DNA of 64,000 nucleotides, taken from positions 1-64,000 of the forward strand of contig NZ_NRGS01000020.1 of assembly GCF_002332425.1 (NCBI RefSeq), written 5' to 3'. This stretch comes from Brachybacterium alimentarium (GTDB lineage Bacteria; Actinomycetota; Actinomycetes; Actinomycetales; Dermabacteraceae). Position numbers and translations under genes: made by a program. Shown one piece after another: positions 1 to 64,000 of this stretch. Each line of letters opens with the position of its first letter. Position 1 is the first letter of the stretch. The notes under the pieces are model-generated. The model ran no database searches, had not been told where the DNA came from, and saw nothing but the letters and a program-made list of their open reading frames with translations.

Positions 1-705
1 GATATCAAACAACACGCGCACATCGTCATCTCGCCGCTATCAGCGGCGTGAGTCAGAGGCTCGGGTGCGCCTTCCGGATCAACCGGCGGGCGACTACTTG
101 TCTTCGTCGGCCCGGCGCGAGTCACTACTCTAGCAGATCTTCGCGGTCCGGTCCAACTCCGCTCCGTGTGTCCTGCGCCTCGGTCGGATCGCTATGCGAT
201 CGTCCCAGTGAGCTGGTCACGGCCGTTCTCCTGGTTTCCCGGGAGTCCGGGTCTTCAGCGTCTCCTCATCCGCTCCGTGCCGCTGCTCCCGGGGGAACCT
301 CTCGGCCTTTCGCGTCTGCGTCCTCGCTGCTGACAAGAAAGAACATTACGCGCCACCGGCCCGGCGGGCAAACCCGGAAATCGTCCGGTTCGACAGCACC
401 GACAAGCACCATCACTGCAGGTCACTGCGCGTTTCTGGTCTCTGGGAAAGCGCTCCGGAGTGCTGATGTGATCCACGTTTGAGAGTGGGGTCACGAGGAG
501 TTGCTGCGCGGTACTCGCCCATGGCATTTACACGCGCTGCGGGCGTCCCGAGAGAGCAGGGCGGGCTTCCCGCAGCTCTGCGGGGGCGCGCTCGTGCTCG
601 CCCGAGAGCCGGCACGACCCGCTCCGCCGCGCTCGCGCCGGGACGACGCAGAACGCCCCGGCCTCCCTGATGCAGGGATACCGGGGCGTTCGACGGGCGT
701 CATGG
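1..705 (-). promoter_or_regulatory. Probable rRNA operon promoter and leader region, reading left out of the window
   Basis: No convincing gene is present in these 705 bases. On the minus strand there are two promoter-like pairs: TTGGAC (156-151), 18 bases, TAGAGT (132-127); and weaker TTTGCC (372-367), 18 bases, TAATGT (348-343). Downstream of the first lies a small perfect hairpin at 32-48, then TGTTGTTTGA at the window edge, which resembles the boxA/processing segment before actinobacterial 16S rRNA. tyrS is commonly next to an rRNA operon in Actinobacteria. That a 16S gene follows to the left is inference, because it lies outside the window. Confidence 0.6.
652..690 (-). terminator. Terminator hairpin after tyrS
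   Basis: A perfect 10-bp inverted repeat (652-661 with 681-690) begins 15 bases past the tyrS stop. There is no T-run, as is usual in high-G+C actinobacteria. It would separate tyrS from the putative rRNA promoters. Confidence 0.7.
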
Positions 706-1974
706 TCAGCCGTCGAGGCGGACCATGGCGGCGTTCTTGCGGCCGCGGCGCAGGAGCAGGTGTCGACCCGGAAGGGCGTCGAGATCCCCGATCTCCTGGG
801 ACAGGTCGTCGGCGGAGACCTTCTGTCCGTTGACCGAGAGGCCCCCTTCGTCGGCCCCGCGACGCGCGGCACCCTTGGACTGCACGATCCCCGACTCCAC
901 GAAGGCGTCCACCAGGGGCGAGGTCGGAGCCAGCTGCGCGGTGGGGAGCTCCCGGGAGATCGAGACGACCGTGGACTCGTCGAGCTCGCGCACGTCCCCG
1001 CGCCCGAACAGCACGGCGGCGGCGGCCGTCGCCTGGGCAGTGGCCTGTTCGCCGTGGACCAGCGTGGTCAGCTCATCGGCCAGGGCACGCTGCGCAGCAC
1101 GCTGGTGGGAGGCCTCGATGGTCGCCTGCTCGAGCTCGGCGATCTCGTCCTGGCCGCGCAACGAGAAGTACCGCAGGTAGTTCACGACGTCCGCGTCGGC
1201 GGCGTTCAGCCAGAACTGGTGGAAGGCGTACGGGCTGGTGAGCTCGGGATCGAGCCACACCGCGCCGCCCTCGCTCTTGCCGAACTTCTGGCCGTCCGCC
1301 TTGGTGACCAGCGGCGTCGTCAGCGCATGGGCGTCCTTCCCCTCCACCTTATGGATCAGGTCGACGCCCGAGAGCAGGTTGCCCCACTGGTCGTTCCCGC
1401 CGAACTGGAGCGAGACCCCGTGGCGGCGGTTCAGCTCGAGGAAGTCCAGCCCCTGGAGCACCTGGTAGCTGAACTCGGTGTAGCTGATGCCCTCATCGCT
1501 CGAGAGGCGACGCGCGACGGTCTCCTTCGCGAGCATGGTGCCCATGCGGTAGTGCTTGCCGATGTCGCGCAGGAACTCCAGCGCGCTCATCCCCCCGATC
1601 CAGTCGAGGTTGTTGACCATCTGCACGCCGAACTCACCGTCCAGGTCGAGGAAACGCGAGATCTGGTCCCGCAGGGTCCCCACCCAGCCGGCGACGACGC
1701 TCTCGTCGTTCAGCACCCGCTCCCCCGACATGCGGGGATCACCGATGAGTCCGGTCGCACCGCCCACGAGAGCGTAGGGCTTGTGCCCGGCGAGCTGGAA
1801 GCGGCGCATGGTGAGCACCTGGGTCAGGTGACCGACGTGCAGGGAGGCGGCAGTCGGGTCGAAGCCGCAATACAGGCTGATCGGTCCGTCCGCCAGAGCG
1901 CTGCCGAGCGCCTCACGCCCGGTGGTCTGCACGACGAGTCCTCGCCAGGCGAGCTCGTCCAGGACGGTCTGCAT
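706..1974 (-). CDS. tyrS: Tyrosyl-tRNA synthetase
   Basis: Class I aminoacyl-tRNA synthetase that charges tRNA-Tyr with tyrosine in the cytoplasm. The 422 residues match bacterial TyrRS length. The HIGH motif appears as HVGH (46-49) and the KMSKS loop as KFGKS (230-234); the tyrosine-site segment with FGGNDQWGN lies near 191-199. The C-terminal ~65 residues look like the S4-type RNA-binding domain (GADEGGLSVNGQKV). A purine-rich ribosome site (AGAGGAAAC) precedes the ATG. It follows argH on the same strand but is separated by a strong hairpin, so it is probably its own unit. Confidence 0.97.
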   Translation of the reverse strand: MQTVLDELAWRGLVVQTTGREALGSALADGPISLYCGFDPTAASLHVGHLTQVLTMRRFQLAGHKPYALVGGATGLIGDPRMSGERVLNDESVVAGWVGTLRDQISRFLDLDGEFGVQMVNNLDWIGGMSALEFLRDIGKHYRMGTMLAKETVARRLSSDEGISYTEFSYQVLQGLDFLELNRRHGVSLQFGGNDQWGNLLSGVDLIHKVEGKDAHALTTPLVTKADGQKFGKSEGGAVWLDPELTSPYAFHQFWLNAADADVVNYLRYFSLRGQDEIAELEQATIEASHQRAAQRALADELTTLVHGEQATAQATAAAAVLFGRGDVRELDESTVVSISRELPTAQLAPTSPLVDAFVESGIVQSKGAARRGADEGGLSVNGQKVSADDLSQEIGDLDALPGRHLLLRRGRKNAAMVRLDG

Positions 1975-2145
1975 CGATCAGTTTCCTCTCTGCGGGGCAC
2001 GGTGTGCCGGATTCGGTGAGGCTGCGGGCCGACGGGTCGTCGGCGCGGCAGCCGGATCAACGACGCTCGGGAAGAGCGTCGTGCGTCATTGTCACAGATC
2101 GGCGCTCGCGCGGCAGGTTCGGACCACGGGACGACGTCCGGACGG

Positions 2146-2184
2146 AGCTGCGGCCGACGACCTCAGGGGTCGTCGGCCGCAGCT
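2146..2184 (-). terminator. Strong terminator hairpin at the end of the arg operon
   Basis: A 17-bp perfect inverted repeat (2146-2162 with 2168-2184) around a 5-base loop lies 54 bases past the argH stop, in the 263-base argH-tyrS gap. No U-tract is visible. Its position and stability make it the likely terminator of argCJBDFRGH; nothing else in the gap is recognisable. Confidence 0.8.
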
Positions 2185-2237
2185 CGGGTACCTGGTCCGG
2201 CGGTCGGGCTCACGGGCCCGGCACCGACGGGATCAGC

Positions 2238-4988
<2,751 letters not shown>

Positions 4989-5051
4989 CTAGTCGAGTTC
5001 GATGGGTCGTGCGGGGCGCGGCAGGGCCGGCGCCGGGAGGGAAAACTGTCC

Positions 5052-5134
5052 GGTCAGGTCGTGCAGGTCCGTATTGGTCGATGCTGGTCTGCGCTGGTCT
5101 GTGCTGGTCGGTGCTGGTCGGTGCAGGTCTGTGC
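5052..5134. repeat. 10-bp tandem repeat between argR and argG
   Basis: About eight degenerate copies of a 10-base unit close to GTGCTGGTCK fill the argR-argG gap (minus strand GACCAGCAC). Copies at 5101-5110 and 5111-5120 are identical; outer copies diverge. There is no open reading frame or hairpin logic in it. The period is close to one helical turn, so each unit would face the same side of the DNA. Confidence 0.85.
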
Positions 5135-5138
5135 CGAG

Positions 5139-7947
<2,809 letters not shown>

Positions 7948-7955
<8 letters not shown>

Positions 7956-8895
7956 AGTCGTCCCTCCTCACCATCGTGCCCACACCCTTGGCGGTGAACA
8001 CCTCGAGCAGCACTGCGTGCTCGATCCTTCCGTCGATCATCGCGGCCGTGCGCACCCCGGCGTCGACCGCGTCCAGCAGCGACTCCGCCTTGGGGATCAT
8101 CCCGGCGGTGAGCGAGGGCAGCATGGCCCGCAGCTCGCTCGCGGAGACCTCGGGGATCAGGGAGTCGCGATCCGGCCAGTCACCGTAGAGCCCCTCGACG
8201 TCGGTGAGGACGACGAGCTTCTCGGCGTCCAGCCCGGCGGCGAGAGCAGCGGCGGCGAGATCGGCGTTGATGTTCAGCACGGCGCCGGTGGGGCGGCCGT
8301 TCTCGTCGATCTCCGGGGCGATCGACGAGACCACCGGGATGCGGCCGGCGTCCAGCAGATCCTGGATGGACTCGGGCCGCACCTGGGTGACGGCGCCGAC
8401 GTGCCCGAGGTCGAGCTCCTCGCCGTCGACCACCGTGCCCCGCCGACGGGCCGAGAACAACCGGGCGTCCTCACCGGACATCCCGATCGCGTAGGGGCCG
8501 TGCTCGTTGACCAGGCCCACGAGCTCACGGCCCACCTGGCCCACCAGCACCATGCGGACGATGTCCATCGTCTCGGCGTCGGTCACCCGCAGGCCACCGC
8601 GGAACTCGCTGTCCACGCCCACGCGCTGCAGCATCGCGTTGATCTGCGGGCCGCCGCCGTGGACGACGACCACGTGAATGCCGGCATGGCGCATGAAGAC
8701 CATGTCGGCGGCGAAGGCACGCCGCAGGTCGTCGTCGATCATCGCGTTGCCGCCGTACTTGACCACGACGATCTTCCCCATGAAGCGCTGCATCCAGGGC
8801 AGCGCCTCGATGAGGATCTCGGACTTCGCACGGGCGTCCGCCTGGGCGGTCGTGAGCTCGGCGAGCGGGTTCTTCCCGGTGGGAGAGCTGTTCAT
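7948..8895 (-). CDS. argB: Acetylglutamate kinase
   Basis: Phosphorylates N-acetylglutamate. The amino-acid-kinase fold motifs are present: VVKYGGNAM near 44-52, [11 protein letters not shown] near 99-109, and the [12 protein letters not shown] substrate segment. Length of 315 is slightly above the usual 295 owing to an N-terminal extension of about 25 residues, which in other species marks arginine-inhibited hexameric enzymes. Whether this enzyme is feedback inhibited is inference. The ATG overlaps the argJ stop as ATGA. Confidence 0.96.
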
Positions 8896-10061
8896 GAGGA
8901 GTAGGCGCTGTTCTCTTCGACGTAGTCGTGGGTGAGGTCGTTGGTCCAGATGTCGCCGGTCGCGGAGCCGGCGCCGAGGTCGACCTCGATGAGGGTCTCA
9001 CGCGGGGTCATGTCCACCTCGGAGCGGTCGCGGTGCGCACCGCCGGCGCGGCACACCTCGACGCCGTTGACGGTGACCGACAGGTGGTCGACGTCGAAGG
9101 GGGCGACGGCCTCGGGCACGCAGCCCGCGGCGGCGACGATGCGCCCCCAGTTCGGGTCGTTGCCGAAGATCGCGGCCTTGACCAGGTTGGAACGGGCGAT
9201 CTCGCGGGCCACGGCGAGCGCCGCCTGCTCGGTGGTCGCGGACCGGACGACGACGTGGACGTCGTGGCTCGCACCCTCGGCGTCGGCCACCAGCTGGCGG
9301 GCGAGATCCGCGCTGACGGCGCGCACGGCCTCTGCGAGCTCATCGGCCTCCACGGCGATGCCGCTCGCACCGGAGGCCAGCAGGATCACGGTGTCGTTGG
9401 TGGACATGCAGGCGTCGGAGTCGACCCGGTCGAAGGTCGTCGCGGTCGCGCCGCGCAGGGCAGCGTCGGCCGTGGCGGCGTCGACGTCCGCGTCCGTGGT
9501 GAGCACGACGAGCATCGTGGCGAGCTGTGGCGCGAGCATGCCCGCACCCTTCGCCATCCCGCCGACGACCACGCCGGAGGCGGTGGTGGCCTCGGCGGTC
9601 TTCGGCACCGAATCCGTGGTCATGATCGCGCGGGACGCGGCGGCATCGGCCTCGTCACCGGAGGAGAGCTGCTCGGTCGCGGCGGTGATCCCGGCCAGCA
9701 GCGGATCCATCGGCAGCCGCTCCCCGATCAGGCCGGTCGAGCAGACCAGCACGTCCTGGGCGGAGATGCCGAGGAGCCCGGAGAGATGCTCCGCCGTGCG
9801 GTGGGTGTCGGCGAAGCCGTCGGGCCCGGTGCAGGCGTTGGCGCCGCCGGAGTTCAGGACCACGGTGCGGGCGCGGCCGTCGGCCACGGCCTGGCGGGAC
9901 CAGACCACCGGCGCGGCCTGCACCCGGTTCGAGGTGAAGACGGCGGCGGCGGTGTCGCGCGGCCCGTCGTTGACGACGAGGGCGAGGTCCTCCGCGCCGC
10001 TGGACTTGATGCCGGCGACGAGGCCGACGGCCCGGAAGCCGCGAGGGCGGGTGATGGTCAT
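8892..10061 (-). CDS. argJ: Bifunctional ornithine acetyltransferase / N-acetylglutamate synthase
   Basis: Recycles the acetyl group between N-acetylornithine and glutamate. The family cleaves itself into two chains; the site is visible as Ala181-Thr182 in [11 protein letters not shown], with [12 protein letters not shown] before it. The start at 10061 is chosen because AGGAG lies 6 bases upstream and the family begins at [12 protein letters not shown]; an upstream in-frame ATG at 10136 has no such support. The 389 residues fit the family. A 148-base gap separates it from argC. Confidence 0.95.
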
Positions 10062-10209
10062 GTGGGGCTCCTGGGGGAACGGCGGGGGAAGCGTGAAGGC
10101 GAAGACGTGGGCGGGATCGGGGCGGAGCGCGGGCACGACGCGGACCGCGCGTGGGCACGAGGAGCGGCCGACGGGTCCCGACGGGACGGGCCGCGGCCGA
10201 TCCGGTGGC

Positions 10210-11337
10210 TCAGGGAGCGAGCGCGGTGCGCGACAGGCCGGTGCCCTCGGGCAGGCCGAGCGCGAGGTTCATCGACTGGATGGCCGCGCCAGCGGTGCCC
10301 TTGACCAGGTTGTCGATCGCGGCGATCACGGTGGCCTGGCCGCTGTGGCGGTCCACGGCCGCGCCCAGACGGATCACGTTCGCCCCGGCGACCTCGCCGG
10401 TCGTGGGGAAGACGCCCTCGGGCAGCACGGTGAGGAAGCGCTCCTCGGCGTAGTCCGCGCTGAGCGCCGCGAGCAGATCCGCGGTGGTGGTGCCGTCGGG
10501 GACCGGGGCGTTCACGACGGCGAGGATGCCGCGGCTCATCGGCACCAGGACCGGGGTGAAGGTGAGGCGCAGGCCCTCCGCGCCCGAGGCACGACGAAGG
10601 TTCTGCAGCACCTCGGGCACATGGCGGTGGCTGCCGCCGACGGCGTAGGGGGCAGCGCTTCCGGAGGCCTCCGCGAACAGCAGGTGCTGCTTGGCCGACC
10701 GGCCGGCCCCGGAGTAGCCGACCGGGAGCACGGCGCTCAGCCGGGAGGCGTCGACGAGACCGGCGCGCACCAGCGGAGCCAGGGCGAGGGAGACTGCCGT
10801 GGCGTTGCAGCCGGGCACCGCGATCTCCCGAGAGCCGACGATCTGGTCCCGCTGGCGGGTGCCGTCCGCCAGCGGGAGCTCGGGCATCCCGTAGGTCCAC
10901 GTGCCGGAGTGCTCGCTGCGGTAGTACTCGGCCCAGTCCTCGGCGCTCTCGAGCCGGTGGTCCGCTCCCAGGTCGAGCACGAGCACGTCCGGGTCCTCGG
11001 CGCGCAGGGCGGCCGCGATCTGCCCGGACTGCCCGTGCGGCAGCGCGAGGACCACGACGTCATGACCCGAGAGTGTCTCGACCGTGGTCTCCTGCAGCAC
11101 CGGGTCGTGGCCGAGGTCGATGTGCGGAGCGACCTCGCTCAGCCGCTTCCCCGCGCTCGAGTGCGCGGCGACGGTGGCGATCTCGACCCCCGGGTGCGCC
11201 GAGAGCAGGCGCAGGGTCTCCCCCCCGGCGTATCCGGACGCGCCGACCACGGCGACACGGGGCAGGCGCGCGGCGCGACCCGCCCGGGTGGCGGCGGCGC
11301 CGGCAGTGGAGACGGGGGCGTCCGATGAGGAAGTCAT
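10210..11337 (-). CDS. argC: N-acetyl-gamma-glutamyl-phosphate reductase
   Basis: NADPH-dependent reduction of N-acetylglutamyl phosphate, first gene of the arg operon. The nucleotide-binding loop is GASGYAGGE (32-40), the catalytic cysteine is C177 in AVPGCNATAV, and the histidine motif HRHVPEV follows. The ATG at 11337 is preferred over one at 11364: TATACT lies exactly six bases upstream, which would put transcription start at the A of this ATG. The other ATG falls upstream of the -10 and within the likely ArgR site. The first ~25 residues are low complexity. Confidence 0.94.
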   Translation of the reverse strand: MTSSSDAPVSTAGAAATRAGRAARLPRVAVVGASGYAGGETLRLLSAHPGVEIATVAAHSSAGKRLSEVAPHIDLGHDPVLQETTVETLSGHDVVVLALPHGQSGQIAAALRAEDPDVLVLDLGADHRLESAEDWAEYYRSEHSGTWTYGMPELPLADGTRQRDQIVGSREIAVPGCNATAVSLALAPLVRAGLVDASRLSAVLPVGYSGAGRSAKQHLLFAEASGSAAPYAVGGSHRHVPEVLQNLRRASGAEGLRLTFTPVLVPMSRGILAVVNAPVPDGTTTADLLAALSADYAEERFLTVLPEGVFPTTGEVAGANVIRLGAAVDRHSGQATVIAAIDNLVKGTAGAAIQSMNLALGLPEGTGLSRTALAP

Positions 11338-11372
11338 GCCGGAAGTATATACAGGACCATGCATGTTCAGCC
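11338..11372 (-). promoter_or_regulatory. argC promoter with candidate ArgR box, leaderless start
   Basis: TATACT (11349-11344) ends six bases before the argC ATG. Immediately upstream is an A/T-rich island, unusual in this sequence, with half-site-like TGCAT and TGTATA (about 11365-11348), resembling ARG boxes. The -35 region is poor. Operator assignment rests on position and resemblance, not on a full consensus match. Confidence 0.55.
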
Positions 11373-11770
11373 AGTTCTTACCGCGCCGGCCTCAGGGAAG
11401 TCCGTCACGTCGCGCCTGCCATCCGCACGGTCTGCGGGTACACCCGTCCACACCGACCCCCGACCCCACCAGCCGCCACGCCCCCTATGACGGGTTGTGC
11501 ACAGCGGTTCCGTCGACCACTCCCTCCTCGAAGGCGGCCTCCAGAACGCCCAGTCCGTACGCAGCACGCCCACGCGGCACGCCCCATCACGGCGGCGCGC
11601 CGAGCGCGGCAGCATTGCGGAGCCGCTGCACCCAAACGTTTTACCGCGGTTTCGTCACGAGTGTGTAACGGGGCGCCTGGCGAAGAAGTTAACCGCTAAA
11701 GTCACCAGAGACAACCGATCATCGACGATCGCTCGGAACCCGAGCACGTCACGTTCACAAGGTGGTGATC
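11373..11770 (+). promoter_or_regulatory. Intergenic region upstream of the oligosaccharide/peptide importer, with candidate operator
   Basis: This divergent gap has no credible gene. Near its right end are three short palindromes in sequence: AAACGTTT (11635-11642), ACCGCGGT (11643-11650) and the imperfect 16-mer AGTTAACCGCTAAAGT (11687-11702), which includes a possible -10, TAAAGT. The 16-mer resembles a site placed similarly before the Endo H gene. The importer start is preceded by AAGGTGG. Bases 11373-11630 show nothing I recognise. Confidence 0.5.
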
Positions 11771-12895
11771 ATGACCGAGCCAGCACCCTTGGACGCCCTG
11801 GCGAAAGCAGAGCCGACGGCCGCCCCCGCCGGCGAGCCCCCAGCAGGCTCCTCGCCAGAGCGCCCGCGGTCCGGTTCCCGCGCGAGTCGCCTGGCCGGCC
11901 TGGTCTACCTGCGACAACGTCTGACGATGTACTTGATCGTCGCCTTCGCGAGCATCCTGGTGAACTTCATCCTCCCGCGCTTCATGCCCGGCAATCCCGC
12001 CACGCAGATGATCCGCGACATCACCAACCGGACCGGAGCTCCACCCTCGGGCTACCAGATGCGCCTGATCAAGGCACGCTACGGGGACCCCGACCGCTCG
12101 ATCCTGCTGCAGTTCTGGGACTACATCACCCAGCTCGCCCAAGGAGATCTCGGCCAGTCAGCGCAGTACTTCCCGATCTCCGTCAACGAGCTGATCGGCC
12201 GGGCGCTGCCGTGGACGCTGTACCTGGCGATCGTCTCGACGGTGCTCGGCTGGATGGTCGGCACCTATCTCGGCGCCCGCCTCGGATGGAGGCCCGGCCG
12301 GCGACTCGACGCGATCCTCACCCCGGTCTCGATGTTCTTCAGCTCGATCCCCGCCTTCTGGCTCGGACTGCTCATCGTCTGGTACCTCGCCTACATGAAC
12401 GGCTGGTTCCCCAACCAGGGCGCCTACAACAACTCGCTCCCTCAGAACCTCCTCAGCCCGGACTTCCTCCTCTCCGTCCTGTATCACGGGGCCCTGCCGT
12501 TCTTCACACTCATCATCGTCGGCTTCGCTCGTTGGCTGTTCTCGATGCGCAACATGATGATCACGACGGTCAATGAGGACTACGTGCAGCTCGCACGAGC
12601 CAAGGGGCTGCGGGAGAACCGGATCCGCAATCGCTACGCCGCCCGCAACGCCCTGCTGCCCAACTTCACGGGACTCGCCCAGAGCATGGGTGGAGCCCTC
12701 ACCGCGGTGATCCTCGCCGAGACGGTCTTCGTCTACCCCGGCATCGGCTCGCTGCTCACGGGCGCTCAGGCAGCCCGCGATTACCCGGTCATGCAGGGCG
12801 TGATGCTGATGGTCATCTTCGCCTCCCTGCTGTTCAACTTCATCGCCGACTCCGTATACGTCCTGCTCGATCCCCGCACCCGGGAGGTGAAGTGA
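11771..12895 (+). CDS. Opp/Dpp-type ABC transporter permease, first subunit
   Basis: Membrane subunit of a family-5 (dipeptide/oligopeptide/nickel class) importer. An N-terminal cytoplasmic stretch of about 45 Ala/Pro/Glu-rich residues precedes the first membrane helix (MYLIVAFASILVNFILPRFM). The periplasmic-loop proline pair MPGNP is typical of DppB. The EAA-like coupling loop is near LRENRIRNRYAARNALLPN, before the last helices. ATG 11771 is chosen over the GTG codons at 11762 and 11765 because AAGGTGG precedes it. Context with Endo H and GH20 suggests glycan rather than peptide cargo (inference). Confidence 0.9.
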   Translation: MTEPAPLDALAKAEPTAAPAGEPPAGSSPERPRSGSRASRLAGLVYLRQRLTMYLIVAFASILVNFILPRFMPGNPATQMIRDITNRTGAPPSGYQMRLIKARYGDPDRSILLQFWDYITQLAQGDLGQSAQYFPISVNELIGRALPWTLYLAIVSTVLGWMVGTYLGARLGWRPGRRLDAILTPVSMFFSSIPAFWLGLLIVWYLAYMNGWFPNQGAYNNSLPQNLLSPDFLLSVLYHGALPFFTLIIVGFARWLFSMRNMMITTVNEDYVQLARAKGLRENRIRNRYAARNALLPNFTGLAQSMGGALTAVILAETVFVYPGIGSLLTGAQAARDYPVMQGVMLMVIFASLLFNFIADSVYVLLDPRTREVK

Positions 12896-12896
12896 G

Positions 12897-13826
12897 ATGC
12901 TCAAGCGCTTCCTCCTGATCGGGAAGGTCCAGATCGGCCTGGCAATCATCGGCATGTTCACGCTGGCTGCCGTCTTCGGACCGTGGTTCAGCCGCACAGT
13001 GCTGGAGATGACGCCCCAGCAGGTCGACTACATGAACCTGACCGGCAGCCCACCGGACGCGGAGCATTGGCTCGGCACCACGAGCCAAGGCCAGGACGTC
13101 CTGGCCTGGATGCTCCATGGCACGCGCACCTCGATGCTGGTGGGGTTCGCCTCGGCGATCATCGGGACCGTCCTCACGGTCGTGATCGGCGCATGGGCCG
13201 GCTTCTCCGGCGGTTTCGTGGATCGGTTCCTCAACGGCACCATCCTCGTGTTCGGCAACTTCCCGACCTTCGCGCTGCTGTTCATCGTCGCCGCCGCCTT
13301 CCAGAACGCCAACTGGCTGCTGGTCTCGATCGTCATCGGCGGTATCGAGTGGGCAGGCGGAGCACGTCAGATCCGCGCCCAGACGATGAGTCTGCGAGGG
13401 CGCGATTTCACCACCGCCCTGCGCACCGTCGGCGAGTCCCGCGCCAGGATCATCCTCGTCGAGGTGATGCCCCATCTGCTCGGGGTCATCTCCCCGATGT
13501 TCCTCGGCCTGATCGCCGCGGGCGTCAACCAGCAGGCGGCGCTGGCGTTCCTGGGGATCGGGAATCCGTCCGAGCCCTCGTGGGGCCTGATGATCAACTG
13601 GGCGATGACGCAGAACGCCCTCTTCCGAGGCCTGTGGTGGTGGTTCATCCCGCCCGGCCTCGCACTGTGCCTCATCGGCTTCGCCACCACGATGGTGAAC
13701 TTCGGGCTCGATGAGATCACCAACCCGACCCTGTCCAGCAAGCGCATGAAGCTGATGCGCATCTTCCTGCGGGAGAAGGCTCGATCCACGAGCTCGCACA
13801 GCCAGAAGGAGCTGACCGCGTCATGA
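12897..13826 (+). CDS. Opp/Dpp-type ABC transporter permease, second subunit
   Basis: DppC-like partner of the upstream permease, 309 residues. It shows the DppC arrangement: one N-terminal helix (about 8-30), an extracellular segment containing HWLGTTSQGQDVLAWMLHGT, then five further helices, with the coupling loop around LRTVGESRARIILVEVMPHL. The ATG begins one base after the stop of the first permease, with GGGAGGTGAAG as ribosome site, and the gene overlaps the next by 4 bases, so the five importer genes are one operon. Confidence 0.92.
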   Translation: MLKRFLLIGKVQIGLAIIGMFTLAAVFGPWFSRTVLEMTPQQVDYMNLTGSPPDAEHWLGTTSQGQDVLAWMLHGTRTSMLVGFASAIIGTVLTVVIGAWAGFSGGFVDRFLNGTILVFGNFPTFALLFIVAAAFQNANWLLVSIVIGGIEWAGGARQIRAQTMSLRGRDFTTALRTVGESRARIILVEVMPHLLGVISPMFLGLIAAGVNQQAALAFLGIGNPSEPSWGLMINWAMTQNALFRGLWWWFIPPGLALCLIGFATTMVNFGLDEITNPTLSSKRMKLMRIFLREKARSTSSHSQKELTAS

Positions 13827-14944
13827 CCCTCACCACCGTTCCGCAGCATCTGGAGACGGAAGCGGAGATCATCTCCCGCCTCGAGGACTCTCCCGTGCTC
13901 CTCGACGTCCGTGGGCTGTGCGTCGACTACGTGACCGAGGCGGGGAACATCCGCGCATGCGACGACGTCGATCTCACCCTCCGCCGAGGCGAGATCCTCG
14001 GTGTGGCGGGTGAGTCCGCGAGCGGGAAGTCCACCCTGCTCAACGCACTCGGCCGGCTGCAGCGGATGCCGGCTGCGACCAGCGCCGGCGAGATCAGATT
14101 CCATCCCACCGATGGCACCGAGCCCGTCGATCTCGTCGGCCTCACCGAGGACGAGCTGGCCGCCTACCGCTGGACGAAGATCTCTGTCGTCATGCAGTCC
14201 GCCATGGCCAGCCTCAATCCCGTGATCCGCCTCGGCGAACAGTTCACGGACGTCATCCGCACCCACAATCCGCGAATCCGGCAGGCGGAAGCGCGCGCGC
14301 AAGCCGCCGAGCTTCTCACCATGGTGGGGATCAGCGCCGACCGGCTGACCGCCTTTCCCTTCCAGCTCTCCGGAGGGATGCAGCAGCGGGCCCTGATCGC
14401 GCTCTCCCTCGCCTGCGATCCGGATCTGGTCCTGATGGACGAGCCCACCACCGCGGTCGACGTGGTCATGCAGAGACAGATCCTCGACCAGGTGCTCGCC
14501 GCGCAGGAGCGGCTGGGCTTCGCCGTCGTGTTCGTGACCCACGATCTCTCGCTGCTCCTGGAGATCTCCGATCGCATCGCCATCATGTACGGGGGCAAAG
14601 TCGTCGAGGTCGGCACCGCAGCACGTCTGCACAGCACCGCGAAGCATCCATACACTCGCGCGCTGCGCAATGCGTTCCCGCCCCTGTCCGAACCGGTGCG
14701 TCGTCTCTCCGGCATCCCCGGGTCCCCACCGGATCTCCTGGATCTGCCTCCTGGCTGCTCCTTCGCACCGAGATGTGCTGCCGCGATGCCCATCTGCCAC
14801 CAGCGGGTCCCCGAGCTCCGGGACATCGACCAGGGTCGCAGCGCCTGCTTCCTCACCAATGGTGAGCTCAGCGAACAGGAGCTGGCGGTTCAGCAGCACC
14901 CGCCCCTCAACGGCGGGCACGACGAGGAGGGCGAGGCCCTGTGA
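13823..14944 (+). CDS. Opp/Dpp-type ABC transporter ATPase, DppD-like
   Basis: Nucleotide-binding subunit. Walker A GESASGKST (63-71), signature LSGGMQQRALIA, Walker B LVLMDEPTT and the switch histidine in VFVTHDLSLL are all present. The C-terminal extension CSFAPRCAAAMPICHQRVP has the cysteine spacing seen in oligopeptide-transporter ATPases, where related proteins carry an Fe-S-type cluster. The first ~28 residues precede the ABC domain. It overlaps both neighbours by 4 bases. Confidence 0.93.
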   Translation: MTLTTVPQHLETEAEIISRLEDSPVLLDVRGLCVDYVTEAGNIRACDDVDLTLRRGEILGVAGESASGKSTLLNALGRLQRMPAATSAGEIRFHPTDGTEPVDLVGLTEDELAAYRWTKISVVMQSAMASLNPVIRLGEQFTDVIRTHNPRIRQAEARAQAAELLTMVGISADRLTAFPFQLSGGMQQRALIALSLACDPDLVLMDEPTTAVDVVMQRQILDQVLAAQERLGFAVVFVTHDLSLLLEISDRIAIMYGGKVVEVGTAARLHSTAKHPYTRALRNAFPPLSEPVRRLSGIPGSPPDLLDLPPGCSFAPRCAAAMPICHQRVPELRDIDQGRSACFLTNGELSEQELAVQQHPPLNGGHDEEGEAL

Positions 14945-16044
14945 ACACCTCCGACCTGCACGCGCACCCGTCCAGCGAGAAGGTGCCGCAGCCCGAGAAC
15001 CCCCGCGAGGCCCGCTCCTCGCCGAGCCGAGAGGCCGTTCCCGTCCTCGAGGCACGGGACGTCCACGTCCACTTCACCGGGACCGACAGCGCCGGCCGCC
15101 CCGTGACGATCCGCGCCCTGGACGGCGTCGACCTCACCCTGCACCGGGGACAGATCTCTGCTCTGGTCGGCGAGTCCGGATCCGGAAAGACCACGATCGC
15201 GCGGATCTTCGCACTGATCCACAAACCGACCTCCGGCGAGATCCTGCTCGACGGAAAGCCGATCCGGGTGCGTGGCGGGCGGGCGGAGCGCGCCTACTAC
15301 CGTCACGTCCAGCTGATCTACCAGGACCCCTTCGCGTCGTTGAACGGTCTGAAGAAGATCCGGTCCATCGTCTCCCGCGTCGTGAAGATCCACTTCCCCC
15401 GGCTGGGGCGGGCACGCATACTCGAACGCACGGAGCAGCTGCTCGAGAAGGCGAACATGACGCCGTCCGCTCGCTACATCGACCGGTACCCCACCGATCT
15501 CTCCGGGGGCCAGAGGCAGCGAGTCGCCATCGCCCGAGCGCTGGCCGTCGATCCCGCCGTCCTGCTCGCTGACGAACCCACGTCCATGCTGGATGCCTCC
15601 ATCCGCCTCGATGTCCTGAACCTGCTCGGTGACCTGCGCCGGTCCGAGAACGTCGCGGTCCTCTACATCACGCACGACATCGCGAGCGCGCGGTATCTCT
15701 CGGACCGGATCCACGTCATGTACGGCGGCAAGGTCGTCGAGGCCGGGCCCACCGAGAGCATCATCTCGGCTCCCGTCCACCCCTATACGCAGCTCCTCCT
15801 CGGCGCGGCTCCGGATCCTGCTCGATACAAGGGATCCGGCAAACCGACCCACGAGCGGATCCTCGATGCCCGACCCGTCGACAACAGCTCCGACATCACG
15901 GGATGTCGGTTCGCGGACAGATGTCCTGTGGCGATGCCGAAATGCACCACCGAGGACCTCCCCCTGTTCCGCAGCACCGAGAACGACCACACGGTCCAGT
16001 GCTGGCAGGCGGAGAGCACCTCGGAGTACGAGCGGCTGTCGTGA
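14941..16044 (+). CDS. Opp/Dpp-type ABC transporter ATPase, DppF-like
   Basis: Second ATPase of the heterodimer. Walker A GESGSGKTT (77-85), signature LSGGQRQRVAIARAL, Walker B VLLADEPTS and the switch histidine in YITHDIASA are intact; the cysteine tail appears as CRFADRCPVAMPKC. The GTG start at 14941 overlaps the DppD stop as GTGA. About 35 disordered-looking residues precede the domain. Following bases carry AAGGAG before the binding-protein gene. Confidence 0.92.
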   Translation: MNTSDLHAHPSSEKVPQPENPREARSSPSREAVPVLEARDVHVHFTGTDSAGRPVTIRALDGVDLTLHRGQISALVGESGSGKTTIARIFALIHKPTSGEILLDGKPIRVRGGRAERAYYRHVQLIYQDPFASLNGLKKIRSIVSRVVKIHFPRLGRARILERTEQLLEKANMTPSARYIDRYPTDLSGGQRQRVAIARALAVDPAVLLADEPTSMLDASIRLDVLNLLGDLRRSENVAVLYITHDIASARYLSDRIHVMYGGKVVEAGPTESIISAPVHPYTQLLLGAAPDPARYKGSGKPTHERILDARPVDNSSDITGCRFADRCPVAMPKCTTEDLPLFRSTENDHTVQCWQAESTSEYERLS

Positions 16045-16094
16045 CCACAGACCCCGGGTTCCCCCGGTTACTGCAACGAAGGAGTAGTAGTTCC

Positions 16095-17852
16095 ATGTCA
16101 CCACGATCGACCCCTTTCGCCGTGAACCGGCGTTCCCTCTTCGGCCTGGGTGCCACCGCACTCACCGCGACGACCCTGGCAGCCTGCGGCGGCTCCGGAA
16201 CCTCGAGTGGCGGCGACTCCGATGTCGCCGGTGGCTCCGGGCCCCGTTCCACCGAAGGGACCATCGACAATGACGGCATCCTGCGAGTGGGGGCCGTGGT
16301 CGGGACCTCGAACGTCTTCCCCGAGAACTTCAATGTCTTCGGCGGAGGCGACTCGGCGCCGGGGAACGCTCTGTTCTGGGAGACGCTGTTCCGCATCTCG
16401 TCGACCGACGGTTCCGCTCTGGTGCCGAACCTGGGCAAGAGCTTCGAGTACACCGAAGGGGGAACGGTATGCACCTACATCCTGCGTGACGACGTGACCT
16501 GGAACGATGGTGAGAAGTTCACGTCCAAGGACGTCGCTTTCACCTACGGTTTCGTGCTGGAGGACCCATCCACAGAGCCGGATGAGCAGGGGAACCTGCC
16601 GTTCCTCGCCAAGGCGATCGAGACGCCCGATGAGATGACCGTCGTCGTCACCTACAACGAGCCGCAGTACACCGAGGATCTTCCGCTCTCGCTGTACTTC
16701 CCGATCTTCCCCGAGCACATCTACAGAGATCTCGATCGGGAGAACTATCAGGACAAGGACCCGGTCGGGACCGGTCCGGGCGTGCTGAAGAATTTCGCCG
16801 GCCAGCAGATCGAGATCGCGATCCGGGACGACTACTGGGGAGAGATCAATCCCGACCTCGCCGAGGTGCACCTGGTCCCTGCGGGAACCGCAGGCAATAT
16901 CGAATCTCAGATCACGCAGGGAGACGTCGACTGGGCCCAGGGCGGAGCACCCGGTGTGGTCTCGAACTTCGTGACGATGGAGGAGCACAACGGGTACTTC
17001 TACTATCCGGACGGCTCGACCCGCGGAATCATCATGGCCACCCACAAGGGACCCACTCAGGATCCGGCTGTCCGCCGCGCCCTGCGGGCCGGCGCGGACA
17101 TGGGGATCGTCGCTGAAGCCGCCGGCATCGCATACACGGTCCCCTCGATCACCGGTCTGGACACCGGAATCTACGAGACGATGCTCAAGGACGAGTTCAA
17201 GGCCCCGATGACGCCCGATGTCGATGCCGCGAAGAAGGAGCTGGCCGACGCCGGCTGGACCGTCAACGACAACGGCAACCTCGAGAAGGATGGCGAGGAG
17301 TTCCCGCTGAAGCTCCACATCCAGAACGACAACCCTGCCGAGATGACGACGATGCCGATCATCGTGGATCAGTGGTTGAAGAACCTCGGTCTGGACATCG
17401 CCTTCACGCCGCTTCCTCCTGATGTGTTCGGGCCCGCCCAGGCGAAGGGCGATTACGAGCTCTCGCTGTGGACCACCAACGCCGCCGGGGGCGCATTCCA
17501 GGCCTTCACGATGTACAAGCGCTCGAAGATCTTCGAGGTCGGGGACGACACCGCCGATGGCAACTACGGACGATGGGAGATGCCGGACGAAGCGGAGGAG
17601 GCGATCGTGGCGATCACCACGACACCGCCGGACGATGTCGACGCGATCATCGGATACTGCCAGGTGCTGCAGCAGGCCGTCGCGGACGACGCACCGTACA
17701 TTCCGGTGCAGTCCAACGGCGCAGGCGGGATGTTCACGACGAAGAAGTGGTCGGGGCTGAAAGAAGCCACCGAGATCGACTACTTCCCCCGCGTGGACGG
17801 ATACAACAACATGATCCGCACCGTGTCGGACGCCGCGCCCACGGCACCCTGA
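16095..17852 (+). CDS. Solute-binding lipoprotein of the Opp/Dpp-type importer
   Basis: Extracellular receptor of family 5 (SBP_bac_5). The N-terminus has a twin-arginine-like signal (NRRSLFGLGA, 11-20) and lipobox TTLAAC with lipidated C31, followed by a Gly/Ser linker. The mature part has family features such as TYGFVLEDP and an internal FPLKLHIQNDN. At 585 residues it is a normal size. The ATG at 16095 follows AAGGAG by ten bases; an in-frame start at 15903 would bury the signal. The ligand is not evident from sequence; N-glycan or GlcNAc oligosaccharide is inferred from neighbours. Confidence 0.93.
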   Translation: MSPRSTPFAVNRRSLFGLGATALTATTLAACGGSGTSSGGDSDVAGGSGPRSTEGTIDNDGILRVGAVVGTSNVFPENFNVFGGGDSAPGNALFWETLFRISSTDGSALVPNLGKSFEYTEGGTVCTYILRDDVTWNDGEKFTSKDVAFTYGFVLEDPSTEPDEQGNLPFLAKAIETPDEMTVVVTYNEPQYTEDLPLSLYFPIFPEHIYRDLDRENYQDKDPVGTGPGVLKNFAGQQIEIAIRDDYWGEINPDLAEVHLVPAGTAGNIESQITQGDVDWAQGGAPGVVSNFVTMEEHNGYFYYPDGSTRGIIMATHKGPTQDPAVRRALRAGADMGIVAEAAGIAYTVPSITGLDTGIYETMLKDEFKAPMTPDVDAAKKELADAGWTVNDNGNLEKDGEEFPLKLHIQNDNPAEMTTMPIIVDQWLKNLGLDIAFTPLPPDVFGPAQAKGDYELSLWTTNAAGGAFQAFTMYKRSKIFEVGDDTADGNYGRWEMPDEAEEAIVAITTTPPDDVDAIIGYCQVLQQAVADDAPYIPVQSNGAGGMFTTKKWSGLKEATEIDYFPRVDGYNNMIRTVSDAAPTAP

Positions 17853-17875
17853 GCGACGCGAGTTCGCCTCCCGGC

Positions 17876-17911
17876 GATCGGCCCCGCCCTCCACGGGGTG
17901 CGGGGCCGATC
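17876..17911 (+). terminator. Terminator of the importer operon
   Basis: An 11-bp perfect inverted repeat (17876-17886 with 17901-17911) starts 24 bases after the binding-protein stop. Its loop can also fold as a small C/G stem. It sits between convergent genes and may also act on the minus strand. Confidence 0.75.
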
Positions 17912-17994
17912 TCGGCGCGACGATTCACGCCGGCGCGACCGGGCCGCGGTGTGCCGGCACGTCTCATCCCCGCCCCACCACCCTGCGCAGGTGG

Positions 17995-18076
17995 CGTGCC
18001 CCGGGCTGCTCAGCCGACGTGCGCCGGACTGTTCAGGTGGCGTGCGCCGGACTGTTCAGCCGACGTGCGCCGGACT
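17995..18076. repeat. 23-bp tandem repeat running into the 3' end of the Endo H gene
   Basis: About 3.5 copies of a 23-base unit beginning GTGCGCCGGACTG. The first copy is diverged, the next two differ mainly in the last five or six bases (GGTGGC versus CCGAC), and the last is truncated inside the coding sequence. The stop codon of the minus-strand gene lies in a repeat unit, so copy-number change could alter the end of the protein. Confidence 0.85.
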
Positions 18077-18967
18077 GCCGTAGAGCGGCTCGGTGAACGC
18101 TGAGACGAGCTCGGACTGGTCGCCGTCCTGCAGCTCGTAGGTCACGAAAGCGCCGTAGCCGCCCTCCGCCGTCCTGGTGGCGAGATCTCGGACGAGTTCC
18201 GGCGTGGGCTCCCCCTCGGGGCCCAGGTCCACGGCTGCGGCCCCATACCTCGACCGGGGCAGACCGGGCACCTCGAAGTCCTGGAACGTCCCGTAGTAGG
18301 GGTTCCACGCATAGTCGAGCATGTCCCCCACCCGATGGCCGTGATGCACCGTGTTCTCAGCGGCAGGGCCGATCACGTAGAAGGTGATCAGTGAGGCGGG
18401 CATGCGTGCCCGCATCGCCTGCACGAGGTGGACGAACGAGTGGGCGTTCGGCTGGCCCGTCCCGTTCTCTCCGTACTCCACCCACTCGTCGTCGAGATCG
18501 ACGCCGTCGAGACCGTAGCGTCGAACGGCTGCCGCCACCTGCTGGGCGAAGCGATCGGCGGCGTGCCGGTCCGGGAAATTCGCGAAACCCGCTCCCTGGT
18601 GGTTGCCGAGGATGGAGAGGGTGACCTTGATGCCCATCTCCTGGAGCGGACGCACCATCGTGTCGGCGTTGTCCAGCACGTGCTGGACGCTCTCGTTGAA
18701 GGACAGGTAGGCGTTCTCCCCGTCGTAGTTGATGTTCGCCGCGAAGATCACGGCGATGTCGAAGGCTGCAGTCCCGTCGTCGAGCGTGTACTCGCCCACG
18801 TTGAGCAGCGAATTCTCGTTGACCTCGATATAGGCGATGGAGGTCGTGCGTCCCGGGTCCTTGAAGCGAGCCGCCTGCGCTGTCTCGGCGAGAGCTCCCG
18901 TGCCGAAGCCTGCGAGAGCGAGGCCGCCCGCTCCCGCGAGCATCCTTCTGCGGGTGATGGTTGCCAT
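18056..18967 (-). CDS. Secreted Endo H-type endo-beta-N-acetylglucosaminidase (GH18)
   Basis: Cuts the chitobiose core of N-linked glycans, releasing the glycan and leaving one GlcNAc on the protein. The match to Streptomyces Endo H is clear: LDGVDLDDEWVEYG around 153-166 has the catalytic pair (D159, E161 by alignment from memory), followed by NGTGQPN, then DYAWNPYYGT and ending EPLYGS. Residues 1-32 form a twin-arginine signal (TRRRMLAGAGGLALAG) with a cleavage site near AETAQA. GGAGGAGA precedes the ATG. Length of 303 fits a single-domain enzyme. The gene is convergent with the importer operon. Confidence 0.93.
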   Translation of the reverse strand: MATITRRRMLAGAGGLALAGFGTGALAETAQAARFKDPGRTTSIAYIEVNENSLLNVGEYTLDDGTAAFDIAVIFAANINYDGENAYLSFNESVQHVLDNADTMVRPLQEMGIKVTLSILGNHQGAGFANFPDRHAADRFAQQVAAAVRRYGLDGVDLDDEWVEYGENGTGQPNAHSFVHLVQAMRARMPASLITFYVIGPAAENTVHHGHRVGDMLDYAWNPYYGTFQDFEVPGLPRSRYGAAAVDLGPEGEPTPELVRDLATRTAEGGYGAFVTYELQDGDQSELVSAFTEPLYGSPAHVG

Positions 18968-18995
18968 GGGGTCTCCTCCGGTTCGATGATCGGTC

Positions 18996-19059
18996 AGTGC
19001 CCGACGGGCAGGGCGTCTGCGCCCGCTGTGACCCTAACTACTTAACCGGATTAGTGCCA
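18996..19059 (-). promoter_or_regulatory. Endo H gene promoter with candidate operator
   Basis: The minus strand carries TAGGGT (19036-19031) with a weak -35 TGGCAC 17 bases upstream. Between and over these is the imperfect palindrome ACTTAACCGGATTAGT (19040-19055), 12 of 16 positions symmetric, which overlaps the GH20 stop codon. A related 16-mer lies at 11687-11702. Centre-to-start distances are about 80 and 76 bases. A shared regulator is inferred; no regulator gene for it is in the window. Confidence 0.5.
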
Positions 19060-20241
19060 GGTCTGGACCGGGTGCCGTTCCGCTCCCATCACTCGTGCGA
19101 ACGGCACCAGCCAGGTGTCGAGGAGCTCGAACATCTCAGCTTCCGCCAGGGCATCAGGGCTGTCGCACCACACGGACATGGATGCGCCGAGGACGGTGTC
19201 GGGAACTCCGGCGGGCACCTCCGGCACATCGTGATGGAGGTTCTGCGCGGCGAGACCCATGAAACGGCGAGGGGCGAACGCGGATTCGAGGAGCCCGAAT
19301 CGTCGTCGGCCGTGGGGCTCGGGGACCCCGTCCGCGGAGAGCACGAAATACAGCAGGTCCCCGTTCGAGTTCACCAGGCGATAGCCGGAGTCAAGGTAGT
19401 CCTGCGCCGACGGCGTCCACTCCCGCCAGCGGATCCACACGTCGAGCACCACGTCGGTCCGGATCGGCACCAGCGGCCCGTCTGCTGCCGGGACGACGTG
19501 GTCGTTCCAGAGCATCGGGACTCGGTCCTGTTCGAGCGCCCAGGCCGCGAGAACATTCATGAACAGGGCGAAGGAGTCCATCGCCGTGGCATCGGGGCCG
19601 ATCTCGGTGCGGGCATGCTCCACCAGGGCCGGGAAGCGCTCGGGGTCTCGAGCATCGTCGTCCTCCCAGGGCGCACCGAAGAACTCGTCTCCGCCGAGAT
19701 GGATCGCGTCTCCGGGGAACAGCGCGGAGGCCGCCTCGAGCAGTCCGAGTGCGAAGGTGAGCGCCTCGGGCTGCGAGATGTCCAGCCTGTCTTCGTGCAC
19801 GACGCCGTGGCGGTCCACGAGCCGCAGATGCTCACGCCCGACGAGGAGGGCTGCGGCATGGGAGGGCAGGTCGATCTCGGGCACCAGGGCGATGCCGGCC
19901 CTCTCCGCCGCCTCGACGATCCGGGCCGCATCGTCCGCGTCCCAGGCATCCTCCGCGGCGAGCTCCTCGAAGCCGGGCAGCCGCACCCCGACCCGGTGGG
20001 TCTCGGTGAGGTGCAGATGCAGGGCCGTGAACCCGAGTTCGCTGAGGCGATCGATGAGCCGCACGACGGCGCCGGCCGTGAAGGCCTTGCGTCCCACGTC
20101 GAGGCTGAGCCCGCGATAGCTCGCCGATCCGAGCCCGCTCGACGCCGTCGCCGTGGCGCTCGACACCGAACCTGCAGGACTCGACGCGGGCCGTCGATCC
20201 GTGAACGATCGACGACCCGTGCCAGGGCTCGCACCCCTCAC
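19051..20241 (-). CDS. GH20 beta-N-acetylhexosaminidase
   Basis: Exo-acting enzyme that removes terminal GlcNAc or GalNAc by substrate-assisted catalysis. The catalytic Asp-Glu pair is D185-E186 in HLGGDEFFG. The barrel start is GLSLDVGRKAF near 44, and a conserved tryptophan region VWIRWREW lies later. There is no signal peptide, so it probably acts on imported oligosaccharides. The usual N-terminal GH20b domain is missing (396 residues). GTG 20241 overlaps the pheT stop as GTGA; the first ~40 residues are low complexity, and GTG 20166 is another possible start. Confidence 0.88.
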   Translation of the reverse strand: MRGASPGTGRRSFTDRRPASSPAGSVSSATATASSGLGSASYRGLSLDVGRKAFTAGAVVRLIDRLSELGFTALHLHLTETHRVGVRLPGFEELAAEDAWDADDAARIVEAAERAGIALVPEIDLPSHAAALLVGREHLRLVDRHGVVHEDRLDISQPEALTFALGLLEAASALFPGDAIHLGGDEFFGAPWEDDDARDPERFPALVEHARTEIGPDATAMDSFALFMNVLAAWALEQDRVPMLWNDHVVPAADGPLVPIRTDVVLDVWIRWREWTPSAQDYLDSGYRLVNSNGDLLYFVLSADGVPEPHGRRRFGLLESAFAPRRFMGLAAQNLHHDVPEVPAGVPDTVLGASMSVWCDSPDALAEAEMFELLDTWLVPFARVMGAERHPVQTWH

Positions 20242-22847
20242 GCCCGCAGGACTCCCCCTACGGCTGTGTCGACCGCAGCGATGCAGCGCGTGCGCGCCGC
20301 CCCGATCTGCTCGGCCGTGAGAGTGCCCTCGGCGGACCGGAGGCGGACCGCGAAGGCGAGCGACTTCTTGCCCTCGCCGATCTGCTCGCCGGTGAAGACG
20401 TCGAACAGGCGCACGGACTCGGCGAGATCGCCGACGCCCACCACGATCGCGGCCTCGACCGCTGCGGCGGGAACGTCCTCGTCGACCACGAAGGCGAAGT
20501 CCTCCTTGGCGACCGGGTAGGTCGGCACGGGCTCCGCCGCGACCACGGTCGGGGCGGAGTCGATGACAGCCTCGAGATCGAGCTCCAGGGCGCTGGTGCG
20601 CGCGGGCAGATCGAACTGGGCGACCACGGCCGGATGCAGCTCACCGGCATGGCCGACCACGGTGCTCGTGCCGTCGGCCGCGAGGACCCGCAGCTCGCCG
20701 GCGCGACCGGGGTGGAAGGGGGCGAGCTCGATCTGGCGCACCTCGAGCCGGGCGCCGACAGCGGCGGCCGCGCGACGAGCCAGGTCGAACGCGTCGGTCC
20801 AGCCCCACGGCGGGACCTCTCCCTGCCATGAGTCCGGCCCGGACGCTCCGCCCACGACGGCCGCCAGGGCGCGCGTCTGGACCGGCAGTGCGGACAGCGT
20901 GGCCTCGAGGTCCTCGTCGCTGGGACGCTGCGCGGCGGCGGGGACCCGCGCACGGGCGTTCTCGCCGCGCGAGATCGAGGTGGTGCCGAGCTGGAAGATC
21001 GCCACCGACTCCTCGCCGCGGCCGAGATTCCGCCGCGCCACCGGCAGGAGGGTCTGCAGGAGCGAGGAGCGCATCAGCGGTTCGTCGTCGGAGAGCGGGT
21101 TCAGCAGGCGCACCGCGTTGCGGCGACCGTCCTCGGCCTCGTAGTGCAGGGCGTCGAAGATGCCCTCGCCGACGAACGGGTAGGAGGTGACCTCGACGAG
21201 TCCGGCCTCGGCGAGCGCGCGGTTCGCCGCGCGCCGGGACTGCTGGGCGCGGGTGAGACCGCGGCCGCCGGGCGCCGTCGGCAGCACGGAGGGGATCTCC
21301 GCGTAGCCGACCAGGCGCGCGATCTCCTCGATCAGGTCTTCGCGGATGGCGAGATCCGGGCGCCAGCTCGGCGGGGTGACCGCGAGCGTGTCCTCGGGCC
21401 CGTCCTCGACCACGCAGCCGATCTTCTCGAGGCTCTCGCGCACCTGCTGCGGGGTGTAGGCGATGCCGACCACGCGCTCGGCGGCGCCGATCGGGAGCGA
21501 GATCGCGGTGCCCGTCCCGGCCGCCGGTGCCCCGCCCTCGTCAGTGATCCGCTCGGAGACCTGGCCGCCGCCGTATTCGGTGATGAGCTGCGCGGCGCGA
21601 TAGGCGGCCACGCGCGGCAGGAGCGGATCGACCCCGCGCTCGAAGCGCTTGGAGGCCTCCGAGGGCAGGCGGTGACGGCGCGCGGAGCGGGCCACCGAGA
21701 TCGAGTGGAAGGTGGCCGCCTCGAGCACGATGTTCGCGGTGGTCGCGGAGACCTCGGTGGACTCCCCGCCCATCACGCCGGCGATGCCGAGCACGCGGGC
21801 GCCCTCGCCTCCCTCGCTGTCGGTGATCAGCAGGTCCTCGGGGTCGAGCGTGCGTGTGACGTCGTCGAGGGTGGTGAGCTTCTCGCCCGGCGCGGCGCGG
21901 CGCACCACGATCGGGGCGACGACCCGGTCGGCGTCGTAGGCGTGCAGCGGCTGACCGAGGTCGAGCATCACGTAGTTGGTGACGTCGACGATCAGCGAGA
22001 TCGGTCGCATGCCCGCGAGGGTCAGGCGTCGGGCCATCCAGCGCGGGGTCTGCGCCGACGGGTCCACGCCGTGCACCTCGAGGGCGACGAAGCGGGAGCA
22101 GCCCTCGACGTCGTGCAGCGGGGCGTCGTCATGCAGCTGCACGGCGACACCGCCGGCCTCGGCCGGCGGGACGTCGACGGTCGTGGCGGGGTCCGTGTAG
22201 GAGGCGCCGGTGGCGTGGGAGTACTCGCGGGCGACGCCGCGCATCGAGAAGCAGTACCCGCGGTCCGGGGTCACGTTGATCTCGACGACCTCGTCGGCGA
22301 GCCCCAGCAGAGCGATCGCGTCGTCGCCGGGCTCACCGGTCAGGCCCTCGGCGTGGCCGCGGCCCAGCACGATGATGCCGTCCTCGCCGGAGGGGTCCGG
22401 GCCCAGACCCAGCTCGTCGCCGGAGCAGATCATCCCGTCCGAGACGTGTCCGTAGGTCTTGCGGGCGGCGATCGCGAAGTCGCCGGGCAGCACGGTGCCG
22501 GGCAGGGAGACCACGACGAGGTCGCCCTCGACGAAGTTGTGCGCACCGCAGATGATGCCGCGGCTGGGACGTTCCTCGCCGGGCTGGGGGTCCTTGGGGT
22601 CGTCGGCGTCCTCGTTGTGCTCGGGGCCGACGTCCACACGCACCCAGTTGATGGTCTTGCCGTTCTTCTGCGGCTCCTTGACGAGCTCGAGCACGCGGCC
22701 GACGACGAGCGGGCCGGTCACCTGGGCGCCGAACAGCGCCTCCTCCTCAAGACCCACGCGGGAGAGGTCGGTGGCGACCTGCTGGGCGGAGGCGGCGGGA
22801 GCCAGAGCGGTGTGCTCGGCGAGCCAGGTCAGGGGAATGCGGGGCAT
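20238..22847 (-). CDS. pheT: Phenylalanyl-tRNA synthetase beta subunit
   Basis: Large subunit of the alpha2-beta2 enzyme, 869 residues, full length. It starts MPRIPLTWLAEH; then come the EMAP-like tRNA-binding fold (GPLVVGRVLEL, ICGAHNF), the B3/B4 editing region, B5 and the C-terminal anticodon-binding ferredoxin-like domain (PTYPVAKEDFAFVVDE). Its ATG begins one base after the pheS stop. A reading frame continuing upstream to 23315 in this frame is antisense-free shadow of pheS and is not coding. The gene's stop overlaps the GH20 start. Confidence 0.97.
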   Translation of the reverse strand: MPRIPLTWLAEHTALAPAASAQQVATDLSRVGLEEEALFGAQVTGPLVVGRVLELVKEPQKNGKTINWVRVDVGPEHNEDADDPKDPQPGEERPSRGIICGAHNFVEGDLVVVSLPGTVLPGDFAIAARKTYGHVSDGMICSGDELGLGPDPSGEDGIIVLGRGHAEGLTGEPGDDAIALLGLADEVVEINVTPDRGYCFSMRGVAREYSHATGASYTDPATTVDVPPAEAGGVAVQLHDDAPLHDVEGCSRFVALEVHGVDPSAQTPRWMARRLTLAGMRPISLIVDVTNYVMLDLGQPLHAYDADRVVAPIVVRRAAPGEKLTTLDDVTRTLDPEDLLITDSEGGEGARVLGIAGVMGGESTEVSATTANIVLEAATFHSISVARSARRHRLPSEASKRFERGVDPLLPRVAAYRAAQLITEYGGGQVSERITDEGGAPAAGTGTAISLPIGAAERVVGIAYTPQQVRESLEKIGCVVEDGPEDTLAVTPPSWRPDLAIREDLIEEIARLVGYAEIPSVLPTAPGGRGLTRAQQSRRAANRALAEAGLVEVTSYPFVGEGIFDALHYEAEDGRRNAVRLLNPLSDDEPLMRSSLLQTLLPVARRNLGRGEESVAIFQLGTTSISRGENARARVPAAAQRPSDEDLEATLSALPVQTRALAAVVGGASGPDSWQGEVPPWGWTDAFDLARRAAAAVGARLEVRQIELAPFHPGRAGELRVLAADGTSTVVGHAGELHPAVVAQFDLPARTSALELDLEAVIDSAPTVVAAEPVPTYPVAKEDFAFVVDEDVPAAAVEAAIVVGVGDLAESVRLFDVFTGEQIGEGKKSLAFAVRLRSAEGTLTAEQIGAARTRCIAAVDTAVGGVLRA

Positions 22848-22848
22848 C

Positions 22849-23955
22849 TCAGATCTCCGTACCGTAGTGCTGGGAGAAGCGCACGTCGCCCTCCACCATG
22901 TCGCGCATGTCCGCCACGCCGTTGCGGAGCATGAGAAGGCGCTCGATCCCGAGACCGAAGGCGAAGCCCTGGTACTGCTCGGGGTCCACCCCGGCCGCAC
23001 GCAGCACGTTCGGGTGGACCATGCCGCAGCCGCCCATCTCGATCCAGCCGGTGCCGCCGCACACCCGGCAGTCCGGGTCCGCGTCGTGATCCAGGCCCAG
23101 CCGTGCCTCGCAGCGGAAGCAGCGGAAGTCCATCTCGGCGCTGGGCTCCGTGAACGGGAAGTGGTTCGGGCGCAGGCGCGTGATCGGCGCGCCGCCGAAG
23201 AGGTGGGCGGCGAAGGCGTCGAGGGTGCCCACGAGGTGCGCCATCGTGAGGTCCTTGTCGATCGCGAGGCCCTCGACCTGATGGAACATCGGCGAGTGCG
23301 TCGCGTCGATCTCATCGGCGCGGTAGACGGTTCCGGGACATGCCACGTACAGCGGGGCGCCGCGTTCGATCATCGCGCGGATCTGGACCGGGGAGGTCTG
23401 GGTGCGCAGCAGCATGCCGGAGCCCTCGGGGGCCACGTACAGGGTGTCCTGGAGGGAGCGGGAGGGGTGCTCCGGATCGGCGTTGAGCGCATCGAAGTTG
23501 AGCCAGGAGGATTCGATCTCCGGACCCTCGGCGATCTCCCAGCCGATCCCGACGAAGAAGTCGTTGATGCGATCGGTCAGGGTGGTCAGAGGATGCGTCG
23601 CGCCGCGGGGGCGCAGATCGGTGGGGAGGGTGACGTCGACGGTCTCCGCAGCGAGCGCGGCCTCCTCCTCGGCGGCGGCGAGCTCCTCCTGGCGGGCGGC
23701 GAGGGCCTTCTGCACCCGGCCCTTGCCCTGCCCCACGAGCTTGCCGGCGGTGGCCTTCTGCTCCTTGGGCAGATCCTTGATGGCGCGGTGGGCGGAGGTC
23801 AGCACGCTCGCGTCGCCCACGTGCTCGATCCGCACCCGCTTCAGCGCAGCGGTGTCGGGGGCAGCGGCGATCGCGGCGAGCGCGGCGTCGATCGCGGCGT
23901 CGATGCTCGCCTCGTCGATCGTGGGCGCCTCGGGCGCAGGGGATGTGTCGGACAC
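22849..23955 (-). CDS. pheS: Phenylalanyl-tRNA synthetase alpha subunit
   Basis: Catalytic subunit. After an N-terminal coiled-coil (about 1-100) come class II motifs: HPLTTLTDRINDFFVGIGW, then motif 2 around FPFTEPSAEMDFRC, and motif 3 near the end (GFAFGLGIERLLML). A CxxC pair insert (CFRCEA and CRVCGGTGW) is of the kind seen in Bacillus-type PheS and may bind zinc. The start is GTG at 23955 (VSDTSPAPEA), because the family N-terminus fits there and no ATG is suitable. An AGGA lies 14 bases upstream, which is rather far. Confidence 0.95.
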   Translation of the reverse strand: MSDTSPAPEAPTIDEASIDAAIDAALAAIAAAPDTAALKRVRIEHVGDASVLTSAHRAIKDLPKEQKATAGKLVGQGKGRVQKALAARQEELAAAEEEAALAAETVDVTLPTDLRPRGATHPLTTLTDRINDFFVGIGWEIAEGPEIESSWLNFDALNADPEHPSRSLQDTLYVAPEGSGMLLRTQTSPVQIRAMIERGAPLYVACPGTVYRADEIDATHSPMFHQVEGLAIDKDLTMAHLVGTLDAFAAHLFGGAPITRLRPNHFPFTEPSAEMDFRCFRCEARLGLDHDADPDCRVCGGTGWIEMGGCGMVHPNVLRAAGVDPEQYQGFAFGLGIERLLMLRNGVADMRDMVEGDVRFSQHYGTEI

Positions 23956-24038
23956 GGGTATCGCTTTCGTCCTGAAGGGTGCGGAGAGGTGCGGAAGGTG
24001 CGTGGGCCGCCCGCACCGGAGCACGGGTACCGCGGTCC

Positions 24039-24044
24039 ATTCTA
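24039..24044 (-). promoter_or_regulatory. Likely -10 element of the pheST promoter
   Basis: TAGAAT on the minus strand lies 84 bases before the pheS GTG, in the 270-base divergent gap with mscR. No good -35 is seen. Transcription from here would give a leader of roughly 75 bases. The rest of the gap shows nothing else convincing. Confidence 0.45.
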
Positions 24045-24225
24045 GGAGGAATGCGCGGTCTGCCCCGCCAGGGCGGCGCATGCCACAGGTCCCAGGGCTC
24101 CGTGCGGCCTCGCCCGGTGGGAGACGTGCCGCTCCGAGGATCCCCGGAAAGGCGAGATCCGCACCGAAACCGCATAGCCTGGCCAGGACACTGTCTACCC
24201 TCGTCCTGAGGAAGAAGGAGGCCCC

Positions 24226-25326
24226 ATGTCCACGACCGTCAAGGGCGTCGTCGCCCGCTCCGAGAAGGTGCCGGCCGAGCTGGTCGACATCGTGATCCCG
24301 GATCCCGGGCCGCACGACGTCATCGTCGACATCGAGGCCACCGGCGTGTGCCACACCGACCTCGCCTACCGCGACGGCGGCATCAACGACGAGTTCCCGT
24401 TCCTGCTGGGCCACGAATCCGCCGGTCGCGTCTCCGTGATCGGTGAGTCCGTCACCCACGTCGAGGTCGGCGACTACGTCGTGCTGAACTGGCGTGCCGT
24501 CTGCGGGGAGTGCCGCGCATGCAAGAAGGGTGTGCAGCAGTACTGCTTCGACACCCACAACGCCTCCCGACCCATGACCCTCACCGATGGCACGGAGCTC
24601 ACCGCGGCTCTGGGCATCGGATCCTTCGCGGAGAAGACGCTGGTCCACGAGGGCCAGTGCACGAAGGTCTCCGAGGACGCCCCGGCCGAGGTCGCCGGGC
24701 TCCTGGGCTGCGGAGTGATGGCGGGCATCGGCGCCGCGATCAACACCGGTGCCGCGCAGCGCGGCGAGTCCGTCGCGGTGATCGGTCTGGGCGGCGTGGG
24801 CTGCGCGGCGATCGCCGGCGCGAAGCTCGCGGGCGCCACCACGATCATCGGCCTGGACGTCGACGAGAAGAAGCTCGCCGCCGCGAAGGAGCTGGGCGCC
24901 ACCCACACGCTGGTCACCAAGGATCTCTCCCCGCAGCAGGTCGCGGAGAAGGTCCAGGAGCTCACCGACGGCAACGGCGCGGATCTCGTGGTCGACGCCG
25001 TCGGCATCCCGCAGACCTACGAGACCGCGTTCTACGCGCGCGATCTCGCCGGTCGCGTGGTCCTGGTGGGTGTCCCCCGCCCGGACGTGGAGATCACGCT
25101 GCCGCTGCTGGACGTCTTCGGCCGCGGCGGTTCCCTGAAGTCCTCCTGGTACGGGGACTGCCTGCCCGAGCGGGACTTCCCGTATCTCACGGACCTGTTC
25201 CTGCAGGGGCGTCTCCCCCTGGACCGTTTCGTGACCGGCCGTACCGATCTGGCCGGGGTGAACACGGCGCTGGATTCGCTCCATGAGGGCGACACCCTGC
25301 GCACCGTGGCGGAGGTGGCCCGATGA
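24226..25326 (+). CDS. mscR: S-(hydroxymethyl)mycothiol dehydrogenase (mycothiol-dependent formaldehyde dehydrogenase)
   Basis: Zinc-dependent class III-type alcohol dehydrogenase that oxidises the formaldehyde-mycothiol adduct; S-nitrosomycothiol reduction is a second known role. The catalytic zinc ligands start at C42 in TGVCHTD and H63-E64 in LGHES. The structural zinc motif is [15 protein letters not shown], and the NAD-binding loop is GLGGVG. The sequence is MscR-like rather than glutathione-type. AGAAGGAGG precedes the ATG. It overlaps the following hydrolase by 4 bases, the same pair found in mycobacteria. Confidence 0.93.
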
Positions 25327-25943
25327 GCGCGCGTGTGGACCATGCCGTCACCGCAGGCACCTTCAGCCTGGACGGCGAGACCCATGAGGTCGAGAACAAC
25401 GTGTGGGTGCTCGGCGACGACGAGCAGTGCGTCGTGTTCGATGCCCCGCACGATCTGACGACGGTCTCCGATCTCATCGGCGAGCGCGAGTGCGTGGGCA
25501 TCCTGCTCACCCATGCGCACGACGACCATGTGCGGATGGCTCCGGAGCTCTCCGAGCACCTCGAGGCGCCGCTGCTGCTGAACCCCGCCGACCGCGAGGT
25601 CTGGCAGCTGACCCACGGTGATCTGCCCTGGGACGACGACGTGACCGATGGAGACATGTTCACCATCGCCGGCGTCGACATCGAGGCTCTGCACACCCCG
25701 GGCCACTCCCCCGGCTCGACCTGCTACTACGTCGAGGCGCTGGGTGCTCTGTTCAGCGGGGACACCCTGTTCCAGGGCGGCCCCGGGGCGACCGGGCGCT
25801 CGTTCTCCTCGCGGGAGACCATCGAGCAGTCCGTCAAGGAGCGTCTGTTCGCGCTGCCCGAGGACACCGTGGTGCATACCGGGCACGGCCCGGACACCAC
25901 GATCGGCGCAGAGAAGGAGGCGGCTCGCGGCGACTGGCTGTGA
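25323..25943 (+). CDS. MscR-linked metallo-beta-lactamase-fold hydrolase
   Basis: Glyoxalase II-like hydrolase with the metal motif HAHDDH (64-69), a later [10 protein letters not shown] histidine and C-terminal [13 protein letters not shown]. The 206 residues are a single domain. The ATG overlaps the mscR stop. Because the pair is conserved with mycothiol-dependent formaldehyde oxidation, hydrolysis of S-formylmycothiol to formate and mycothiol is a plausible role. The family identity is clear; the substrate is inference. Confidence 0.88.
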
Positions 25944-26000
25944 GCACCTGTGAGCACGGCGAGGAGCACTGCGCTGTTCCTCCCCTGAGCCCCTGACCTC

Positions 26001-26035
26001 ATCGGCGGCGGTCGCCTCTCGCGACCGCCGCCGAT
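26001..26035. terminator. Bidirectional terminator between mscR operon and ctaG
   Basis: A 15-bp perfect stem (26001-26015 with 26021-26035) with a 5-base loop between two convergent genes. The plus side continues GTCGTTCC. It probably serves both operons. Confidence 0.8.
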
Positions 26036-26112
26036 GTCGTTCCCGGCCGTGGTGCCGCTGCGCTCACGCGCCCGGCCGGCCGGGCCTTTCACGGGCCGGT
26101 TCTCGGTCCTGC

Positions 26113-28287
26113 TCACAGGCTCGGGCGACGTCCTTCGTCCGCGTCGGCCTCCGGGCTCGCGGGGGTGTCAGCGGCGTCGGCCCCGGGGTCAGTGGCGGTG
26201 TCGGTCCCGCAGCCAGTGGCGGCGGTCTCGATGCCGGGGCCAGCGTCGACGTCGAGGCGTGCACCGGTTGCATCGGTGGTATCGGCATCGACCGACGGAG
26301 CCGTCCCGGAGGGACCGTCCGCGGGATCCGTCGGCTCCTGGAGGCTCGCGAGATAGGCGTTGTACGCCTCGAGCTCCGCGCCGCCATCGCGTTCCGCCTT
26401 GCGGTCGAACTGGCGGGCCCGACGGTCCTCCGAGCGCATCCAGAGCACGGCGACGATGATCGCGTAGCCGACGGTGGGCACCTCGGAGATCGCCCACATG
26501 ATCGTGCCGCCACGGGTCTGGATGACCTGGAGCTGCTCCTCGGTGTACATCCCCAGCTGGTGGTACCAGTCCGGGGCGATCAGCCAGGTCATCGACACCA
26601 TCGCGACCCCGAAGAAGGCATGGAAGGCGAGTGTGACCAGCAGGGTGATCAGCTTCAGGATCGGGTTGATCGGCCTGGTGGTGGGATCGATGCCGATCAG
26701 GACCCAGGCGAACAGATATCCGGACGCCAGGAAGTGCACGGTCATCAGCACGTGCCCGAGGTGGGAGTACATCGCCGCCTCGAACAGCGGCGAGAAGTAG
26801 AAGACCACCAGGGAGCCGGCGAAGATCAGGCCCGCCAGGGGCGGCGAGGAGACGAACTCCGAGTAGCGGGAGTGCAGGGCCGCGAGGACCCATTCGCGGA
26901 TGCCGCGGGAGCCGTCGGTGCGCGGTGCCACGGCTCGAGAGAGCAGGGTGACCGGGGCGCCCAGCACCCACAGCGGCGGCACGATCATCATCATCGCCAT
27001 GTGCTGGATCATGTGCGCATCGAAGCGGAAGCGGCCCCAGGCCGCGGCACCACCGCTGAGCACCCAGGCGAAGGCCAGGCAGCCCGCCAGGAACGCGAGC
27101 GTGCGATGCCACTGCCAGGTGTCCCCGCGCCGGATGAGCCGGAACACACCGGTCAGGTAGATCGCCGCCATCGCCACGGCCAGCAGCAGAGCGATCCAGT
27201 CCGGCTGGATGACGGTGAACATCGTCCCCGGGCCGAACTCCTTCGCGGGCGGCAGGTAGCCCACCAGCGAAAGGGTCTTCAGATCCCCGACGGCGGGCAC
27301 TTCCTGGGGCACCGGGGGCGCCGAGCGACCCAGCGCGATCGAGGCGCCGATGACCGCCGCCATCACGATGCCCTCGGTCGCCGCCAGGTGCCGGAAGCGG
27401 AGCCTCTCGCCGAGACGTCGACGCTGGGAGGCGCCCACGCCGGCGAGCACGACCAGGCCGACGGCCTTGACGAGCACGACGCGTCCGTAGCCCGTGGTGA
27501 GCAGGTCCCCCCACCCGGACAGGCGGATCACGGCGCTGAGGATCCCGCTGAGGGCGAGTGCCGTCACAGCGGCCAGCGCCCAGGGCGAGAAGCGACGCAC
27601 GGTGGTGGCGAGCTGATCGTCGTCGAGGCGCGGAGCGATCAGGGCGATCACGAGCAGTCCGCCGGCCCAGACGGCGACGGCCACGAAGTGCAGGGCCATC
27701 GCGTTGACGGCGTTGGTGTGGTCCAGGCTCGCTCCGGCGTGCCCGGCCAGGCCGAGGGCTCCGACGCCGAGTCCGGCGAAGGCGAGGCCCCAGCAGGCGA
27801 GGGTCGTCGAGCGCGCGACGAGATAGAACAGTGCGGCGAGCCCTGCGGCGATGCCCACCGAGAGCTGCAGCTTGCCGAGATCAGTGCCCAGGGCGATGCT
27901 CCACAGGTCCATCCCCGAGCCGGCACCGGCGGCCTCGAGGCCGCTCAGCGGGATCTGTGTGAGGGCGGCGACCGCCCACAGCAGAGCGCCGGCTCCTCCG
28001 AGGCGGACCGTCCTGCGCCGGGCGGGATCCAGGCGTGTGACCTCGCGGCGGGACGGACCGGGCTGCAGGAGCACGGCGGTGCCGCCTGCACCGATGGCGA
28101 GCAGCAGCCCGAGATGGTGGAGGGCGCGGACGACGGGAAGGCCCCAGGTGACCAGTGGCGAGGCGGGCAGGAGCGTCGACGGCGCGGCAGCTCCGGTGGC
28201 GAACAGCCCGATCAGGGCCGACACGATCGTGAGGATGAGCAGCAGGGGCACGGCGAGAGCGCTGGCCCGCACGGCACGAGAGGTCAT
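26113..28287 (-). CDS. CopD / CtaG fusion membrane protein (copper import and cytochrome oxidase assembly)
   Basis: Polytopic protein of 724 residues. The N-terminal half (about 1-330) has the CopD-type copper-resistance region with several helices and LHHLGLLLAIGAGG and LHFVAVAVWAGGLL. The second half (about 355-640) matches CtaG/caa3 assembly factors, including FDAHMIQHMAMMMIVPPLW, TVHFLASGYLF and FHAFFGVAMVSM, where the histidines probably handle copper. The last ~75 residues are an Asp/Ala/Thr-rich tail, low complexity. This fusion is known in actinobacteria. The ATG overlaps the rRNA methylase stop by 4 bases. Confidence 0.9.
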   Translation of the reverse strand: MTSRAVRASALAVPLLLILTIVSALIGLFATGAAAPSTLLPASPLVTWGLPVVRALHHLGLLLAIGAGGTAVLLQPGPSRREVTRLDPARRRTVRLGGAGALLWAVAALTQIPLSGLEAAGAGSGMDLWSIALGTDLGKLQLSVGIAAGLAALFYLVARSTTLACWGLAFAGLGVGALGLAGHAGASLDHTNAVNAMALHFVAVAVWAGGLLVIALIAPRLDDDQLATTVRRFSPWALAAVTALALSGILSAVIRLSGWGDLLTTGYGRVVLVKAVGLVVLAGVGASQRRRLGERLRFRHLAATEGIVMAAVIGASIALGRSAPPVPQEVPAVGDLKTLSLVGYLPPAKEFGPGTMFTVIQPDWIALLLAVAMAAIYLTGVFRLIRRGDTWQWHRTLAFLAGCLAFAWVLSGGAAAWGRFRFDAHMIQHMAMMMIVPPLWVLGAPVTLLSRAVAPRTDGSRGIREWVLAALHSRYSEFVSSPPLAGLIFAGSLVVFYFSPLFEAAMYSHLGHVLMTVHFLASGYLFAWVLIGIDPTTRPINPILKLITLLVTLAFHAFFGVAMVSMTWLIAPDWYHQLGMYTEEQLQVIQTRGGTIMWAISEVPTVGYAIIVAVLWMRSEDRRARQFDRKAERDGGAELEAYNAYLASLQEPTDPADGPSGTAPSVDADTTDATGARLDVDAGPGIETAATGCGTDTATDPGADAADTPASPEADADEGRRPSL

Positions 28288-29186
28288 TCCCTCGCCTGCC
28301 TGCGCCGCAGGGTCTCGAACAGGCAGACCGTCGCAGCGGTGTGGACGTTCAGGGATTCCGCACGCCCGGCCAGGGGGATGCGCACCCCGAACGACGCCGC
28401 CTGCAGGGTGTGCTCGTCCAGCCCGTGCGCCTCGTTCCCGAAGATCCATGCCAGGCGTGGGGGGAGTTCGGCGGTGAACAGCTCGTCCTGCGCGTATCCA
28501 CTGGTCGCCGCCGTGGCGATGTCCGCTGAGCCGAGAGTCTCGAGGACCTCGTCGATCTCGGCGCCGGTGACCACGGGGAGATGGAAGAGACTGCCGACGC
28601 CGGCGCGCACGGCCTTGGGCGCGTAGGGGTCTGCGCAGGTCCGGGTGAGCACGACGAGATCGGCTCCGGCAGCGTCCGCCGTGCGGATCAGTGTGCCCAC
28701 ATTGCCGGGATCCCGCACTTCGTGCAGGACGACGACGGTGACGGGCCCCTGCGTCGGCAGGGCCGCGATCGCCGCGGTCGCGGCCGACGACTGCTCTGCA
28801 GGGAGGCGGCCGAGCGCGAGAGCACCCTGAGGGTTCACCAGAGCGCCGCCGGGGTTCGAGGAGACGGGGCCTGCGCTGCTGGGGTCCTCGACGTCGTGCT
28901 CGCGCACCATGGCGCGGATGATCTGGTCCTCGACCTCGTGCACCGGAACGCCCGCCCCACGGGCCAGGTCGGCCAGCTCGGGATGGGCGGCGTCGGCGCG
29001 GGCGGTGACGAAGAGCTCGCGGGCGAGATCGGCCCGCTGGCTGAGCAGCGAACGGATCGACTGCGGGCCCTCGACGCGGAAGGACTGCTGCTTGCGACGC
29101 GCAGAGCGCCCGGCCAGCGCCGCCACCTTCCGCACCCGCTCGGAGCGGAGGGAGGTGATCGGAGACTGATCCGGGCGCTCGGTCAT
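28284..29186 (-). CDS. SpoU/TrmH-family rRNA 2'-O-methyltransferase (TsnR-like)
   Basis: SPOUT methyltransferase with an N-terminal L30e-like RNA-binding region (about 1-100). The catalytic domain carries motif 1 HEVRDPGNVGTLIRTADAAG, motif 2 WIFGNEAHGL and motif 3 IPLAGRAESLNVHTAA. The catalytic Arg and Asn are present. ATG 29186 is chosen because the conserved region follows (TSLRSERVRKVAALAG); the in-frame ATG at 29327 would overlap rplT. Location after rplT is typical of actinobacteria, where the target is 23S rRNA; the exact nucleotide cannot be told. Confidence 0.92.
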   Translation of the reverse strand: MTERPDQSPITSLRSERVRKVAALAGRSARRKQQSFRVEGPQSIRSLLSQRADLARELFVTARADAAHPELADLARGAGVPVHEVEDQIIRAMVREHDVEDPSSAGPVSSNPGGALVNPQGALALGRLPAEQSSAATAAIAALPTQGPVTVVVLHEVRDPGNVGTLIRTADAAGADLVVLTRTCADPYAPKAVRAGVGSLFHLPVVTGAEIDEVLETLGSADIATAATSGYAQDELFTAELPPRLAWIFGNEAHGLDEHTLQAASFGVRIPLAGRAESLNVHTAATVCLFETLRRRQARE

Positions 29187-29205
29187 CGCGTGGTGAGGCG
29201 CGATG

Positions 29206-29586
29206 TCAGGCTGCCGGGGCGTTGACGTCCTCAGGGAGGGCGTTCTTCGCCACCTCGACGAGTGCGGCGAACGCCGGGGCGTCGTTGACCGCGAGCTCTG
29301 CGAGCATGCGACGGTCGACCTCGACACCCGCGAGACCGAGGCCCTGGATGAGACGGTTGTAGGTCATGCCGTTGGCGCGGGATGCGGCGTTGATGCGCTG
29401 GATCCACAGCTGACGGAAGTTGCCCTTGCGCTTCTTGCGGTCGCGGAAGTTGTAGGTCTGCGAGTGCAGCACCTGCTCCTTCGCCTTGCGGTAGAGACGC
29501 GAGCGCTGGCCGCTGTAGCCGCTGGCCTGCTCAAGGATTTCCCGACGCTTCTTATGGGCGTTGACCGCCCTCTTCACGCGTGCCAC
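29206..29586 (-). CDS. rplT: 50S ribosomal protein L20
   Basis: Basic 126-residue protein matching L20 end to end ([24 protein letters not shown]-type [20 protein letters not shown]). It is needed for early 50S assembly and in other bacteria represses the infC-rpmI-rplT operon by binding its leader. GTG start (VARVKRAVN) with AAGGAG six bases upstream. Confidence 0.98.
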
Positions 29587-29644
29587 GTGATACTCCTTCG
29601 ATCGTGAATTCAGGGGCGCGAGAGCTGGGCTCCCGCGTGGGCGA

Positions 29645-29839
29645 TCAGCGGCCCAGAAGCTTCTTCATGCGCTTGACGTCGGCCTTGGCGACGCTGGTGT
29701 CGCTGCCGAGGCGGCGCTTGCGGGTGGAGGACTTGTGCTCCAGGAGGTGGCGAGCGTTCGCCTTCTCCCGCATGAGCTTGCCCGAGCCGGTCACGCGGAT
29801 GCGCTTCTTGGTCCCCGAATGGGTCTTGTTCTTCGGCAT
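29645..29839 (-). CDS. rpmI: 50S ribosomal protein L35
   Basis: 64-residue basic ribosomal protein beginning [20 protein letters not shown] and ending [10 protein letters not shown], standard L35 length. ATG 29839 is chosen; an upstream in-frame start at 29923 would lie inside infC. AGAAGGAGAAC stands before it. Middle gene of infC-rpmI-rplT. Confidence 0.98.
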
Positions 29840-29864
29840 GTTGCCTGTTCTCCTTCGTACGTTC

Positions 29865-30491
29865 TCAGGACTCGGAGCCGGGCTCGGCCTTGGCCTCGGG
29901 CTTGGACGCGTCGTCCTCACCACGGGCAGCAGCCTTCTCGGCGTCAGTCTTGCGCTTGCGGGCCTCGGCCATGGCCTGGGCCTTCTTCTTGTGCGGCCCG
30001 AAGACCATCACCATGTTGCGACCGTCCTGTCGCGGGTGCGACTCGACGAAGCCGTACTCGGCGACGTCCTCGGCCATGCGCTGCAGCAGCTTCACGCCGC
30101 GCTCGGGGCGCGACTGCTCACGACCACGGAATCGGATGATGACCTTGACCTTGTCGCCGCCGTCAAGGAACTTCTCAACATTGCGACGCTTCGTCTCATA
30201 GTCATGGACGTCGATCTTCAGGCCCATACGGATTTCCTTCTGGACCGTATTCGCCTGGTTCTTGCGCGCCTCACGGGCCTTCAGGTTGGCTTCGTACTTG
30301 TACTTGCCGTAATCCATGAGACGGGCGACCGGCGGGTTCGCGCCGGGCGCGACCTCGACGAGATCGAGATCGGCTTCCGCGGCGAGACGCAGTGCGTCCT
30401 CGACGCGGACCTCACCGACCTGCTCGCCGGCGGGCCCGACCAGAAGGACCTTGGGGACCCTGATCTGACCATTGATGCGCTGTTCGCTGAT
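29865..30491 (-). CDS. infC: Translation initiation factor IF-3, probable AUC start
   Basis: Binds the 30S subunit and checks start-codon fidelity. Reading back from the obvious C-domain ([20 protein letters not shown]), the frame stays open through the full N-domain, [15 protein letters not shown], to ATC at 30491. An in-frame TGA is three codons further upstream (30500-30502). No ATG, GTG or TTG occurs before the conserved N-domain, and AGGAG ends five bases before the ATC. A rare start codon is a known autoregulatory feature of infC (AUU in E. coli). Full length is then 208 residues, with a Lys/Ala/Glu-rich tail of about 30. An ATG-only call at 30317 loses 58 residues. Confidence 0.95.
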
Positions 30492-30496
30492 GTTGG

Positions 30497-30501
30497 CTCC
30501 T
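30497..30501 (-). promoter_or_regulatory. infC ribosome-binding site that decides the AUC start
   Basis: AGGAG on the minus strand, five bases before ATC 30491. It sits next to CCAAGGTG (30509-30502), which can pair with CACCTTGG further up the leader, so access to it may be controlled. Confidence 0.85.
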
Positions 30502-30740
30502 CACCTTGGTTCGAGTCGGACAAGACGAAAGGCCCCCGCTTCACGCGGAGGCCCCAAGGTGCGCGACGTCGAGACGTCGACCGGGCACTGCTGCCCGGAG
30601 ACGGGCACGGATGCCCGGCTGCGATAATGACCCAGCGACGGTTCGTCCCGAGCCGAAGGGCTCAGGCGCGGATTGCCACGAGGTGGGAAGGGACTCCACT
30701 TGAGGAACGATGTGACGAGGGTTTCGACCTGTTCCGATCC
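30502..30740 (-). promoter_or_regulatory. Structured infC leader with attenuator-like hairpin
   Basis: On the minus strand the ~245-base leader contains consecutive stems: about 30600-30619 (CGGGCA/TGCCCG), 30581-30598 (CCGGGCAGCAGTGCCCGG), a GACGTC pair near 30564-30579, and a G/C-rich hairpin at 30530-30553 followed by TTTCGTCTTGTCC, which looks like an intrinsic terminator. CACCTTGG (30561-30554) just before that hairpin is the perfect complement of CCAAGGTG (30509-30502) at the ribosome site. An L20- or IF3-responsive switch is plausible by analogy; its class is unknown to me. Confidence 0.6.
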
Positions 30741-30743
30741 CCT

Positions 30744-30772
30744 ATCCTAGCAGGAGCGCTCGTGCAGTCCAG
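30744..30772 (-). promoter_or_regulatory. infC operon promoter
   Basis: CTGGAC (30772-30767), 17 bases, TAGGAT (30749-30744) on the minus strand, similar in form to the putative rRNA promoter at 127-156. It starts about 250 bases before infC and also overlaps the upstream region of the divergent small membrane protein gene. Confidence 0.65.
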
Positions 30773-30825
30773 GTGATGTGCGTCGCGTCCGCACGCGTAG
30801 GAGCCGTGATGAGCGAGGAGTTCTG

Positions 30826-31218
30826 GTGGAGACCGAGCGCGAGACCCCCGGTGACCCAGGTCGTCCAGGCCGCTCGGGCCGGAGCACCGTGCCGGGCAGA
30901 GGGTCCATGATCGTCTCTGTCGTGGTGGTCGCGGTCCTGGTGCTCGTCGTCGCGATCGGCGGCAGCATCCTGGCGTACCGGGCGCTGGCCGCCGGGCCGG
31001 AGGATCCACAGCCCCCGACCTCCTCCGCCTCTCCCGCCGCCTACGCTGAGGGGCATCCCGGGGAGCAGGGCGTCGACCCTCACGATCTCTACGTTCTCGA
31101 CGCCAGTGACGCCCCTGCCGCCCGTGACGTCCCGATCGGCTCGCATCCCGCCGGAAACCAGTTCGAGCGCTCCGCCGACCCCGGTTCCCGCCACGGGCCG
31201 CTGCCCATGGACGGATGA
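30826..31218 (+). CDS. Small single-pass membrane protein, function unknown
   Basis: I do not recognise a family. The frame encodes about 130 residues: a short basic/Gly-Pro segment, one strong membrane helix (MIVSVVVVAVLVLVVAIGGS), then a Pro/Ala/Asp-rich outside or inside tail of about 80 residues. GTG 30826 is chosen because GAGGAG lies five bases upstream; GTG 30778 and ATG 30907 (just before the helix) are alternatives. It is divergent from infC. Codon-position composition looks coding, but the assignment is moderate. Confidence 0.6.
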   Translation: METERETPGDPGRPGRSGRSTVPGRGSMIVSVVVVAVLVLVVAIGGSILAYRALAAGPEDPQPPTSSASPAAYAEGHPGEQGVDPHDLYVLDASDAPAARDVPIGSHPAGNQFERSADPGSRHGPLPMDG

Positions 31219-31343
31219 CCCTGCGCAAACGGTGCGCCGCGCACCTGCCGCCGTGGGTCCTGCTGCGCTCCCCCGCCCCTGCCCGACGCACATCCCCCGG
31301 TCACCGCCGGTGACCGCTCTCCCGCACGACGAAGGACATCTCA

Positions 31344-31718
31344 GTGAACGACAACACGATTCCCAGCATCATCCCCGAGGGCGACGGATCCGCCGACGCC
31401 CTGCGCGACATCTCCGAGGTCGCCGCGGTCGAGATCATCACCTCGGCATGCGTGCACCTCATGAGCGCCGCCGCGGTGAAGGTGGGACTCGCCGAGGACG
31501 AGGAGTCCGGTCAATACCAGGACCTCGCCGAGGCCCGCAAGCTGATCATCTCGCTGGCCGGCCTCGTGACCGCCGCGTCCCCCGAGATCGGCGGAGAGCA
31601 CGCGCGCTCCCTGCGTGACGGGCTGCGCTCGCTGCAGCTCGCCTTCGCCGAGGCGCTCCCCTACCCGGACGCCCCCGGCGAAGGCCCCGGCGAGAAGTAC
31701 ACCGGCCGGGTCTCCTGA
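31344..31718 (+). CDS. DUF1844 domain protein
   Basis: 124-residue soluble protein with the DUF1844 core, including EIITSACVHLMSAAAVKVGL and DLAEARKLIISLAGLV, mostly helical, with an acidic/Pro-Gly tail. Such proteins commonly lie beside infC or hisA in actinobacteria. The function is unknown. GTG start (VNDNTIPS) with GAAGGA upstream. Confidence 0.85.
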   Translation: MNDNTIPSIIPEGDGSADALRDISEVAAVEIITSACVHLMSAAAVKVGLAEDEESGQYQDLAEARKLIISLAGLVTAASPEIGGEHARSLRDGLRSLQLAFAEALPYPDAPGEGPGEKYTGRVS

Positions 31719-31760
31719 CCCGCCCCGCGCTCAGCGCCCGACCCGCGAAGGCGTCATGCA

Positions 31761-31790
31761 CCAGGCCGTCCGGACATCCGGACGGCCTGG
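31761..31790 (+). terminator. Terminator after the DUF1844 gene
   Basis: A 14-bp perfect inverted repeat (31761-31774 with 31777-31790) starts 43 bases past the stop, followed by TCCTGTCTC. It lies between convergent genes (DUF1844 and sseB). The remaining bases to 31963 show nothing recognisable. Confidence 0.75.
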
Positions 31791-31963
31791 TCCTGTCTCG
31801 GATCGAGTTCGCCGCCTTGGGCCGAGCCGCACGACTGCGCAGATGCCCGGACGCGCGAAGGCCCGGACGCGCGTCGTCCTGACTGCGTGATCATGTGAGC
31901 GCTGCGCAGGCTGGTCACGCGAGCGCTGCGCGGGCGACAGCTCGGTGGCAGGCGATCAGGGGT

Positions 31964-32833
31964 TCAGGAACCCAGCACCATGCGCAGCGAGCTGATGCGC
32001 TCGGCGACGAGCTGCTCGTTGCCCAGACGGGCGGAGACCGCCTCGACCACCGTGCGCACCTGCTCCGCCGTGAGACCGGGACGCAACTGCAGGTGGAGGT
32101 CGACCTCGGAACGCTCCCCCGCCCGGGCGTCCAGTCCCGTGACCTCATCGGACGCCGCAGCGATGCGCTGCAGGACGTCGGCCAGCTCCGGATCCTCATG
32201 CGGCGGGATCCAGTCCCGTCCTTGGGCGAGCGCCCAGAGCACGGAGCGCGGCAGCAGGATCGGACCGCCGACATCGGCCGGGGTCGCCGCGTCCACGAGC
32301 AACGAGGTGCAGCCCTCCTGGACGGCGGCCTGGGCCGCCTGGGGCGCCACCACGGGCACGGGCCGGGCGTCGCGGCGCCAGTCGGCCAGCGCCTGGACCG
32401 AGGTGAAGACGGGCAGTACGCGGGAACCGTCCGGCGCGGTGATCGAGACCATCGCCATGTCGGCGCCGTTGTCCCCGGTGAGCCCGTGGGCGGTGGTCCC
32501 GGTCTCGGTGGCCACCGCCATGATCGGCACCAGCAGGCGGGTCGCGGCGAGGACCGCGACCAGGTCCTTCCGGTGCGGATCCTCTCCGGCGCGGTGGGCT
32601 GCGAGGGCTTCTGCGAGCGCGGCGGGGGTGGATCCCTCGTCCTGCGGGAAGGGGCTGACGGTGTAATCGCGCCCTTCCCAGGAGACGCCCGCCGTATCGG
32701 TCAGCGCGGACTTCTCGCGGAAATGGGCGGGCAGCGCCCGCCGGGCCTGCTCTCCGTGGTCCGCTGCGGAGTCCGCTCCGTCCTGGACCGCGTGCGCGTC
32801 CGCCGGACGGGTCGGGTCGTTCGCAGAAGTCAT
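31964..32833 (-). CDS. SseB family protein
   Basis: 289-residue cytoplasmic protein with two SseB-like halves: VPIMAVATETGTTAHG and MAMVSITAPDGSRVLPVFTSVQALADW in the first, and LRMVLGS-ending enhancer-like region in the second. In this part of the actinobacterial chromosome it conventionally follows hisA. Biochemical function is unknown. TACGCT ends six bases before the ATG, suggesting its own leaderless promoter apart from the his operon. Confidence 0.82.
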   Translation of the reverse strand: MTSANDPTRPADAHAVQDGADSAADHGEQARRALPAHFREKSALTDTAGVSWEGRDYTVSPFPQDEGSTPAALAEALAAHRAGEDPHRKDLVAVLAATRLLVPIMAVATETGTTAHGLTGDNGADMAMVSITAPDGSRVLPVFTSVQALADWRRDARPVPVVAPQAAQAAVQEGCTSLLVDAATPADVGGPILLPRSVLWALAQGRDWIPPHEDPELADVLQRIAAASDEVTGLDARAGERSEVDLHLQLRPGLTAEQVRTVVEAVSARLGNEQLVAERISSLRMVLGS

Positions 32834-32839
32834 GGGATC

Positions 32840-32845
32840 AGCGTA
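32840..32845 (-). promoter_or_regulatory. Candidate leaderless -10 for sseB
   Basis: TACGCT on the minus strand, six bases from the sseB ATG. The same hexamer at the same spacing precedes the DUF3054 gene. No clear -35. Confidence 0.45.
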
Positions 32846-32891
32846 GTTCGCTCCGACCCGCCCTGCCCGTCATGGCGGTGAGGGGTGGGCC

Positions 32892-33626
32892 TCAGGCGCG
32901 CCCCGCGACGTCCAGCGCCTCGCCCATCGTGAAGGCCTGGGCGTACAGGGCCTTGCCCACGATCGCACCCTCGACCCCGGCGGGGACCAGCTCGCGCAGG
33001 GCACGCAGGTCATCGAGCGACGAGATGCCGCCGGAGGCGACGACTGCCGCATCGGTGCGGGAGCACACATCACGCAGCAGGTCGACGTTGGGGCCGCGCA
33101 GGGTGCCGTCCTTGGTGACGTCGGTGACGACGTAGCGCTGGCAGCCGGCCTCGTCGAGGCGCTCGAGGGTCTCCCACAGGTCGCCGCCCTCGCGGGTCCA
33201 GCCACGTGCCGCGAGGGTGGTGCCACGCACGTCCAGGCCGACGGCGATGCGGTCGCCGTGCTCGGCGAGGACCTCTGCGGTCCATTCCGGGTTCTCGAGG
33301 GCGGCGGTGCCGAGGTTCACGCGGCGGCAGCCGGTGGCGAGCGCCGCGGCGAGGGACTCGTCGTCCCGGATGCCGCCGGACAGCTCGACATTCATATCGA
33401 CGGCGGCGACCACCTCGGCGAGCAGTGCGGAGTTGCTGCCGCGCCCGAAAGCGGCGTCGAGGTCCACCAGGTGCAGCCAGCTCGCGCCGCCCTCCTGGAA
33501 GGTCAGCGCGGCGTCCAACGGGGCGCCGTAGGACGTCTCACTGCCGGCTTCGCCCTGCACGAGGCGCACGGCCTGGCCGGACTGCACATCGACGGCGGGG
33601 AGCAGCTCGAGGATCGGAGCGGTCAT
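32892..33626 (-). CDS. hisA: PriA: bifunctional ProFAR/PRA isomerase (HisA/TrpF)
   Basis: (beta-alpha)8 isomerase for the ProFAR step in histidine synthesis; in actinobacteria the single PriA enzyme also does the TrpF step. Paired phosphate-binding sites are seen at ELSGGIRDD and [11 protein letters not shown], and the catalytic Asp near [18 protein letters not shown]. The 244 residues are normal. GGAGG is five bases before the ATG at 33626; a longer frame to 34007 only reads the antisense GA repeat. Dual function is inferred from lineage. Confidence 0.95.
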
Positions 33627-33739
33627 GGTTGCCTCCAGGGAAGGTGGGTCGGGGTCGAGACCCGCAGGGACTCGAGAGAGGGAATTCAGGAGGGGGTCGA
33701 CCGGCGGGACGCCGGGCGCCCCCGAGGGGGCTGGTCGGA

Positions 33740-33898
33740 TCAGCCGGCTCGGAGGTTCCAGATCGAGAAGGCGATCAGGCCGAGCCCGACGACGGCGAGA
33801 GCCAGCGTCGCCCACCAGGGTTTGTGGGACCGGTAGAACGACCAGGCTCCGCCGAGGACCATGCCCCCGGCGAAGAGCAGGATGAAGGCGTAGATCAT
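33740..33898 (-). CDS. 52-residue two-helix membrane protein in the his operon
   Basis: Short gene whose ATG overlaps the hisH stop as ATGA and which ends 113 bases before hisA. The product has two hydrophobic helices ([17 protein letters not shown], about 3-19; [19 protein letters not shown], about 29-47) joined by a short basic turn SFYRSHKPW, and a short tail NLRAG. Start/stop overlap and an unbroken frame support it as real. I do not recognise a family. Orientation of the basic loop suggests both ends outside, but that is weak. Confidence 0.8.
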
Positions 33899-34725
33899 GC
33901 AGGCATCTCCTCGGGGGACGCCGCACCATCCCTCTCAGCACCAGCACCAGCACCAGCACCAGCACCAGCACCAGCACCAGCACCAGCACCAGCACCAGCA
34001 CCAGCATGATCAGCGATGTCCGTCTGCAGGCGGGGCAGCGTCCGGAGCCAGTTGGCCAGGAGCTTCGACCCCGCTTCGCCGGACTTCTCGGGGTGGAACT
34101 GGGTCGCGGTGAGGGCGGCGTTCTCGACGGCGGCCACGAAGCGATCCCCGTCGTGCTCGGCCCAGGTCACCAGGGGCGCGTTGAGCGAGCCGAGCTGCTC
34201 CATCTCCCACTGCCGCGCGGCATAGGAGTGGACGAAGTAGAACCGCTCGTCGGTGATCCCGTCGAACAGGAGTGACTGCGCGGGGCTCTGCACCGTGTTC
34301 CATCCCATGTGGGGAACGACGGAGGCCTCCAGCGCGGTGACCTCGCCGGGCCACTGGGCCAGCCCGACGCTGCGCTCACCGTGCTCGGTGCCGGCGTCGA
34401 ACATGATCTGCAGGCCCACGCAGATGCCGAGCACGGGCAGGCCGCCGGCGAGGCGTCGCTCGATGATGCGGTCCCCGCCCACGCCGCGCACCTGGGCGAT
34501 GGTCGCGGCGAACGCTCCCACGCCCGGCACGACGAGGCCGTCGGCAGCCAGCGCGCGCTCCCGATCCGCCGTCAGCTCGACCTGGGCGCCGGCGTTCTCC
34601 AGGGCGCGCACCACGGAGCGGACGTTGCCCGATCCGTGATCCAGGACGACCACGCGCGGGACGGTGGTGGTCGTGGCCTCGGCGGCGCCGAGGGGGTCGG
34701 CGACGGAGCCGGTCGAGTGGCTCAC
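33895..34725 (-). CDS. hisH: Imidazole glycerol phosphate synthase, glutaminase subunit, with Gly-Ala repeat tail
   Basis: Class I glutamine amidotransferase that supplies ammonia to HisF. Nucleophile C102 in GICVGLQ, and the His-Glu of the triad in TQFHPEKSG near 215-223. The core is normal (about 24-235). The last ~40 residues consist of a strict Ala-Gly repeat coded by a hexanucleotide array, then [13 protein letters not shown]; this tail is not part of the family. N-terminal 20 residues are also extra. GTG 34725 overlaps the upstream stop. Confidence 0.95.
33937..34006. repeat. Perfect hexanucleotide array AGCACC x 11 inside hisH
   Basis: Eleven uninterrupted copies of AGCACC (33937-34002) plus four more bases. 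On the coding strand each unit gives Gly-Ala. Perfect short arrays mutate quickly by slippage; because the unit is six bases, gain or loss stays in frame and only changes tail length. Confidence 0.97.
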
Positions 34726-35330
34726 GAGCGGTTCCCCTTGCCCTTGCCCTTGCCGGCGATCCAGGAGAGGGCCTCGGCACGGGTGAGCGTGGAGGGATCG
34801 ATGCCCTCGTCCAGCTCGTCGAGCGCGGTCGCGCCGAGCAGCAGCTCCTCCACGAGGTCGTCGACCGCACCGAGCACGATCGCGGGCGAGATGTCCTCGC
34901 CGCGCTCACCGCCCTTGTAGCGAGTCGCGGTCATCCGGTCGCCGCGACGCCAGAACAGCACGATGCCATTGCGCTGCAGGGCGGTGGACGCGATCGCGGC
35001 CAGGTCGTGGGCAGCGGTCTCGGCGAGCGGGCCCACCGCGATGGCGCCCGTGCCGGTGTCGTGGGTACGGCTGCCGGTGGGGATGTCGATCCCGTCGGTC
35101 CGGGCCTCGCGGCCCAGACGGATCGCTCCGGCGAGGGCCCGGGACGTGGCGACGGAGGTGGCGACCACGGCGATCGTGGGCAGCTCCTCCTCGTCCTCTC
35201 CCTCGCCGCCCTCGGATAGCACGTCCTCGACGGTCAACGGGACCTCGTCCAGCGAGAGCCCCTCGGTCAGCCGCGCGAACTCGGCATCGATGTCATCGGG
35301 TTCGGGGTCGGGACGGTCGGCGGTGCTCAC
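34722..35330 (-). CDS. Conserved-looking hypothetical protein between hisB and hisH
   Basis: 202-residue soluble protein with no motif I can assign. The N-terminal ~50 residues are acidic (Asp/Glu-rich), the middle has alternating hydrophobic strands and helices ([41 protein letters not shown]), and the end is a basic [10 protein letters not shown]. It overlaps hisB (GTGA) and hisH (GTGA) by 4 bases each, so it is translated as part of the his operon. Not a histidine enzyme known to me. Confidence 0.8.
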
Positions 35331-35953
35331 AGGGCTCCCTTCGTGGACGGCACGTCCAGCACGCGCTCGTCATAGGCGCAGGCGGCGCGCAGCGCACGGG
35401 CGAGCGCCTTGAACTGGGCCTCGACGACGTGGTGCGGGTCGCGGCCCTGGATCAGACGGATGTGCAGGCAGATCGCGGCGTGGTGCGCGATCGACTCGAA
35501 CACGTGGCGGGTCAGCGAGCCCGTGAAGTGGCCGCCGATGAGGTGCAGGGCCTGGGCCTCGGTCTCCCCGGAGTGCACGCAGTACGGGCGGCCGGAGAGG
35601 TCCACGACGGCCTGGGCGAGCGACTCGTCCAGCGGCACCATCGCGTCGCCGAAGCGGGCGATGCCCTTCTTGTCCCCGAGCGCCTCGCGCAGCGCCTGGC
35701 CCAGCACGATCGAGGTGTCCTCCACGGTGTGGTGGGCGTCGATGTGGGTGTCGCCGGTCGCGCGGACGGTGAGGTCGAAGCGGGCGTGGGTGCCCAGCGC
35801 CGTGAGCATGTGGTCGAAGAACGGCACGCTGGTGGAGACGTCGACCTGGCCGGTGCCGTCGACATCGAGCGTGACCTCGACGCTCGACTCCCGGGTGGAG
35901 CGGGTGAGGGTCGCGGTGCGGGACGGGCGCGCAGAAGTGGTGGTGTCGGTCAT
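35327..35953 (-). CDS. hisB: Imidazoleglycerol-phosphate dehydratase
   Basis: Mn-dependent dehydratase of histidine synthesis, monofunctional. The metal-binding histidine motifs are present twice: [15 protein letters not shown] and [13 protein letters not shown] in the first half, and [16 protein letters not shown] and [17 protein letters not shown] in the second. 208 residues is the normal length. It is coupled to hisC upstream by ATGA. Confidence 0.97.
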
Positions 35954-37083
35954 CGGGGGTCGGCCTCCTCGAGGGCGGTACGGAATGCGGCGTTGTTCTC
36001 GGGCGTGCCGATGGACACGCGCAGCCAGCCGGCAGGGCCGACGGCTCGCACGAGGACGCTGCGGTCGAGGAGTGCCTCGAACACCGCGTCACGGTCGGAG
36101 AAGGTGCGGAACAGGATGAAGTTCGCGTCGGACGGGGCCACGCTGTGGCCGCGCTCGACAAGGTGCTGCGCCAGGGCGTCGCGCTCGCTGCGCAGCAGGG
36201 CGACCTTCCCCAGCAGCTCGTCGCGATGGGCGAGTGCGGCCCGGGCGACGGCCTGGGTGACGGCCGACAGATGATAGGGCAGGCGCACCACGCGCACGGT
36301 GTCGACGATCGCGGGATCGGCGACCAGGTAGCCGAGGCGGGCTCCGGCGAGGGCGAAGGCCTTGGACATGGTGCGGGTGACGACGATGTTCGGATGCTGC
36401 TCGAGCAGGGTCAGTGCGCTGGGCACGCCGTCGCGGCGGAACTCGCCGTAGGCCTCGTCGACCACCAGCAGGCCTCGGGTCTCGGCCAGAGCAGCGGCGG
36501 CAGCAGCGACCACGTCGAGTGCGAGTGCGGTGCCGGTGGGGTTGTTCGGGCTGGTCAGCACGACGATGCTGGGGCGGTGCGCAGTGATCGCCGCCGTCAC
36601 GACGTCGGCCGTGAGCTCGAACTCGGGCGCCGGGCCACGCTCCGCGGTGACCCAGTCGGTGTAGGTGTCGCGCGCGTACTCGGGATACATCGAGTAGTGC
36701 GGGGTGAAACCGAGCGCGGTGCGACCGGGGCCGCCATAGGCGAGCAGCAGCTGATGCATGATCTCGTTGGAGCCGTTGGCCGCCCAGACCGCTTCTGGGG
36801 CGGGTGCGCTGATGCCGGACTCCACGGCGAGGTATGCACCCAGGTCGGCGCGCAGACCGAGCGCCTCACGGTCCGGGTAGCGGTTAAGACCCAGTGCCGC
36901 CTCGGACGCCGCGCGGCCGATGGCCTCAGCGAGCTCGGCGGAGGGCCCGTAGGGGTTCTCGTTCACGTTGAGCGCATGCTCGACCTCGAGCTGGGGCGCA
37001 CCGTACGGTGCAGCTCCCGCGATACCGTCGCGCGGCGCGGGCAGCGCCGCGGCGGGCAGGGTCGAAGCAGAGTTCTCAGGCAT
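35950..37083 (-). CDS. hisC: Histidinol-phosphate aminotransferase
   Basis: PLP-dependent class I/II aminotransferase. [14 protein letters not shown] near the N-terminus, the SPNNPTG loop, DEAYGEF and the PLP lysine in [17 protein letters not shown] are all present. The 377 residues fit. ATG 37083 is chosen over 37140 because TACCAT lies six bases before it, which would make a leaderless message. First gene of the hisC-B-x-H-y-A unit; hisD is 8.5 kb away. Confidence 0.96.
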
Positions 37084-37242
37084 GGCTCCATGGTAGTCAG
37101 GCCGAGGTGGGAGCGACTTCCCCGCCCACCGTCCAGACACCCCGCGATGCGCCGGGACGGTGCGACGACCCGGTCACGTGGCCCCTTTCACAGGCGCACG
37201 AGGCTGGAAGAACCGGGACCCGCGCGCCATTACGCTGGAGGG
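37084..37242. promoter_or_regulatory. Divergent hisC / DUF3054 promoter region
   Basis: At each end a -10-like hexamer sits six bases from an ATG: TACCAT (37095-37090, minus) for hisC and TACGCT (37231-37236, plus) for DUF3054. The -35 regions are poor. No operator repeat or leader peptide is seen, so classical histidine attenuation is unlikely here. Confidence 0.5.
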
Positions 37243-37653
37243 ATGTTCCGTTCCCTGGGTGCCCTGATCGGCGACCTGCTGGTCGTCGTCCTCTTCGTCG
37301 CGATCGGCTTCCTGCAGCACGGCACGCCGCTGACCATGGAGAACACCTTCCTGGTGGCATGGCCGTTCGTCGTCGGCGTCCTGCTGGGCCATCTCGCGAT
37401 CCGCACCTGGCGCGCGCCGTTCCGGATCTGGCCTCACGGCGTGTTCGTGTGGGCGATCACGCTCGCCGCCGGTATGGCGATCCGCACCCTCTTCGCGGCC
37501 GGCACCGAGGTGGGCTTCGTCATCACCACCGCGATCTTCACCGCGGTGCTGATGCTCGGCTGGCGGGCGATCGCACTGTTCGCCACCCGCGGCGAGCGGG
37601 TCCGTCCCCAGGCCGTCACCCGCGTCGGGGATGCTCCCTCCGCGCAGGACTGA
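37243..37653 (+). CDS. DUF3054 membrane protein
   Basis: 136-residue protein with four predicted helices (LIGDLLVVVLFVAIGFL; NTFLVAWPFVVGVLLGHLA; HGVFVWAITLAAGMAIRTLF; GFVITTAIFTAVLMLGWRAI) and a short basic cytoplasmic tail, matching DUF3054. Function unknown. The 3' end overlaps the convergent GH3 gene by 38 bases. Confidence 0.85.
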   Translation: MFRSLGALIGDLLVVVLFVAIGFLQHGTPLTMENTFLVAWPFVVGVLLGHLAIRTWRAPFRIWPHGVFVWAITLAAGMAIRTLFAAGTEVGFVITTAIFTAVLMLGWRAIALFATRGERVRPQAVTRVGDAPSAQD

Positions 37654-39520
37654 CGACCGCCCGGAGGTCGACACCGTGCCCCGCCGGAAACAGCGGATCC
37701 TCGGTGCCGCCGGGCACGTCCTCCTGCGAGGCGCGCACAGCATCCATCGACCGCGGCAGCTCGATCGGCAGGCGTCCGCGAGCCGGCACCTCCCCGGAGA
37801 TCGCGTCGGCCCACGCCGCCCCTGACACCCCGAAACTGCCCGTCAGCGCATCGCAGTGACCGACGACGTCGGTGAGCACCGCGGCCCGATCGAGGTCCAC
37901 GTCGAGGATCAGCGGGCACTCCTCCCGGATCCGCGCCAGCCGGTGCGCGAGACCCGGCGGGAACTCCAGGTCGCCTTGGTGGAACCAGGATTCCAGGAAG
38001 AGGTCGTCGCGGGGCTGGAACGGGGCGCCGATCCGCAGCAGTGCCACGTCGGCCTCCGCCGGGGCGAGGACCTGCTCCCCCAGCTGGGCCACGACCTCCT
38101 CGGGCAGGCCCTCTGAATAGATCCGGGTCCGGCCCTGAACGCCCAGCAGCGGCAGCACCTGCCCGTCGTCGTGCAGGACCACCACGCTCGCGGCCTGCGC
38201 CTCATGGCCGGCGCGCCTGTCATGGGCGCGACCCACGAGCGCCTCGGCGGCGGATTCGTCGACATAGGGGTCGTCGAACAGTCCGAGCTGGAACTTCACC
38301 CGCAGTAGACGTCGGGCCGAGTCGGTCACGCGCTCGGGGGCGACTGCCCCATCCCGCACGAGGTCCAGCAGCAGCTGCGTGCATTCCTCGCCCCCGAACT
38401 GATCCGCCCCGGCCTCGAGGATGCGGGCCATGCGCTCGGAGGCGCTGAGGCCCTCAACTCCCCAGGCTCGCGCCGGCAGCACCTGATCGCCGACGTGGTT
38501 GTCGCTGACCAGCTCCCAGTCGCTGACGATGACGCCGTCGAAGCCGAGCTCCTCGCGCAGCAGTCCGGTGAGGACCTGCCTGTTGAATCCGAAGCCGACG
38601 GAGTCGATCTGCTGCCCGTCGATCTCGAGGCCGACGGGACGCCCGTAGTACGGCATGATCGCGTCGGCCCCCGCCTCGATGGCGCGCCGGAAGGGCAGCA
38701 GGTGCTCCGCGAAGCGACTGCCGGGATAGACCTGGTCGCGCCCGTAGGGGAAGTGCGCATCCTCTCCGTCCTTCTGCGGGCCCGCGCCGGGGAAGTGCTT
38801 CACGGTGGACTGCACGGCAGGCCCGGCACAATGCCCGCCCCCACGAAGGCCGGCGAGCGCCGCGGTGACCAGTTCCGCCACGAGCGCCGGATCCTGGCTG
38901 AAGCATTCGCGCTGCCGGGCCCAGCGCGGCTCGGTCGCGAGATCCGCGACGGGGTGCAGCGCGGCGCGGATGCCGATGGCGGTGTATTCACGGCGCACCG
39001 TGTCCGCCCAGGTGCGCACGAGCTCGGGATCCGCGAGTGCGCCGAGGCCCAACGGCTCCGGCCACAGGGAGAAGAACGATGTCACCCAGGAGGCTCCGGC
39101 GTTCTGCGCGCCGCCATGGCGGGGGTCGGTGGAGAGGGTGATGGGGATGCCGTGCGGGGTGCGCTCGGCGAGCTCCTGGAGGCGGTTGTGCCAGCGGGCG
39201 GCGGCCCCGGCGCTCTCCAGCCCGTGCACGTTGAAATGGGACATGCACTTCTCAAGCACGACGGTCGAGGTGGGCGATTTCGAGATCGCCCCAGGGGTCT
39301 CCAGGAGCGTGCCGTCCGCTCCGGTCTCGATGACCGTGTGGAACATCAGCCCCACCTTCTCCTCGAGGGAGAGACGGGAGAGCAGATCCTCGGTGCGCTC
39401 CTCCGGCGTCAGCCGCGGGTCCTCGAAGGGGTCCATCACGCCGTTGCGGTTCAGGTCCCGGTAGCGGGTGCCTTCCGAGTCGGAGAGGAACCGGGGCAGG
39501 GCGCGGTCAGCCGTGGGCAC
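37616..39520 (-). CDS. GH3 beta-glucosidase
   Basis: Retaining glycosidase that removes glucose from beta-linked oligosaccharides. The N-terminal barrel begins near ERTEDLLSRLSLEEKVGLMF; KH in TVKHFPGAG and the nucleophile Asp in DGVIVSDWEL are intact; the alpha/beta sandwich continues to about 610. The 634 residues lack the FnIII domain of larger members. No signal peptide, so it is probably cytoplasmic. GTG 39520 is chosen for AGGAG seven bases upstream and overlaps the preceding gene by 14 bases. Its last ~12 codons overlap DUF3054 convergently. Confidence 0.9.
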   Translation of the reverse strand: MPTADRALPRFLSDSEGTRYRDLNRNGVMDPFEDPRLTPEERTEDLLSRLSLEEKVGLMFHTVIETGADGTLLETPGAISKSPTSTVVLEKCMSHFNVHGLESAGAAARWHNRLQELAERTPHGIPITLSTDPRHGGAQNAGASWVTSFFSLWPEPLGLGALADPELVRTWADTVRREYTAIGIRAALHPVADLATEPRWARQRECFSQDPALVAELVTAALAGLRGGGHCAGPAVQSTVKHFPGAGPQKDGEDAHFPYGRDQVYPGSRFAEHLLPFRRAIEAGADAIMPYYGRPVGLEIDGQQIDSVGFGFNRQVLTGLLREELGFDGVIVSDWELVSDNHVGDQVLPARAWGVEGLSASERMARILEAGADQFGGEECTQLLLDLVRDGAVAPERVTDSARRLLRVKFQLGLFDDPYVDESAAEALVGRAHDRRAGHEAQAASVVVLHDDGQVLPLLGVQGRTRIYSEGLPEEVVAQLGEQVLAPAEADVALLRIGAPFQPRDDLFLESWFHQGDLEFPPGLAHRLARIREECPLILDVDLDRAAVLTDVVGHCDALTGSFGVSGAAWADAISGEVPARGRLPIELPRSMDAVRASQEDVPGGTEDPLFPAGHGVDLRAVVSPARREHPRRG

Positions 39521-41084
39521 GGAAGGTCTCCTGGGCGATGAGGGGGCGGATGCTGGCGGCGACCTCGTCGGTGCCGAACCATTCGTGGATCTGCTCGTCG
39601 AGCAGCACGTTGCCGAGGGCGCCGAGGACCATCGACTGGTCCAGGGACAGGTGCCGGGTCGCGATGACACCGGAGCGGACGGCGACCGCGTCGTAGAAGC
39701 CGCCGGGGCCGTAGGCGCCCAGCTCCTCCTCGATCCTCGTGAGGTTCTCGGTCGCCTCCTCGCGCTCGTACTGCAGGGCGAGGGCTGCGGCGTGCGGCGT
39801 GACCACGCCGTCGCCGAAGGCGGGGGTGGGCTGGTCGTGATGCCAATCGGTCTCCTCGGCGTCGGAGAAGTAGCCGGCGGGGTTCAGGCCGAGGGCGTCG
39901 ACCCCGTACTCGCGGTACCCGGCGTGCGGGTCCGAGCAGGGAGAGAATCCCCAGTAGCCGTATCCCGCCTCGTCCAGGCCGTGCTCGCGCTGGGCGCGCA
40001 CGTGCAGCGGGTGGTTCCTCCCCCAGCTGCCGGGTCCCCAGCTCGCCTCGGGCACGAACAGATCCGGCATGAGCTCTTCGAACATGGAACCGCCCCAGCC
40101 GGGCACGATCTCCATGCCGCGGTAGGTGTGGGCGCCCTCGAAGACGGGCACGCCCTCGTGCTCGGTCCACTCACCGACGGGCGGCATCTCGGCGCTGAAC
40201 CCTCCCGGCGGGAAGGTGCGGAAGGTCGAGTAGTAGGCGCCGGCCGGGATCTGCTCGGTCATGATCCCGAGGTAGGTGACCATGCGGGCCTCGGAGACGG
40301 CCGTGTCGTAGTGGTGCTCGGAGTGGTACCAGACGTCGGCCCCGCGGATATCGCCCATCAGCGGGCGCAGCTCAGTGCCCTCGCGCTCGGGGTCCTCGCT
40401 CCAGAAGCCGCCGACGGTCAGCCCGGGCGAGGCGTCGACGTCCCGGTCGAAGAACACGTCCCAGCGCATCGCGTCGAACAGGCGCTTCGCGCGTCGACGG
40501 TGGGTGGGGTCCGCCTCGGCGACGACGTGCAGCGCCGCCCCGAGCCAGCCCATGTCCACGCTCGAGACGAAGGGGACCACCGGTTCGCCGGTGCCGGGCC
40601 AGCTGCGCAGCACCGATCCGTCGGTCTCGTCGTACCAGTTGTAGAACATGCCCGAGGGCCCGTGGTGCTCCATCGTCTCGAGCGATCCCAGGGTGCGGGA
40701 GATCCGGTGACGGGCCTCTCCGGGGGTGATCAGGCGCAGCTCCCGAGCGATCAGGGTGGACCACAGGCCGCCGCCGATGTTGGTCGGTGAGGTGTTGCCC
40801 GAATGGCCCTCGAGGTCGGCCCCGATGGCGTCGGAGATGAGCCCCGTGGAGCGCACGGTCATCGCGTCCAGCGAGCGCCAGGTGTCCTGCGCCCAGCGGC
40901 GCAGCAGGCGGTCGGCGCCTCGGCGCCCGGAGCCGCCTGCGCGGGCCCGGCCGGCTGGGGCGGGCGGGCCGGCCGTCGACAGGGTCGGGAGCGGAGCGGC
41001 GACGGCGGGAGCGGCGGCGCCGAGCGCGGCACCGGCCCCGAGCAGCGGGACGGTGAGCAGGGTGCGGCGAGCGATGGTGTTCAC
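39507..41084 (-). CDS. Secreted glucoamylase-like protein (PF10091/GH144-type, probable endo-beta-1,2-glucanase)
   Basis: Twin-arginine signal (IARRTLLTVPLLGAGAALGA, cleavage near PAVAA) then an alpha/alpha-barrel enzyme. Family features include NIGGGLWSTL, GMFYNWYDETDGSVL, VSSVDMGWLGAALHV, GSMFEELMPDLFVPE and YGYWGFSPCSDPH. This Pfam 'putative glucoamylase' family contains GH144 endo-beta-1,2-glucanases. GTG start with GAGGAGG. Lies in an operon with a sugar importer and a GH3 enzyme. Enzyme class is well supported; beta-1,2 specificity is inference. Confidence 0.82.
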   Translation of the reverse strand: MNTIARRTLLTVPLLGAGAALGAAAPAVAAPLPTLSTAGPPAPAGRARAGGSGRRGADRLLRRWAQDTWRSLDAMTVRSTGLISDAIGADLEGHSGNTSPTNIGGGLWSTLIARELRLITPGEARHRISRTLGSLETMEHHGPSGMFYNWYDETDGSVLRSWPGTGEPVVPFVSSVDMGWLGAALHVVAEADPTHRRRAKRLFDAMRWDVFFDRDVDASPGLTVGGFWSEDPEREGTELRPLMGDIRGADVWYHSEHHYDTAVSEARMVTYLGIMTEQIPAGAYYSTFRTFPPGGFSAEMPPVGEWTEHEGVPVFEGAHTYRGMEIVPGWGGSMFEELMPDLFVPEASWGPGSWGRNHPLHVRAQREHGLDEAGYGYWGFSPCSDPHAGYREYGVDALGLNPAGYFSDAEETDWHHDQPTPAFGDGVVTPHAAALALQYEREEATENLTRIEEELGAYGPGGFYDAVAVRSGVIATRHLSLDQSMVLGALGNVLLDEQIHEWFGTDEVAASIRPLIAQETFRAHG

Positions 41085-41172
41085 GATGCCTCCTCGAGGC
41101 GGTGGGTACGACGTCGGACCGGTTCTCGTGCGGGGAGGGCTGCGAGCGGCACGCAGCCCACGACCGGGCGGA

Positions 41173-41991
41173 TCATTTGATCCCGGTGGTCGCGATGCCC
41201 TGGATGAAGTGGCGTTGGAAGAACAGGAAGACGATCAGGATCGGCAGCACGATGAGCGTGGCACCGGCCAGGAGCAGTCCGTAGTCCGTCTGGTTCTGAC
41301 CGGTGGAGATCAGCGCGAGCGCCACCGGGAGCGTGTAGGTGGACTCGTCGGAGGAGACCACCAGCGGCCACAGGAAGTTGTTCCAGGAGCCGAGGAAGGT
41401 GAGTATCCCGAGGGTCGCGAAGGCAGGGCCCGCCAGCGGCAGATAGATGCGGAAGAAGATCGCGACCTCCCCGACCCCGTCGATCCGACCGGCTTCGAGC
41501 AGCTCTCGGGGCAGGCCCAGGAAGAACTGCCGCATGAGGAACACGCTGAAGGGCTGCACGAGGAAGGGCAGGATCAGGGCCGGGATCGTATTGGCGAGCC
41601 CCAGGTTCACCACCAGGACGTACTGCGGGATGAACGTGACCAGGCCCGGGATCATCAGGCACAGCAGCACCAGGATGAACAGCGCCCGCTTGAAGGGGAA
41701 CTGCAGGTGCGCGAGCGCGTAGCCGAACATCGAGCTGAAGAAGAGGTTCCCCAATGTCACGGCGATCGCGACGACGGCGGAGTTGCGGAAGTACTGGGCG
41801 AAGGGCCGGTCGAAGAGACGACGGAAGTTGTCCCAGGTGGGCTCCTCCGGGATCCAGGTGGGCGGCACCCGCAGCAGCTCCCCCTGGGTCTTGACGCTGC
41901 CGAGGATCATCCACACGAACGGGGTGATCACCAGGAGCAGGAAGACCGTCAGGACGATGTAGGTCAGCACCGGGCTGCGACGCTCGATCAT
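41173..41991 (-). CDS. Sugar ABC transporter permease, MalG/CUT1-type
   Basis: 272-residue membrane subunit of a CUT1 carbohydrate importer. Six helices, starting YIVLTVFLLLVITPFVWMILGS; EAA coupling loop around ELLEAGRIDGVGEVAIFFRIYLP. ATG 41991 shares a TGATG with the stop of the preceding permease, with AGGGAG five bases upstream; a GTG at 41994 is the alternative start. An 88-base gap separates it from the glucanase gene. Confidence 0.93.
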   Translation of the reverse strand: MIERRSPVLTYIVLTVFLLLVITPFVWMILGSVKTQGELLRVPPTWIPEEPTWDNFRRLFDRPFAQYFRNSAVVAIAVTLGNLFFSSMFGYALAHLQFPFKRALFILVLLCLMIPGLVTFIPQYVLVVNLGLANTIPALILPFLVQPFSVFLMRQFFLGLPRELLEAGRIDGVGEVAIFFRIYLPLAGPAFATLGILTFLGSWNNFLWPLVVSSDESTYTLPVALALISTGQNQTDYGLLLAGATLIVLPILIVFLFFQRHFIQGIATTGIK

Positions 41992-42947
41992 CACTTCTCC
42001 CTCATCAGGCGGAACTGCACGAGGGTGACGATGCCGATGACGATGAAGGTCAGATAGGCCATCGCCCCGGCCACGCCGTAGTTGCCGAAGCCGAACTGGT
42101 TGTAGGTGTACATCGAGGCCGAGATGGTGGAGTTCAACGGCCCGCCCCCGGTCATCACGAAGGGCTCCTCGAAGAACTGCAGGTACCCGATCGAGGTGGT
42201 GACGAGCACGAACAGCAGCGTCGGGCGGATGGACGGGACGGTGATGTTCCGGAACCGCTGCCAGGCGTTCGCGCCGTCCAGGGCGGCGGCCTCGTGCAGT
42301 CCCCGGTCGACCGCCTGCAGGCCGGCCAGGAAGATCACCATCGAGGTGCCGAAGTTCCGCCAGACGGCCATGACGATCAGGGACAGCAGCGCGGTGCGCT
42401 CGTCCCCCAGCCAGTTCGGGCCGTCGATGCCGACCCAGCCCAGCACCGTGTTCACGAGGCCGTTGTCCGGCTGCAGCAGGAACCGCCAGACCACTGCGAC
42501 GGCGACGATCGAGGTGATCACCGGCGTGTAGAAGCCGATCCTGAACACGCTGCGCAGCCGGGAGACGCCGCGGTCCAGGGCGACGGCCGCCGCGAGCCCG
42601 GCGATGATCGTCAGGGGCACGCCGCCGAGCACGAACACTCCGGTGTTCGCTGCGGCCCGGCGGAAGACGGGATCCTGGAACGCGGTGACGTAGTTGTCGA
42701 CGCCGACGAAGTCCACCGCGAAGGGCGTGCGGATGTCCGAGATGCGCATGTCGGTGAACGACATGAACATCGACTGCACCACCGGCCAGGCGATGAACAC
42801 GCCGAATAGCAGGACGAAGGGCAGCGAGAGCAGCAGACCCGCCCGGGCCTCGGCGGCGGATCGGTGGCCCCGTCGGCGTGCAGACGCTCCGTCGTTCCCA
42901 CTGCGCCGACGGGGCGGCGCGGTGGGGGTCATCGGCTGGGTGGACAT
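41991..42947 (-). CDS. Sugar ABC transporter permease, MalF/CUT1-type
   Basis: 318-residue permease. A basic Pro/Arg-rich leader of about 35 residues precedes helix 1 (AGLLLSLPFVLLFGVFIAWPV). The EAA loop is LHEAAALDGANAWQRFRNITVP. The pattern SFTDM and GVDNYVTAFQDPVF is typical of CUT1 MalF-like subunits. It starts one base after the binding-protein stop. No ATPase gene is in this operon, so a shared MsiK-type ATPase elsewhere is likely. Confidence 0.94.
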   Translation of the reverse strand: MSTQPMTPTAPPRRRSGNDGASARRRGHRSAAEARAGLLLSLPFVLLFGVFIAWPVVQSMFMSFTDMRISDIRTPFAVDFVGVDNYVTAFQDPVFRRAAANTGVFVLGGVPLTIIAGLAAAVALDRGVSRLRSVFRIGFYTPVITSIVAVAVVWRFLLQPDNGLVNTVLGWVGIDGPNWLGDERTALLSLIVMAVWRNFGTSMVIFLAGLQAVDRGLHEAAALDGANAWQRFRNITVPSIRPTLLFVLVTTSIGYLQFFEEPFVMTGGGPLNSTISASMYTYNQFGFGNYGVAGAMAYLTFIVIGIVTLVQFRLMREK

Positions 42948-42948
42948 G

Positions 42949-44250
42949 TCAGCCCCCGGTTCCGATGCCCTGGGCCTCGGACTGCGTGGTCGCCAGGGCG
43001 TCCTTCGGTGCGAGGTCCTGCTTGCAGACCTGCTCGATCTGCGCGTCGAAGCGGGCGGCGACCTGCTCCCACGTGGCGATCGTGGGCGGAGCGAAGGCGC
43101 TCTGCAGCTGGGTCCGGAAGGCCTCGAACTTCTCGTTCGCCGAGACGGCCTCGTCCTCCCAGGCGCTCTGCAGCGCCGGCAGATCGGTGACCTGCGTGAA
43201 CCATTCCACCTGGACCTCAGGGCGGGAGAGGTACTCGACCAGCTTCCAGGCGCCGTCGCGGTTCTTCGTGCCCTGGAAGACGCCGATGTTCGCGCCGCCG
43301 AGGAAGCTCGCGCTGCTCTCCTTCTCCGGCATGACGAACACCCCGTACTTATCGGCGAAGCCCTCGCCGCCCAGGTCCTCGACGGCGGCCATCATCCACG
43401 GACCGGAGATGAACATCGGGACCGCGCCGGAGACGAAATCCTGCTCGGTCGTGCCCTCGGCGGGCGAGGGGTCCGAGATCCCCTCGGTGAAGTACGACTG
43501 GTAGTACGCCAGCGCCTCCTCGTTCTGAGAGGTCTCGAAGGTGAACTCGCCGCCGTCCTCGGAGACGACGTCGCCCCCGTTGGACCAGCACAGCGGCAGC
43601 ACCGTCTGCCAGGAGCCGTCGCCGCCGGGCTGGAGCGCGATGCCCCATGTCCCGTCGGGGCCGCCCTGCAGCGCGCGGGCCATCTCGAACAGGCCCTCCC
43701 AGTCCGTGGGAGGCTCGGTGACTCCGACCTGCTCGGCGATGTCCTTGCGGTAGAAGACCAGACGGGTCTCCACGTACCACGGCACCCCGTAGACGACGTC
43801 GTCGACGGTCACGGAGTCCAGCGCTCCTGGGAAGTAATCGTCGGTCTCGAGGAGATCCGGTGTGGGCTCGAGCGCGTTCAGGCCCACGAACTCGGCCATC
43901 CAGGTGGAGCCGACCTGGGCGACGTCCGGGGCGGTGCCCGCGGCGATCGCCGAGGTGAACTTGTCGTGGGCGGAGTCCCAGGGGATCGGCGTGACCTTGA
44001 TCGAGACGTCGGGGTTCTCCTCCTCGAACCCCTTGAGGAGCTCGGGCAGGGCTTCGCCCTCGGCGCCCATCGCCCAGACGGTGAGCGAGCCGGTCGCAGG
44101 ACCTTCGGCGACCGGCTCGGCGGCTGCCGAGGAGCCGCTCTTGTCCTCCTCCGAACGGCCGCAGGCGGCGAGCAGCGCCGCAGTGCCGGCGGCGCCCAGC
44201 CCGGCGAAGTGCCGGCGCGAGAGACGCGAGGTGGTGGGGGTGATCGTCAT
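42949..44250 (-). CDS. Sugar-binding lipoprotein (family 1 SBP)
   Basis: 433 residues. Twin-arginine-like signal LSRRHFAGLGAAG with lipobox LLAAC (lipid cysteine C30), then an acidic linker and the family-1 fold: LTVWAMGAEGEALPELLKGF, APDVAQVGSTWMAEF, and YGVPWYVETRLVFYRKD. ATG 44250 has AAGGAG upstream and overlaps the lacI stop as ATGA. A longer frame to 45354 is a shadow of lacI. The ligand is probably a beta-gluco-oligosaccharide from context. Confidence 0.94.
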   Translation of the reverse strand: MTITPTTSRLSRRHFAGLGAAGTAALLAACGRSEEDKSGSSAAAEPVAEGPATGSLTVWAMGAEGEALPELLKGFEEENPDVSIKVTPIPWDSAHDKFTSAIAAGTAPDVAQVGSTWMAEFVGLNALEPTPDLLETDDYFPGALDSVTVDDVVYGVPWYVETRLVFYRKDIAEQVGVTEPPTDWEGLFEMARALQGGPDGTWGIALQPGGDGSWQTVLPLCWSNGGDVVSEDGGEFTFETSQNEEALAYYQSYFTEGISDPSPAEGTTEQDFVSGAVPMFISGPWMMAAVEDLGGEGFADKYGVFVMPEKESSASFLGGANIGVFQGTKNRDGAWKLVEYLSRPEVQVEWFTQVTDLPALQSAWEDEAVSANEKFEAFRTQLQSAFAPPTIATWEQVAARFDAQIEQVCKQDLAPKDALATTQSEAQGIGTGG

Positions 44251-45329
44251 GACGACTCCTTCGTCGGTATGTCGGTGATCGGGGCAAAGGTGAGGGGCGC
44301 GGCGGGATCGCAGCCGCAGGAGCGGCGCAGCACGAGAGTGGAGGCGACGGTGACCGGGCCCTGCTCGGGCTCCCCGCCGATGCGTGCGGCCAGGCGACGG
44401 GCGGCGAGCGCGCCGAGCTCTGCGACCTCCTGGCGCACGGAGGTCAGCCCCGGGGTGAGGTAGCGGGCGGTGACGGTGTCGTCCCAGCCGGTGATGGCCA
44501 GTCTCCCGGGGATGTCGATCCCTGCATCTGCCATGCGGGCCACGAGCGCCATCGCCAGCTCGTCGTTCCCGCAGACCAGTGCGTCCAGGCCGGTGAGGCC
44601 TCCGGCGTCGTCGCGCTGCTCCGCGAGGAGCTGGTCGGCGAGTTCGAGCCCGGCGTGCTCGACCGGCGCGACCGCGAAATGTGCGGCCGGAGCGAGCCCG
44701 GCCGCGTCGAGGGCCTCGAGATATCCGCGATGGCGGCGACCGATGTCGGAGCCCTCCTCGGGGCGGCCCACGAAGCCGATGCGTCGGTGACCGTGCTGGA
44801 TCAGGTGCTCGGTGAGCTCGCGTGCCGTGCCGCGGTTCTCGGCGTAGAACGCATCCACGCCGTCGACCCTCCCCCGGGCGACGCTGACCGTGGGACGCAC
44901 GCCGGCGACCTCGAGCACCGCCGCATCGTCGGCGCCGCCTCGCGCCATGAAGGCCACGCCGTCCACCCGGCCCAGCAGGTCGAGCACCGCGGCGGAGCGT
45001 CGCTCCTGCGGCCCGGCGAGGGCGAGGACCACGGAGAGTCCGAGCTCGGACGCCGCGATCTCGAAGCCGACCAGGAGCTCGGCGTAGTACGGACCATCGA
45101 TATGAGGAAGCACCACCCCGAGGGCCTTGCTGCGCCGCACGGCCAGCGCCCGGGCCGCGGCCGCGGGGACGTAGTGGAGCTCGCGGGCGGCATCGAGCAC
45201 GGCATCCCGGGTGCGGGCCGCGACCTTCGAGCTGTCGGAGAAGGTGCGGCTCACGGTCGCGATCGAGACACCGGCGCGGGCCGCGACCTCGTAGATCGTC
45301 GGGCCGGACGTCACGGAACGCTCTGCCAT
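44247..45329 (-). CDS. LacI-family repressor of the glucan module
   Basis: 360 residues. The N-terminal helix-turn-helix is at about 11-32 (TIYEVAARAGVSIATVSRTF), followed by the hinge (VPAAAARALAVRRSKALGVV) and a periplasmic-binding-protein-like effector domain (LPHIDGPYYAELLVG, DALVCGNDELAMA, ITGWDDT). First gene of lacI-SBP-malF-malG-GH144-GH3. Two LacI-type operator candidates lie about 90-130 bases upstream, so autoregulation is likely. The inducer is probably a glucan oligosaccharide (inference). Confidence 0.95.
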   Translation of the reverse strand: MAERSVTSGPTIYEVAARAGVSIATVSRTFSDSSKVAARTRDAVLDAARELHYVPAAAARALAVRRSKALGVVLPHIDGPYYAELLVGFEIAASELGLSVVLALAGPQERRSAAVLDLLGRVDGVAFMARGGADDAAVLEVAGVRPTVSVARGRVDGVDAFYAENRGTARELTEHLIQHGHRRIGFVGRPEEGSDIGRRHRGYLEALDAAGLAPAAHFAVAPVEHAGLELADQLLAEQRDDAGGLTGLDALVCGNDELAMALVARMADAGIDIPGRLAITGWDDTVTARYLTPGLTSVRQEVAELGALAARRLAARIGGEPEQGPVTVASTLVLRRSCGCDPAAPLTFAPITDIPTKESS

Positions 45330-45415
45330 CGTCGGGCCTCCTCATGCTCGTCATCGAGTGCTCGCGCGGTGGACGACTCTGTCGGCAGCCACCGGGCCTG
45401 TCGACGCCCCCTCAA

Positions 45416-45470
45416 TGGAAGCGCTTACAGTCAGGGTCACACTGTATGCGCTTACATCCACGAAGAGCAA
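45416..45470 (-). promoter_or_regulatory. lacI promoter with two LacI-type operators
   Basis: TGGAAGCGCTTACA (45416-45429) and TGTATGCGCTTACA (45443-45456) are two close matches to the GCGC-centred LacI-family operator, 27 bases apart. Minus-strand TTGCTC (45470-45465), 18 bases, TACAGT (45446-45441) gives a fair promoter whose -10 overlaps the second operator. Binding would block the lacI-glucan operon. Confidence 0.8.
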
Positions 45471-45487
45471 GAGGTCGCCCCACGCGA

Positions 45488-45514
45488 AACGGCCCCGCGC
45501 TGTGCGGGGCCGTT
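45488..45514 (-). terminator. Terminator between lacI promoter and hisD
   Basis: An 11-bp perfect stem (45488-45498 with 45504-45514). Read on the minus strand, hisD lies upstream and the hairpin is followed by TTTCG, consistent with ending the methyltransferase-hisD message before the glucan operon. Confidence 0.8.
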
Positions 45515-45613
45515 CTGCCGGTCGGTGGGGAGGATCAGGGGACGTCGGGCGGTCGACAGCGGCCGGTCGTCGCCGGGTCCGGCATCACGTCTCCTGCGGG
45601 AGGGACCCGCCGC

Positions 45614-46951
45614 TCACCTCTCGAAGCGGATGTCGATGGCCGACCCGTGGGCGGGAAGGCCTTCGGCGGCGGCCAGCGTGGTCGCGGCGCTGCGGGCGCC
45701 GGCCAGTGCGTCGCGGTCGTAGTGGACGACGTGGATGCCGCGCAGGAAGGTCTGCACGCCCAGACCGCCGTTGAAGCGTGAACTGCCTCCAGTGGGCAGC
45801 ACGTGGTTGGACCCGGCGGCGTAGTCGCCGAGGCTCACGGGGCTGTGCGAGCCCACGAACACCGCGCCGGCGTTCGTGACCCGCGCCGCCACGGCGGCGG
45901 CGTCGGCCGTCTGGACTTCGAGGTGCTCGGCGCCATAGGCATCCACCACCGCGAGCCCCTGCTCCACCCCGTCGACCAGGACGGCTCCGCTCTGCGTGCC
46001 GCGCAGCGCCTCCTCGATGCGCTCGCGGTGCAGGGCGAGCGGCACCTGCCGCGCGAGCTCCGTCTCGACGGCGCCGACGAGGGCTGCGTCATCCGTGACC
46101 AGCACGCTCGCAGCCAGTGGATCGTGCTCCGCCTGGGAGATGAGGTCCGCGGCCACGAAGGCGGGATCCGCAGTGGAATCGGCGAGGATCGCGATCTCGG
46201 TGGGGCCGGCCTCCGCGTCGATGCCGACCGTGCCGCGCACCAGGCGCTTGGCGGCGACCACGTAGACGTTGCCGGGGCCGGTGACGAGATCGACCGGCTC
46301 GAGGGCGGCGCCGTCCCCGAGATCGTCGCCGCCGTGGGCGAGCAGGGCGATCGCCTGCGCACCGCCGGCGGCGATCACCTCGGTCACCCCCAGCAGGGCG
46401 CAGGCGGCGAGGATCGTGGGGTGCGGCAGGCCGCCGAACTCCTTCTGCGGCGGGGAGGCGAGCACGATCTGCTCGACCCCGGCGACCTGGGCCGGCACCA
46501 CGTTCATCACCACGGAGCTGGGCAGCACCGCTCGCCCGCCGGGCACGTACAGGCCCACCCGGCGCACCGGCACCCAACGCTGCGAGACCGTGCCCCCGGG
46601 CACCACCTCCACCGTCTCCTCAGGTCGCGACTGGGCGGAGTCGACGAGTCGCACGCGCTCCGCGGACTCCTCGAGGGCGGTGCGGATCTGCGGATCGAGC
46701 TCGTCCAGGGCGCGCTGCAGCTCGGACTGCGGAACCCGCAGATGCTCCGGCCGCACCCCGTCGAAGCGCTCGGAGGCGTCGAGCACGGCGGCGGCGCCCC
46801 GCGCGGCGACGTCCTCGATCACGGGGCGCACGGCGGCGGCCGCGGAGTCGACGTCGAGTTCGGCGCGAGGCAGGGCGGCCGTGAGCTCGGCGGCGGTGAG
46901 GGTGCGCGCGCGAAGGTCGGTCACGGCGAGGAACGGGGCGGGATCAGGCAT
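45614..46951 (-). CDS. hisD: Histidinol dehydrogenase
   Basis: Zn-dependent last two oxidations of histidine synthesis. Residues include [54 protein letters not shown] and the metal/catalytic region AEHDPLAAS and HLEVQT. Length of 445 is normal. It overlaps the upstream methyltransferase by 8 bases and is followed by a terminator, so it does not lead into hisC as it does in most actinobacteria. Confidence 0.97.
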
Positions 46952-47498
46952 GCGGGCAGTCTACGAGCTGGCCGATCAGTCGGATCTCTTCGGCCGTGGA
47001 GTGGTCCTCCCAGGCGATGCCGTTCCCCCACTCGGCGATCTCGGCGTCGATGGTCGTCACCTTCCCGCCGGTGACGACCACGAGGGCTCCCCGAGACGTC
47101 AAGTGCCCGATGGCCGCTCTGTTCCAGGCCTTCCGGGCGCTGCGCTCCGGCAGACGAAACCAGACCGAGACGACCGCGTCGAAGACGTCGTCGGGCGCGA
47201 GGGGATACGGAGGGCCGGAGAGGTCCGCGGTAAGGAACGTGGCGTCGGCCGCGGTCTCCATCGCGCGGGCTCGGGCGTCGCGCGTGGCCGTCGCGGAGAT
47301 GTCGAGTCCGAGAACGCGATGCCCGCGCTGAGCCAGGGCGAGCCCGTTCCGTCCATACCCGTCTCCCGGGCACAGGATGCGCGAGGCGCTGCCGAGCACC
47401 TCGGCGAAGCCGTCGTCGTCCATCACTTGCTGCACGAACGCATTCGGCTGCTCGCCGAAGGGTCGGCCGTAGATCGCGTAGCGCTCGTCCCAGTCCAT
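46944..47498 (-). CDS. Class I SAM-dependent methyltransferase (TehB-like)
   Basis: 184-residue small methyltransferase: SAM-binding motif [19 protein letters not shown] near 42-60, then the acidic LGLDIS and a [11 protein letters not shown] motif 4. The N-terminal [19 protein letters not shown] is of the TehB/thiopurine-methyltransferase-like type. GAGGAGG precedes the ATG. A TACCCT (47527-47522) further up may be its -10. Its substrate is not predictable; co-transcription with hisD is indicated by an 8-base overlap. Confidence 0.85.
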
Positions 47499-50097
<2,599 letters not shown>

Positions 50098-50136
50098 CGG
50101 CGGCCTCGGCCTTCTTCGGCCACCGCTGACCGAGGA

Positions 50137-50170
50137 CGGCGGCCCTTCACGTCATGGTGAAGGGCCGCCG
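50137..50170 (+). terminator. Terminator of icd
   Basis: A 14-bp perfect inverted repeat (50137-50150 with 50157-50170) with loop GTCATG, 39 bases past the icd stop and followed by TTGTG. Confidence 0.85.
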
Positions 50171-50236
50171 TTGTGCGTCCGTCCCTGCCTGCCTTCTGTG
50201 CACCGAGATTCGTCCACCAGCCGGCGAAGGAGAACC

Positions 50237-51025
50237 GTGCCCGTCATCCCCTCCCCCGTGGACGGCATCGATCTGCGCTACGACGTGACAGGCTCCGGTC
50301 CGGCACTCGTCCTGCTGCACGGCTCCGTGCTCTCCCGCGCGATCTGGCGCGGACTGGGTTACCTCGAGCCGCTCAGCGCGGAGCACACCGTGATCAGGAT
50401 GGATCTGCGTGGGCATGGCCGCTCCGGTGCGCCTCACGAACCTGCCGCCTACACGCAGGAGAACTTCGTGGCCGACCTGATGGCAGTGCTCGACGCCGAG
50501 GAGACCGGACGTGCTGCCCTGCTCGGGTACTCGCTCGGCGCCCGCATCGCGCTCCTCGCGGCGCTCGAGCATCCTGGCCGCGTCTCACGGCTGGTGAGCC
50601 TCGGAGGCTCCGCCTCACCGCAGCACGGCGCCGTGGACTCCGTCTTCTTCCCCGGCGTGATCGACGCCGTGCGCCACGAGGGGATGGAAGGATTCTGCAC
50701 CGGTCAGGGACTGGGGCCCGACGTCACGTCGCACCGCGCCCGTGCCACCCGCACCGCATTCCTCGCGGCCGACCACCGCGCCATCGCCGCGCTGCTCGCT
50801 GCCACGGACGCCACCGGCGGAGTTCCGGACGAGATGCTCGCCGCCTGCAGCGTCCCGACGCTGTGGATGGCCGGCACCGAGGACCACCCGCGCTTCGAGG
50901 ACTCACAGCGGGCCGCGGCGCTGATGCCCGATGCGGAGTTCGTGCCGCTGCCCGGTCGCGATCACGGCGGCACGCTGTCGCCGCCCGGGCCGATCCTCGA
51001 CCGGGTGCTGCCCTTCCTCCGGTGA
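50237..51025 (+). CDS. Alpha/beta-fold hydrolase
   Basis: 262-residue serine hydrolase of unknown substrate. The oxyanion segment is LLHGSVLSRAIW (27-38), the nucleophile elbow is GYSLG with S99, the acid Asp is in AGTEDHPRF, and His is in PGRDHGGTLSPP. GTG 50237 is chosen because AAGGAG precedes it by 6 bases; an in-frame start at 50171 falls inside the icd terminator. No signal peptide. No neighbour indicates a pathway. Confidence 0.88.
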   Translation: MPVIPSPVDGIDLRYDVTGSGPALVLLHGSVLSRAIWRGLGYLEPLSAEHTVIRMDLRGHGRSGAPHEPAAYTQENFVADLMAVLDAEETGRAALLGYSLGARIALLAALEHPGRVSRLVSLGGSASPQHGAVDSVFFPGVIDAVRHEGMEGFCTGQGLGPDVTSHRARATRTAFLAADHRAIAALLAATDATGGVPDEMLAACSVPTLWMAGTEDHPRFEDSQRAAALMPDAEFVPLPGRDHGGTLSPPGPILDRVLPFLR

Positions 51026-51275
51026 GGCGTCGACGCCGTGGGCGGCTCGCAGCCGGCGCGGTGCTCACGGTGGACCAGCTGACCTACCGGTCGGGGAACT
51101 GCCGTCCTCACGCCCTCCGCCGGCATCTGCCCAGGGCACGGGCATCCGTTCGGCGAACTTCCGATGGCGGAACCACGAACTCCCGTCGGTGACGCAGGTC
51201 TCATGGGATAAAACGGGGCAGAAGCATGAGGTCGGGTCACTCGCCCTCGTGGTCTCCAGACCGAGAGGAACCATC
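51026..51275 (+). promoter_or_regulatory. Upstream region of the PRC-barrel gene
   Basis: 250 bases without a gene. GGGATAAAAC around 51217-51226 is an A-rich spot that might be a -10, possibly for an alternative sigma factor since the gene product is stress-like. I cannot support a -35. Nothing else recognised. Confidence 0.3.
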
Positions 51276-52265
51276 ATGGCGTTCAACGGCACAATCCAGG
51301 ACCTGCAGTCCGCAGAGGTCGTCGACTCGAGCGGCGACAAGATCGGGAAGGTCGGCCAGGTCTACCTGTATGACGGCACCCAGGAGCCGACGTGGGTCAC
51401 GGTCAATACCGGTTTCTTCGGGACGAAGGAGTCCTTCATCCCCCTGACGGAGGCCGAATACGCCGACGGCAGGATTCGCGTCCCCTACGAGAAGTCCTTC
51501 GTGAAGGATGCTCCGCAGATCGATCCCGACGGCGCGATCTCCGTCGAGGAGGAGGATGAGCTCTACCGTTACTACGGCGTCACGGACGACCGCGCCGCCG
51601 CCGACGGGGAGGGCCGCACCGCGGAGCAGGGCCGAGGTGCCGGAGACGGCGCGAACGGTCCGGCATCGCCGGGCCAGACCGGTCCGGGCACCGGCACGAC
51701 CGGAGCCGCCGGGGCGGCAGGCGCGGGCGCGGGCGCAGATCTCGGAGCAGGGGCGGGCACGAGAACCGGGCAGCACGAGCGCACCGGTGCTTCCGAGGGC
51801 GCTGCCGGGGCAGGTGCTCCTCGTCCCGGTCAGGAGACCGCACGGGATCGGGCCGGCGACGCCGGTCAGCAGCGCCACGACGGTGCTGGTGCCGGTGAGG
51901 GCGGCGAGTCGATCACGCTGCATGAGGAGCGTGCCAACGTCGGCACTGAGCGGGTCGAGACCGGCAAGGTGCGGCTGCGCAAGCACGTCGTCACCGACAC
52001 GGAGACCGTGCAGGTACCCGTCGAGCGCGAAGAGGTCGTCGTCGAGCGCGTGCCCGCGAGCGGCGAGACCGGCGGCCGGATCTCCGAGGACGATGTCGAG
52101 GTGACACTCCACGAGGAACGCCCCGTGGTCGAGACCGAGACCGTCGCCACCGAGCAGGTCAACGTGGGCAAGCGCTCCGTGACGGACACCGAGGAGGTAA
52201 CCACCCAGACCGCCCATGAGGAGCTCGACGTCGAAGGCGAGGAAGGAACCTTCCGCGAGAGCTGA
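51276..52265 (+). CDS. PRC-barrel and DUF2382 stress protein
   Basis: 329 residues. The N-terminal PRC-barrel is at about 5-105 (DLQSAEVVDSSGDKIGKVGQ, TWVTVNTGFFGTKESFIPL). A ~105-residue Gly/Ala/Thr/Gln-rich linker follows. DUF2382 (YsnF-like) fills about 215-325, with two halves carrying repeated TLHEER elements and KVRLRKHVVTDTETV and VNVGKRSVTDTEEV. Related proteins are stress-induced and membrane- or nucleoid-associated; the role is unknown. ATG 51276 has AGAGGAA upstream. Confidence 0.9.
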   Translation: MAFNGTIQDLQSAEVVDSSGDKIGKVGQVYLYDGTQEPTWVTVNTGFFGTKESFIPLTEAEYADGRIRVPYEKSFVKDAPQIDPDGAISVEEEDELYRYYGVTDDRAAADGEGRTAEQGRGAGDGANGPASPGQTGPGTGTTGAAGAAGAGAGADLGAGAGTRTGQHERTGASEGAAGAGAPRPGQETARDRAGDAGQQRHDGAGAGEGGESITLHEERANVGTERVETGKVRLRKHVVTDTETVQVPVEREEVVVERVPASGETGGRISEDDVEVTLHEERPVVETETVATEQVNVGKRSVTDTEEVTTQTAHEELDVEGEEGTFRES

Positions 52266-52302
52266 TCTCGCCAGGCCCGTCGGCCGCGACGGACGAGCAG
52301 CG

Positions 52303-52340
52303 AGCGAGGGGCGCGCCGCGTCTGCGGTGCGTCCCTCGCT
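52303..52340 (+). terminator. Terminator after the PRC/DUF2382 gene
   Basis: Long stem with G-U mismatches: AGCGAGGG and following bases pair with the mirror segment ending CCCTCGCT (52303-52319 with 52324-52340), 37 bases past the stop. The rest of the 251-base gap to the next gene holds no other recognisable element. Confidence 0.75.
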
Positions 52341-52516
52341 CTGCATCCACACCGCCTCCGGGCCCGCCGGATCGACATCGCGCCGAGCCGGAACCGGCAC
52401 GGTCTCCCGGCCGGTAGGGACGAGTGACGGGGCCGCACCGTCGGGTCTACGGTCGAGAGAGCATCCATTTGCAGCACGCATTCACAGCACGCGAACACAG
52501 CCAGGAGGGGTACACC

Positions 52517-52999
52517 ATGTCCACCCACGAGACGGTCTCGCAGTCCGATGTCGTAGCGGTGATGCGCTCCGAGCGCATCGTCATGCTCACCACGAATACG
52601 GCCGACGGCAAGCTCGTCGCCCACCCGATGACGGTCCAGGAGGTCTCCGACGACGCTGACGTGTGGCTGTTCGTCGACCTCGAGAGCGACCATGCCGACG
52701 CCTTGCGGGCGAACCCCGCCGTGAACGTCGCCTTCTCCAAGCCAGGATCGTGGCTCTCGCTCTCCGGAACGGTCGAGTTCGTCACCGACCGCGCGAAGAC
52801 GGAGGCGCTGTGGGACGGCGCCGTCGATGCCTTCTTCGACGGTGTGGACGACCCCCGGCTGGGTCTGATCCGGATCCACGGTGACTCCGCCCAGTTCTGG
52901 GGGAAGCCGGGCGGAGCACCTGCGGTGCTCGCCGCGATGGTCACGGCGAAGGTCACCGGGAAGAAGCCGGAGGGCACGAGCGGCACCACCGAGCTGTGA
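52517..52999 (+). CDS. Pyridoxamine 5'-phosphate oxidase-like general stress protein
   Basis: 160-residue split-barrel flavin-binding fold, general stress protein 26-like. Characteristic segments are RIVMLTTNTADGKLVAHPM, VWLFVDLESDHADALRANPAVNVAF, LSGTVEFVTDRAKTEALWD and FFDGVDDPRLGLIRIHGDSAQFW. AGGAGG stands before ATG 52517. It is downstream of the PRC-barrel gene but with its own gap. Cofactor may be FMN or F420; not decidable from sequence. Confidence 0.88.
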   Translation: MSTHETVSQSDVVAVMRSERIVMLTTNTADGKLVAHPMTVQEVSDDADVWLFVDLESDHADALRANPAVNVAFSKPGSWLSLSGTVEFVTDRAKTEALWDGAVDAFFDGVDDPRLGLIRIHGDSAQFWGKPGGAPAVLAAMVTAKVTGKKPEGTSGTTEL

Positions 53000-53156
53000 C
53001 ATCAGTGCTGTGAGATCCGTGCTGGGCGGCATCCGTGCTGGGGGCGGATGCTCGCCCGCACGCGACCAGCGCGTTCCCCAAGGCACGTCGGCCGGAGGGT
53101 CTGAGGTGACCGCACCGGATCCGAGAAGGCCCGGAGCCCGGACAGAGGTCGACTCC

Positions 53157-54044
53157 TCAGACGAACTGTCGGATCAGGGCCGCCAGCGCGACGACGACGA
53201 TGACACCGCGGAGCATCCATTCCGGCATCCGCTTGGCCAGGTGCGCTCCGAAGAAGCCTCCCAGCAGTGATCCTGCGGCAATCACCGCGCTGCCGATCCA
53301 GACGATCTCCGCGTCGATCAGGAAGAACGCGACGACGTATACGACCGCGGCGGCCAGGTTCACGCCCAGGCTCATGAGGTTCTTGATCCCGTTGACCGAT
53401 CCCATGGTGCGCCCGGTGAAGACGCCGAGGATCCCCAGGTACAGCACACCCTGCGCGGCGGTGAAATAGCCGCCGTACACCGACGCGGCACCGAGGGAGC
53501 CGAGGAGCCCCTTGGACTGCAGCGGGCTGCGTTCCGACGACGCGTCGATCGCTCCCGTCGCGCTCACCGCATTCTCCGCGCTCTCCGGCTTGCCCGCGCT
53601 CTCGGTCGGTGCCGCACCGCTCGGCGCATCGTCCGCGGAGGGGGCGCCGCCGCGGCCCTTCCGGGTTCGCAGTGCGCGGGTGATCCGCTTCTGGAAGACG
53701 ACCAGCAGCAGGGCGAGGACGATCAGGACCGGCACGACGACGTCGAGGGCCGAGGCCGGGGAGACGAGCAGCAGGATCGCGCCGACCGTGGCGCCGACCG
53801 TCGCCGTGGCCAGGAGCCGGGGCATGTGCTGCTTCTCGGCCACGATCTCGCGGCGGTATCCGACGCACGAGCCCAGCGTCGAGAAGAACATGCCCACGGT
53901 GTTCGTCCGCACCGCGACGCCCGGGGGGATGCCGATGGCCATGAGCACCGGGAGCGTGAGCAGCGAGCCGGAGCCGACGGCGGCGTTGATGGCGCCGGCG
54001 ATGGTGCCCATGACGAGCAGGACGACGATACTGAGGGGTTCCAC
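53157..54044 (-). CDS. TauE/SafE-family membrane transporter
   Basis: 295-residue protein of the sulfite/sulfonate exporter family, with about eight helices. First repeat: GTIAGAINAAVGSGSLLTLPVLM and the PGVAVRTNTVG motif; second: GGYFTAAQGVLYLGILGVF. A cytoplasmic Ala/Ser/Glu-rich loop of about 50 residues lies between helices (near 125-175). GTG start at 54044; TAGGGT (54058-54053) sits eight bases upstream, so it may be leaderless. Substrate unknown. Confidence 0.88.
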   Translation of the reverse strand: MEPLSIVVLLVMGTIAGAINAAVGSGSLLTLPVLMAIGIPPGVAVRTNTVGMFFSTLGSCVGYRREIVAEKQHMPRLLATATVGATVGAILLLVSPASALDVVVPVLIVLALLLVVFQKRITRALRTRKGRGGAPSADDAPSGAAPTESAGKPESAENAVSATGAIDASSERSPLQSKGLLGSLGAASVYGGYFTAAQGVLYLGILGVFTGRTMGSVNGIKNLMSLGVNLAAAVVYVVAFFLIDAEIVWIGSAVIAAGSLLGGFFGAHLAKRMPEWMLRGVIVVVALAALIRQFV

Positions 54045-54117
54045 GACGGACGACCCTACTGATCTGATCGGCCCCGCGGTGGGAGGTCCACGGCCCGGTC
54101 GCGCCCCCTATGCCGGA

Positions 54118-54300
54118 TCAGCGGCCCGGCAGCAGCCAGTCGTTCGGCGCGAACAGCTCCACGTGCACCCGCTCCTCCGGGATCCCGGCCTCCGCACCGA
54201 CCAGGGGAAGGGTGTCACGGATGACGGTCTCTTGGGCGAGGGTGAGCGCACCCTCGAGGTCGAGCTGGGGACGACGGGCGGCGGTGAGGGCCACGGACAT
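54118..54300 (-). CDS. Small hypothetical protein, 60 residues
   Basis: Not recognised. The product has two predicted helix-strand units (SVALTAARRPQLDLEGALTL, RVHVELFAPNDWLLPGR). ATG 54300 is chosen because AAGGA lies seven bases upstream; a longer frame to 54366 lacks support. It sits between TauE and DUF488 genes on the same strand. A tautomerase-like fold came to mind, but the N-terminal proline is absent. Confidence 0.5.
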   Translation of the reverse strand: MSVALTAARRPQLDLEGALTLAQETVIRDTLPLVGAEAGIPEERVHVELFAPNDWLLPGR

Positions 54301-54382
54301 GGGGAAGTCCTTCGTGATCGCGGGGTGGAGCCAGGTCGCCGATCGCTCGGCCACCTGCTCCCCCACGCTAGAAGCGCCTCAT

Positions 54383-54415
54383 CGTCGGCCCGGTGACCTT
54401 GGTCCCGGGCCGACG
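54383..54415 (-). terminator. Terminator after the DUF488 gene
   Basis: 11-bp perfect stem (54383-54393 with 54405-54415), 18 bases past the DUF488 stop on the minus strand. Confidence 0.75.
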
Positions 54416-54433
54416 GTCCCGGCCGGTTCCCGC

Positions 54434-54814
54434 TCAGTCGGCGAGGTCCTGCAGCACCTCCTGCAGCACCTGGGCGTGGTTGTGCTCGGTGTCCTTCGCC
54501 GCGAAGAGCAGCACGATGTTCCGGGCATGCCGGCTGCGGGCCTGGTTGAGCAGGTCCTCGGGCGCATCGCTGTCCTGGAGCTCACGCTTGTAGTGCTCGG
54601 AGAACGTCGAGAAGCCCAGCTCTCCGCTGTGGAAGGCCTTGCGCAGATCCGAGCTGGGGGCGACGTCCTTGTTCCAGGCGTCATGGTCCAGACGCTCCTT
54701 CTTGATGCCTCGGGGCCAGAGGCGGTCCACCAGCACCCGGAACTCGCCCGTCGCCGAGCCCTCGTCGTCCAGCACGTCCTGCACCCGCTCCACCGAGACC
54801 TTCATCGTGCTCAT
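54434..54814 (-). CDS. DUF488 family protein
   Basis: 126-residue cytoplasmic protein with the DUF488 pattern: VLVDRLWPRGIKKERLDHDAWNKDVAPS, LRKAF and LLFAAKDTEHNHAQVLQEVL. Function unknown; some members have been linked to heme or DNA-related roles without agreement. ATG 54814 has AGGAGAG upstream; ATG 54805 is an alternative. Confidence 0.88.
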   Translation of the reverse strand: MSTMKVSVERVQDVLDDEGSATGEFRVLVDRLWPRGIKKERLDHDAWNKDVAPSSDLRKAFHSGELGFSTFSEHYKRELQDSDAPEDLLNQARSRHARNIVLLFAAKDTEHNHAQVLQEVLQDLAD

Positions 54815-54849
54815 GCCCACTCTCCTGTCTTCTCCTGTGCGGATGAGAG

Positions 54850-54887
54850 AGGGCCCGGCGCGCGCTGTGCAGCGCGGGCCGGGCCCT
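54850..54887 (-). terminator. Terminator of tpx
   Basis: Long inverted repeat, AGGGCCCGG pairing with CCGGGCCCT and inner GCGCGCT with AGCGCG, 83 bases past the tpx stop on the minus strand and ahead of the DUF488 gene. Confidence 0.7.
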
Positions 54888-54969
54888 GGATCACGGGTGG
54901 TGCAGCGTCCTGGCACTGCCGGGCCCAGCTGCTCGTTCTCCTCCCGTGCTCACGATCACCGTGTGCGGA

Positions 54970-55467
54970 TCAGGCCAACGCAGCCTTCGCGCCCTCGTAA
55001 TCGGGCTCCTCGCTGACCTCGCCCACCTGCTCGGTGTAGACGATCGTGCCCTCGGCGTCGGTGACGACGACCGCGCGGGAGAGCAGTCCGGCCAGCGGGC
55101 CGTCAGCCATGGTGACGCCGAAGTCCTCGCCGAAGGAGGAGCGGAAGGCGGAGCCCGTGACGACGTTCTCGATGCCTTCGGCACCGCAGAAGCGGGCCTG
55201 GGCGAACGGGAGGTCCTTGGAGACGCAGACGACGACAGTGTTCTCGAACCCTGCGGCCAGCTCGTTGAACTTCCGTACGCTCATGGCGCAGGTGCCGGTG
55301 TCGAGCGAGGGGAAGATGTTCAGCACCACGCGCTTGCCGGCGAGGTCGGAGCTGGCGACGGGTGCGAGGTCCTGGCCGACCAGTTCGAAGGTCGGCAGCG
55401 CCGAGCCCTTGGCCGGCAGCTCGCCGACAGTGGAGACGGGATCGTTGTGGAAAGTAATGGAAGCCAT
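54970..55467 (-). CDS. tpx: Thiol peroxidase (atypical 2-Cys peroxiredoxin)
   Basis: Reduces hydrogen and organic peroxides. Peroxidatic C60 in DTGTCAMSVRKFN and resolving C94 in ARFCGAEGI, with the Tpx spacing. 165 residues, normal length. ATG 55467 is used because the family starts at MASITFHNDPV; in-frame codons further up to 55605 are not supported. Single-gene unit between two hairpins. Confidence 0.96.
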   Translation of the reverse strand: MASITFHNDPVSTVGELPAKGSALPTFELVGQDLAPVASSDLAGKRVVLNIFPSLDTGTCAMSVRKFNELAAGFENTVVVCVSKDLPFAQARFCGAEGIENVVTGSAFRSSFGEDFGVTMADGPLAGLLSRAVVVTDAEGTIVYTEQVGEVSEEPDYEGAKAALA

Positions 55468-55626
55468 GCCCCCATCATCATCCGCAGACCCCAGCGGCAC
55501 AAGCCGCCCCCTGGAGCATGGACCATGCTGCCTGGTGGGACCGCGAACCGACGTCTCCCGGGGAGGTGCCCGCCGGAGGCATCGCCAGGCCATCGCTGCG
55601 GTCACCGCAGAGACCTCCGGAGAGCG

Positions 55627-56496
55627 TCAGCGGGTGGTCTCCGCGAGGCGTTCGATCTGCTCGGTCACGTCGAAATCGGCTGGTGGCCACTGCGGGTCGA
55701 TCCCGCGCAGCGCATCCAGCAGCAGCTGCTGCACCGTGAGCCGGGCGTACCACTTCCGATCGGCCGGGACCACCGTCCATGGGTTCCCCACGGTTGAGGT
55801 GGCACGCAGCGCCCTCGTGTACGCCTCCATGTACTCCTCCCATCGCGCGCGCTCGTCCACGTCGCCGGGAGCGAACTTCCACTGCTTGTCCGGACGCTCC
55901 AGACGCTCCCTGAGCCGCGCCCCCTGCTCTGCGCGGGAGAGGTGGAGCATGACCTTCACGACCACGGTCCCGGCCTCGGTGAGCTCACGCTCGAAGGCGT
56001 TGATCGCGGTGTACCGGCGGCGGATCTCCTGCGCGTCGGCCCAGCCCCGGACCCGGTGGATCAGCACGTCCTCGTACTGGGAGCGGTCGAACACGCCGAT
56101 CATCCCGGACGCCGGCGCATGCCTGCGGATCCGCCACAGGAAGTCATGGCGCTTCTCGGCGCGAGTGGGGGCCTTGAACGCCGTGATGTCGACGCCCTGG
56201 GGGTCCACGGCACCCACCACGTGACGCATGATGCCGCCCTTGCCGGAGGTGTCCATGCCCTGCACGATCAGCAGCACGGAGCGCCCGCCGTCCTGGCCGT
56301 GGTGCTGGGCGTACAGCCGCTCCTGGAGCTCGGAGAGGAGCTCGTTCCGTGCGGCGAGCACTTTCTTGCCCTGGGCCTTCTTCGCCGTGAAGCCCGGGGT
56401 GGCGCGCGGATCGAGCTCGGTGACGTCCCCCGTCCAGTCCGACGCGATGGGGAAGCCTCGGGGCTTCTGGTCTGCGGGAGCGGTCTTCTTCGACAT
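55627..56496 (-). CDS. ppk2: Polyphosphate kinase 2 family protein
   Basis: Transfers phosphate between polyphosphate and nucleotides. Walker A-like GMDTSGKGG (80-88), Walker B-like and catalytic FDRSQYEDVLIHRV, and the lid region FERELTEAGTVVVKVMLHLSRAEQ are intact. The 289 residues suggest a class I or III single-domain enzyme; donor and acceptor class cannot be fixed here. TAGCCT (56509-56504) is seven bases before the ATG, so a leaderless start is possible. It is divergent from the amidohydrolase gene. Confidence 0.92.
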   Translation of the reverse strand: MSKKTAPADQKPRGFPIASDWTGDVTELDPRATPGFTAKKAQGKKVLAARNELLSELQERLYAQHHGQDGGRSVLLIVQGMDTSGKGGIMRHVVGAVDPQGVDITAFKAPTRAEKRHDFLWRIRRHAPASGMIGVFDRSQYEDVLIHRVRGWADAQEIRRRYTAINAFERELTEAGTVVVKVMLHLSRAEQGARLRERLERPDKQWKFAPGDVDERARWEEYMEAYTRALRATSTVGNPWTVVPADRKWYARLTVQQLLLDALRGIDPQWPPADFDVTEQIERLAETTR

Positions 56497-56581
56497 GAGG
56501 TGCAGGCTAACGCGGGCGGGGCGCTCACACCGGGTTCCGCGTGCACTTGACTCCACCGATCGGTCGGCGGAGTGTCGAGGC

Positions 56582-57754
56582 ATGACGATCACCGCCCTCA
56601 TCGATGCCCACGTCCATCCCGTCGCCTCCCCCGCCTTCGATGGCACCGTCCTGATCGAGGACGGCCGCATCACGGCCGCCGGACCGGATGTCCCGGTCCC
56701 CGAGGACGCTCTGGTCATCGATGCCGACGGCGGCTGGCTGCTGCCCGGCTTCCTCGACGCCCACGTGCACCTCGGCGTGGACGAGGAGGGCGAGGGCTGG
56801 GCCGGGCAGGACACCAACGAGATGACCGATCCGGTGATGGCCGCGGCCCGGGCGATCGACGCGATCAACCCCGTGGAGGTCGGTTTCGACGACGCGATCA
56901 TCGGCGGCGTCACCGCCGTGAACGTCAACCCCGGCTCCGGGAACCCCATCGGTGGGCTCGCCGTCGCGATCCGCACCCACGGCCGCGTCGTGGACGACAT
57001 GGTGCTGCGCAGCCCCTCCGGGCTGAAGGCGGCACTGGGCGAGAATCCCAAGCGCATCTACGGCGATCGCCAGCAGACCCCGTCGACCCGTCTCGGGGTG
57101 GCGCTCACCATCCGGCAGGCGTTCGCGAAGGCCCAGGCGTGGATGGCGAAGGACGAGTCCGATCGCGACCCCGATCTGATGAGCGAGGCGCTCGCTCGCG
57201 TGCTGCGCCGCGAGATCCCATGGCGCCAGCACTCGCATCGGGCCGACGACATCGCCACCGCGCTGCGGATCGCCGAGGAGTTCGGCTTCGAGCTGGTGCT
57301 CGACCACGGCACGGAGGCGTACCAGATCGCCGACAAGGTCGCCGCCGCCGGGGTGCCGGTGCTGTACGGGCCGCTGATCGTCTCCCGCTCGAAGGTCGAG
57401 GTGCGACACCGCACGCCGAAGGCCCCCGGGATCCTCACCGCGGCCGGGGTGAAGGTCTCGATCATCACGGACCATCCGGTGGTGCCGATCGACTTCCTCG
57501 TCCACCAGGCGGCGCTCGCGGTCAAGCACGGGATGGCCCCGGACGATGCGCTGCGCGCGATCACGCTCAATCCCGCCGAGGTGCTCGGCGTCGAGGAGCG
57601 TCTCGGCTCGATCGAGGTGGGCAAGGACGCGGACCTCGTGCTGTGGGAGGGCGACCCGCTGGACACCCGCCATCGCACCCTGCGGGTATGGCAGCAGGGA
57701 CGCCAGGTCATGCACCGCGACGAGTCCGGGGAGCCCGTGATCGCCGCGCGCTGA
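56582..57754 (+). CDS. Amidohydrolase family protein
   Basis: 390-residue metal-dependent hydrolase of the imidazolonepropionase-like branch. The first metal motif is DAHVHLGVD near 60-68; ALVIDADGGWLLPGFLD precedes it. Later metal residues are in LVLDHGTEAYQIA and IITDHPVVPID. The C-terminal LNPAEVLGVEERLGSIEVGKDADLVLW is characteristic. ATG 56582 has GAGG in front. Substrate not predictable. Confidence 0.9.
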   Translation: MTITALIDAHVHPVASPAFDGTVLIEDGRITAAGPDVPVPEDALVIDADGGWLLPGFLDAHVHLGVDEEGEGWAGQDTNEMTDPVMAAARAIDAINPVEVGFDDAIIGGVTAVNVNPGSGNPIGGLAVAIRTHGRVVDDMVLRSPSGLKAALGENPKRIYGDRQQTPSTRLGVALTIRQAFAKAQAWMAKDESDRDPDLMSEALARVLRREIPWRQHSHRADDIATALRIAEEFGFELVLDHGTEAYQIADKVAAAGVPVLYGPLIVSRSKVEVRHRTPKAPGILTAAGVKVSIITDHPVVPIDFLVHQAALAVKHGMAPDDALRAITLNPAEVLGVEERLGSIEVGKDADLVLWEGDPLDTRHRTLRVWQQGRQVMHRDESGEPVIAAR

Positions 57755-57811
57755 GCACTATGAGCGTCCCGGTGGGCGCGTCCAGAGATCGCGCCCTCGG
57801 GCATCCGACTC

Positions 57812-57876
57812 GAGCGCCCGCCCGGACCGGAGAGTGCGGGCCGGGCGCTCCCGAGAGTGCGGGCCGGGCGCTCCCG
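57812..57876. terminator. Terminator between convergent genes with a duplicated 23-bp arm
   Basis: GAGCGCCCG around 57812-57825 can pair with CGGGCGCTC in either of two identical 23-base copies (57831-57853 and 57854-57876). It is 58 bases past the amidohydrolase stop and abuts the PepSY stop. The duplication creates two alternative hairpins. Confidence 0.75.
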
Positions 57877-57877
57877 C

Positions 57878-58663
57878 TCAGTCGTCGATGCGCACGTCAC
57901 CGGTCTCGACGTCCACGTCGATCTCCACGTCGTCGTCCCCGGAGGTCTCGAGATCGATCTGGTAGCGGATGGCGCCGTCATCCGCATCCAGCTCCCAGCC
58001 GGAGACCCGACCCTCGCGCTCCTGCAGGGCGATCTCGATCGCCTGCTGCGGGGTCATCGGGGAGGTGACGTCGACGGCCGGGTCCTCCACGCGGTCCCGC
58101 TCCTGGTCGTGCTCGAGGACCTCGCCGGTGGTGGCGTCGATGTCGAGGTCGTGCTCCTGGCCATCCGTCCGCACCTCGATCTCCCAGGTCCAGCCGTGGT
58201 CGTCGTCGTGGTCGATCGAGACGGATTCCGTCTCGCCTCCGCCGGCGGTCTCGACGGCGATGGACACCGCGTCCTCAGCAGAGATCGCGAGCTGCTCGGT
58301 CGCGAGGTCGGCGTCCTCGGGCAGCGGGGCGCCCGCCGGGTCCGATGTGCCGGCCTCTCCACCTGCGTCACCGGACCCGCCGGCGTCCGAGGCGCTGCCG
58401 TCGGTCACAGAGCCCGCGTCGGACGCAGAATCTCCGTCGGACGCAGAACCACCATCGGAGGCAGAGCCGTCGTCGGCCGCCGCGCCCCCGGTGTCGCTCG
58501 CGCCGCTGTCCTCGCTCGTCGAGGTGTCGGAGTCGCCGTCCGCGGGCGAACCGGCATCGTCGGCGCCGCTGCATCCGGCGGCCAGGGCGATCACGAGCGC
58601 ACCCAGGGCGGCGGCGCGAGTCGTGGTGCGGGTGGTGGTGCCGAGGCGCATCGTGCGGGTCAT
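57878..58663 (-). CDS. PepSY-domain lipoprotein
   Basis: 261-residue exported protein. Signal with lipobox ALAAGC (C31) after a Thr/Arg-rich start, then a ~95-residue low-complexity Ser/Asp/Gly/Ala linker with imperfect SDGGSASDGD repeats, then two PepSY domains (about 125-190 and 200-260; SAEDAVSIAVETAGGG, MTPQQAIEIALQEREG). Related proteins inhibit or chaperone extracellular proteases or tune cell-surface processes; role here unknown. GAGGAGGAGA precedes ATG 58663. No two-component system is adjacent, unlike many PepSY genes. Confidence 0.88.
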   Translation of the reverse strand: MTRTMRLGTTTRTTTRAAALGALVIALAAGCSGADDAGSPADGDSDTSTSEDSGASDTGGAAADDGSASDGGSASDGDSASDAGSVTDGSASDAGGSGDAGGEAGTSDPAGAPLPEDADLATEQLAISAEDAVSIAVETAGGGETESVSIDHDDDHGWTWEIEVRTDGQEHDLDIDATTGEVLEHDQERDRVEDPAVDVTSPMTPQQAIEIALQEREGRVSGWELDADDGAIRYQIDLETSGDDDVEIDVDVETGDVRIDD

Positions 58664-59057
58664 GGCGAGTCTCCTCCTCGAGGGGCGTCTGCCCCGATGT
58701 GCGGTCGATATGCCCAGGCTATGGCGCTGCTGAACAACGGTCGAGCACTCTGAGAACACTCTCATCGAGGCCTCATGCAGCTCTCACCCGGCGCTCCCCG
58801 AACGTCGGCACCCGTGCTCCGCCACTGGCGCGCTCCGCGGCCTGGCCTCCCGCGGCTGCTCCGCGCTGTGGCGTGCTCCGCGCCGTGGCGTCGCGCGGCT
58901 GCTCCGTGTCCTGGCTTCCCGCGGTGGCTTCGCGCCCCGGCGTCCCTCGGTCGCGCGGCCGAGCAGGACCGTCGGCCCTTCCGCTCTCCCCCGGCTCCCC
59001 CTACGGTGGGGAGAACCCTCCGGGGGACCCTGATGTCCATCGCAGCAGGAAGGCGCC
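58664..59057. other. Intergenic region between PepSY gene and phosphoketolase gene
   Basis: 394 bases of G/C-rich sequence with imperfect copies of GGCTGCTCCG and GTGGC motifs at 58851-58940. I see no gene and no convincing promoter pair for either side. AGGAAGG before 59058 is the phosphoketolase ribosome site. Confidence 0.4.
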
Positions 59058-61535
59058 ATGACCACCACCACGAGCTGGCCGAACTCCCCCGCCGATCCGC
59101 CCTCGGGCGACGAGCTGTCGCGGATCCATGCCTGGTGGCGGGCCGCGAACTACCTGTCGGTCGGGCAGATCTATCTCAAGGACAACCCTCTGCTGCGCAA
59201 GCCGCTGCAGCGCGAGCATGTCAAGCCCCGTCTGCTCGGGCACTGGGGCACCACGCCGGGGCTCACGTTCCTGTACGCCCACGCCAACCGGGCGATCCGG
59301 CAGCGCGGCCTGAACGCCATGTACATCACCGGCCCCGGGCACGGCGGGCCCGGACTGGTGGCCGCCACCTACCTCGAAGGCACCTACAGCGAGGTCTACC
59401 CCGCCGTGAGCCAGGACGAGGAGGGGCTGAACCGCCTGTTCACGCAGTTCTCCTTCCCCGGCGGCATCCCCTCGCACGTGGCGCCGGAGACCCCCGGGTC
59501 GATCCACGAGGGCGGCGAGCTCGGATACTCGCTCTCCCATGCCTACGGCGCGATGTTCGACAGGCCCGACCAGATCGCCTTCACCGTGGTGGGTGATGGC
59601 GAGGCGGAAACCGGTCCGTTGGCCACGTCGTGGCACTCGAACAAGTTCACCAACCCCCAGCAGGACGGCGTGGTGCTGCCGATCCTGCACCTGAACGGCT
59701 ACAAGATCGCCAATCCCACCGTGCTGGCCCGTCTCGGCGACGAGGAGCTCGAAGCGCTGCTGCGCGGCTACGGGCACACCCCGCTGTTCTTCACCGGCGG
59801 GTTCGAGGACGAGGACCCGATGGCGGCGCACGAGCGCTTCGCCGCCGTCCTCGACGAGGCGCTGGACCAGATCGCCGAGATCAAGCAGCGGGCGCAGGAG
59901 GACGCCGCGCACGGCCGCGAGACCGAACGGCCCGCCTGGCCGATGATCGTCTTCCGCACGCCGAAGGGCTGGACCGGCCCGAAGACGATCGACGGTCAGG
60001 TCACCGAGGGCTCCTGGCGCTCCCATCAGGTGCCGCTCGCCAGCGCCCGCGACACCGAGGAGCACCTCGCCGACCTCGATGCGTGGTTGCGCTCCTACCG
60101 TCCCGAGGAGCTGTTCGACGAGGACGGCCGCCTGCTCGAGGAGATCGCGAGCACTGCTCCGGCGTCGGCGCAGCGGATGTCGGCGAACCCCGCCACCAAC
60201 GGCGGCTCCGTGCTGATCCCGCTGCGTCTGCCCGATATCCGCGACCATGCCGTCGAGGTCGATCGACCCGGCGCCTCGGTCTCCGAGGCGACGAAGGTGC
60301 TGGGCGGGTGGCTGCGGGACGTCGTCCGGGACAACCCGGACAACTTCCGGATCTTCGGTCCCGACGAGACCGCGTCCAACCGCCTGCAGTCCGTGTACGA
60401 GGCGACCGACAAGCAGTGGAACGCTGACTTCGAGCCGCACGACCGCGACGAGCACCTGGCACGCTCCGGCCGCGTGATGGAGGTGCTCTCGGAGCACCAG
60501 TGCCAGGGCTGGCTCGAGGGGTACCTGCTCACGGGCCGGCACGGGCTCTTCTCCTCCTACGAGGCCTTCATCCACATCGTCGATTCGATGGTCAACCAGC
60601 ACGCGAAATGGTTGAAGGTCACCAACGAGCTGGAGTGGCGCCGGCCGCTGGCTTCGCTGAACTACCTGCTGAGCTCGCACGTGTGGCGGCAGGACCACAA
60701 CGGCTTCAGCCATCAGGATCCCGGGTTCATCGATCACATGGTCAACAAGAAGGCCGAGATCGTGAGGGTCTACCTCCCGCCGGACGCGAACACCCTGCTG
60801 TCCACCTACGATCACTGCCTGCGCTCTCGCCAGTACGTCAACGTGGTCGTGGCCGGGAAGCAGCCGAACCCGAACTGGCTGAGCCTGGACGAGGCCGCCG
60901 TGCACTGCGCCCGCGGGCTCGGCATCTGGGAGTGGGCCGGCACCGAGGTGGACGGCGAGGAACCGGATGTGGTCCTCGCCTGCGCCGGGGACATCCCCAC
61001 CATCGAGACGCTCGCGGCCGCGAAGATCCTGCGCGAGGAGATCCCCTCCTTGAAGGTGCGGGTGGTGAACGTGGTGGACCTGATGCGTCTGCAGGAGGAC
61101 ACCGAGCATCCCCATGGCCTCTCGCCCCAGGACTTCGACGGGGTCTTCGGCGAGGACCTCCCGGTGATCTTCGCCTATCACGGCTATCCGTGGCTGATCC
61201 ATCGCCTGGCCTACCGTCACGATCGGCATTCCCGGATCCACGTGCGGGGCTACAAGGAGGAGGGCACCACCACCACGCCCTTCGACATGCTCATGCTCAA
61301 CGATTCCGACCGCTACCACCTCGTGATGGATGTGATCGACCGGGTCGAGGGCCTGGCCACACGGTATGCGGGTCTTCGGCAGCAGATGGTCGATGCCAGA
61401 CTCCGAGCCCGCGCCCACGCCTACGAGCACGGCGAGGACCCGGCGCACATCGCCCAGTGGCAGTGGGACGACACCGCCGACCACGCAGCCGGCGGCGCCC
61501 CGGCGCAGGCCCAGGACACCGGAGGCGACAACTGA
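59058..61535 (+). CDS. xfp: Xylulose-5-phosphate / fructose-6-phosphate phosphoketolase
   Basis: ThDP enzyme that splits Xu5P or F6P to acetyl phosphate and a shorter sugar phosphate. The 825 residues are full length: [19 protein letters not shown] near the start, [17 protein letters not shown], the ThDP motif [21 protein letters not shown], and the transketolase-like C-terminus ([20 protein letters not shown]). AGGAAGG in front of the ATG. It shares a TGATG with the acylphosphatase gene. No ackA or pta gene is adjacent. Confidence 0.96.
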
Positions 61536-61849
61536 TGACAGGACCTGCTCCGACCGCCGGCGACTCGGCGGACCACGGCGTCCTACGTCGTCTCGTGCGG
61601 GTGCAGGGACGCGTTCAGGGCGTCGGCTTCCGCATGGCGGCCGCGTCCGAGGCGGAGCGTCTGGGCGTGGTCGGGACCGTGAGGAACCTGTGGGACGGCT
61701 CCGTCGAGGCGGATGTCGAAGGGTCGTCCGACGCGGTCGGGTCGATGCTCGACTGGCTGCGGGAGGGCCCGCCCGGGGCACAGGTGAGCGGGACCGAGGT
61801 GCGCCCGCAGGCCCCGAAAGGCGCGGCGAGCTTCCGCGTCACCGGCTGA
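61535..61849 (+). CDS. acyP: Acylphosphatase
   Basis: 104-residue acylphosphatase: VQGRVQGVGFR with catalytic R33 and GTVRNLWDGSVE with catalytic N51, normal fold length plus ~16 extra N-terminal residues. It hydrolyses acyl phosphates to acid and phosphate. Its ATG is fused to the xfp stop (TGATG), implying equal expression. Cleaving the phosphoketolase product acetyl phosphate is an attractive but unproven role. Confidence 0.93.
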   Translation: MTGPAPTAGDSADHGVLRRLVRVQGRVQGVGFRMAAASEAERLGVVGTVRNLWDGSVEADVEGSSDAVGSMLDWLREGPPGAQVSGTEVRPQAPKGAASFRVTG

Positions 61850-61864
61850 TCGCTGCCCGCGCGC

Positions 61865-63043
61865 TCAGGCGGACTCGGAGTGTCTGAGCCCGGCGACGCC
61901 GCCGCGCAGGTAGTTCGCGGCGACAGCCGCTCCGGCGAGCACCATCACCGTCGAGGTGACGATCAGCGAGGTCTGCCCAGCGCGGTCGATGATCAGCCCG
62001 CCCACCAGGGCGCCCACGGCGATCGCCACGTTGAACACGGCGCTGTTCAGCGCGGTGCCCTCCTCGATGACCTCGGCGGCCTGGGAGCCCACGAAGGCCT
62101 GGATCGCCACCGAGATCGCTCCGACGAACAGACCCCACAGCGGCATGATCGCGAGCGCCGAGGCCGGGGTGTGCATCAGCAGCAGCACGAGGAGCAGGGA
62201 GATCCCCACGCCGGAGGAGACCACCAGCACGCCCCAGGGCGCGCTGCGGGTCAGCAGCGGAGCGACGGCGAAGTTGCCGATCAGCCCGGCGATGCCGAAG
62301 GCCAGCAGCATCACACCGATGTCGGTGACCGGCACCTGGGCCCGCGCGACCAGGATCGGGCTGACATAGGCGTAGGTGATGAACTGGGCGACCACCACCA
62401 GCGAGGTCAGCACGATCGCATAGCGCACGCCGCGCGCACGACTGGCGGCGAGCATCATCGCCGGGGTCACCTTCACCGGCGAGCGCACCGGCTTCACGAG
62501 CAGCAGGATCAGCACGGCGACGAGCACGGCGATCAGGCCCACCACGGCGAAGGCCGCCCGCCATCCCACGTGCGACCCGATCCATGCGGCCATCGGCACG
62601 CCGAGCACCAGGGCAGCGCCGGCGCCGCTGAAGGCGACGGTCAGGGCCCGCGCACTGTGCTTCGCCTCGACCTGGCCGAGCGCGACGATCGCGAGCACCG
62701 CCCAGTACAGGCCGATGGAGACCCCGGCGAAGAGTCGGGCCAGCAGCAGCACCGCGAAGTTCGGGGCGACCACGCTCAGCGCGCAGGAGATCACCACCGA
62801 GGACAGGGCCAGCACGAGCACGAGGCGGCGGTCCATCCCCCGCACGATCACCGGGGTGAGCACAGCCACGACACCGGCCAGCACGCCGGGCACGGTGACC
62901 GAGAGTCCCGCGAGCCCCTCGCTGATCCCGAGCTCCGGCGCCATCACGCTGAGCACCCCGATCGGCAGCTCCTCGATCGTGATGAGCACGAAGATCCCCA
63001 GGGCGAGGGCGACGACCCCACTCCATCGGCGTGCGCTGTCCAC
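61865..63043 (-). CDS. MFS efflux permease
   Basis: 392-residue major facilitator with 12 predicted helices, of the drug or sugar efflux branch: VLITIEELPIGVLSVMAPELGIS, RGMDRRLVLVLALSSVV between helices 2 and 3, and LLARLFAGVSIGLYWAVLA. GTG 63043 (VDSARRWSG) is chosen for GAGGAGGAG five bases upstream. It is convergent with acyP, 15 bases apart. Substrate unknown. Confidence 0.9.
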   Translation of the reverse strand: MDSARRWSGVVALALGIFVLITIEELPIGVLSVMAPELGISEGLAGLSVTVPGVLAGVVAVLTPVIVRGMDRRLVLVLALSSVVISCALSVVAPNFAVLLLARLFAGVSIGLYWAVLAIVALGQVEAKHSARALTVAFSGAGAALVLGVPMAAWIGSHVGWRAAFAVVGLIAVLVAVLILLLVKPVRSPVKVTPAMMLAASRARGVRYAIVLTSLVVVAQFITYAYVSPILVARAQVPVTDIGVMLLAFGIAGLIGNFAVAPLLTRSAPWGVLVVSSGVGISLLLVLLLMHTPASALAIMPLWGLFVGAISVAIQAFVGSQAAEVIEEGTALNSAVFNVAIAVGALVGGLIIDRAGQTSLIVTSTVMVLAGAAVAANYLRGGVAGLRHSESA

Positions 63044-63411
63044 TGCTGCTCCTCCTCGATCTCGGCCCGGCACGGGCGACGACTTGCTCGTACGGGCTCA
63101 TGGCTGAACAGGCGAGTCCCCGAGCCTCGCGAGGGCGCGGGAGCTTCCTGCTCGGACGGGCCGCGCGCTCAGTCACGGCGCGGGCTGCGGCGGGGCGCCT
63201 GCACGCGGCATGGCGCGTGCGCACGGCGTGGCGCCTGCGCACGGCGGATGGCCCCGGGCGCGCTGTGCGCTGCCGGAGCCATCCGCGGTCAGGCGGGTCT
63301 GCGGCCGTCGGCCGGAGCCGAGGCCGCAGCCGACTTCGGTCGGGACCGCCCGCGGTCCGACCCGATCGACGCCGGCCCGATCCTCACCTGCTGGTGTTCA
63401 GGTGCTGGAGA
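63044..63411. repeat. Intergenic region with an 18-bp tandem repeat
   Basis: 368 bases without a gene. At 63194-63247 are three imperfect copies of an 18-base unit near GGCGCCTGCGCACGGCGT. The remainder is G/C-rich with scattered short inverted repeats (for example near 63346-63355) and no supportable promoter or RNA. Confidence 0.7.
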
Positions 63412-64000
63412 TCAGACGGCGGCGTCGAACGCCTCGCCGATCTCCTGCTCACCGTCGTTGTAGGTGAGGAACTTCCCGACGGTCGCCGGACGCTCGAGCG
63501 CGGCGAGGATCGTCCGGGCGACGTTCCCGCGGGAGACGGTGCTGCTCTCGGTCGCGGTCGCGTCGATCCGTCCGGTCGGCTCCTCGAGGGTGAGCCCCGA
63601 CGGCCCGAGGATCGTCCATTCGAGACCGGTGCCCTTGAGGTGGTCGTCAGCCTGTGCCTTCGCCTCGGCGTAGGCGAAGAACGGCTCGTCCTCCGGAACG
63701 CCGTGCTCGAGGCTCGCCCCGAAGTAGCTGATCATCAGGTACCGGGTGGCCCCCACGCGCTGAGCCGAGTCCATCGACGCGATCGCCGCGTCCCGGTCCA
63801 CGGCCCAGGTGCGCTGCGGGTTCCCGCCGCCGGCGCCGGCGGCCCAGACCACTGCGTCCTTGCCGCGCAGCAGCTCGTCCCAGCCCGCGTCGTCGAGCGA
63901 TTCGATATCCGCCACGACGGCCTTCGCGCCGGTGGCCTCGATCTCTGCCGTCTGCTCGGGGTTGCGGATCACTGCGTGGACGGTGTGACCCGCGTCCACG
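63412..64000 (-). CDS. NAD(P)-binding atypical short-chain dehydrogenase-like protein, 5' end missing
   Basis: The gene enters from the right edge, so the GxxGxxG nucleotide loop is outside the window. The visible 196 codons begin VDAGHTVHAVIRNPEQ, then AKAVVADIES, KDAVVWAAGAGG, YLMISYFGAS and LEWTILGPSGLTLEEPTG, the NmrA/YwnB-like pattern. It ends with EQEIGEAFDAAV. Redox or sensory role cannot be decided. Confidence 0.85.
   Translation of the reverse strand, partial: VDAGHTVHAVIRNPEQTAEIEATGAKAVVADIESLDDAGWDELLRGKDAVVWAAGAGGGNPQRTWAVDRDAAIASMDSAQRVGATRYLMISYFGASLEHGVPEDEPFFAYAEAKAQADDHLKGTGLEWTILGPSGLTLEEPTGRIDATATESSTVSRGNVARTILAALERPATVGKFLTYNDGEQEIGEAFDAAV

What the first reader, a model, noticed from the sequence alone, without database searches (positions are those of the whole stretch)
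11635..20241. Endo H-centred N-glycan utilisation module with a dedicated Opp-type importer
A secreted GH18 enzyme closely resembling Endo H, a GH20 hexosaminidase without signal, and a complete five-gene family-5 ABC importer lie together between argC and pheT. Family-5 importers usually carry peptides; some carry oligosaccharides. Together they suggest release of N-glycans outside, uptake and exo-cleavage inside. I know of no described system with exactly this set, but that is from memory.
Basis: partly seen in the sequence, partly recalled or inferred. Interest (0 to 1): 0.8.

Follow-up and report, generated by a model that had tools for sequence, protein, structure and literature searches.

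The report
Sugar-linked peptide-type importer beside Endo H
In Brachybacterium, a membrane importer of a class usually thought to carry peptides sits beside enzymes that cut sugar trees off glycoproteins, and it probably takes up the freed sugar trees, a job for which other bacteria are known to use a different importer class.

Summary
Between argC and pheT lie a complete family-5 (Opp-type) ABC importer, an Endo H (GH18, over its NCBIfam cut-off) with a twin-arginine signal, and a GH20 without one. The genome is a Brachybacterium.

Of 38 Brachybacterium genomes, 10 carry this importer's SBP. All 10 have an endo-beta-N-acetylglucosaminidase (ENGase) gene in the same interval, one of them broken by an IS. 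Three ENGase families occur there: Endo H (4), EndoS-type PF23916 (9), GH85 (1). Of the other 28 genomes, 5 have an ENGase. Outside the genus, 2 of 3 carriers found have an EndoS-type ENGase beside the importer, one of them in another family at another site. None of 16 loci of more distant SBPs has one. The SBP's nearest solved relatives bind chito- or manno-oligosaccharides, but their key residues are not conserved.

Limits: the genome also holds a GH38/GH5_18/CUT1 locus of the known N-glycan type. GH20 is optional. Three Brachybacterium keep Endo H without the importer, and Endo H beside this importer was seen only in Brachybacterium.

Verdict: new variant of a known kind. ENGase-plus-importer systems are described, none that I saw with an Opp-type importer.

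The parts
11762..12895 (+). Opp/Dpp-type permease 1 (OppB-like)
   Evidence: PF00528 145 bits; NCBIfam Opp2B/Opp4B 194 bits, below equivalog cut-offs
12897..13826 (+). Opp/Dpp-type permease 2 (OppC-like)
   Evidence: PF00528 56 bits; Opp4C 171 bits, below cut-off
13823..14944 (+). ATPase D with oligo_HPY C-terminal region; overlaps permease 2 by 4 nt
   Evidence: PF00005 and PF08352 over cut-off; Walker A GESASGKS and signature LSGGM
14941..16044 (+). ATPase F with oligo_HPY C-terminal region; overlaps ATPase D by 4 nt
   Evidence: PF00005 and PF08352 over cut-off; Walker A GESGSGKT and signature LSGGQ
16095..17852 (+). Family-5 solute-binding lipoprotein with twin-arginine signal (start taken from the 585-aa cluster P0121)
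   Evidence: SBP_bac_5 170 bits; nearest solved relatives are chito- and manno-oligosaccharide-binding proteins
18056..18967 (-). Endo H (GH18 endo-beta-N-acetylglucosaminidase), twin-arginine signal, catalytic motif GVDLDDE
   Evidence: NF045482 363.7 bits against cut-off 300; PDB 1edt/6ve1 324 bits; D157, D159, D160 and E161 invariant in 21 sequences
19051..20241 (-). GH20 beta-N-acetylhexosaminidase-like enzyme, no signal seen; its GTG start overlaps the pheT stop by 4 nt
   Evidence: PF00728 102.5 bits against 22.3; motif HLGGDEFF; junction

Best explanation
The locus is an N-glycan scavenging module. Endo H, exported through Tat, cuts the chitobiose core of high-mannose or hybrid N-glycans on glycoproteins outside the cell. 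The freed glycan, which ends in one GlcNAc, is caught by the family-5 lipoprotein SBP and imported by the Opp-type permease and ATPase pair. Inside, alpha-mannosidases (GH92, GH125, GH38) and a GH5_18-type beta-mannosidase encoded elsewhere take it down to mannose and GlcNAc; GH20 may remove GlcNAc from hybrid or complex arms. Across the genus the ENGase at this site is swapped among three families while the importer (in two diverged forms) stays, so the importer's ligand is most likely what all three release. Shown: genes, families, signals by eye, neighbourhood recurrence, SBP phylogeny. Inferred: ligand, direction, substrate class, cytosolic steps, role of GH20.
For: (a) Genus: 10 of 38 genomes carry the SBP clade; 9 of them have all five importer subunits (the window, eight relatives), the tenth (G029) is cut by a contig end. 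10 of 10 have an ENGase gene in the interval: Endo H in 4, EndoS-type PF23916 in 9 (one broken around an IS21-type transposase), GH85 in 1. Of the other 28, 5 have any of the three (Fisher p 6e-6, not corrected for kinship). (c) 16 of 16 loci of more distant SBPs have no relative of the three ENGases. (d) The ENGase-linked SBPs plus G323 form one group, support 100/100. (e) The best 12 solved sequences by SBP profile are chito- or manno-oligosaccharide binders, one of them named only as an SBP; with mutants merged they are about five proteins. The best 14 Foldseek chains are of the same proteins. (f) The genome holds GH92, GH125, two GH38 and a GH5_18-like gene; GH125 and one GH38 show no signal by eye, the GH92 start is uncertain.
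Against: N204, W363, D365 and W513, conserved in five family-5 sugar SBPs (PMC8449061, passages), fall on Ala, Asn, Ala and Asp here. G323 has the whole importer and no ENGase in the stretches read. G008, G023 and G021 keep Endo H with the importer lost or reduced to an 82-residue SBP remnant. Endo H beside this importer was seen only in Brachybacterium: the other 79 of the 80 best Endo H loci lack it. All Brachybacterium loci and the Devriesea one share one chromosomal site where both flanks were seen, so they are not independent. A GH38/GH5_18/CUT1 locus of the known type is in the same genome and may do the importing. GH92 and GH125 are common in the genus (33 and 29 of 38), so their presence discriminates little. 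AppA, a peptide binder, is rank 15 in Foldseek with a close E-value, and VIA-align separates sugar from other family-5 SBPs only weakly.
Confidence: 0.65

Rival explanations
1. Division of labour: the CUT1 importer beside GH38/GH5_18 (contig C18) takes up the ENGase product, and this Opp-type importer takes up a related but different ligand, such as complex-type or larger N-glycans, or glycan still on Asn or a short peptide.
For: C18 carries GH5_18-like, GH38 and a CUT1 SBP. A related CUT1 SBP recurs in 7 of 80 Endo H loci together with GH38 and GH5_18-like genes. In the five Brachybacterium with the diverged importer and an unbroken EndoS-type gene (G007, G036, G037, G002, G029) that ENGase has no visible signal, so a cytosolic ENGase would need ligand with the chitobiose core still intact.
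Against: The EndoS-type ENGases of G009, G018, G028, G081 and G368 do have signals (by eye). No glycosylasparaginase was noticed at the locus, though none was searched for.
Confidence: 0.2
2. Ordinary peptide importer that shares a variable site (argC-pheT) with ENGase genes by synteny alone.
For: Family-5 importers with oligo_HPY ATPases are typically peptide carriers (recalled); the genus copies sit at one site; residues conserved in sugar-binding family-5 SBPs are replaced; importer without ENGase in G323.
Against: Independent ENGase link at another site in another family (G368); three ENGase families against one importer; nearest solved relatives are sugar binders, with the peptide binder AppA lower (225 bits against 340-364).
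Confidence: 0.12
3. Importer of chitobiose or chito-oligosaccharides, with GH20 as the cytosolic partner; Endo H is unrelated.
For: Vibrio chito-oligosaccharide SBPs are the top profile match; 7 of 10 SBP loci in the genus have GH20.
Against: Residues that hold (GlcNAc)2 are replaced; GH20 is absent from G018, G028 and G029 while an ENGase is present in all ten; outgroup carriers G081 and G368 have an ENGase but no GH20 relative in the stretch read.
Confidence: 0.07

Closest known systems
Streptococcus pneumoniae EndoD (GH85) + ABC-NG (NgtS-NgtP1-NgtP2) + GH92/GH125/GH38 (PMC5215778, passages read)
   Same: ENGase, ABC importer whose SBP binds the released Man5GlcNAc, mannosidases of the same families
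   Different: There the ENGase and importer genes are not adjacent (SP_0498 and SP_0090-0092) and only permeases and SBP are listed (that NgtS is a family-1 SBP is recalled); here a family-5 SBP with its own two ATPases, next to the ENGase, with Endo H or EndoS-type usually in place of GH85
Cutibacterium acnes strain 266 N-glycan locus (GH38, GH5_18, GH20, GH18 with sugar ABC genes; PMC6160142, passages read)
   Same: GH18 and GH20 with an importer in one actinobacterial locus; strain-variable GH18/GH20
   Different: Its GH18 is nearest EndoT and without signal, and GH38/GH5_18 lie in the locus; importer annotated as sugar type. Here Endo H has a signal and GH38/GH5_18 lie elsewhere
Dermabacter hominis Endo H locus (L003; same family as Brachybacterium, recalled); Curtobacterium (4 loci), Myceligenerans and one Streptomyces similar
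   Same: Endo H of the same equivalog family beside importer genes
   Different: Importer is family 1 (SBP_bac_1) and the locus holds GH38, GH125, LacI and GH5_18-like
Vibrio chito-oligosaccharide SBP (VhCBP/VcCBP) and Thermotoga mannoside SBPs TM1223/TM1226
   Same: Family-5 SBP fold, nearest solved relatives of this SBP
   Different: About 20% identity; conserved ligand-holding residues replaced

Membership tests
Endo H (NF045482) | Score over the curated equivalog cut-off | tested here: met
   363.7 against 300 bits
Endo H (NF045482) | GH18 D-x-D-x-E catalytic motif | tested here: met
   D157, D159, E161 invariant in A1, 21 sequences; that these are the catalytic positions is recalled
Endo H (NF045482) | Cleaves chitobiose core of high-mannose/hybrid N-glycans | not testable with these tools
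   needs an assay
GH20 | Catalytic domain over cut-off and Asp-Glu pair | tested here: met
   102.5 against 22.3 bits; GGDE at residues 183-186; the pair's role is recalled
Opp/Dpp-type (family-5) ABC importer | Two PF00528 permeases, two ATPases with oligo_HPY, SBP_bac_5 | tested here: met
Cluster C oligosaccharide SBPs (VhCBP type) | Closer to sugar-binding than to peptide- or nickel-binding family-5 SBPs | tested here: met
   by sequence profile and Foldseek order; weak by VIA-align
Cluster C oligosaccharide SBPs (VhCBP type) | Asn204, Trp363, Asp365, Trp513 (conserved in five SBPs, PMC8449061) | tested here: not met
   aligned to Ala, Asn, Ala and Asp, read by hand from the profile alignment; about 20% identity, not checked on coordinates
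NgtS-type N-glycan importer (pneumococcus) | Family-1 SBP (SBP_bac_1) | tested here: not met
   SBP_bac_5 only; that NgtS is family 1 is recalled
Actinobacterial GH38/GH5_18/CUT1 N-glycan locus | GH38 and GH5_18 in the locus | tested here: not met
   absent here (GH38 hits of the genome are on C31 and C18; no GH5_18-like hit in the window); the set is at C18 (L169)

The most novel reading that the evidence does not exclude
A clade of Opp-type, nominally 'oligopeptide' importers is a second, separately evolved class of N-glycan importer in Actinomycetes, serving whichever ENGase the genome has; in the branch with signal-less ENGase it takes up glycans with the chitobiose core and perhaps Asn or a short peptide still attached, which would explain why a peptide-class importer was recruited.
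Probability: 0.2. Interest if true: 0.68.

Novelty: new variant of a known kind. Interest (0 to 1): 0.52.

Why it matters
Family-5 importers are annotated by default as peptide or nickel transporters. A clade tied to three ENGase families gives a concrete, testable ligand for one group of them, and suggests that bacteria have equipped N-glycan foraging with two different importer classes. It also marks argC-pheT in Brachybacterium and Devriesea as a site where ENGases are swapped around an importer, so the SBP clades may be read as probes of what each ENGase releases.

Tried and rejected
Endo H as the anchor of the module: rejected, since 79 of the 80 best Endo H loci (of 409 that passed) do not hold this SBP by tblastn at 1e-8. 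The one that does, L002 (Brachybacterium sp. FME24), has the contig length of G028's C16.

Peptide transport by default: lowered, not excluded (see rivals). Chitin use: lowered because GH20 is not constant and the (GlcNAc)2-holding residues differ.

Phylum sample: 396 genomes at E <= 1e-90 gave the window genome only. In some searches three candidates were scored per genome, so extra copies could be missed. One search lists SBPs of 43-46% identity from Occultella, a Microbacteriaceae MAG, a Nanopelagicales MAG and Brachybacterium sp. UMB0905; their neighbourhoods were not seen under those names.

Literature: searches listed no paper that I recognised, by title and start of abstract, as on a family-5 importer for N-glycans or on N-glycan use by Brachybacterium. 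These are open-licence PMC papers only. Bifidobacterium longum N-glycan work (PMC10367113) is not held, so its importer could not be compared.

ORF calls in relatives are my own greedy calls on codon-position G+C; starts are approximate, and some ATPase genes were missed there but found by tblastn. The Fisher values (12 of 13 against 0 of 16, p 2.5e-7) treat related genomes as independent and are illustrative only. The SBP tree has 27 rows, is rooted at the midpoint for drawing, and the tool warned of long branches, among them G368, G323 and some outgroups; G029 (cut by a contig end) and the SBP of L242 were left out.
Full report
WHAT IS THERE. The window is contig C20 of a 3.98-Mb genome. The closest named relatives of its GH18 and SBP are Brachybacterium. 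Between argC and pheT lie, on +, two permeases, two ATPases and an SBP, with 4-nt overlaps between permease 2 and ATPase D and between ATPases D and F; on -, convergent to them, GH18 and GH20. One search puts the GH18 over the Endo H equivalog cut-off. Signals were read by eye: twin-arginine on GH18, twin-arginine plus lipobox on the SBP, none on GH20. The GH20 start overlaps the pheT stop by 4 nt here, and by ORF coordinates also in G036, G037, G002 and G023; in G009 a gene with a sub-threshold DUF4870 match lies between, and in G008 one that looks alike.

JOINT NEIGHBOURHOOD TEST IN THE GENUS. All three proteins were searched in 38 Brachybacterium genomes. The SBP has close relatives (79-82%) in G009, G018, G028 and diverged ones (45-47%) in G002, G007, G016, G036, G037, G029; with the window that is 10 of 38. 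All five importer subunits are found in 9 of the 10 (the window, eight relatives); G029's contig ends inside the SBP. G008 keeps only an 82-residue SBP remnant. Reading stretches of up to 20 kb showed further genes in the same interval. Pfam and NCBIfam made them EndoS-type ENGase (PF23916; 291-320 bits where unbroken) and, in G018, GH85. Counts by tblastn and family search: Endo H in G000, G007, G009, G028; EndoS-type in G007, G009, G018, G028, G002, G036, G037, G029 and, as two separate pieces around an IS21-type transposase, G016; GH85 in G018. So 10 of 10 SBP loci hold an ENGase gene, 9 of them at least one unbroken. Of the 28 genomes without the importer, 5 have one: Endo H at the same site in G008, G021, G023; a broken EndoS-type remnant at the same site in G011; GH85 elsewhere in G014, beside GH38, GH5_18-like and CUT1 SBP relatives. 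G018's Endo H relative (57%) is on another contig. GH20 (72-78%) is in 7 of the 10 (one with an in-frame stop, G016, and one whose frame shifts near its end, G002), absent from G018, G028 and G029; it is also in G008 and G023.

TEST OUTSIDE THE GENUS. An SBP profile was run on 396 genomes sampled from the order and 396 from the phylum (no other hit at 1e-90). Three genomes outside the genus have close SBPs, all with five subunits. G368, another family and another site, has subunits at 36-59% and an EndoS-type ENGase with a signal beside permease 1. G323, same family and another site, has subunits at 41-65% and no ENGase relative in the three stretches read. For contrast, 16 loci of more distant SBPs (the other 15 places listed and L166) have none: neighbours are GH35, GH42, GH95, GH16, an FAD oxidoreductase or, by eye, cell-wall recycling genes. 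The ENGase-linked SBPs and G323 form one group, 100/100. In the EndoS-type tree the genes at the diverged-importer loci form one group (97/100), as their SBPs do; the others are unresolved. This fits joint descent without proving it.

LIGAND. The SBP profile's best 12 solved sequences are Vibrio chito-oligosaccharide and Thermotoga mannoside binders (one, 8i5j, is named only as an SBP), about five proteins once mutants are merged. The first entry named a peptide binder outside these is 13th (9pl3) and 15th (AppA; two cellobiose-binder entries come before it). A model (mean pLDDT 88) gives sugar SBPs as the first 14 Foldseek chains, then AppA with a close E-value; VIA-align is less decisive. 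Against this, the residues that PMC8449061 (passages read) reports as conserved in five sugar SBPs, N204, W363, D365 and W513, the last three with drastic loss of (GlcNAc)2 binding when mutated, align to Ala, Asn, Ala and Asp. I read this as a sugar SBP of another specificity, with modest confidence.

REST OF THE PATHWAY. The genome also has an EndoS-type ENGase on C9 and a GH85 on C33, both with twin-arginine-like N-termini, two GH38, a second GH20, GH125 and GH92. The C18 GH38 sits with a GH5_18-like gene (52.5% to a Dermabacter one whose solved relatives include an exo-beta-1,4-mannosidase) and a CUT1-type SBP. GH38, GH5_18-like and a related CUT1 SBP accompany Endo H in 7 of 80 loci, including Dermabacter hominis. 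So actinobacterial Endo H is found with two importer classes: CUT1 there, Opp-type here. High-mannose glycan freed by Endo H needs mannosidases; GH20 has no obvious substrate on it (pathway knowledge), so its role is left open.

KNOWN OR NEW. S. pneumoniae EndoD with NgtS (PMC5215778, passages) and the C. acnes locus (PMC6160142, passages) are the described kind; in a review of bacterial N-glycan enzymes (PMC10154615, passages) the word transporter does not occur. What differs here is the importer class, its exchangeable ENGases and its site. My searches listed no report that I recognised as a family-5 importer for N-glycans, within open-licence papers.

VERDICT.

Noticed in passing
L169 (G000:C18:63000-82500), about 4089-11952: Same genome carries a GH5_18-like gene, a GH38 and a CUT1-type SBP together: a second candidate N-glycan importer locus.
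   Followed up: partly
L222 951-1892 (G000:C9) and L221 8572-10731 (G000:C33): Two more ENGases with twin-arginine-like signals in the same genome, EndoS-type and GH85, so it has three ENGase families.
   Followed up: partly
window 20238-20241: GH20 start codon overlaps the pheT stop by 4 nt; the same layout recurs in four relatives, so a glycosidase appears to be coupled to the pheT gene.
   Followed up: partly
L155 10658-13957 (G016): EndoS-type ENGase is in two pieces either side of an IS21-type transposase; in G008 the importer is reduced to an SBP remnant.
   Followed up: partly
L166, L167, L239, L242: Paralogous Opp-type importers in Brachybacterium sit beside GH35 (L166 by eye) or GH42 genes, which suggests that this wider family-5 group may carry oligosaccharides generally.
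   Followed up: no
L240, L243, L245: Other related Opp-type importers sit, by eye, with cell-wall recycling genes (NagZ-like, AnmK-like, RpiR-like).
   Followed up: no
L005 11105-13980: In Streptomyces sp. NRRL B-1347 a different Opp-like transporter (29-40% to this one) follows Endo H within about 0.5 kb.
   Followed up: no
window 39507-45329: Another sugar-type cluster in the window: putative glucoamylase-domain protein (PF10091), permease-like ORFs and a LacI-like regulator (the latter two by eye).
   Followed up: no
argC-pheT site across Brachybacterium (L154-L161, L163-L165, L227): Two importers whose SBPs are only about 45% alike occupy the same site in one genus, as if one had displaced the other in place.
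   Followed up: partly
L226 (G014:C116): A GH85 ENGase lies near GH38, GH5_18-like and CUT1 SBP relatives: the known-type N-glycan set in a Brachybacterium without the Opp-type importer.
   Followed up: no
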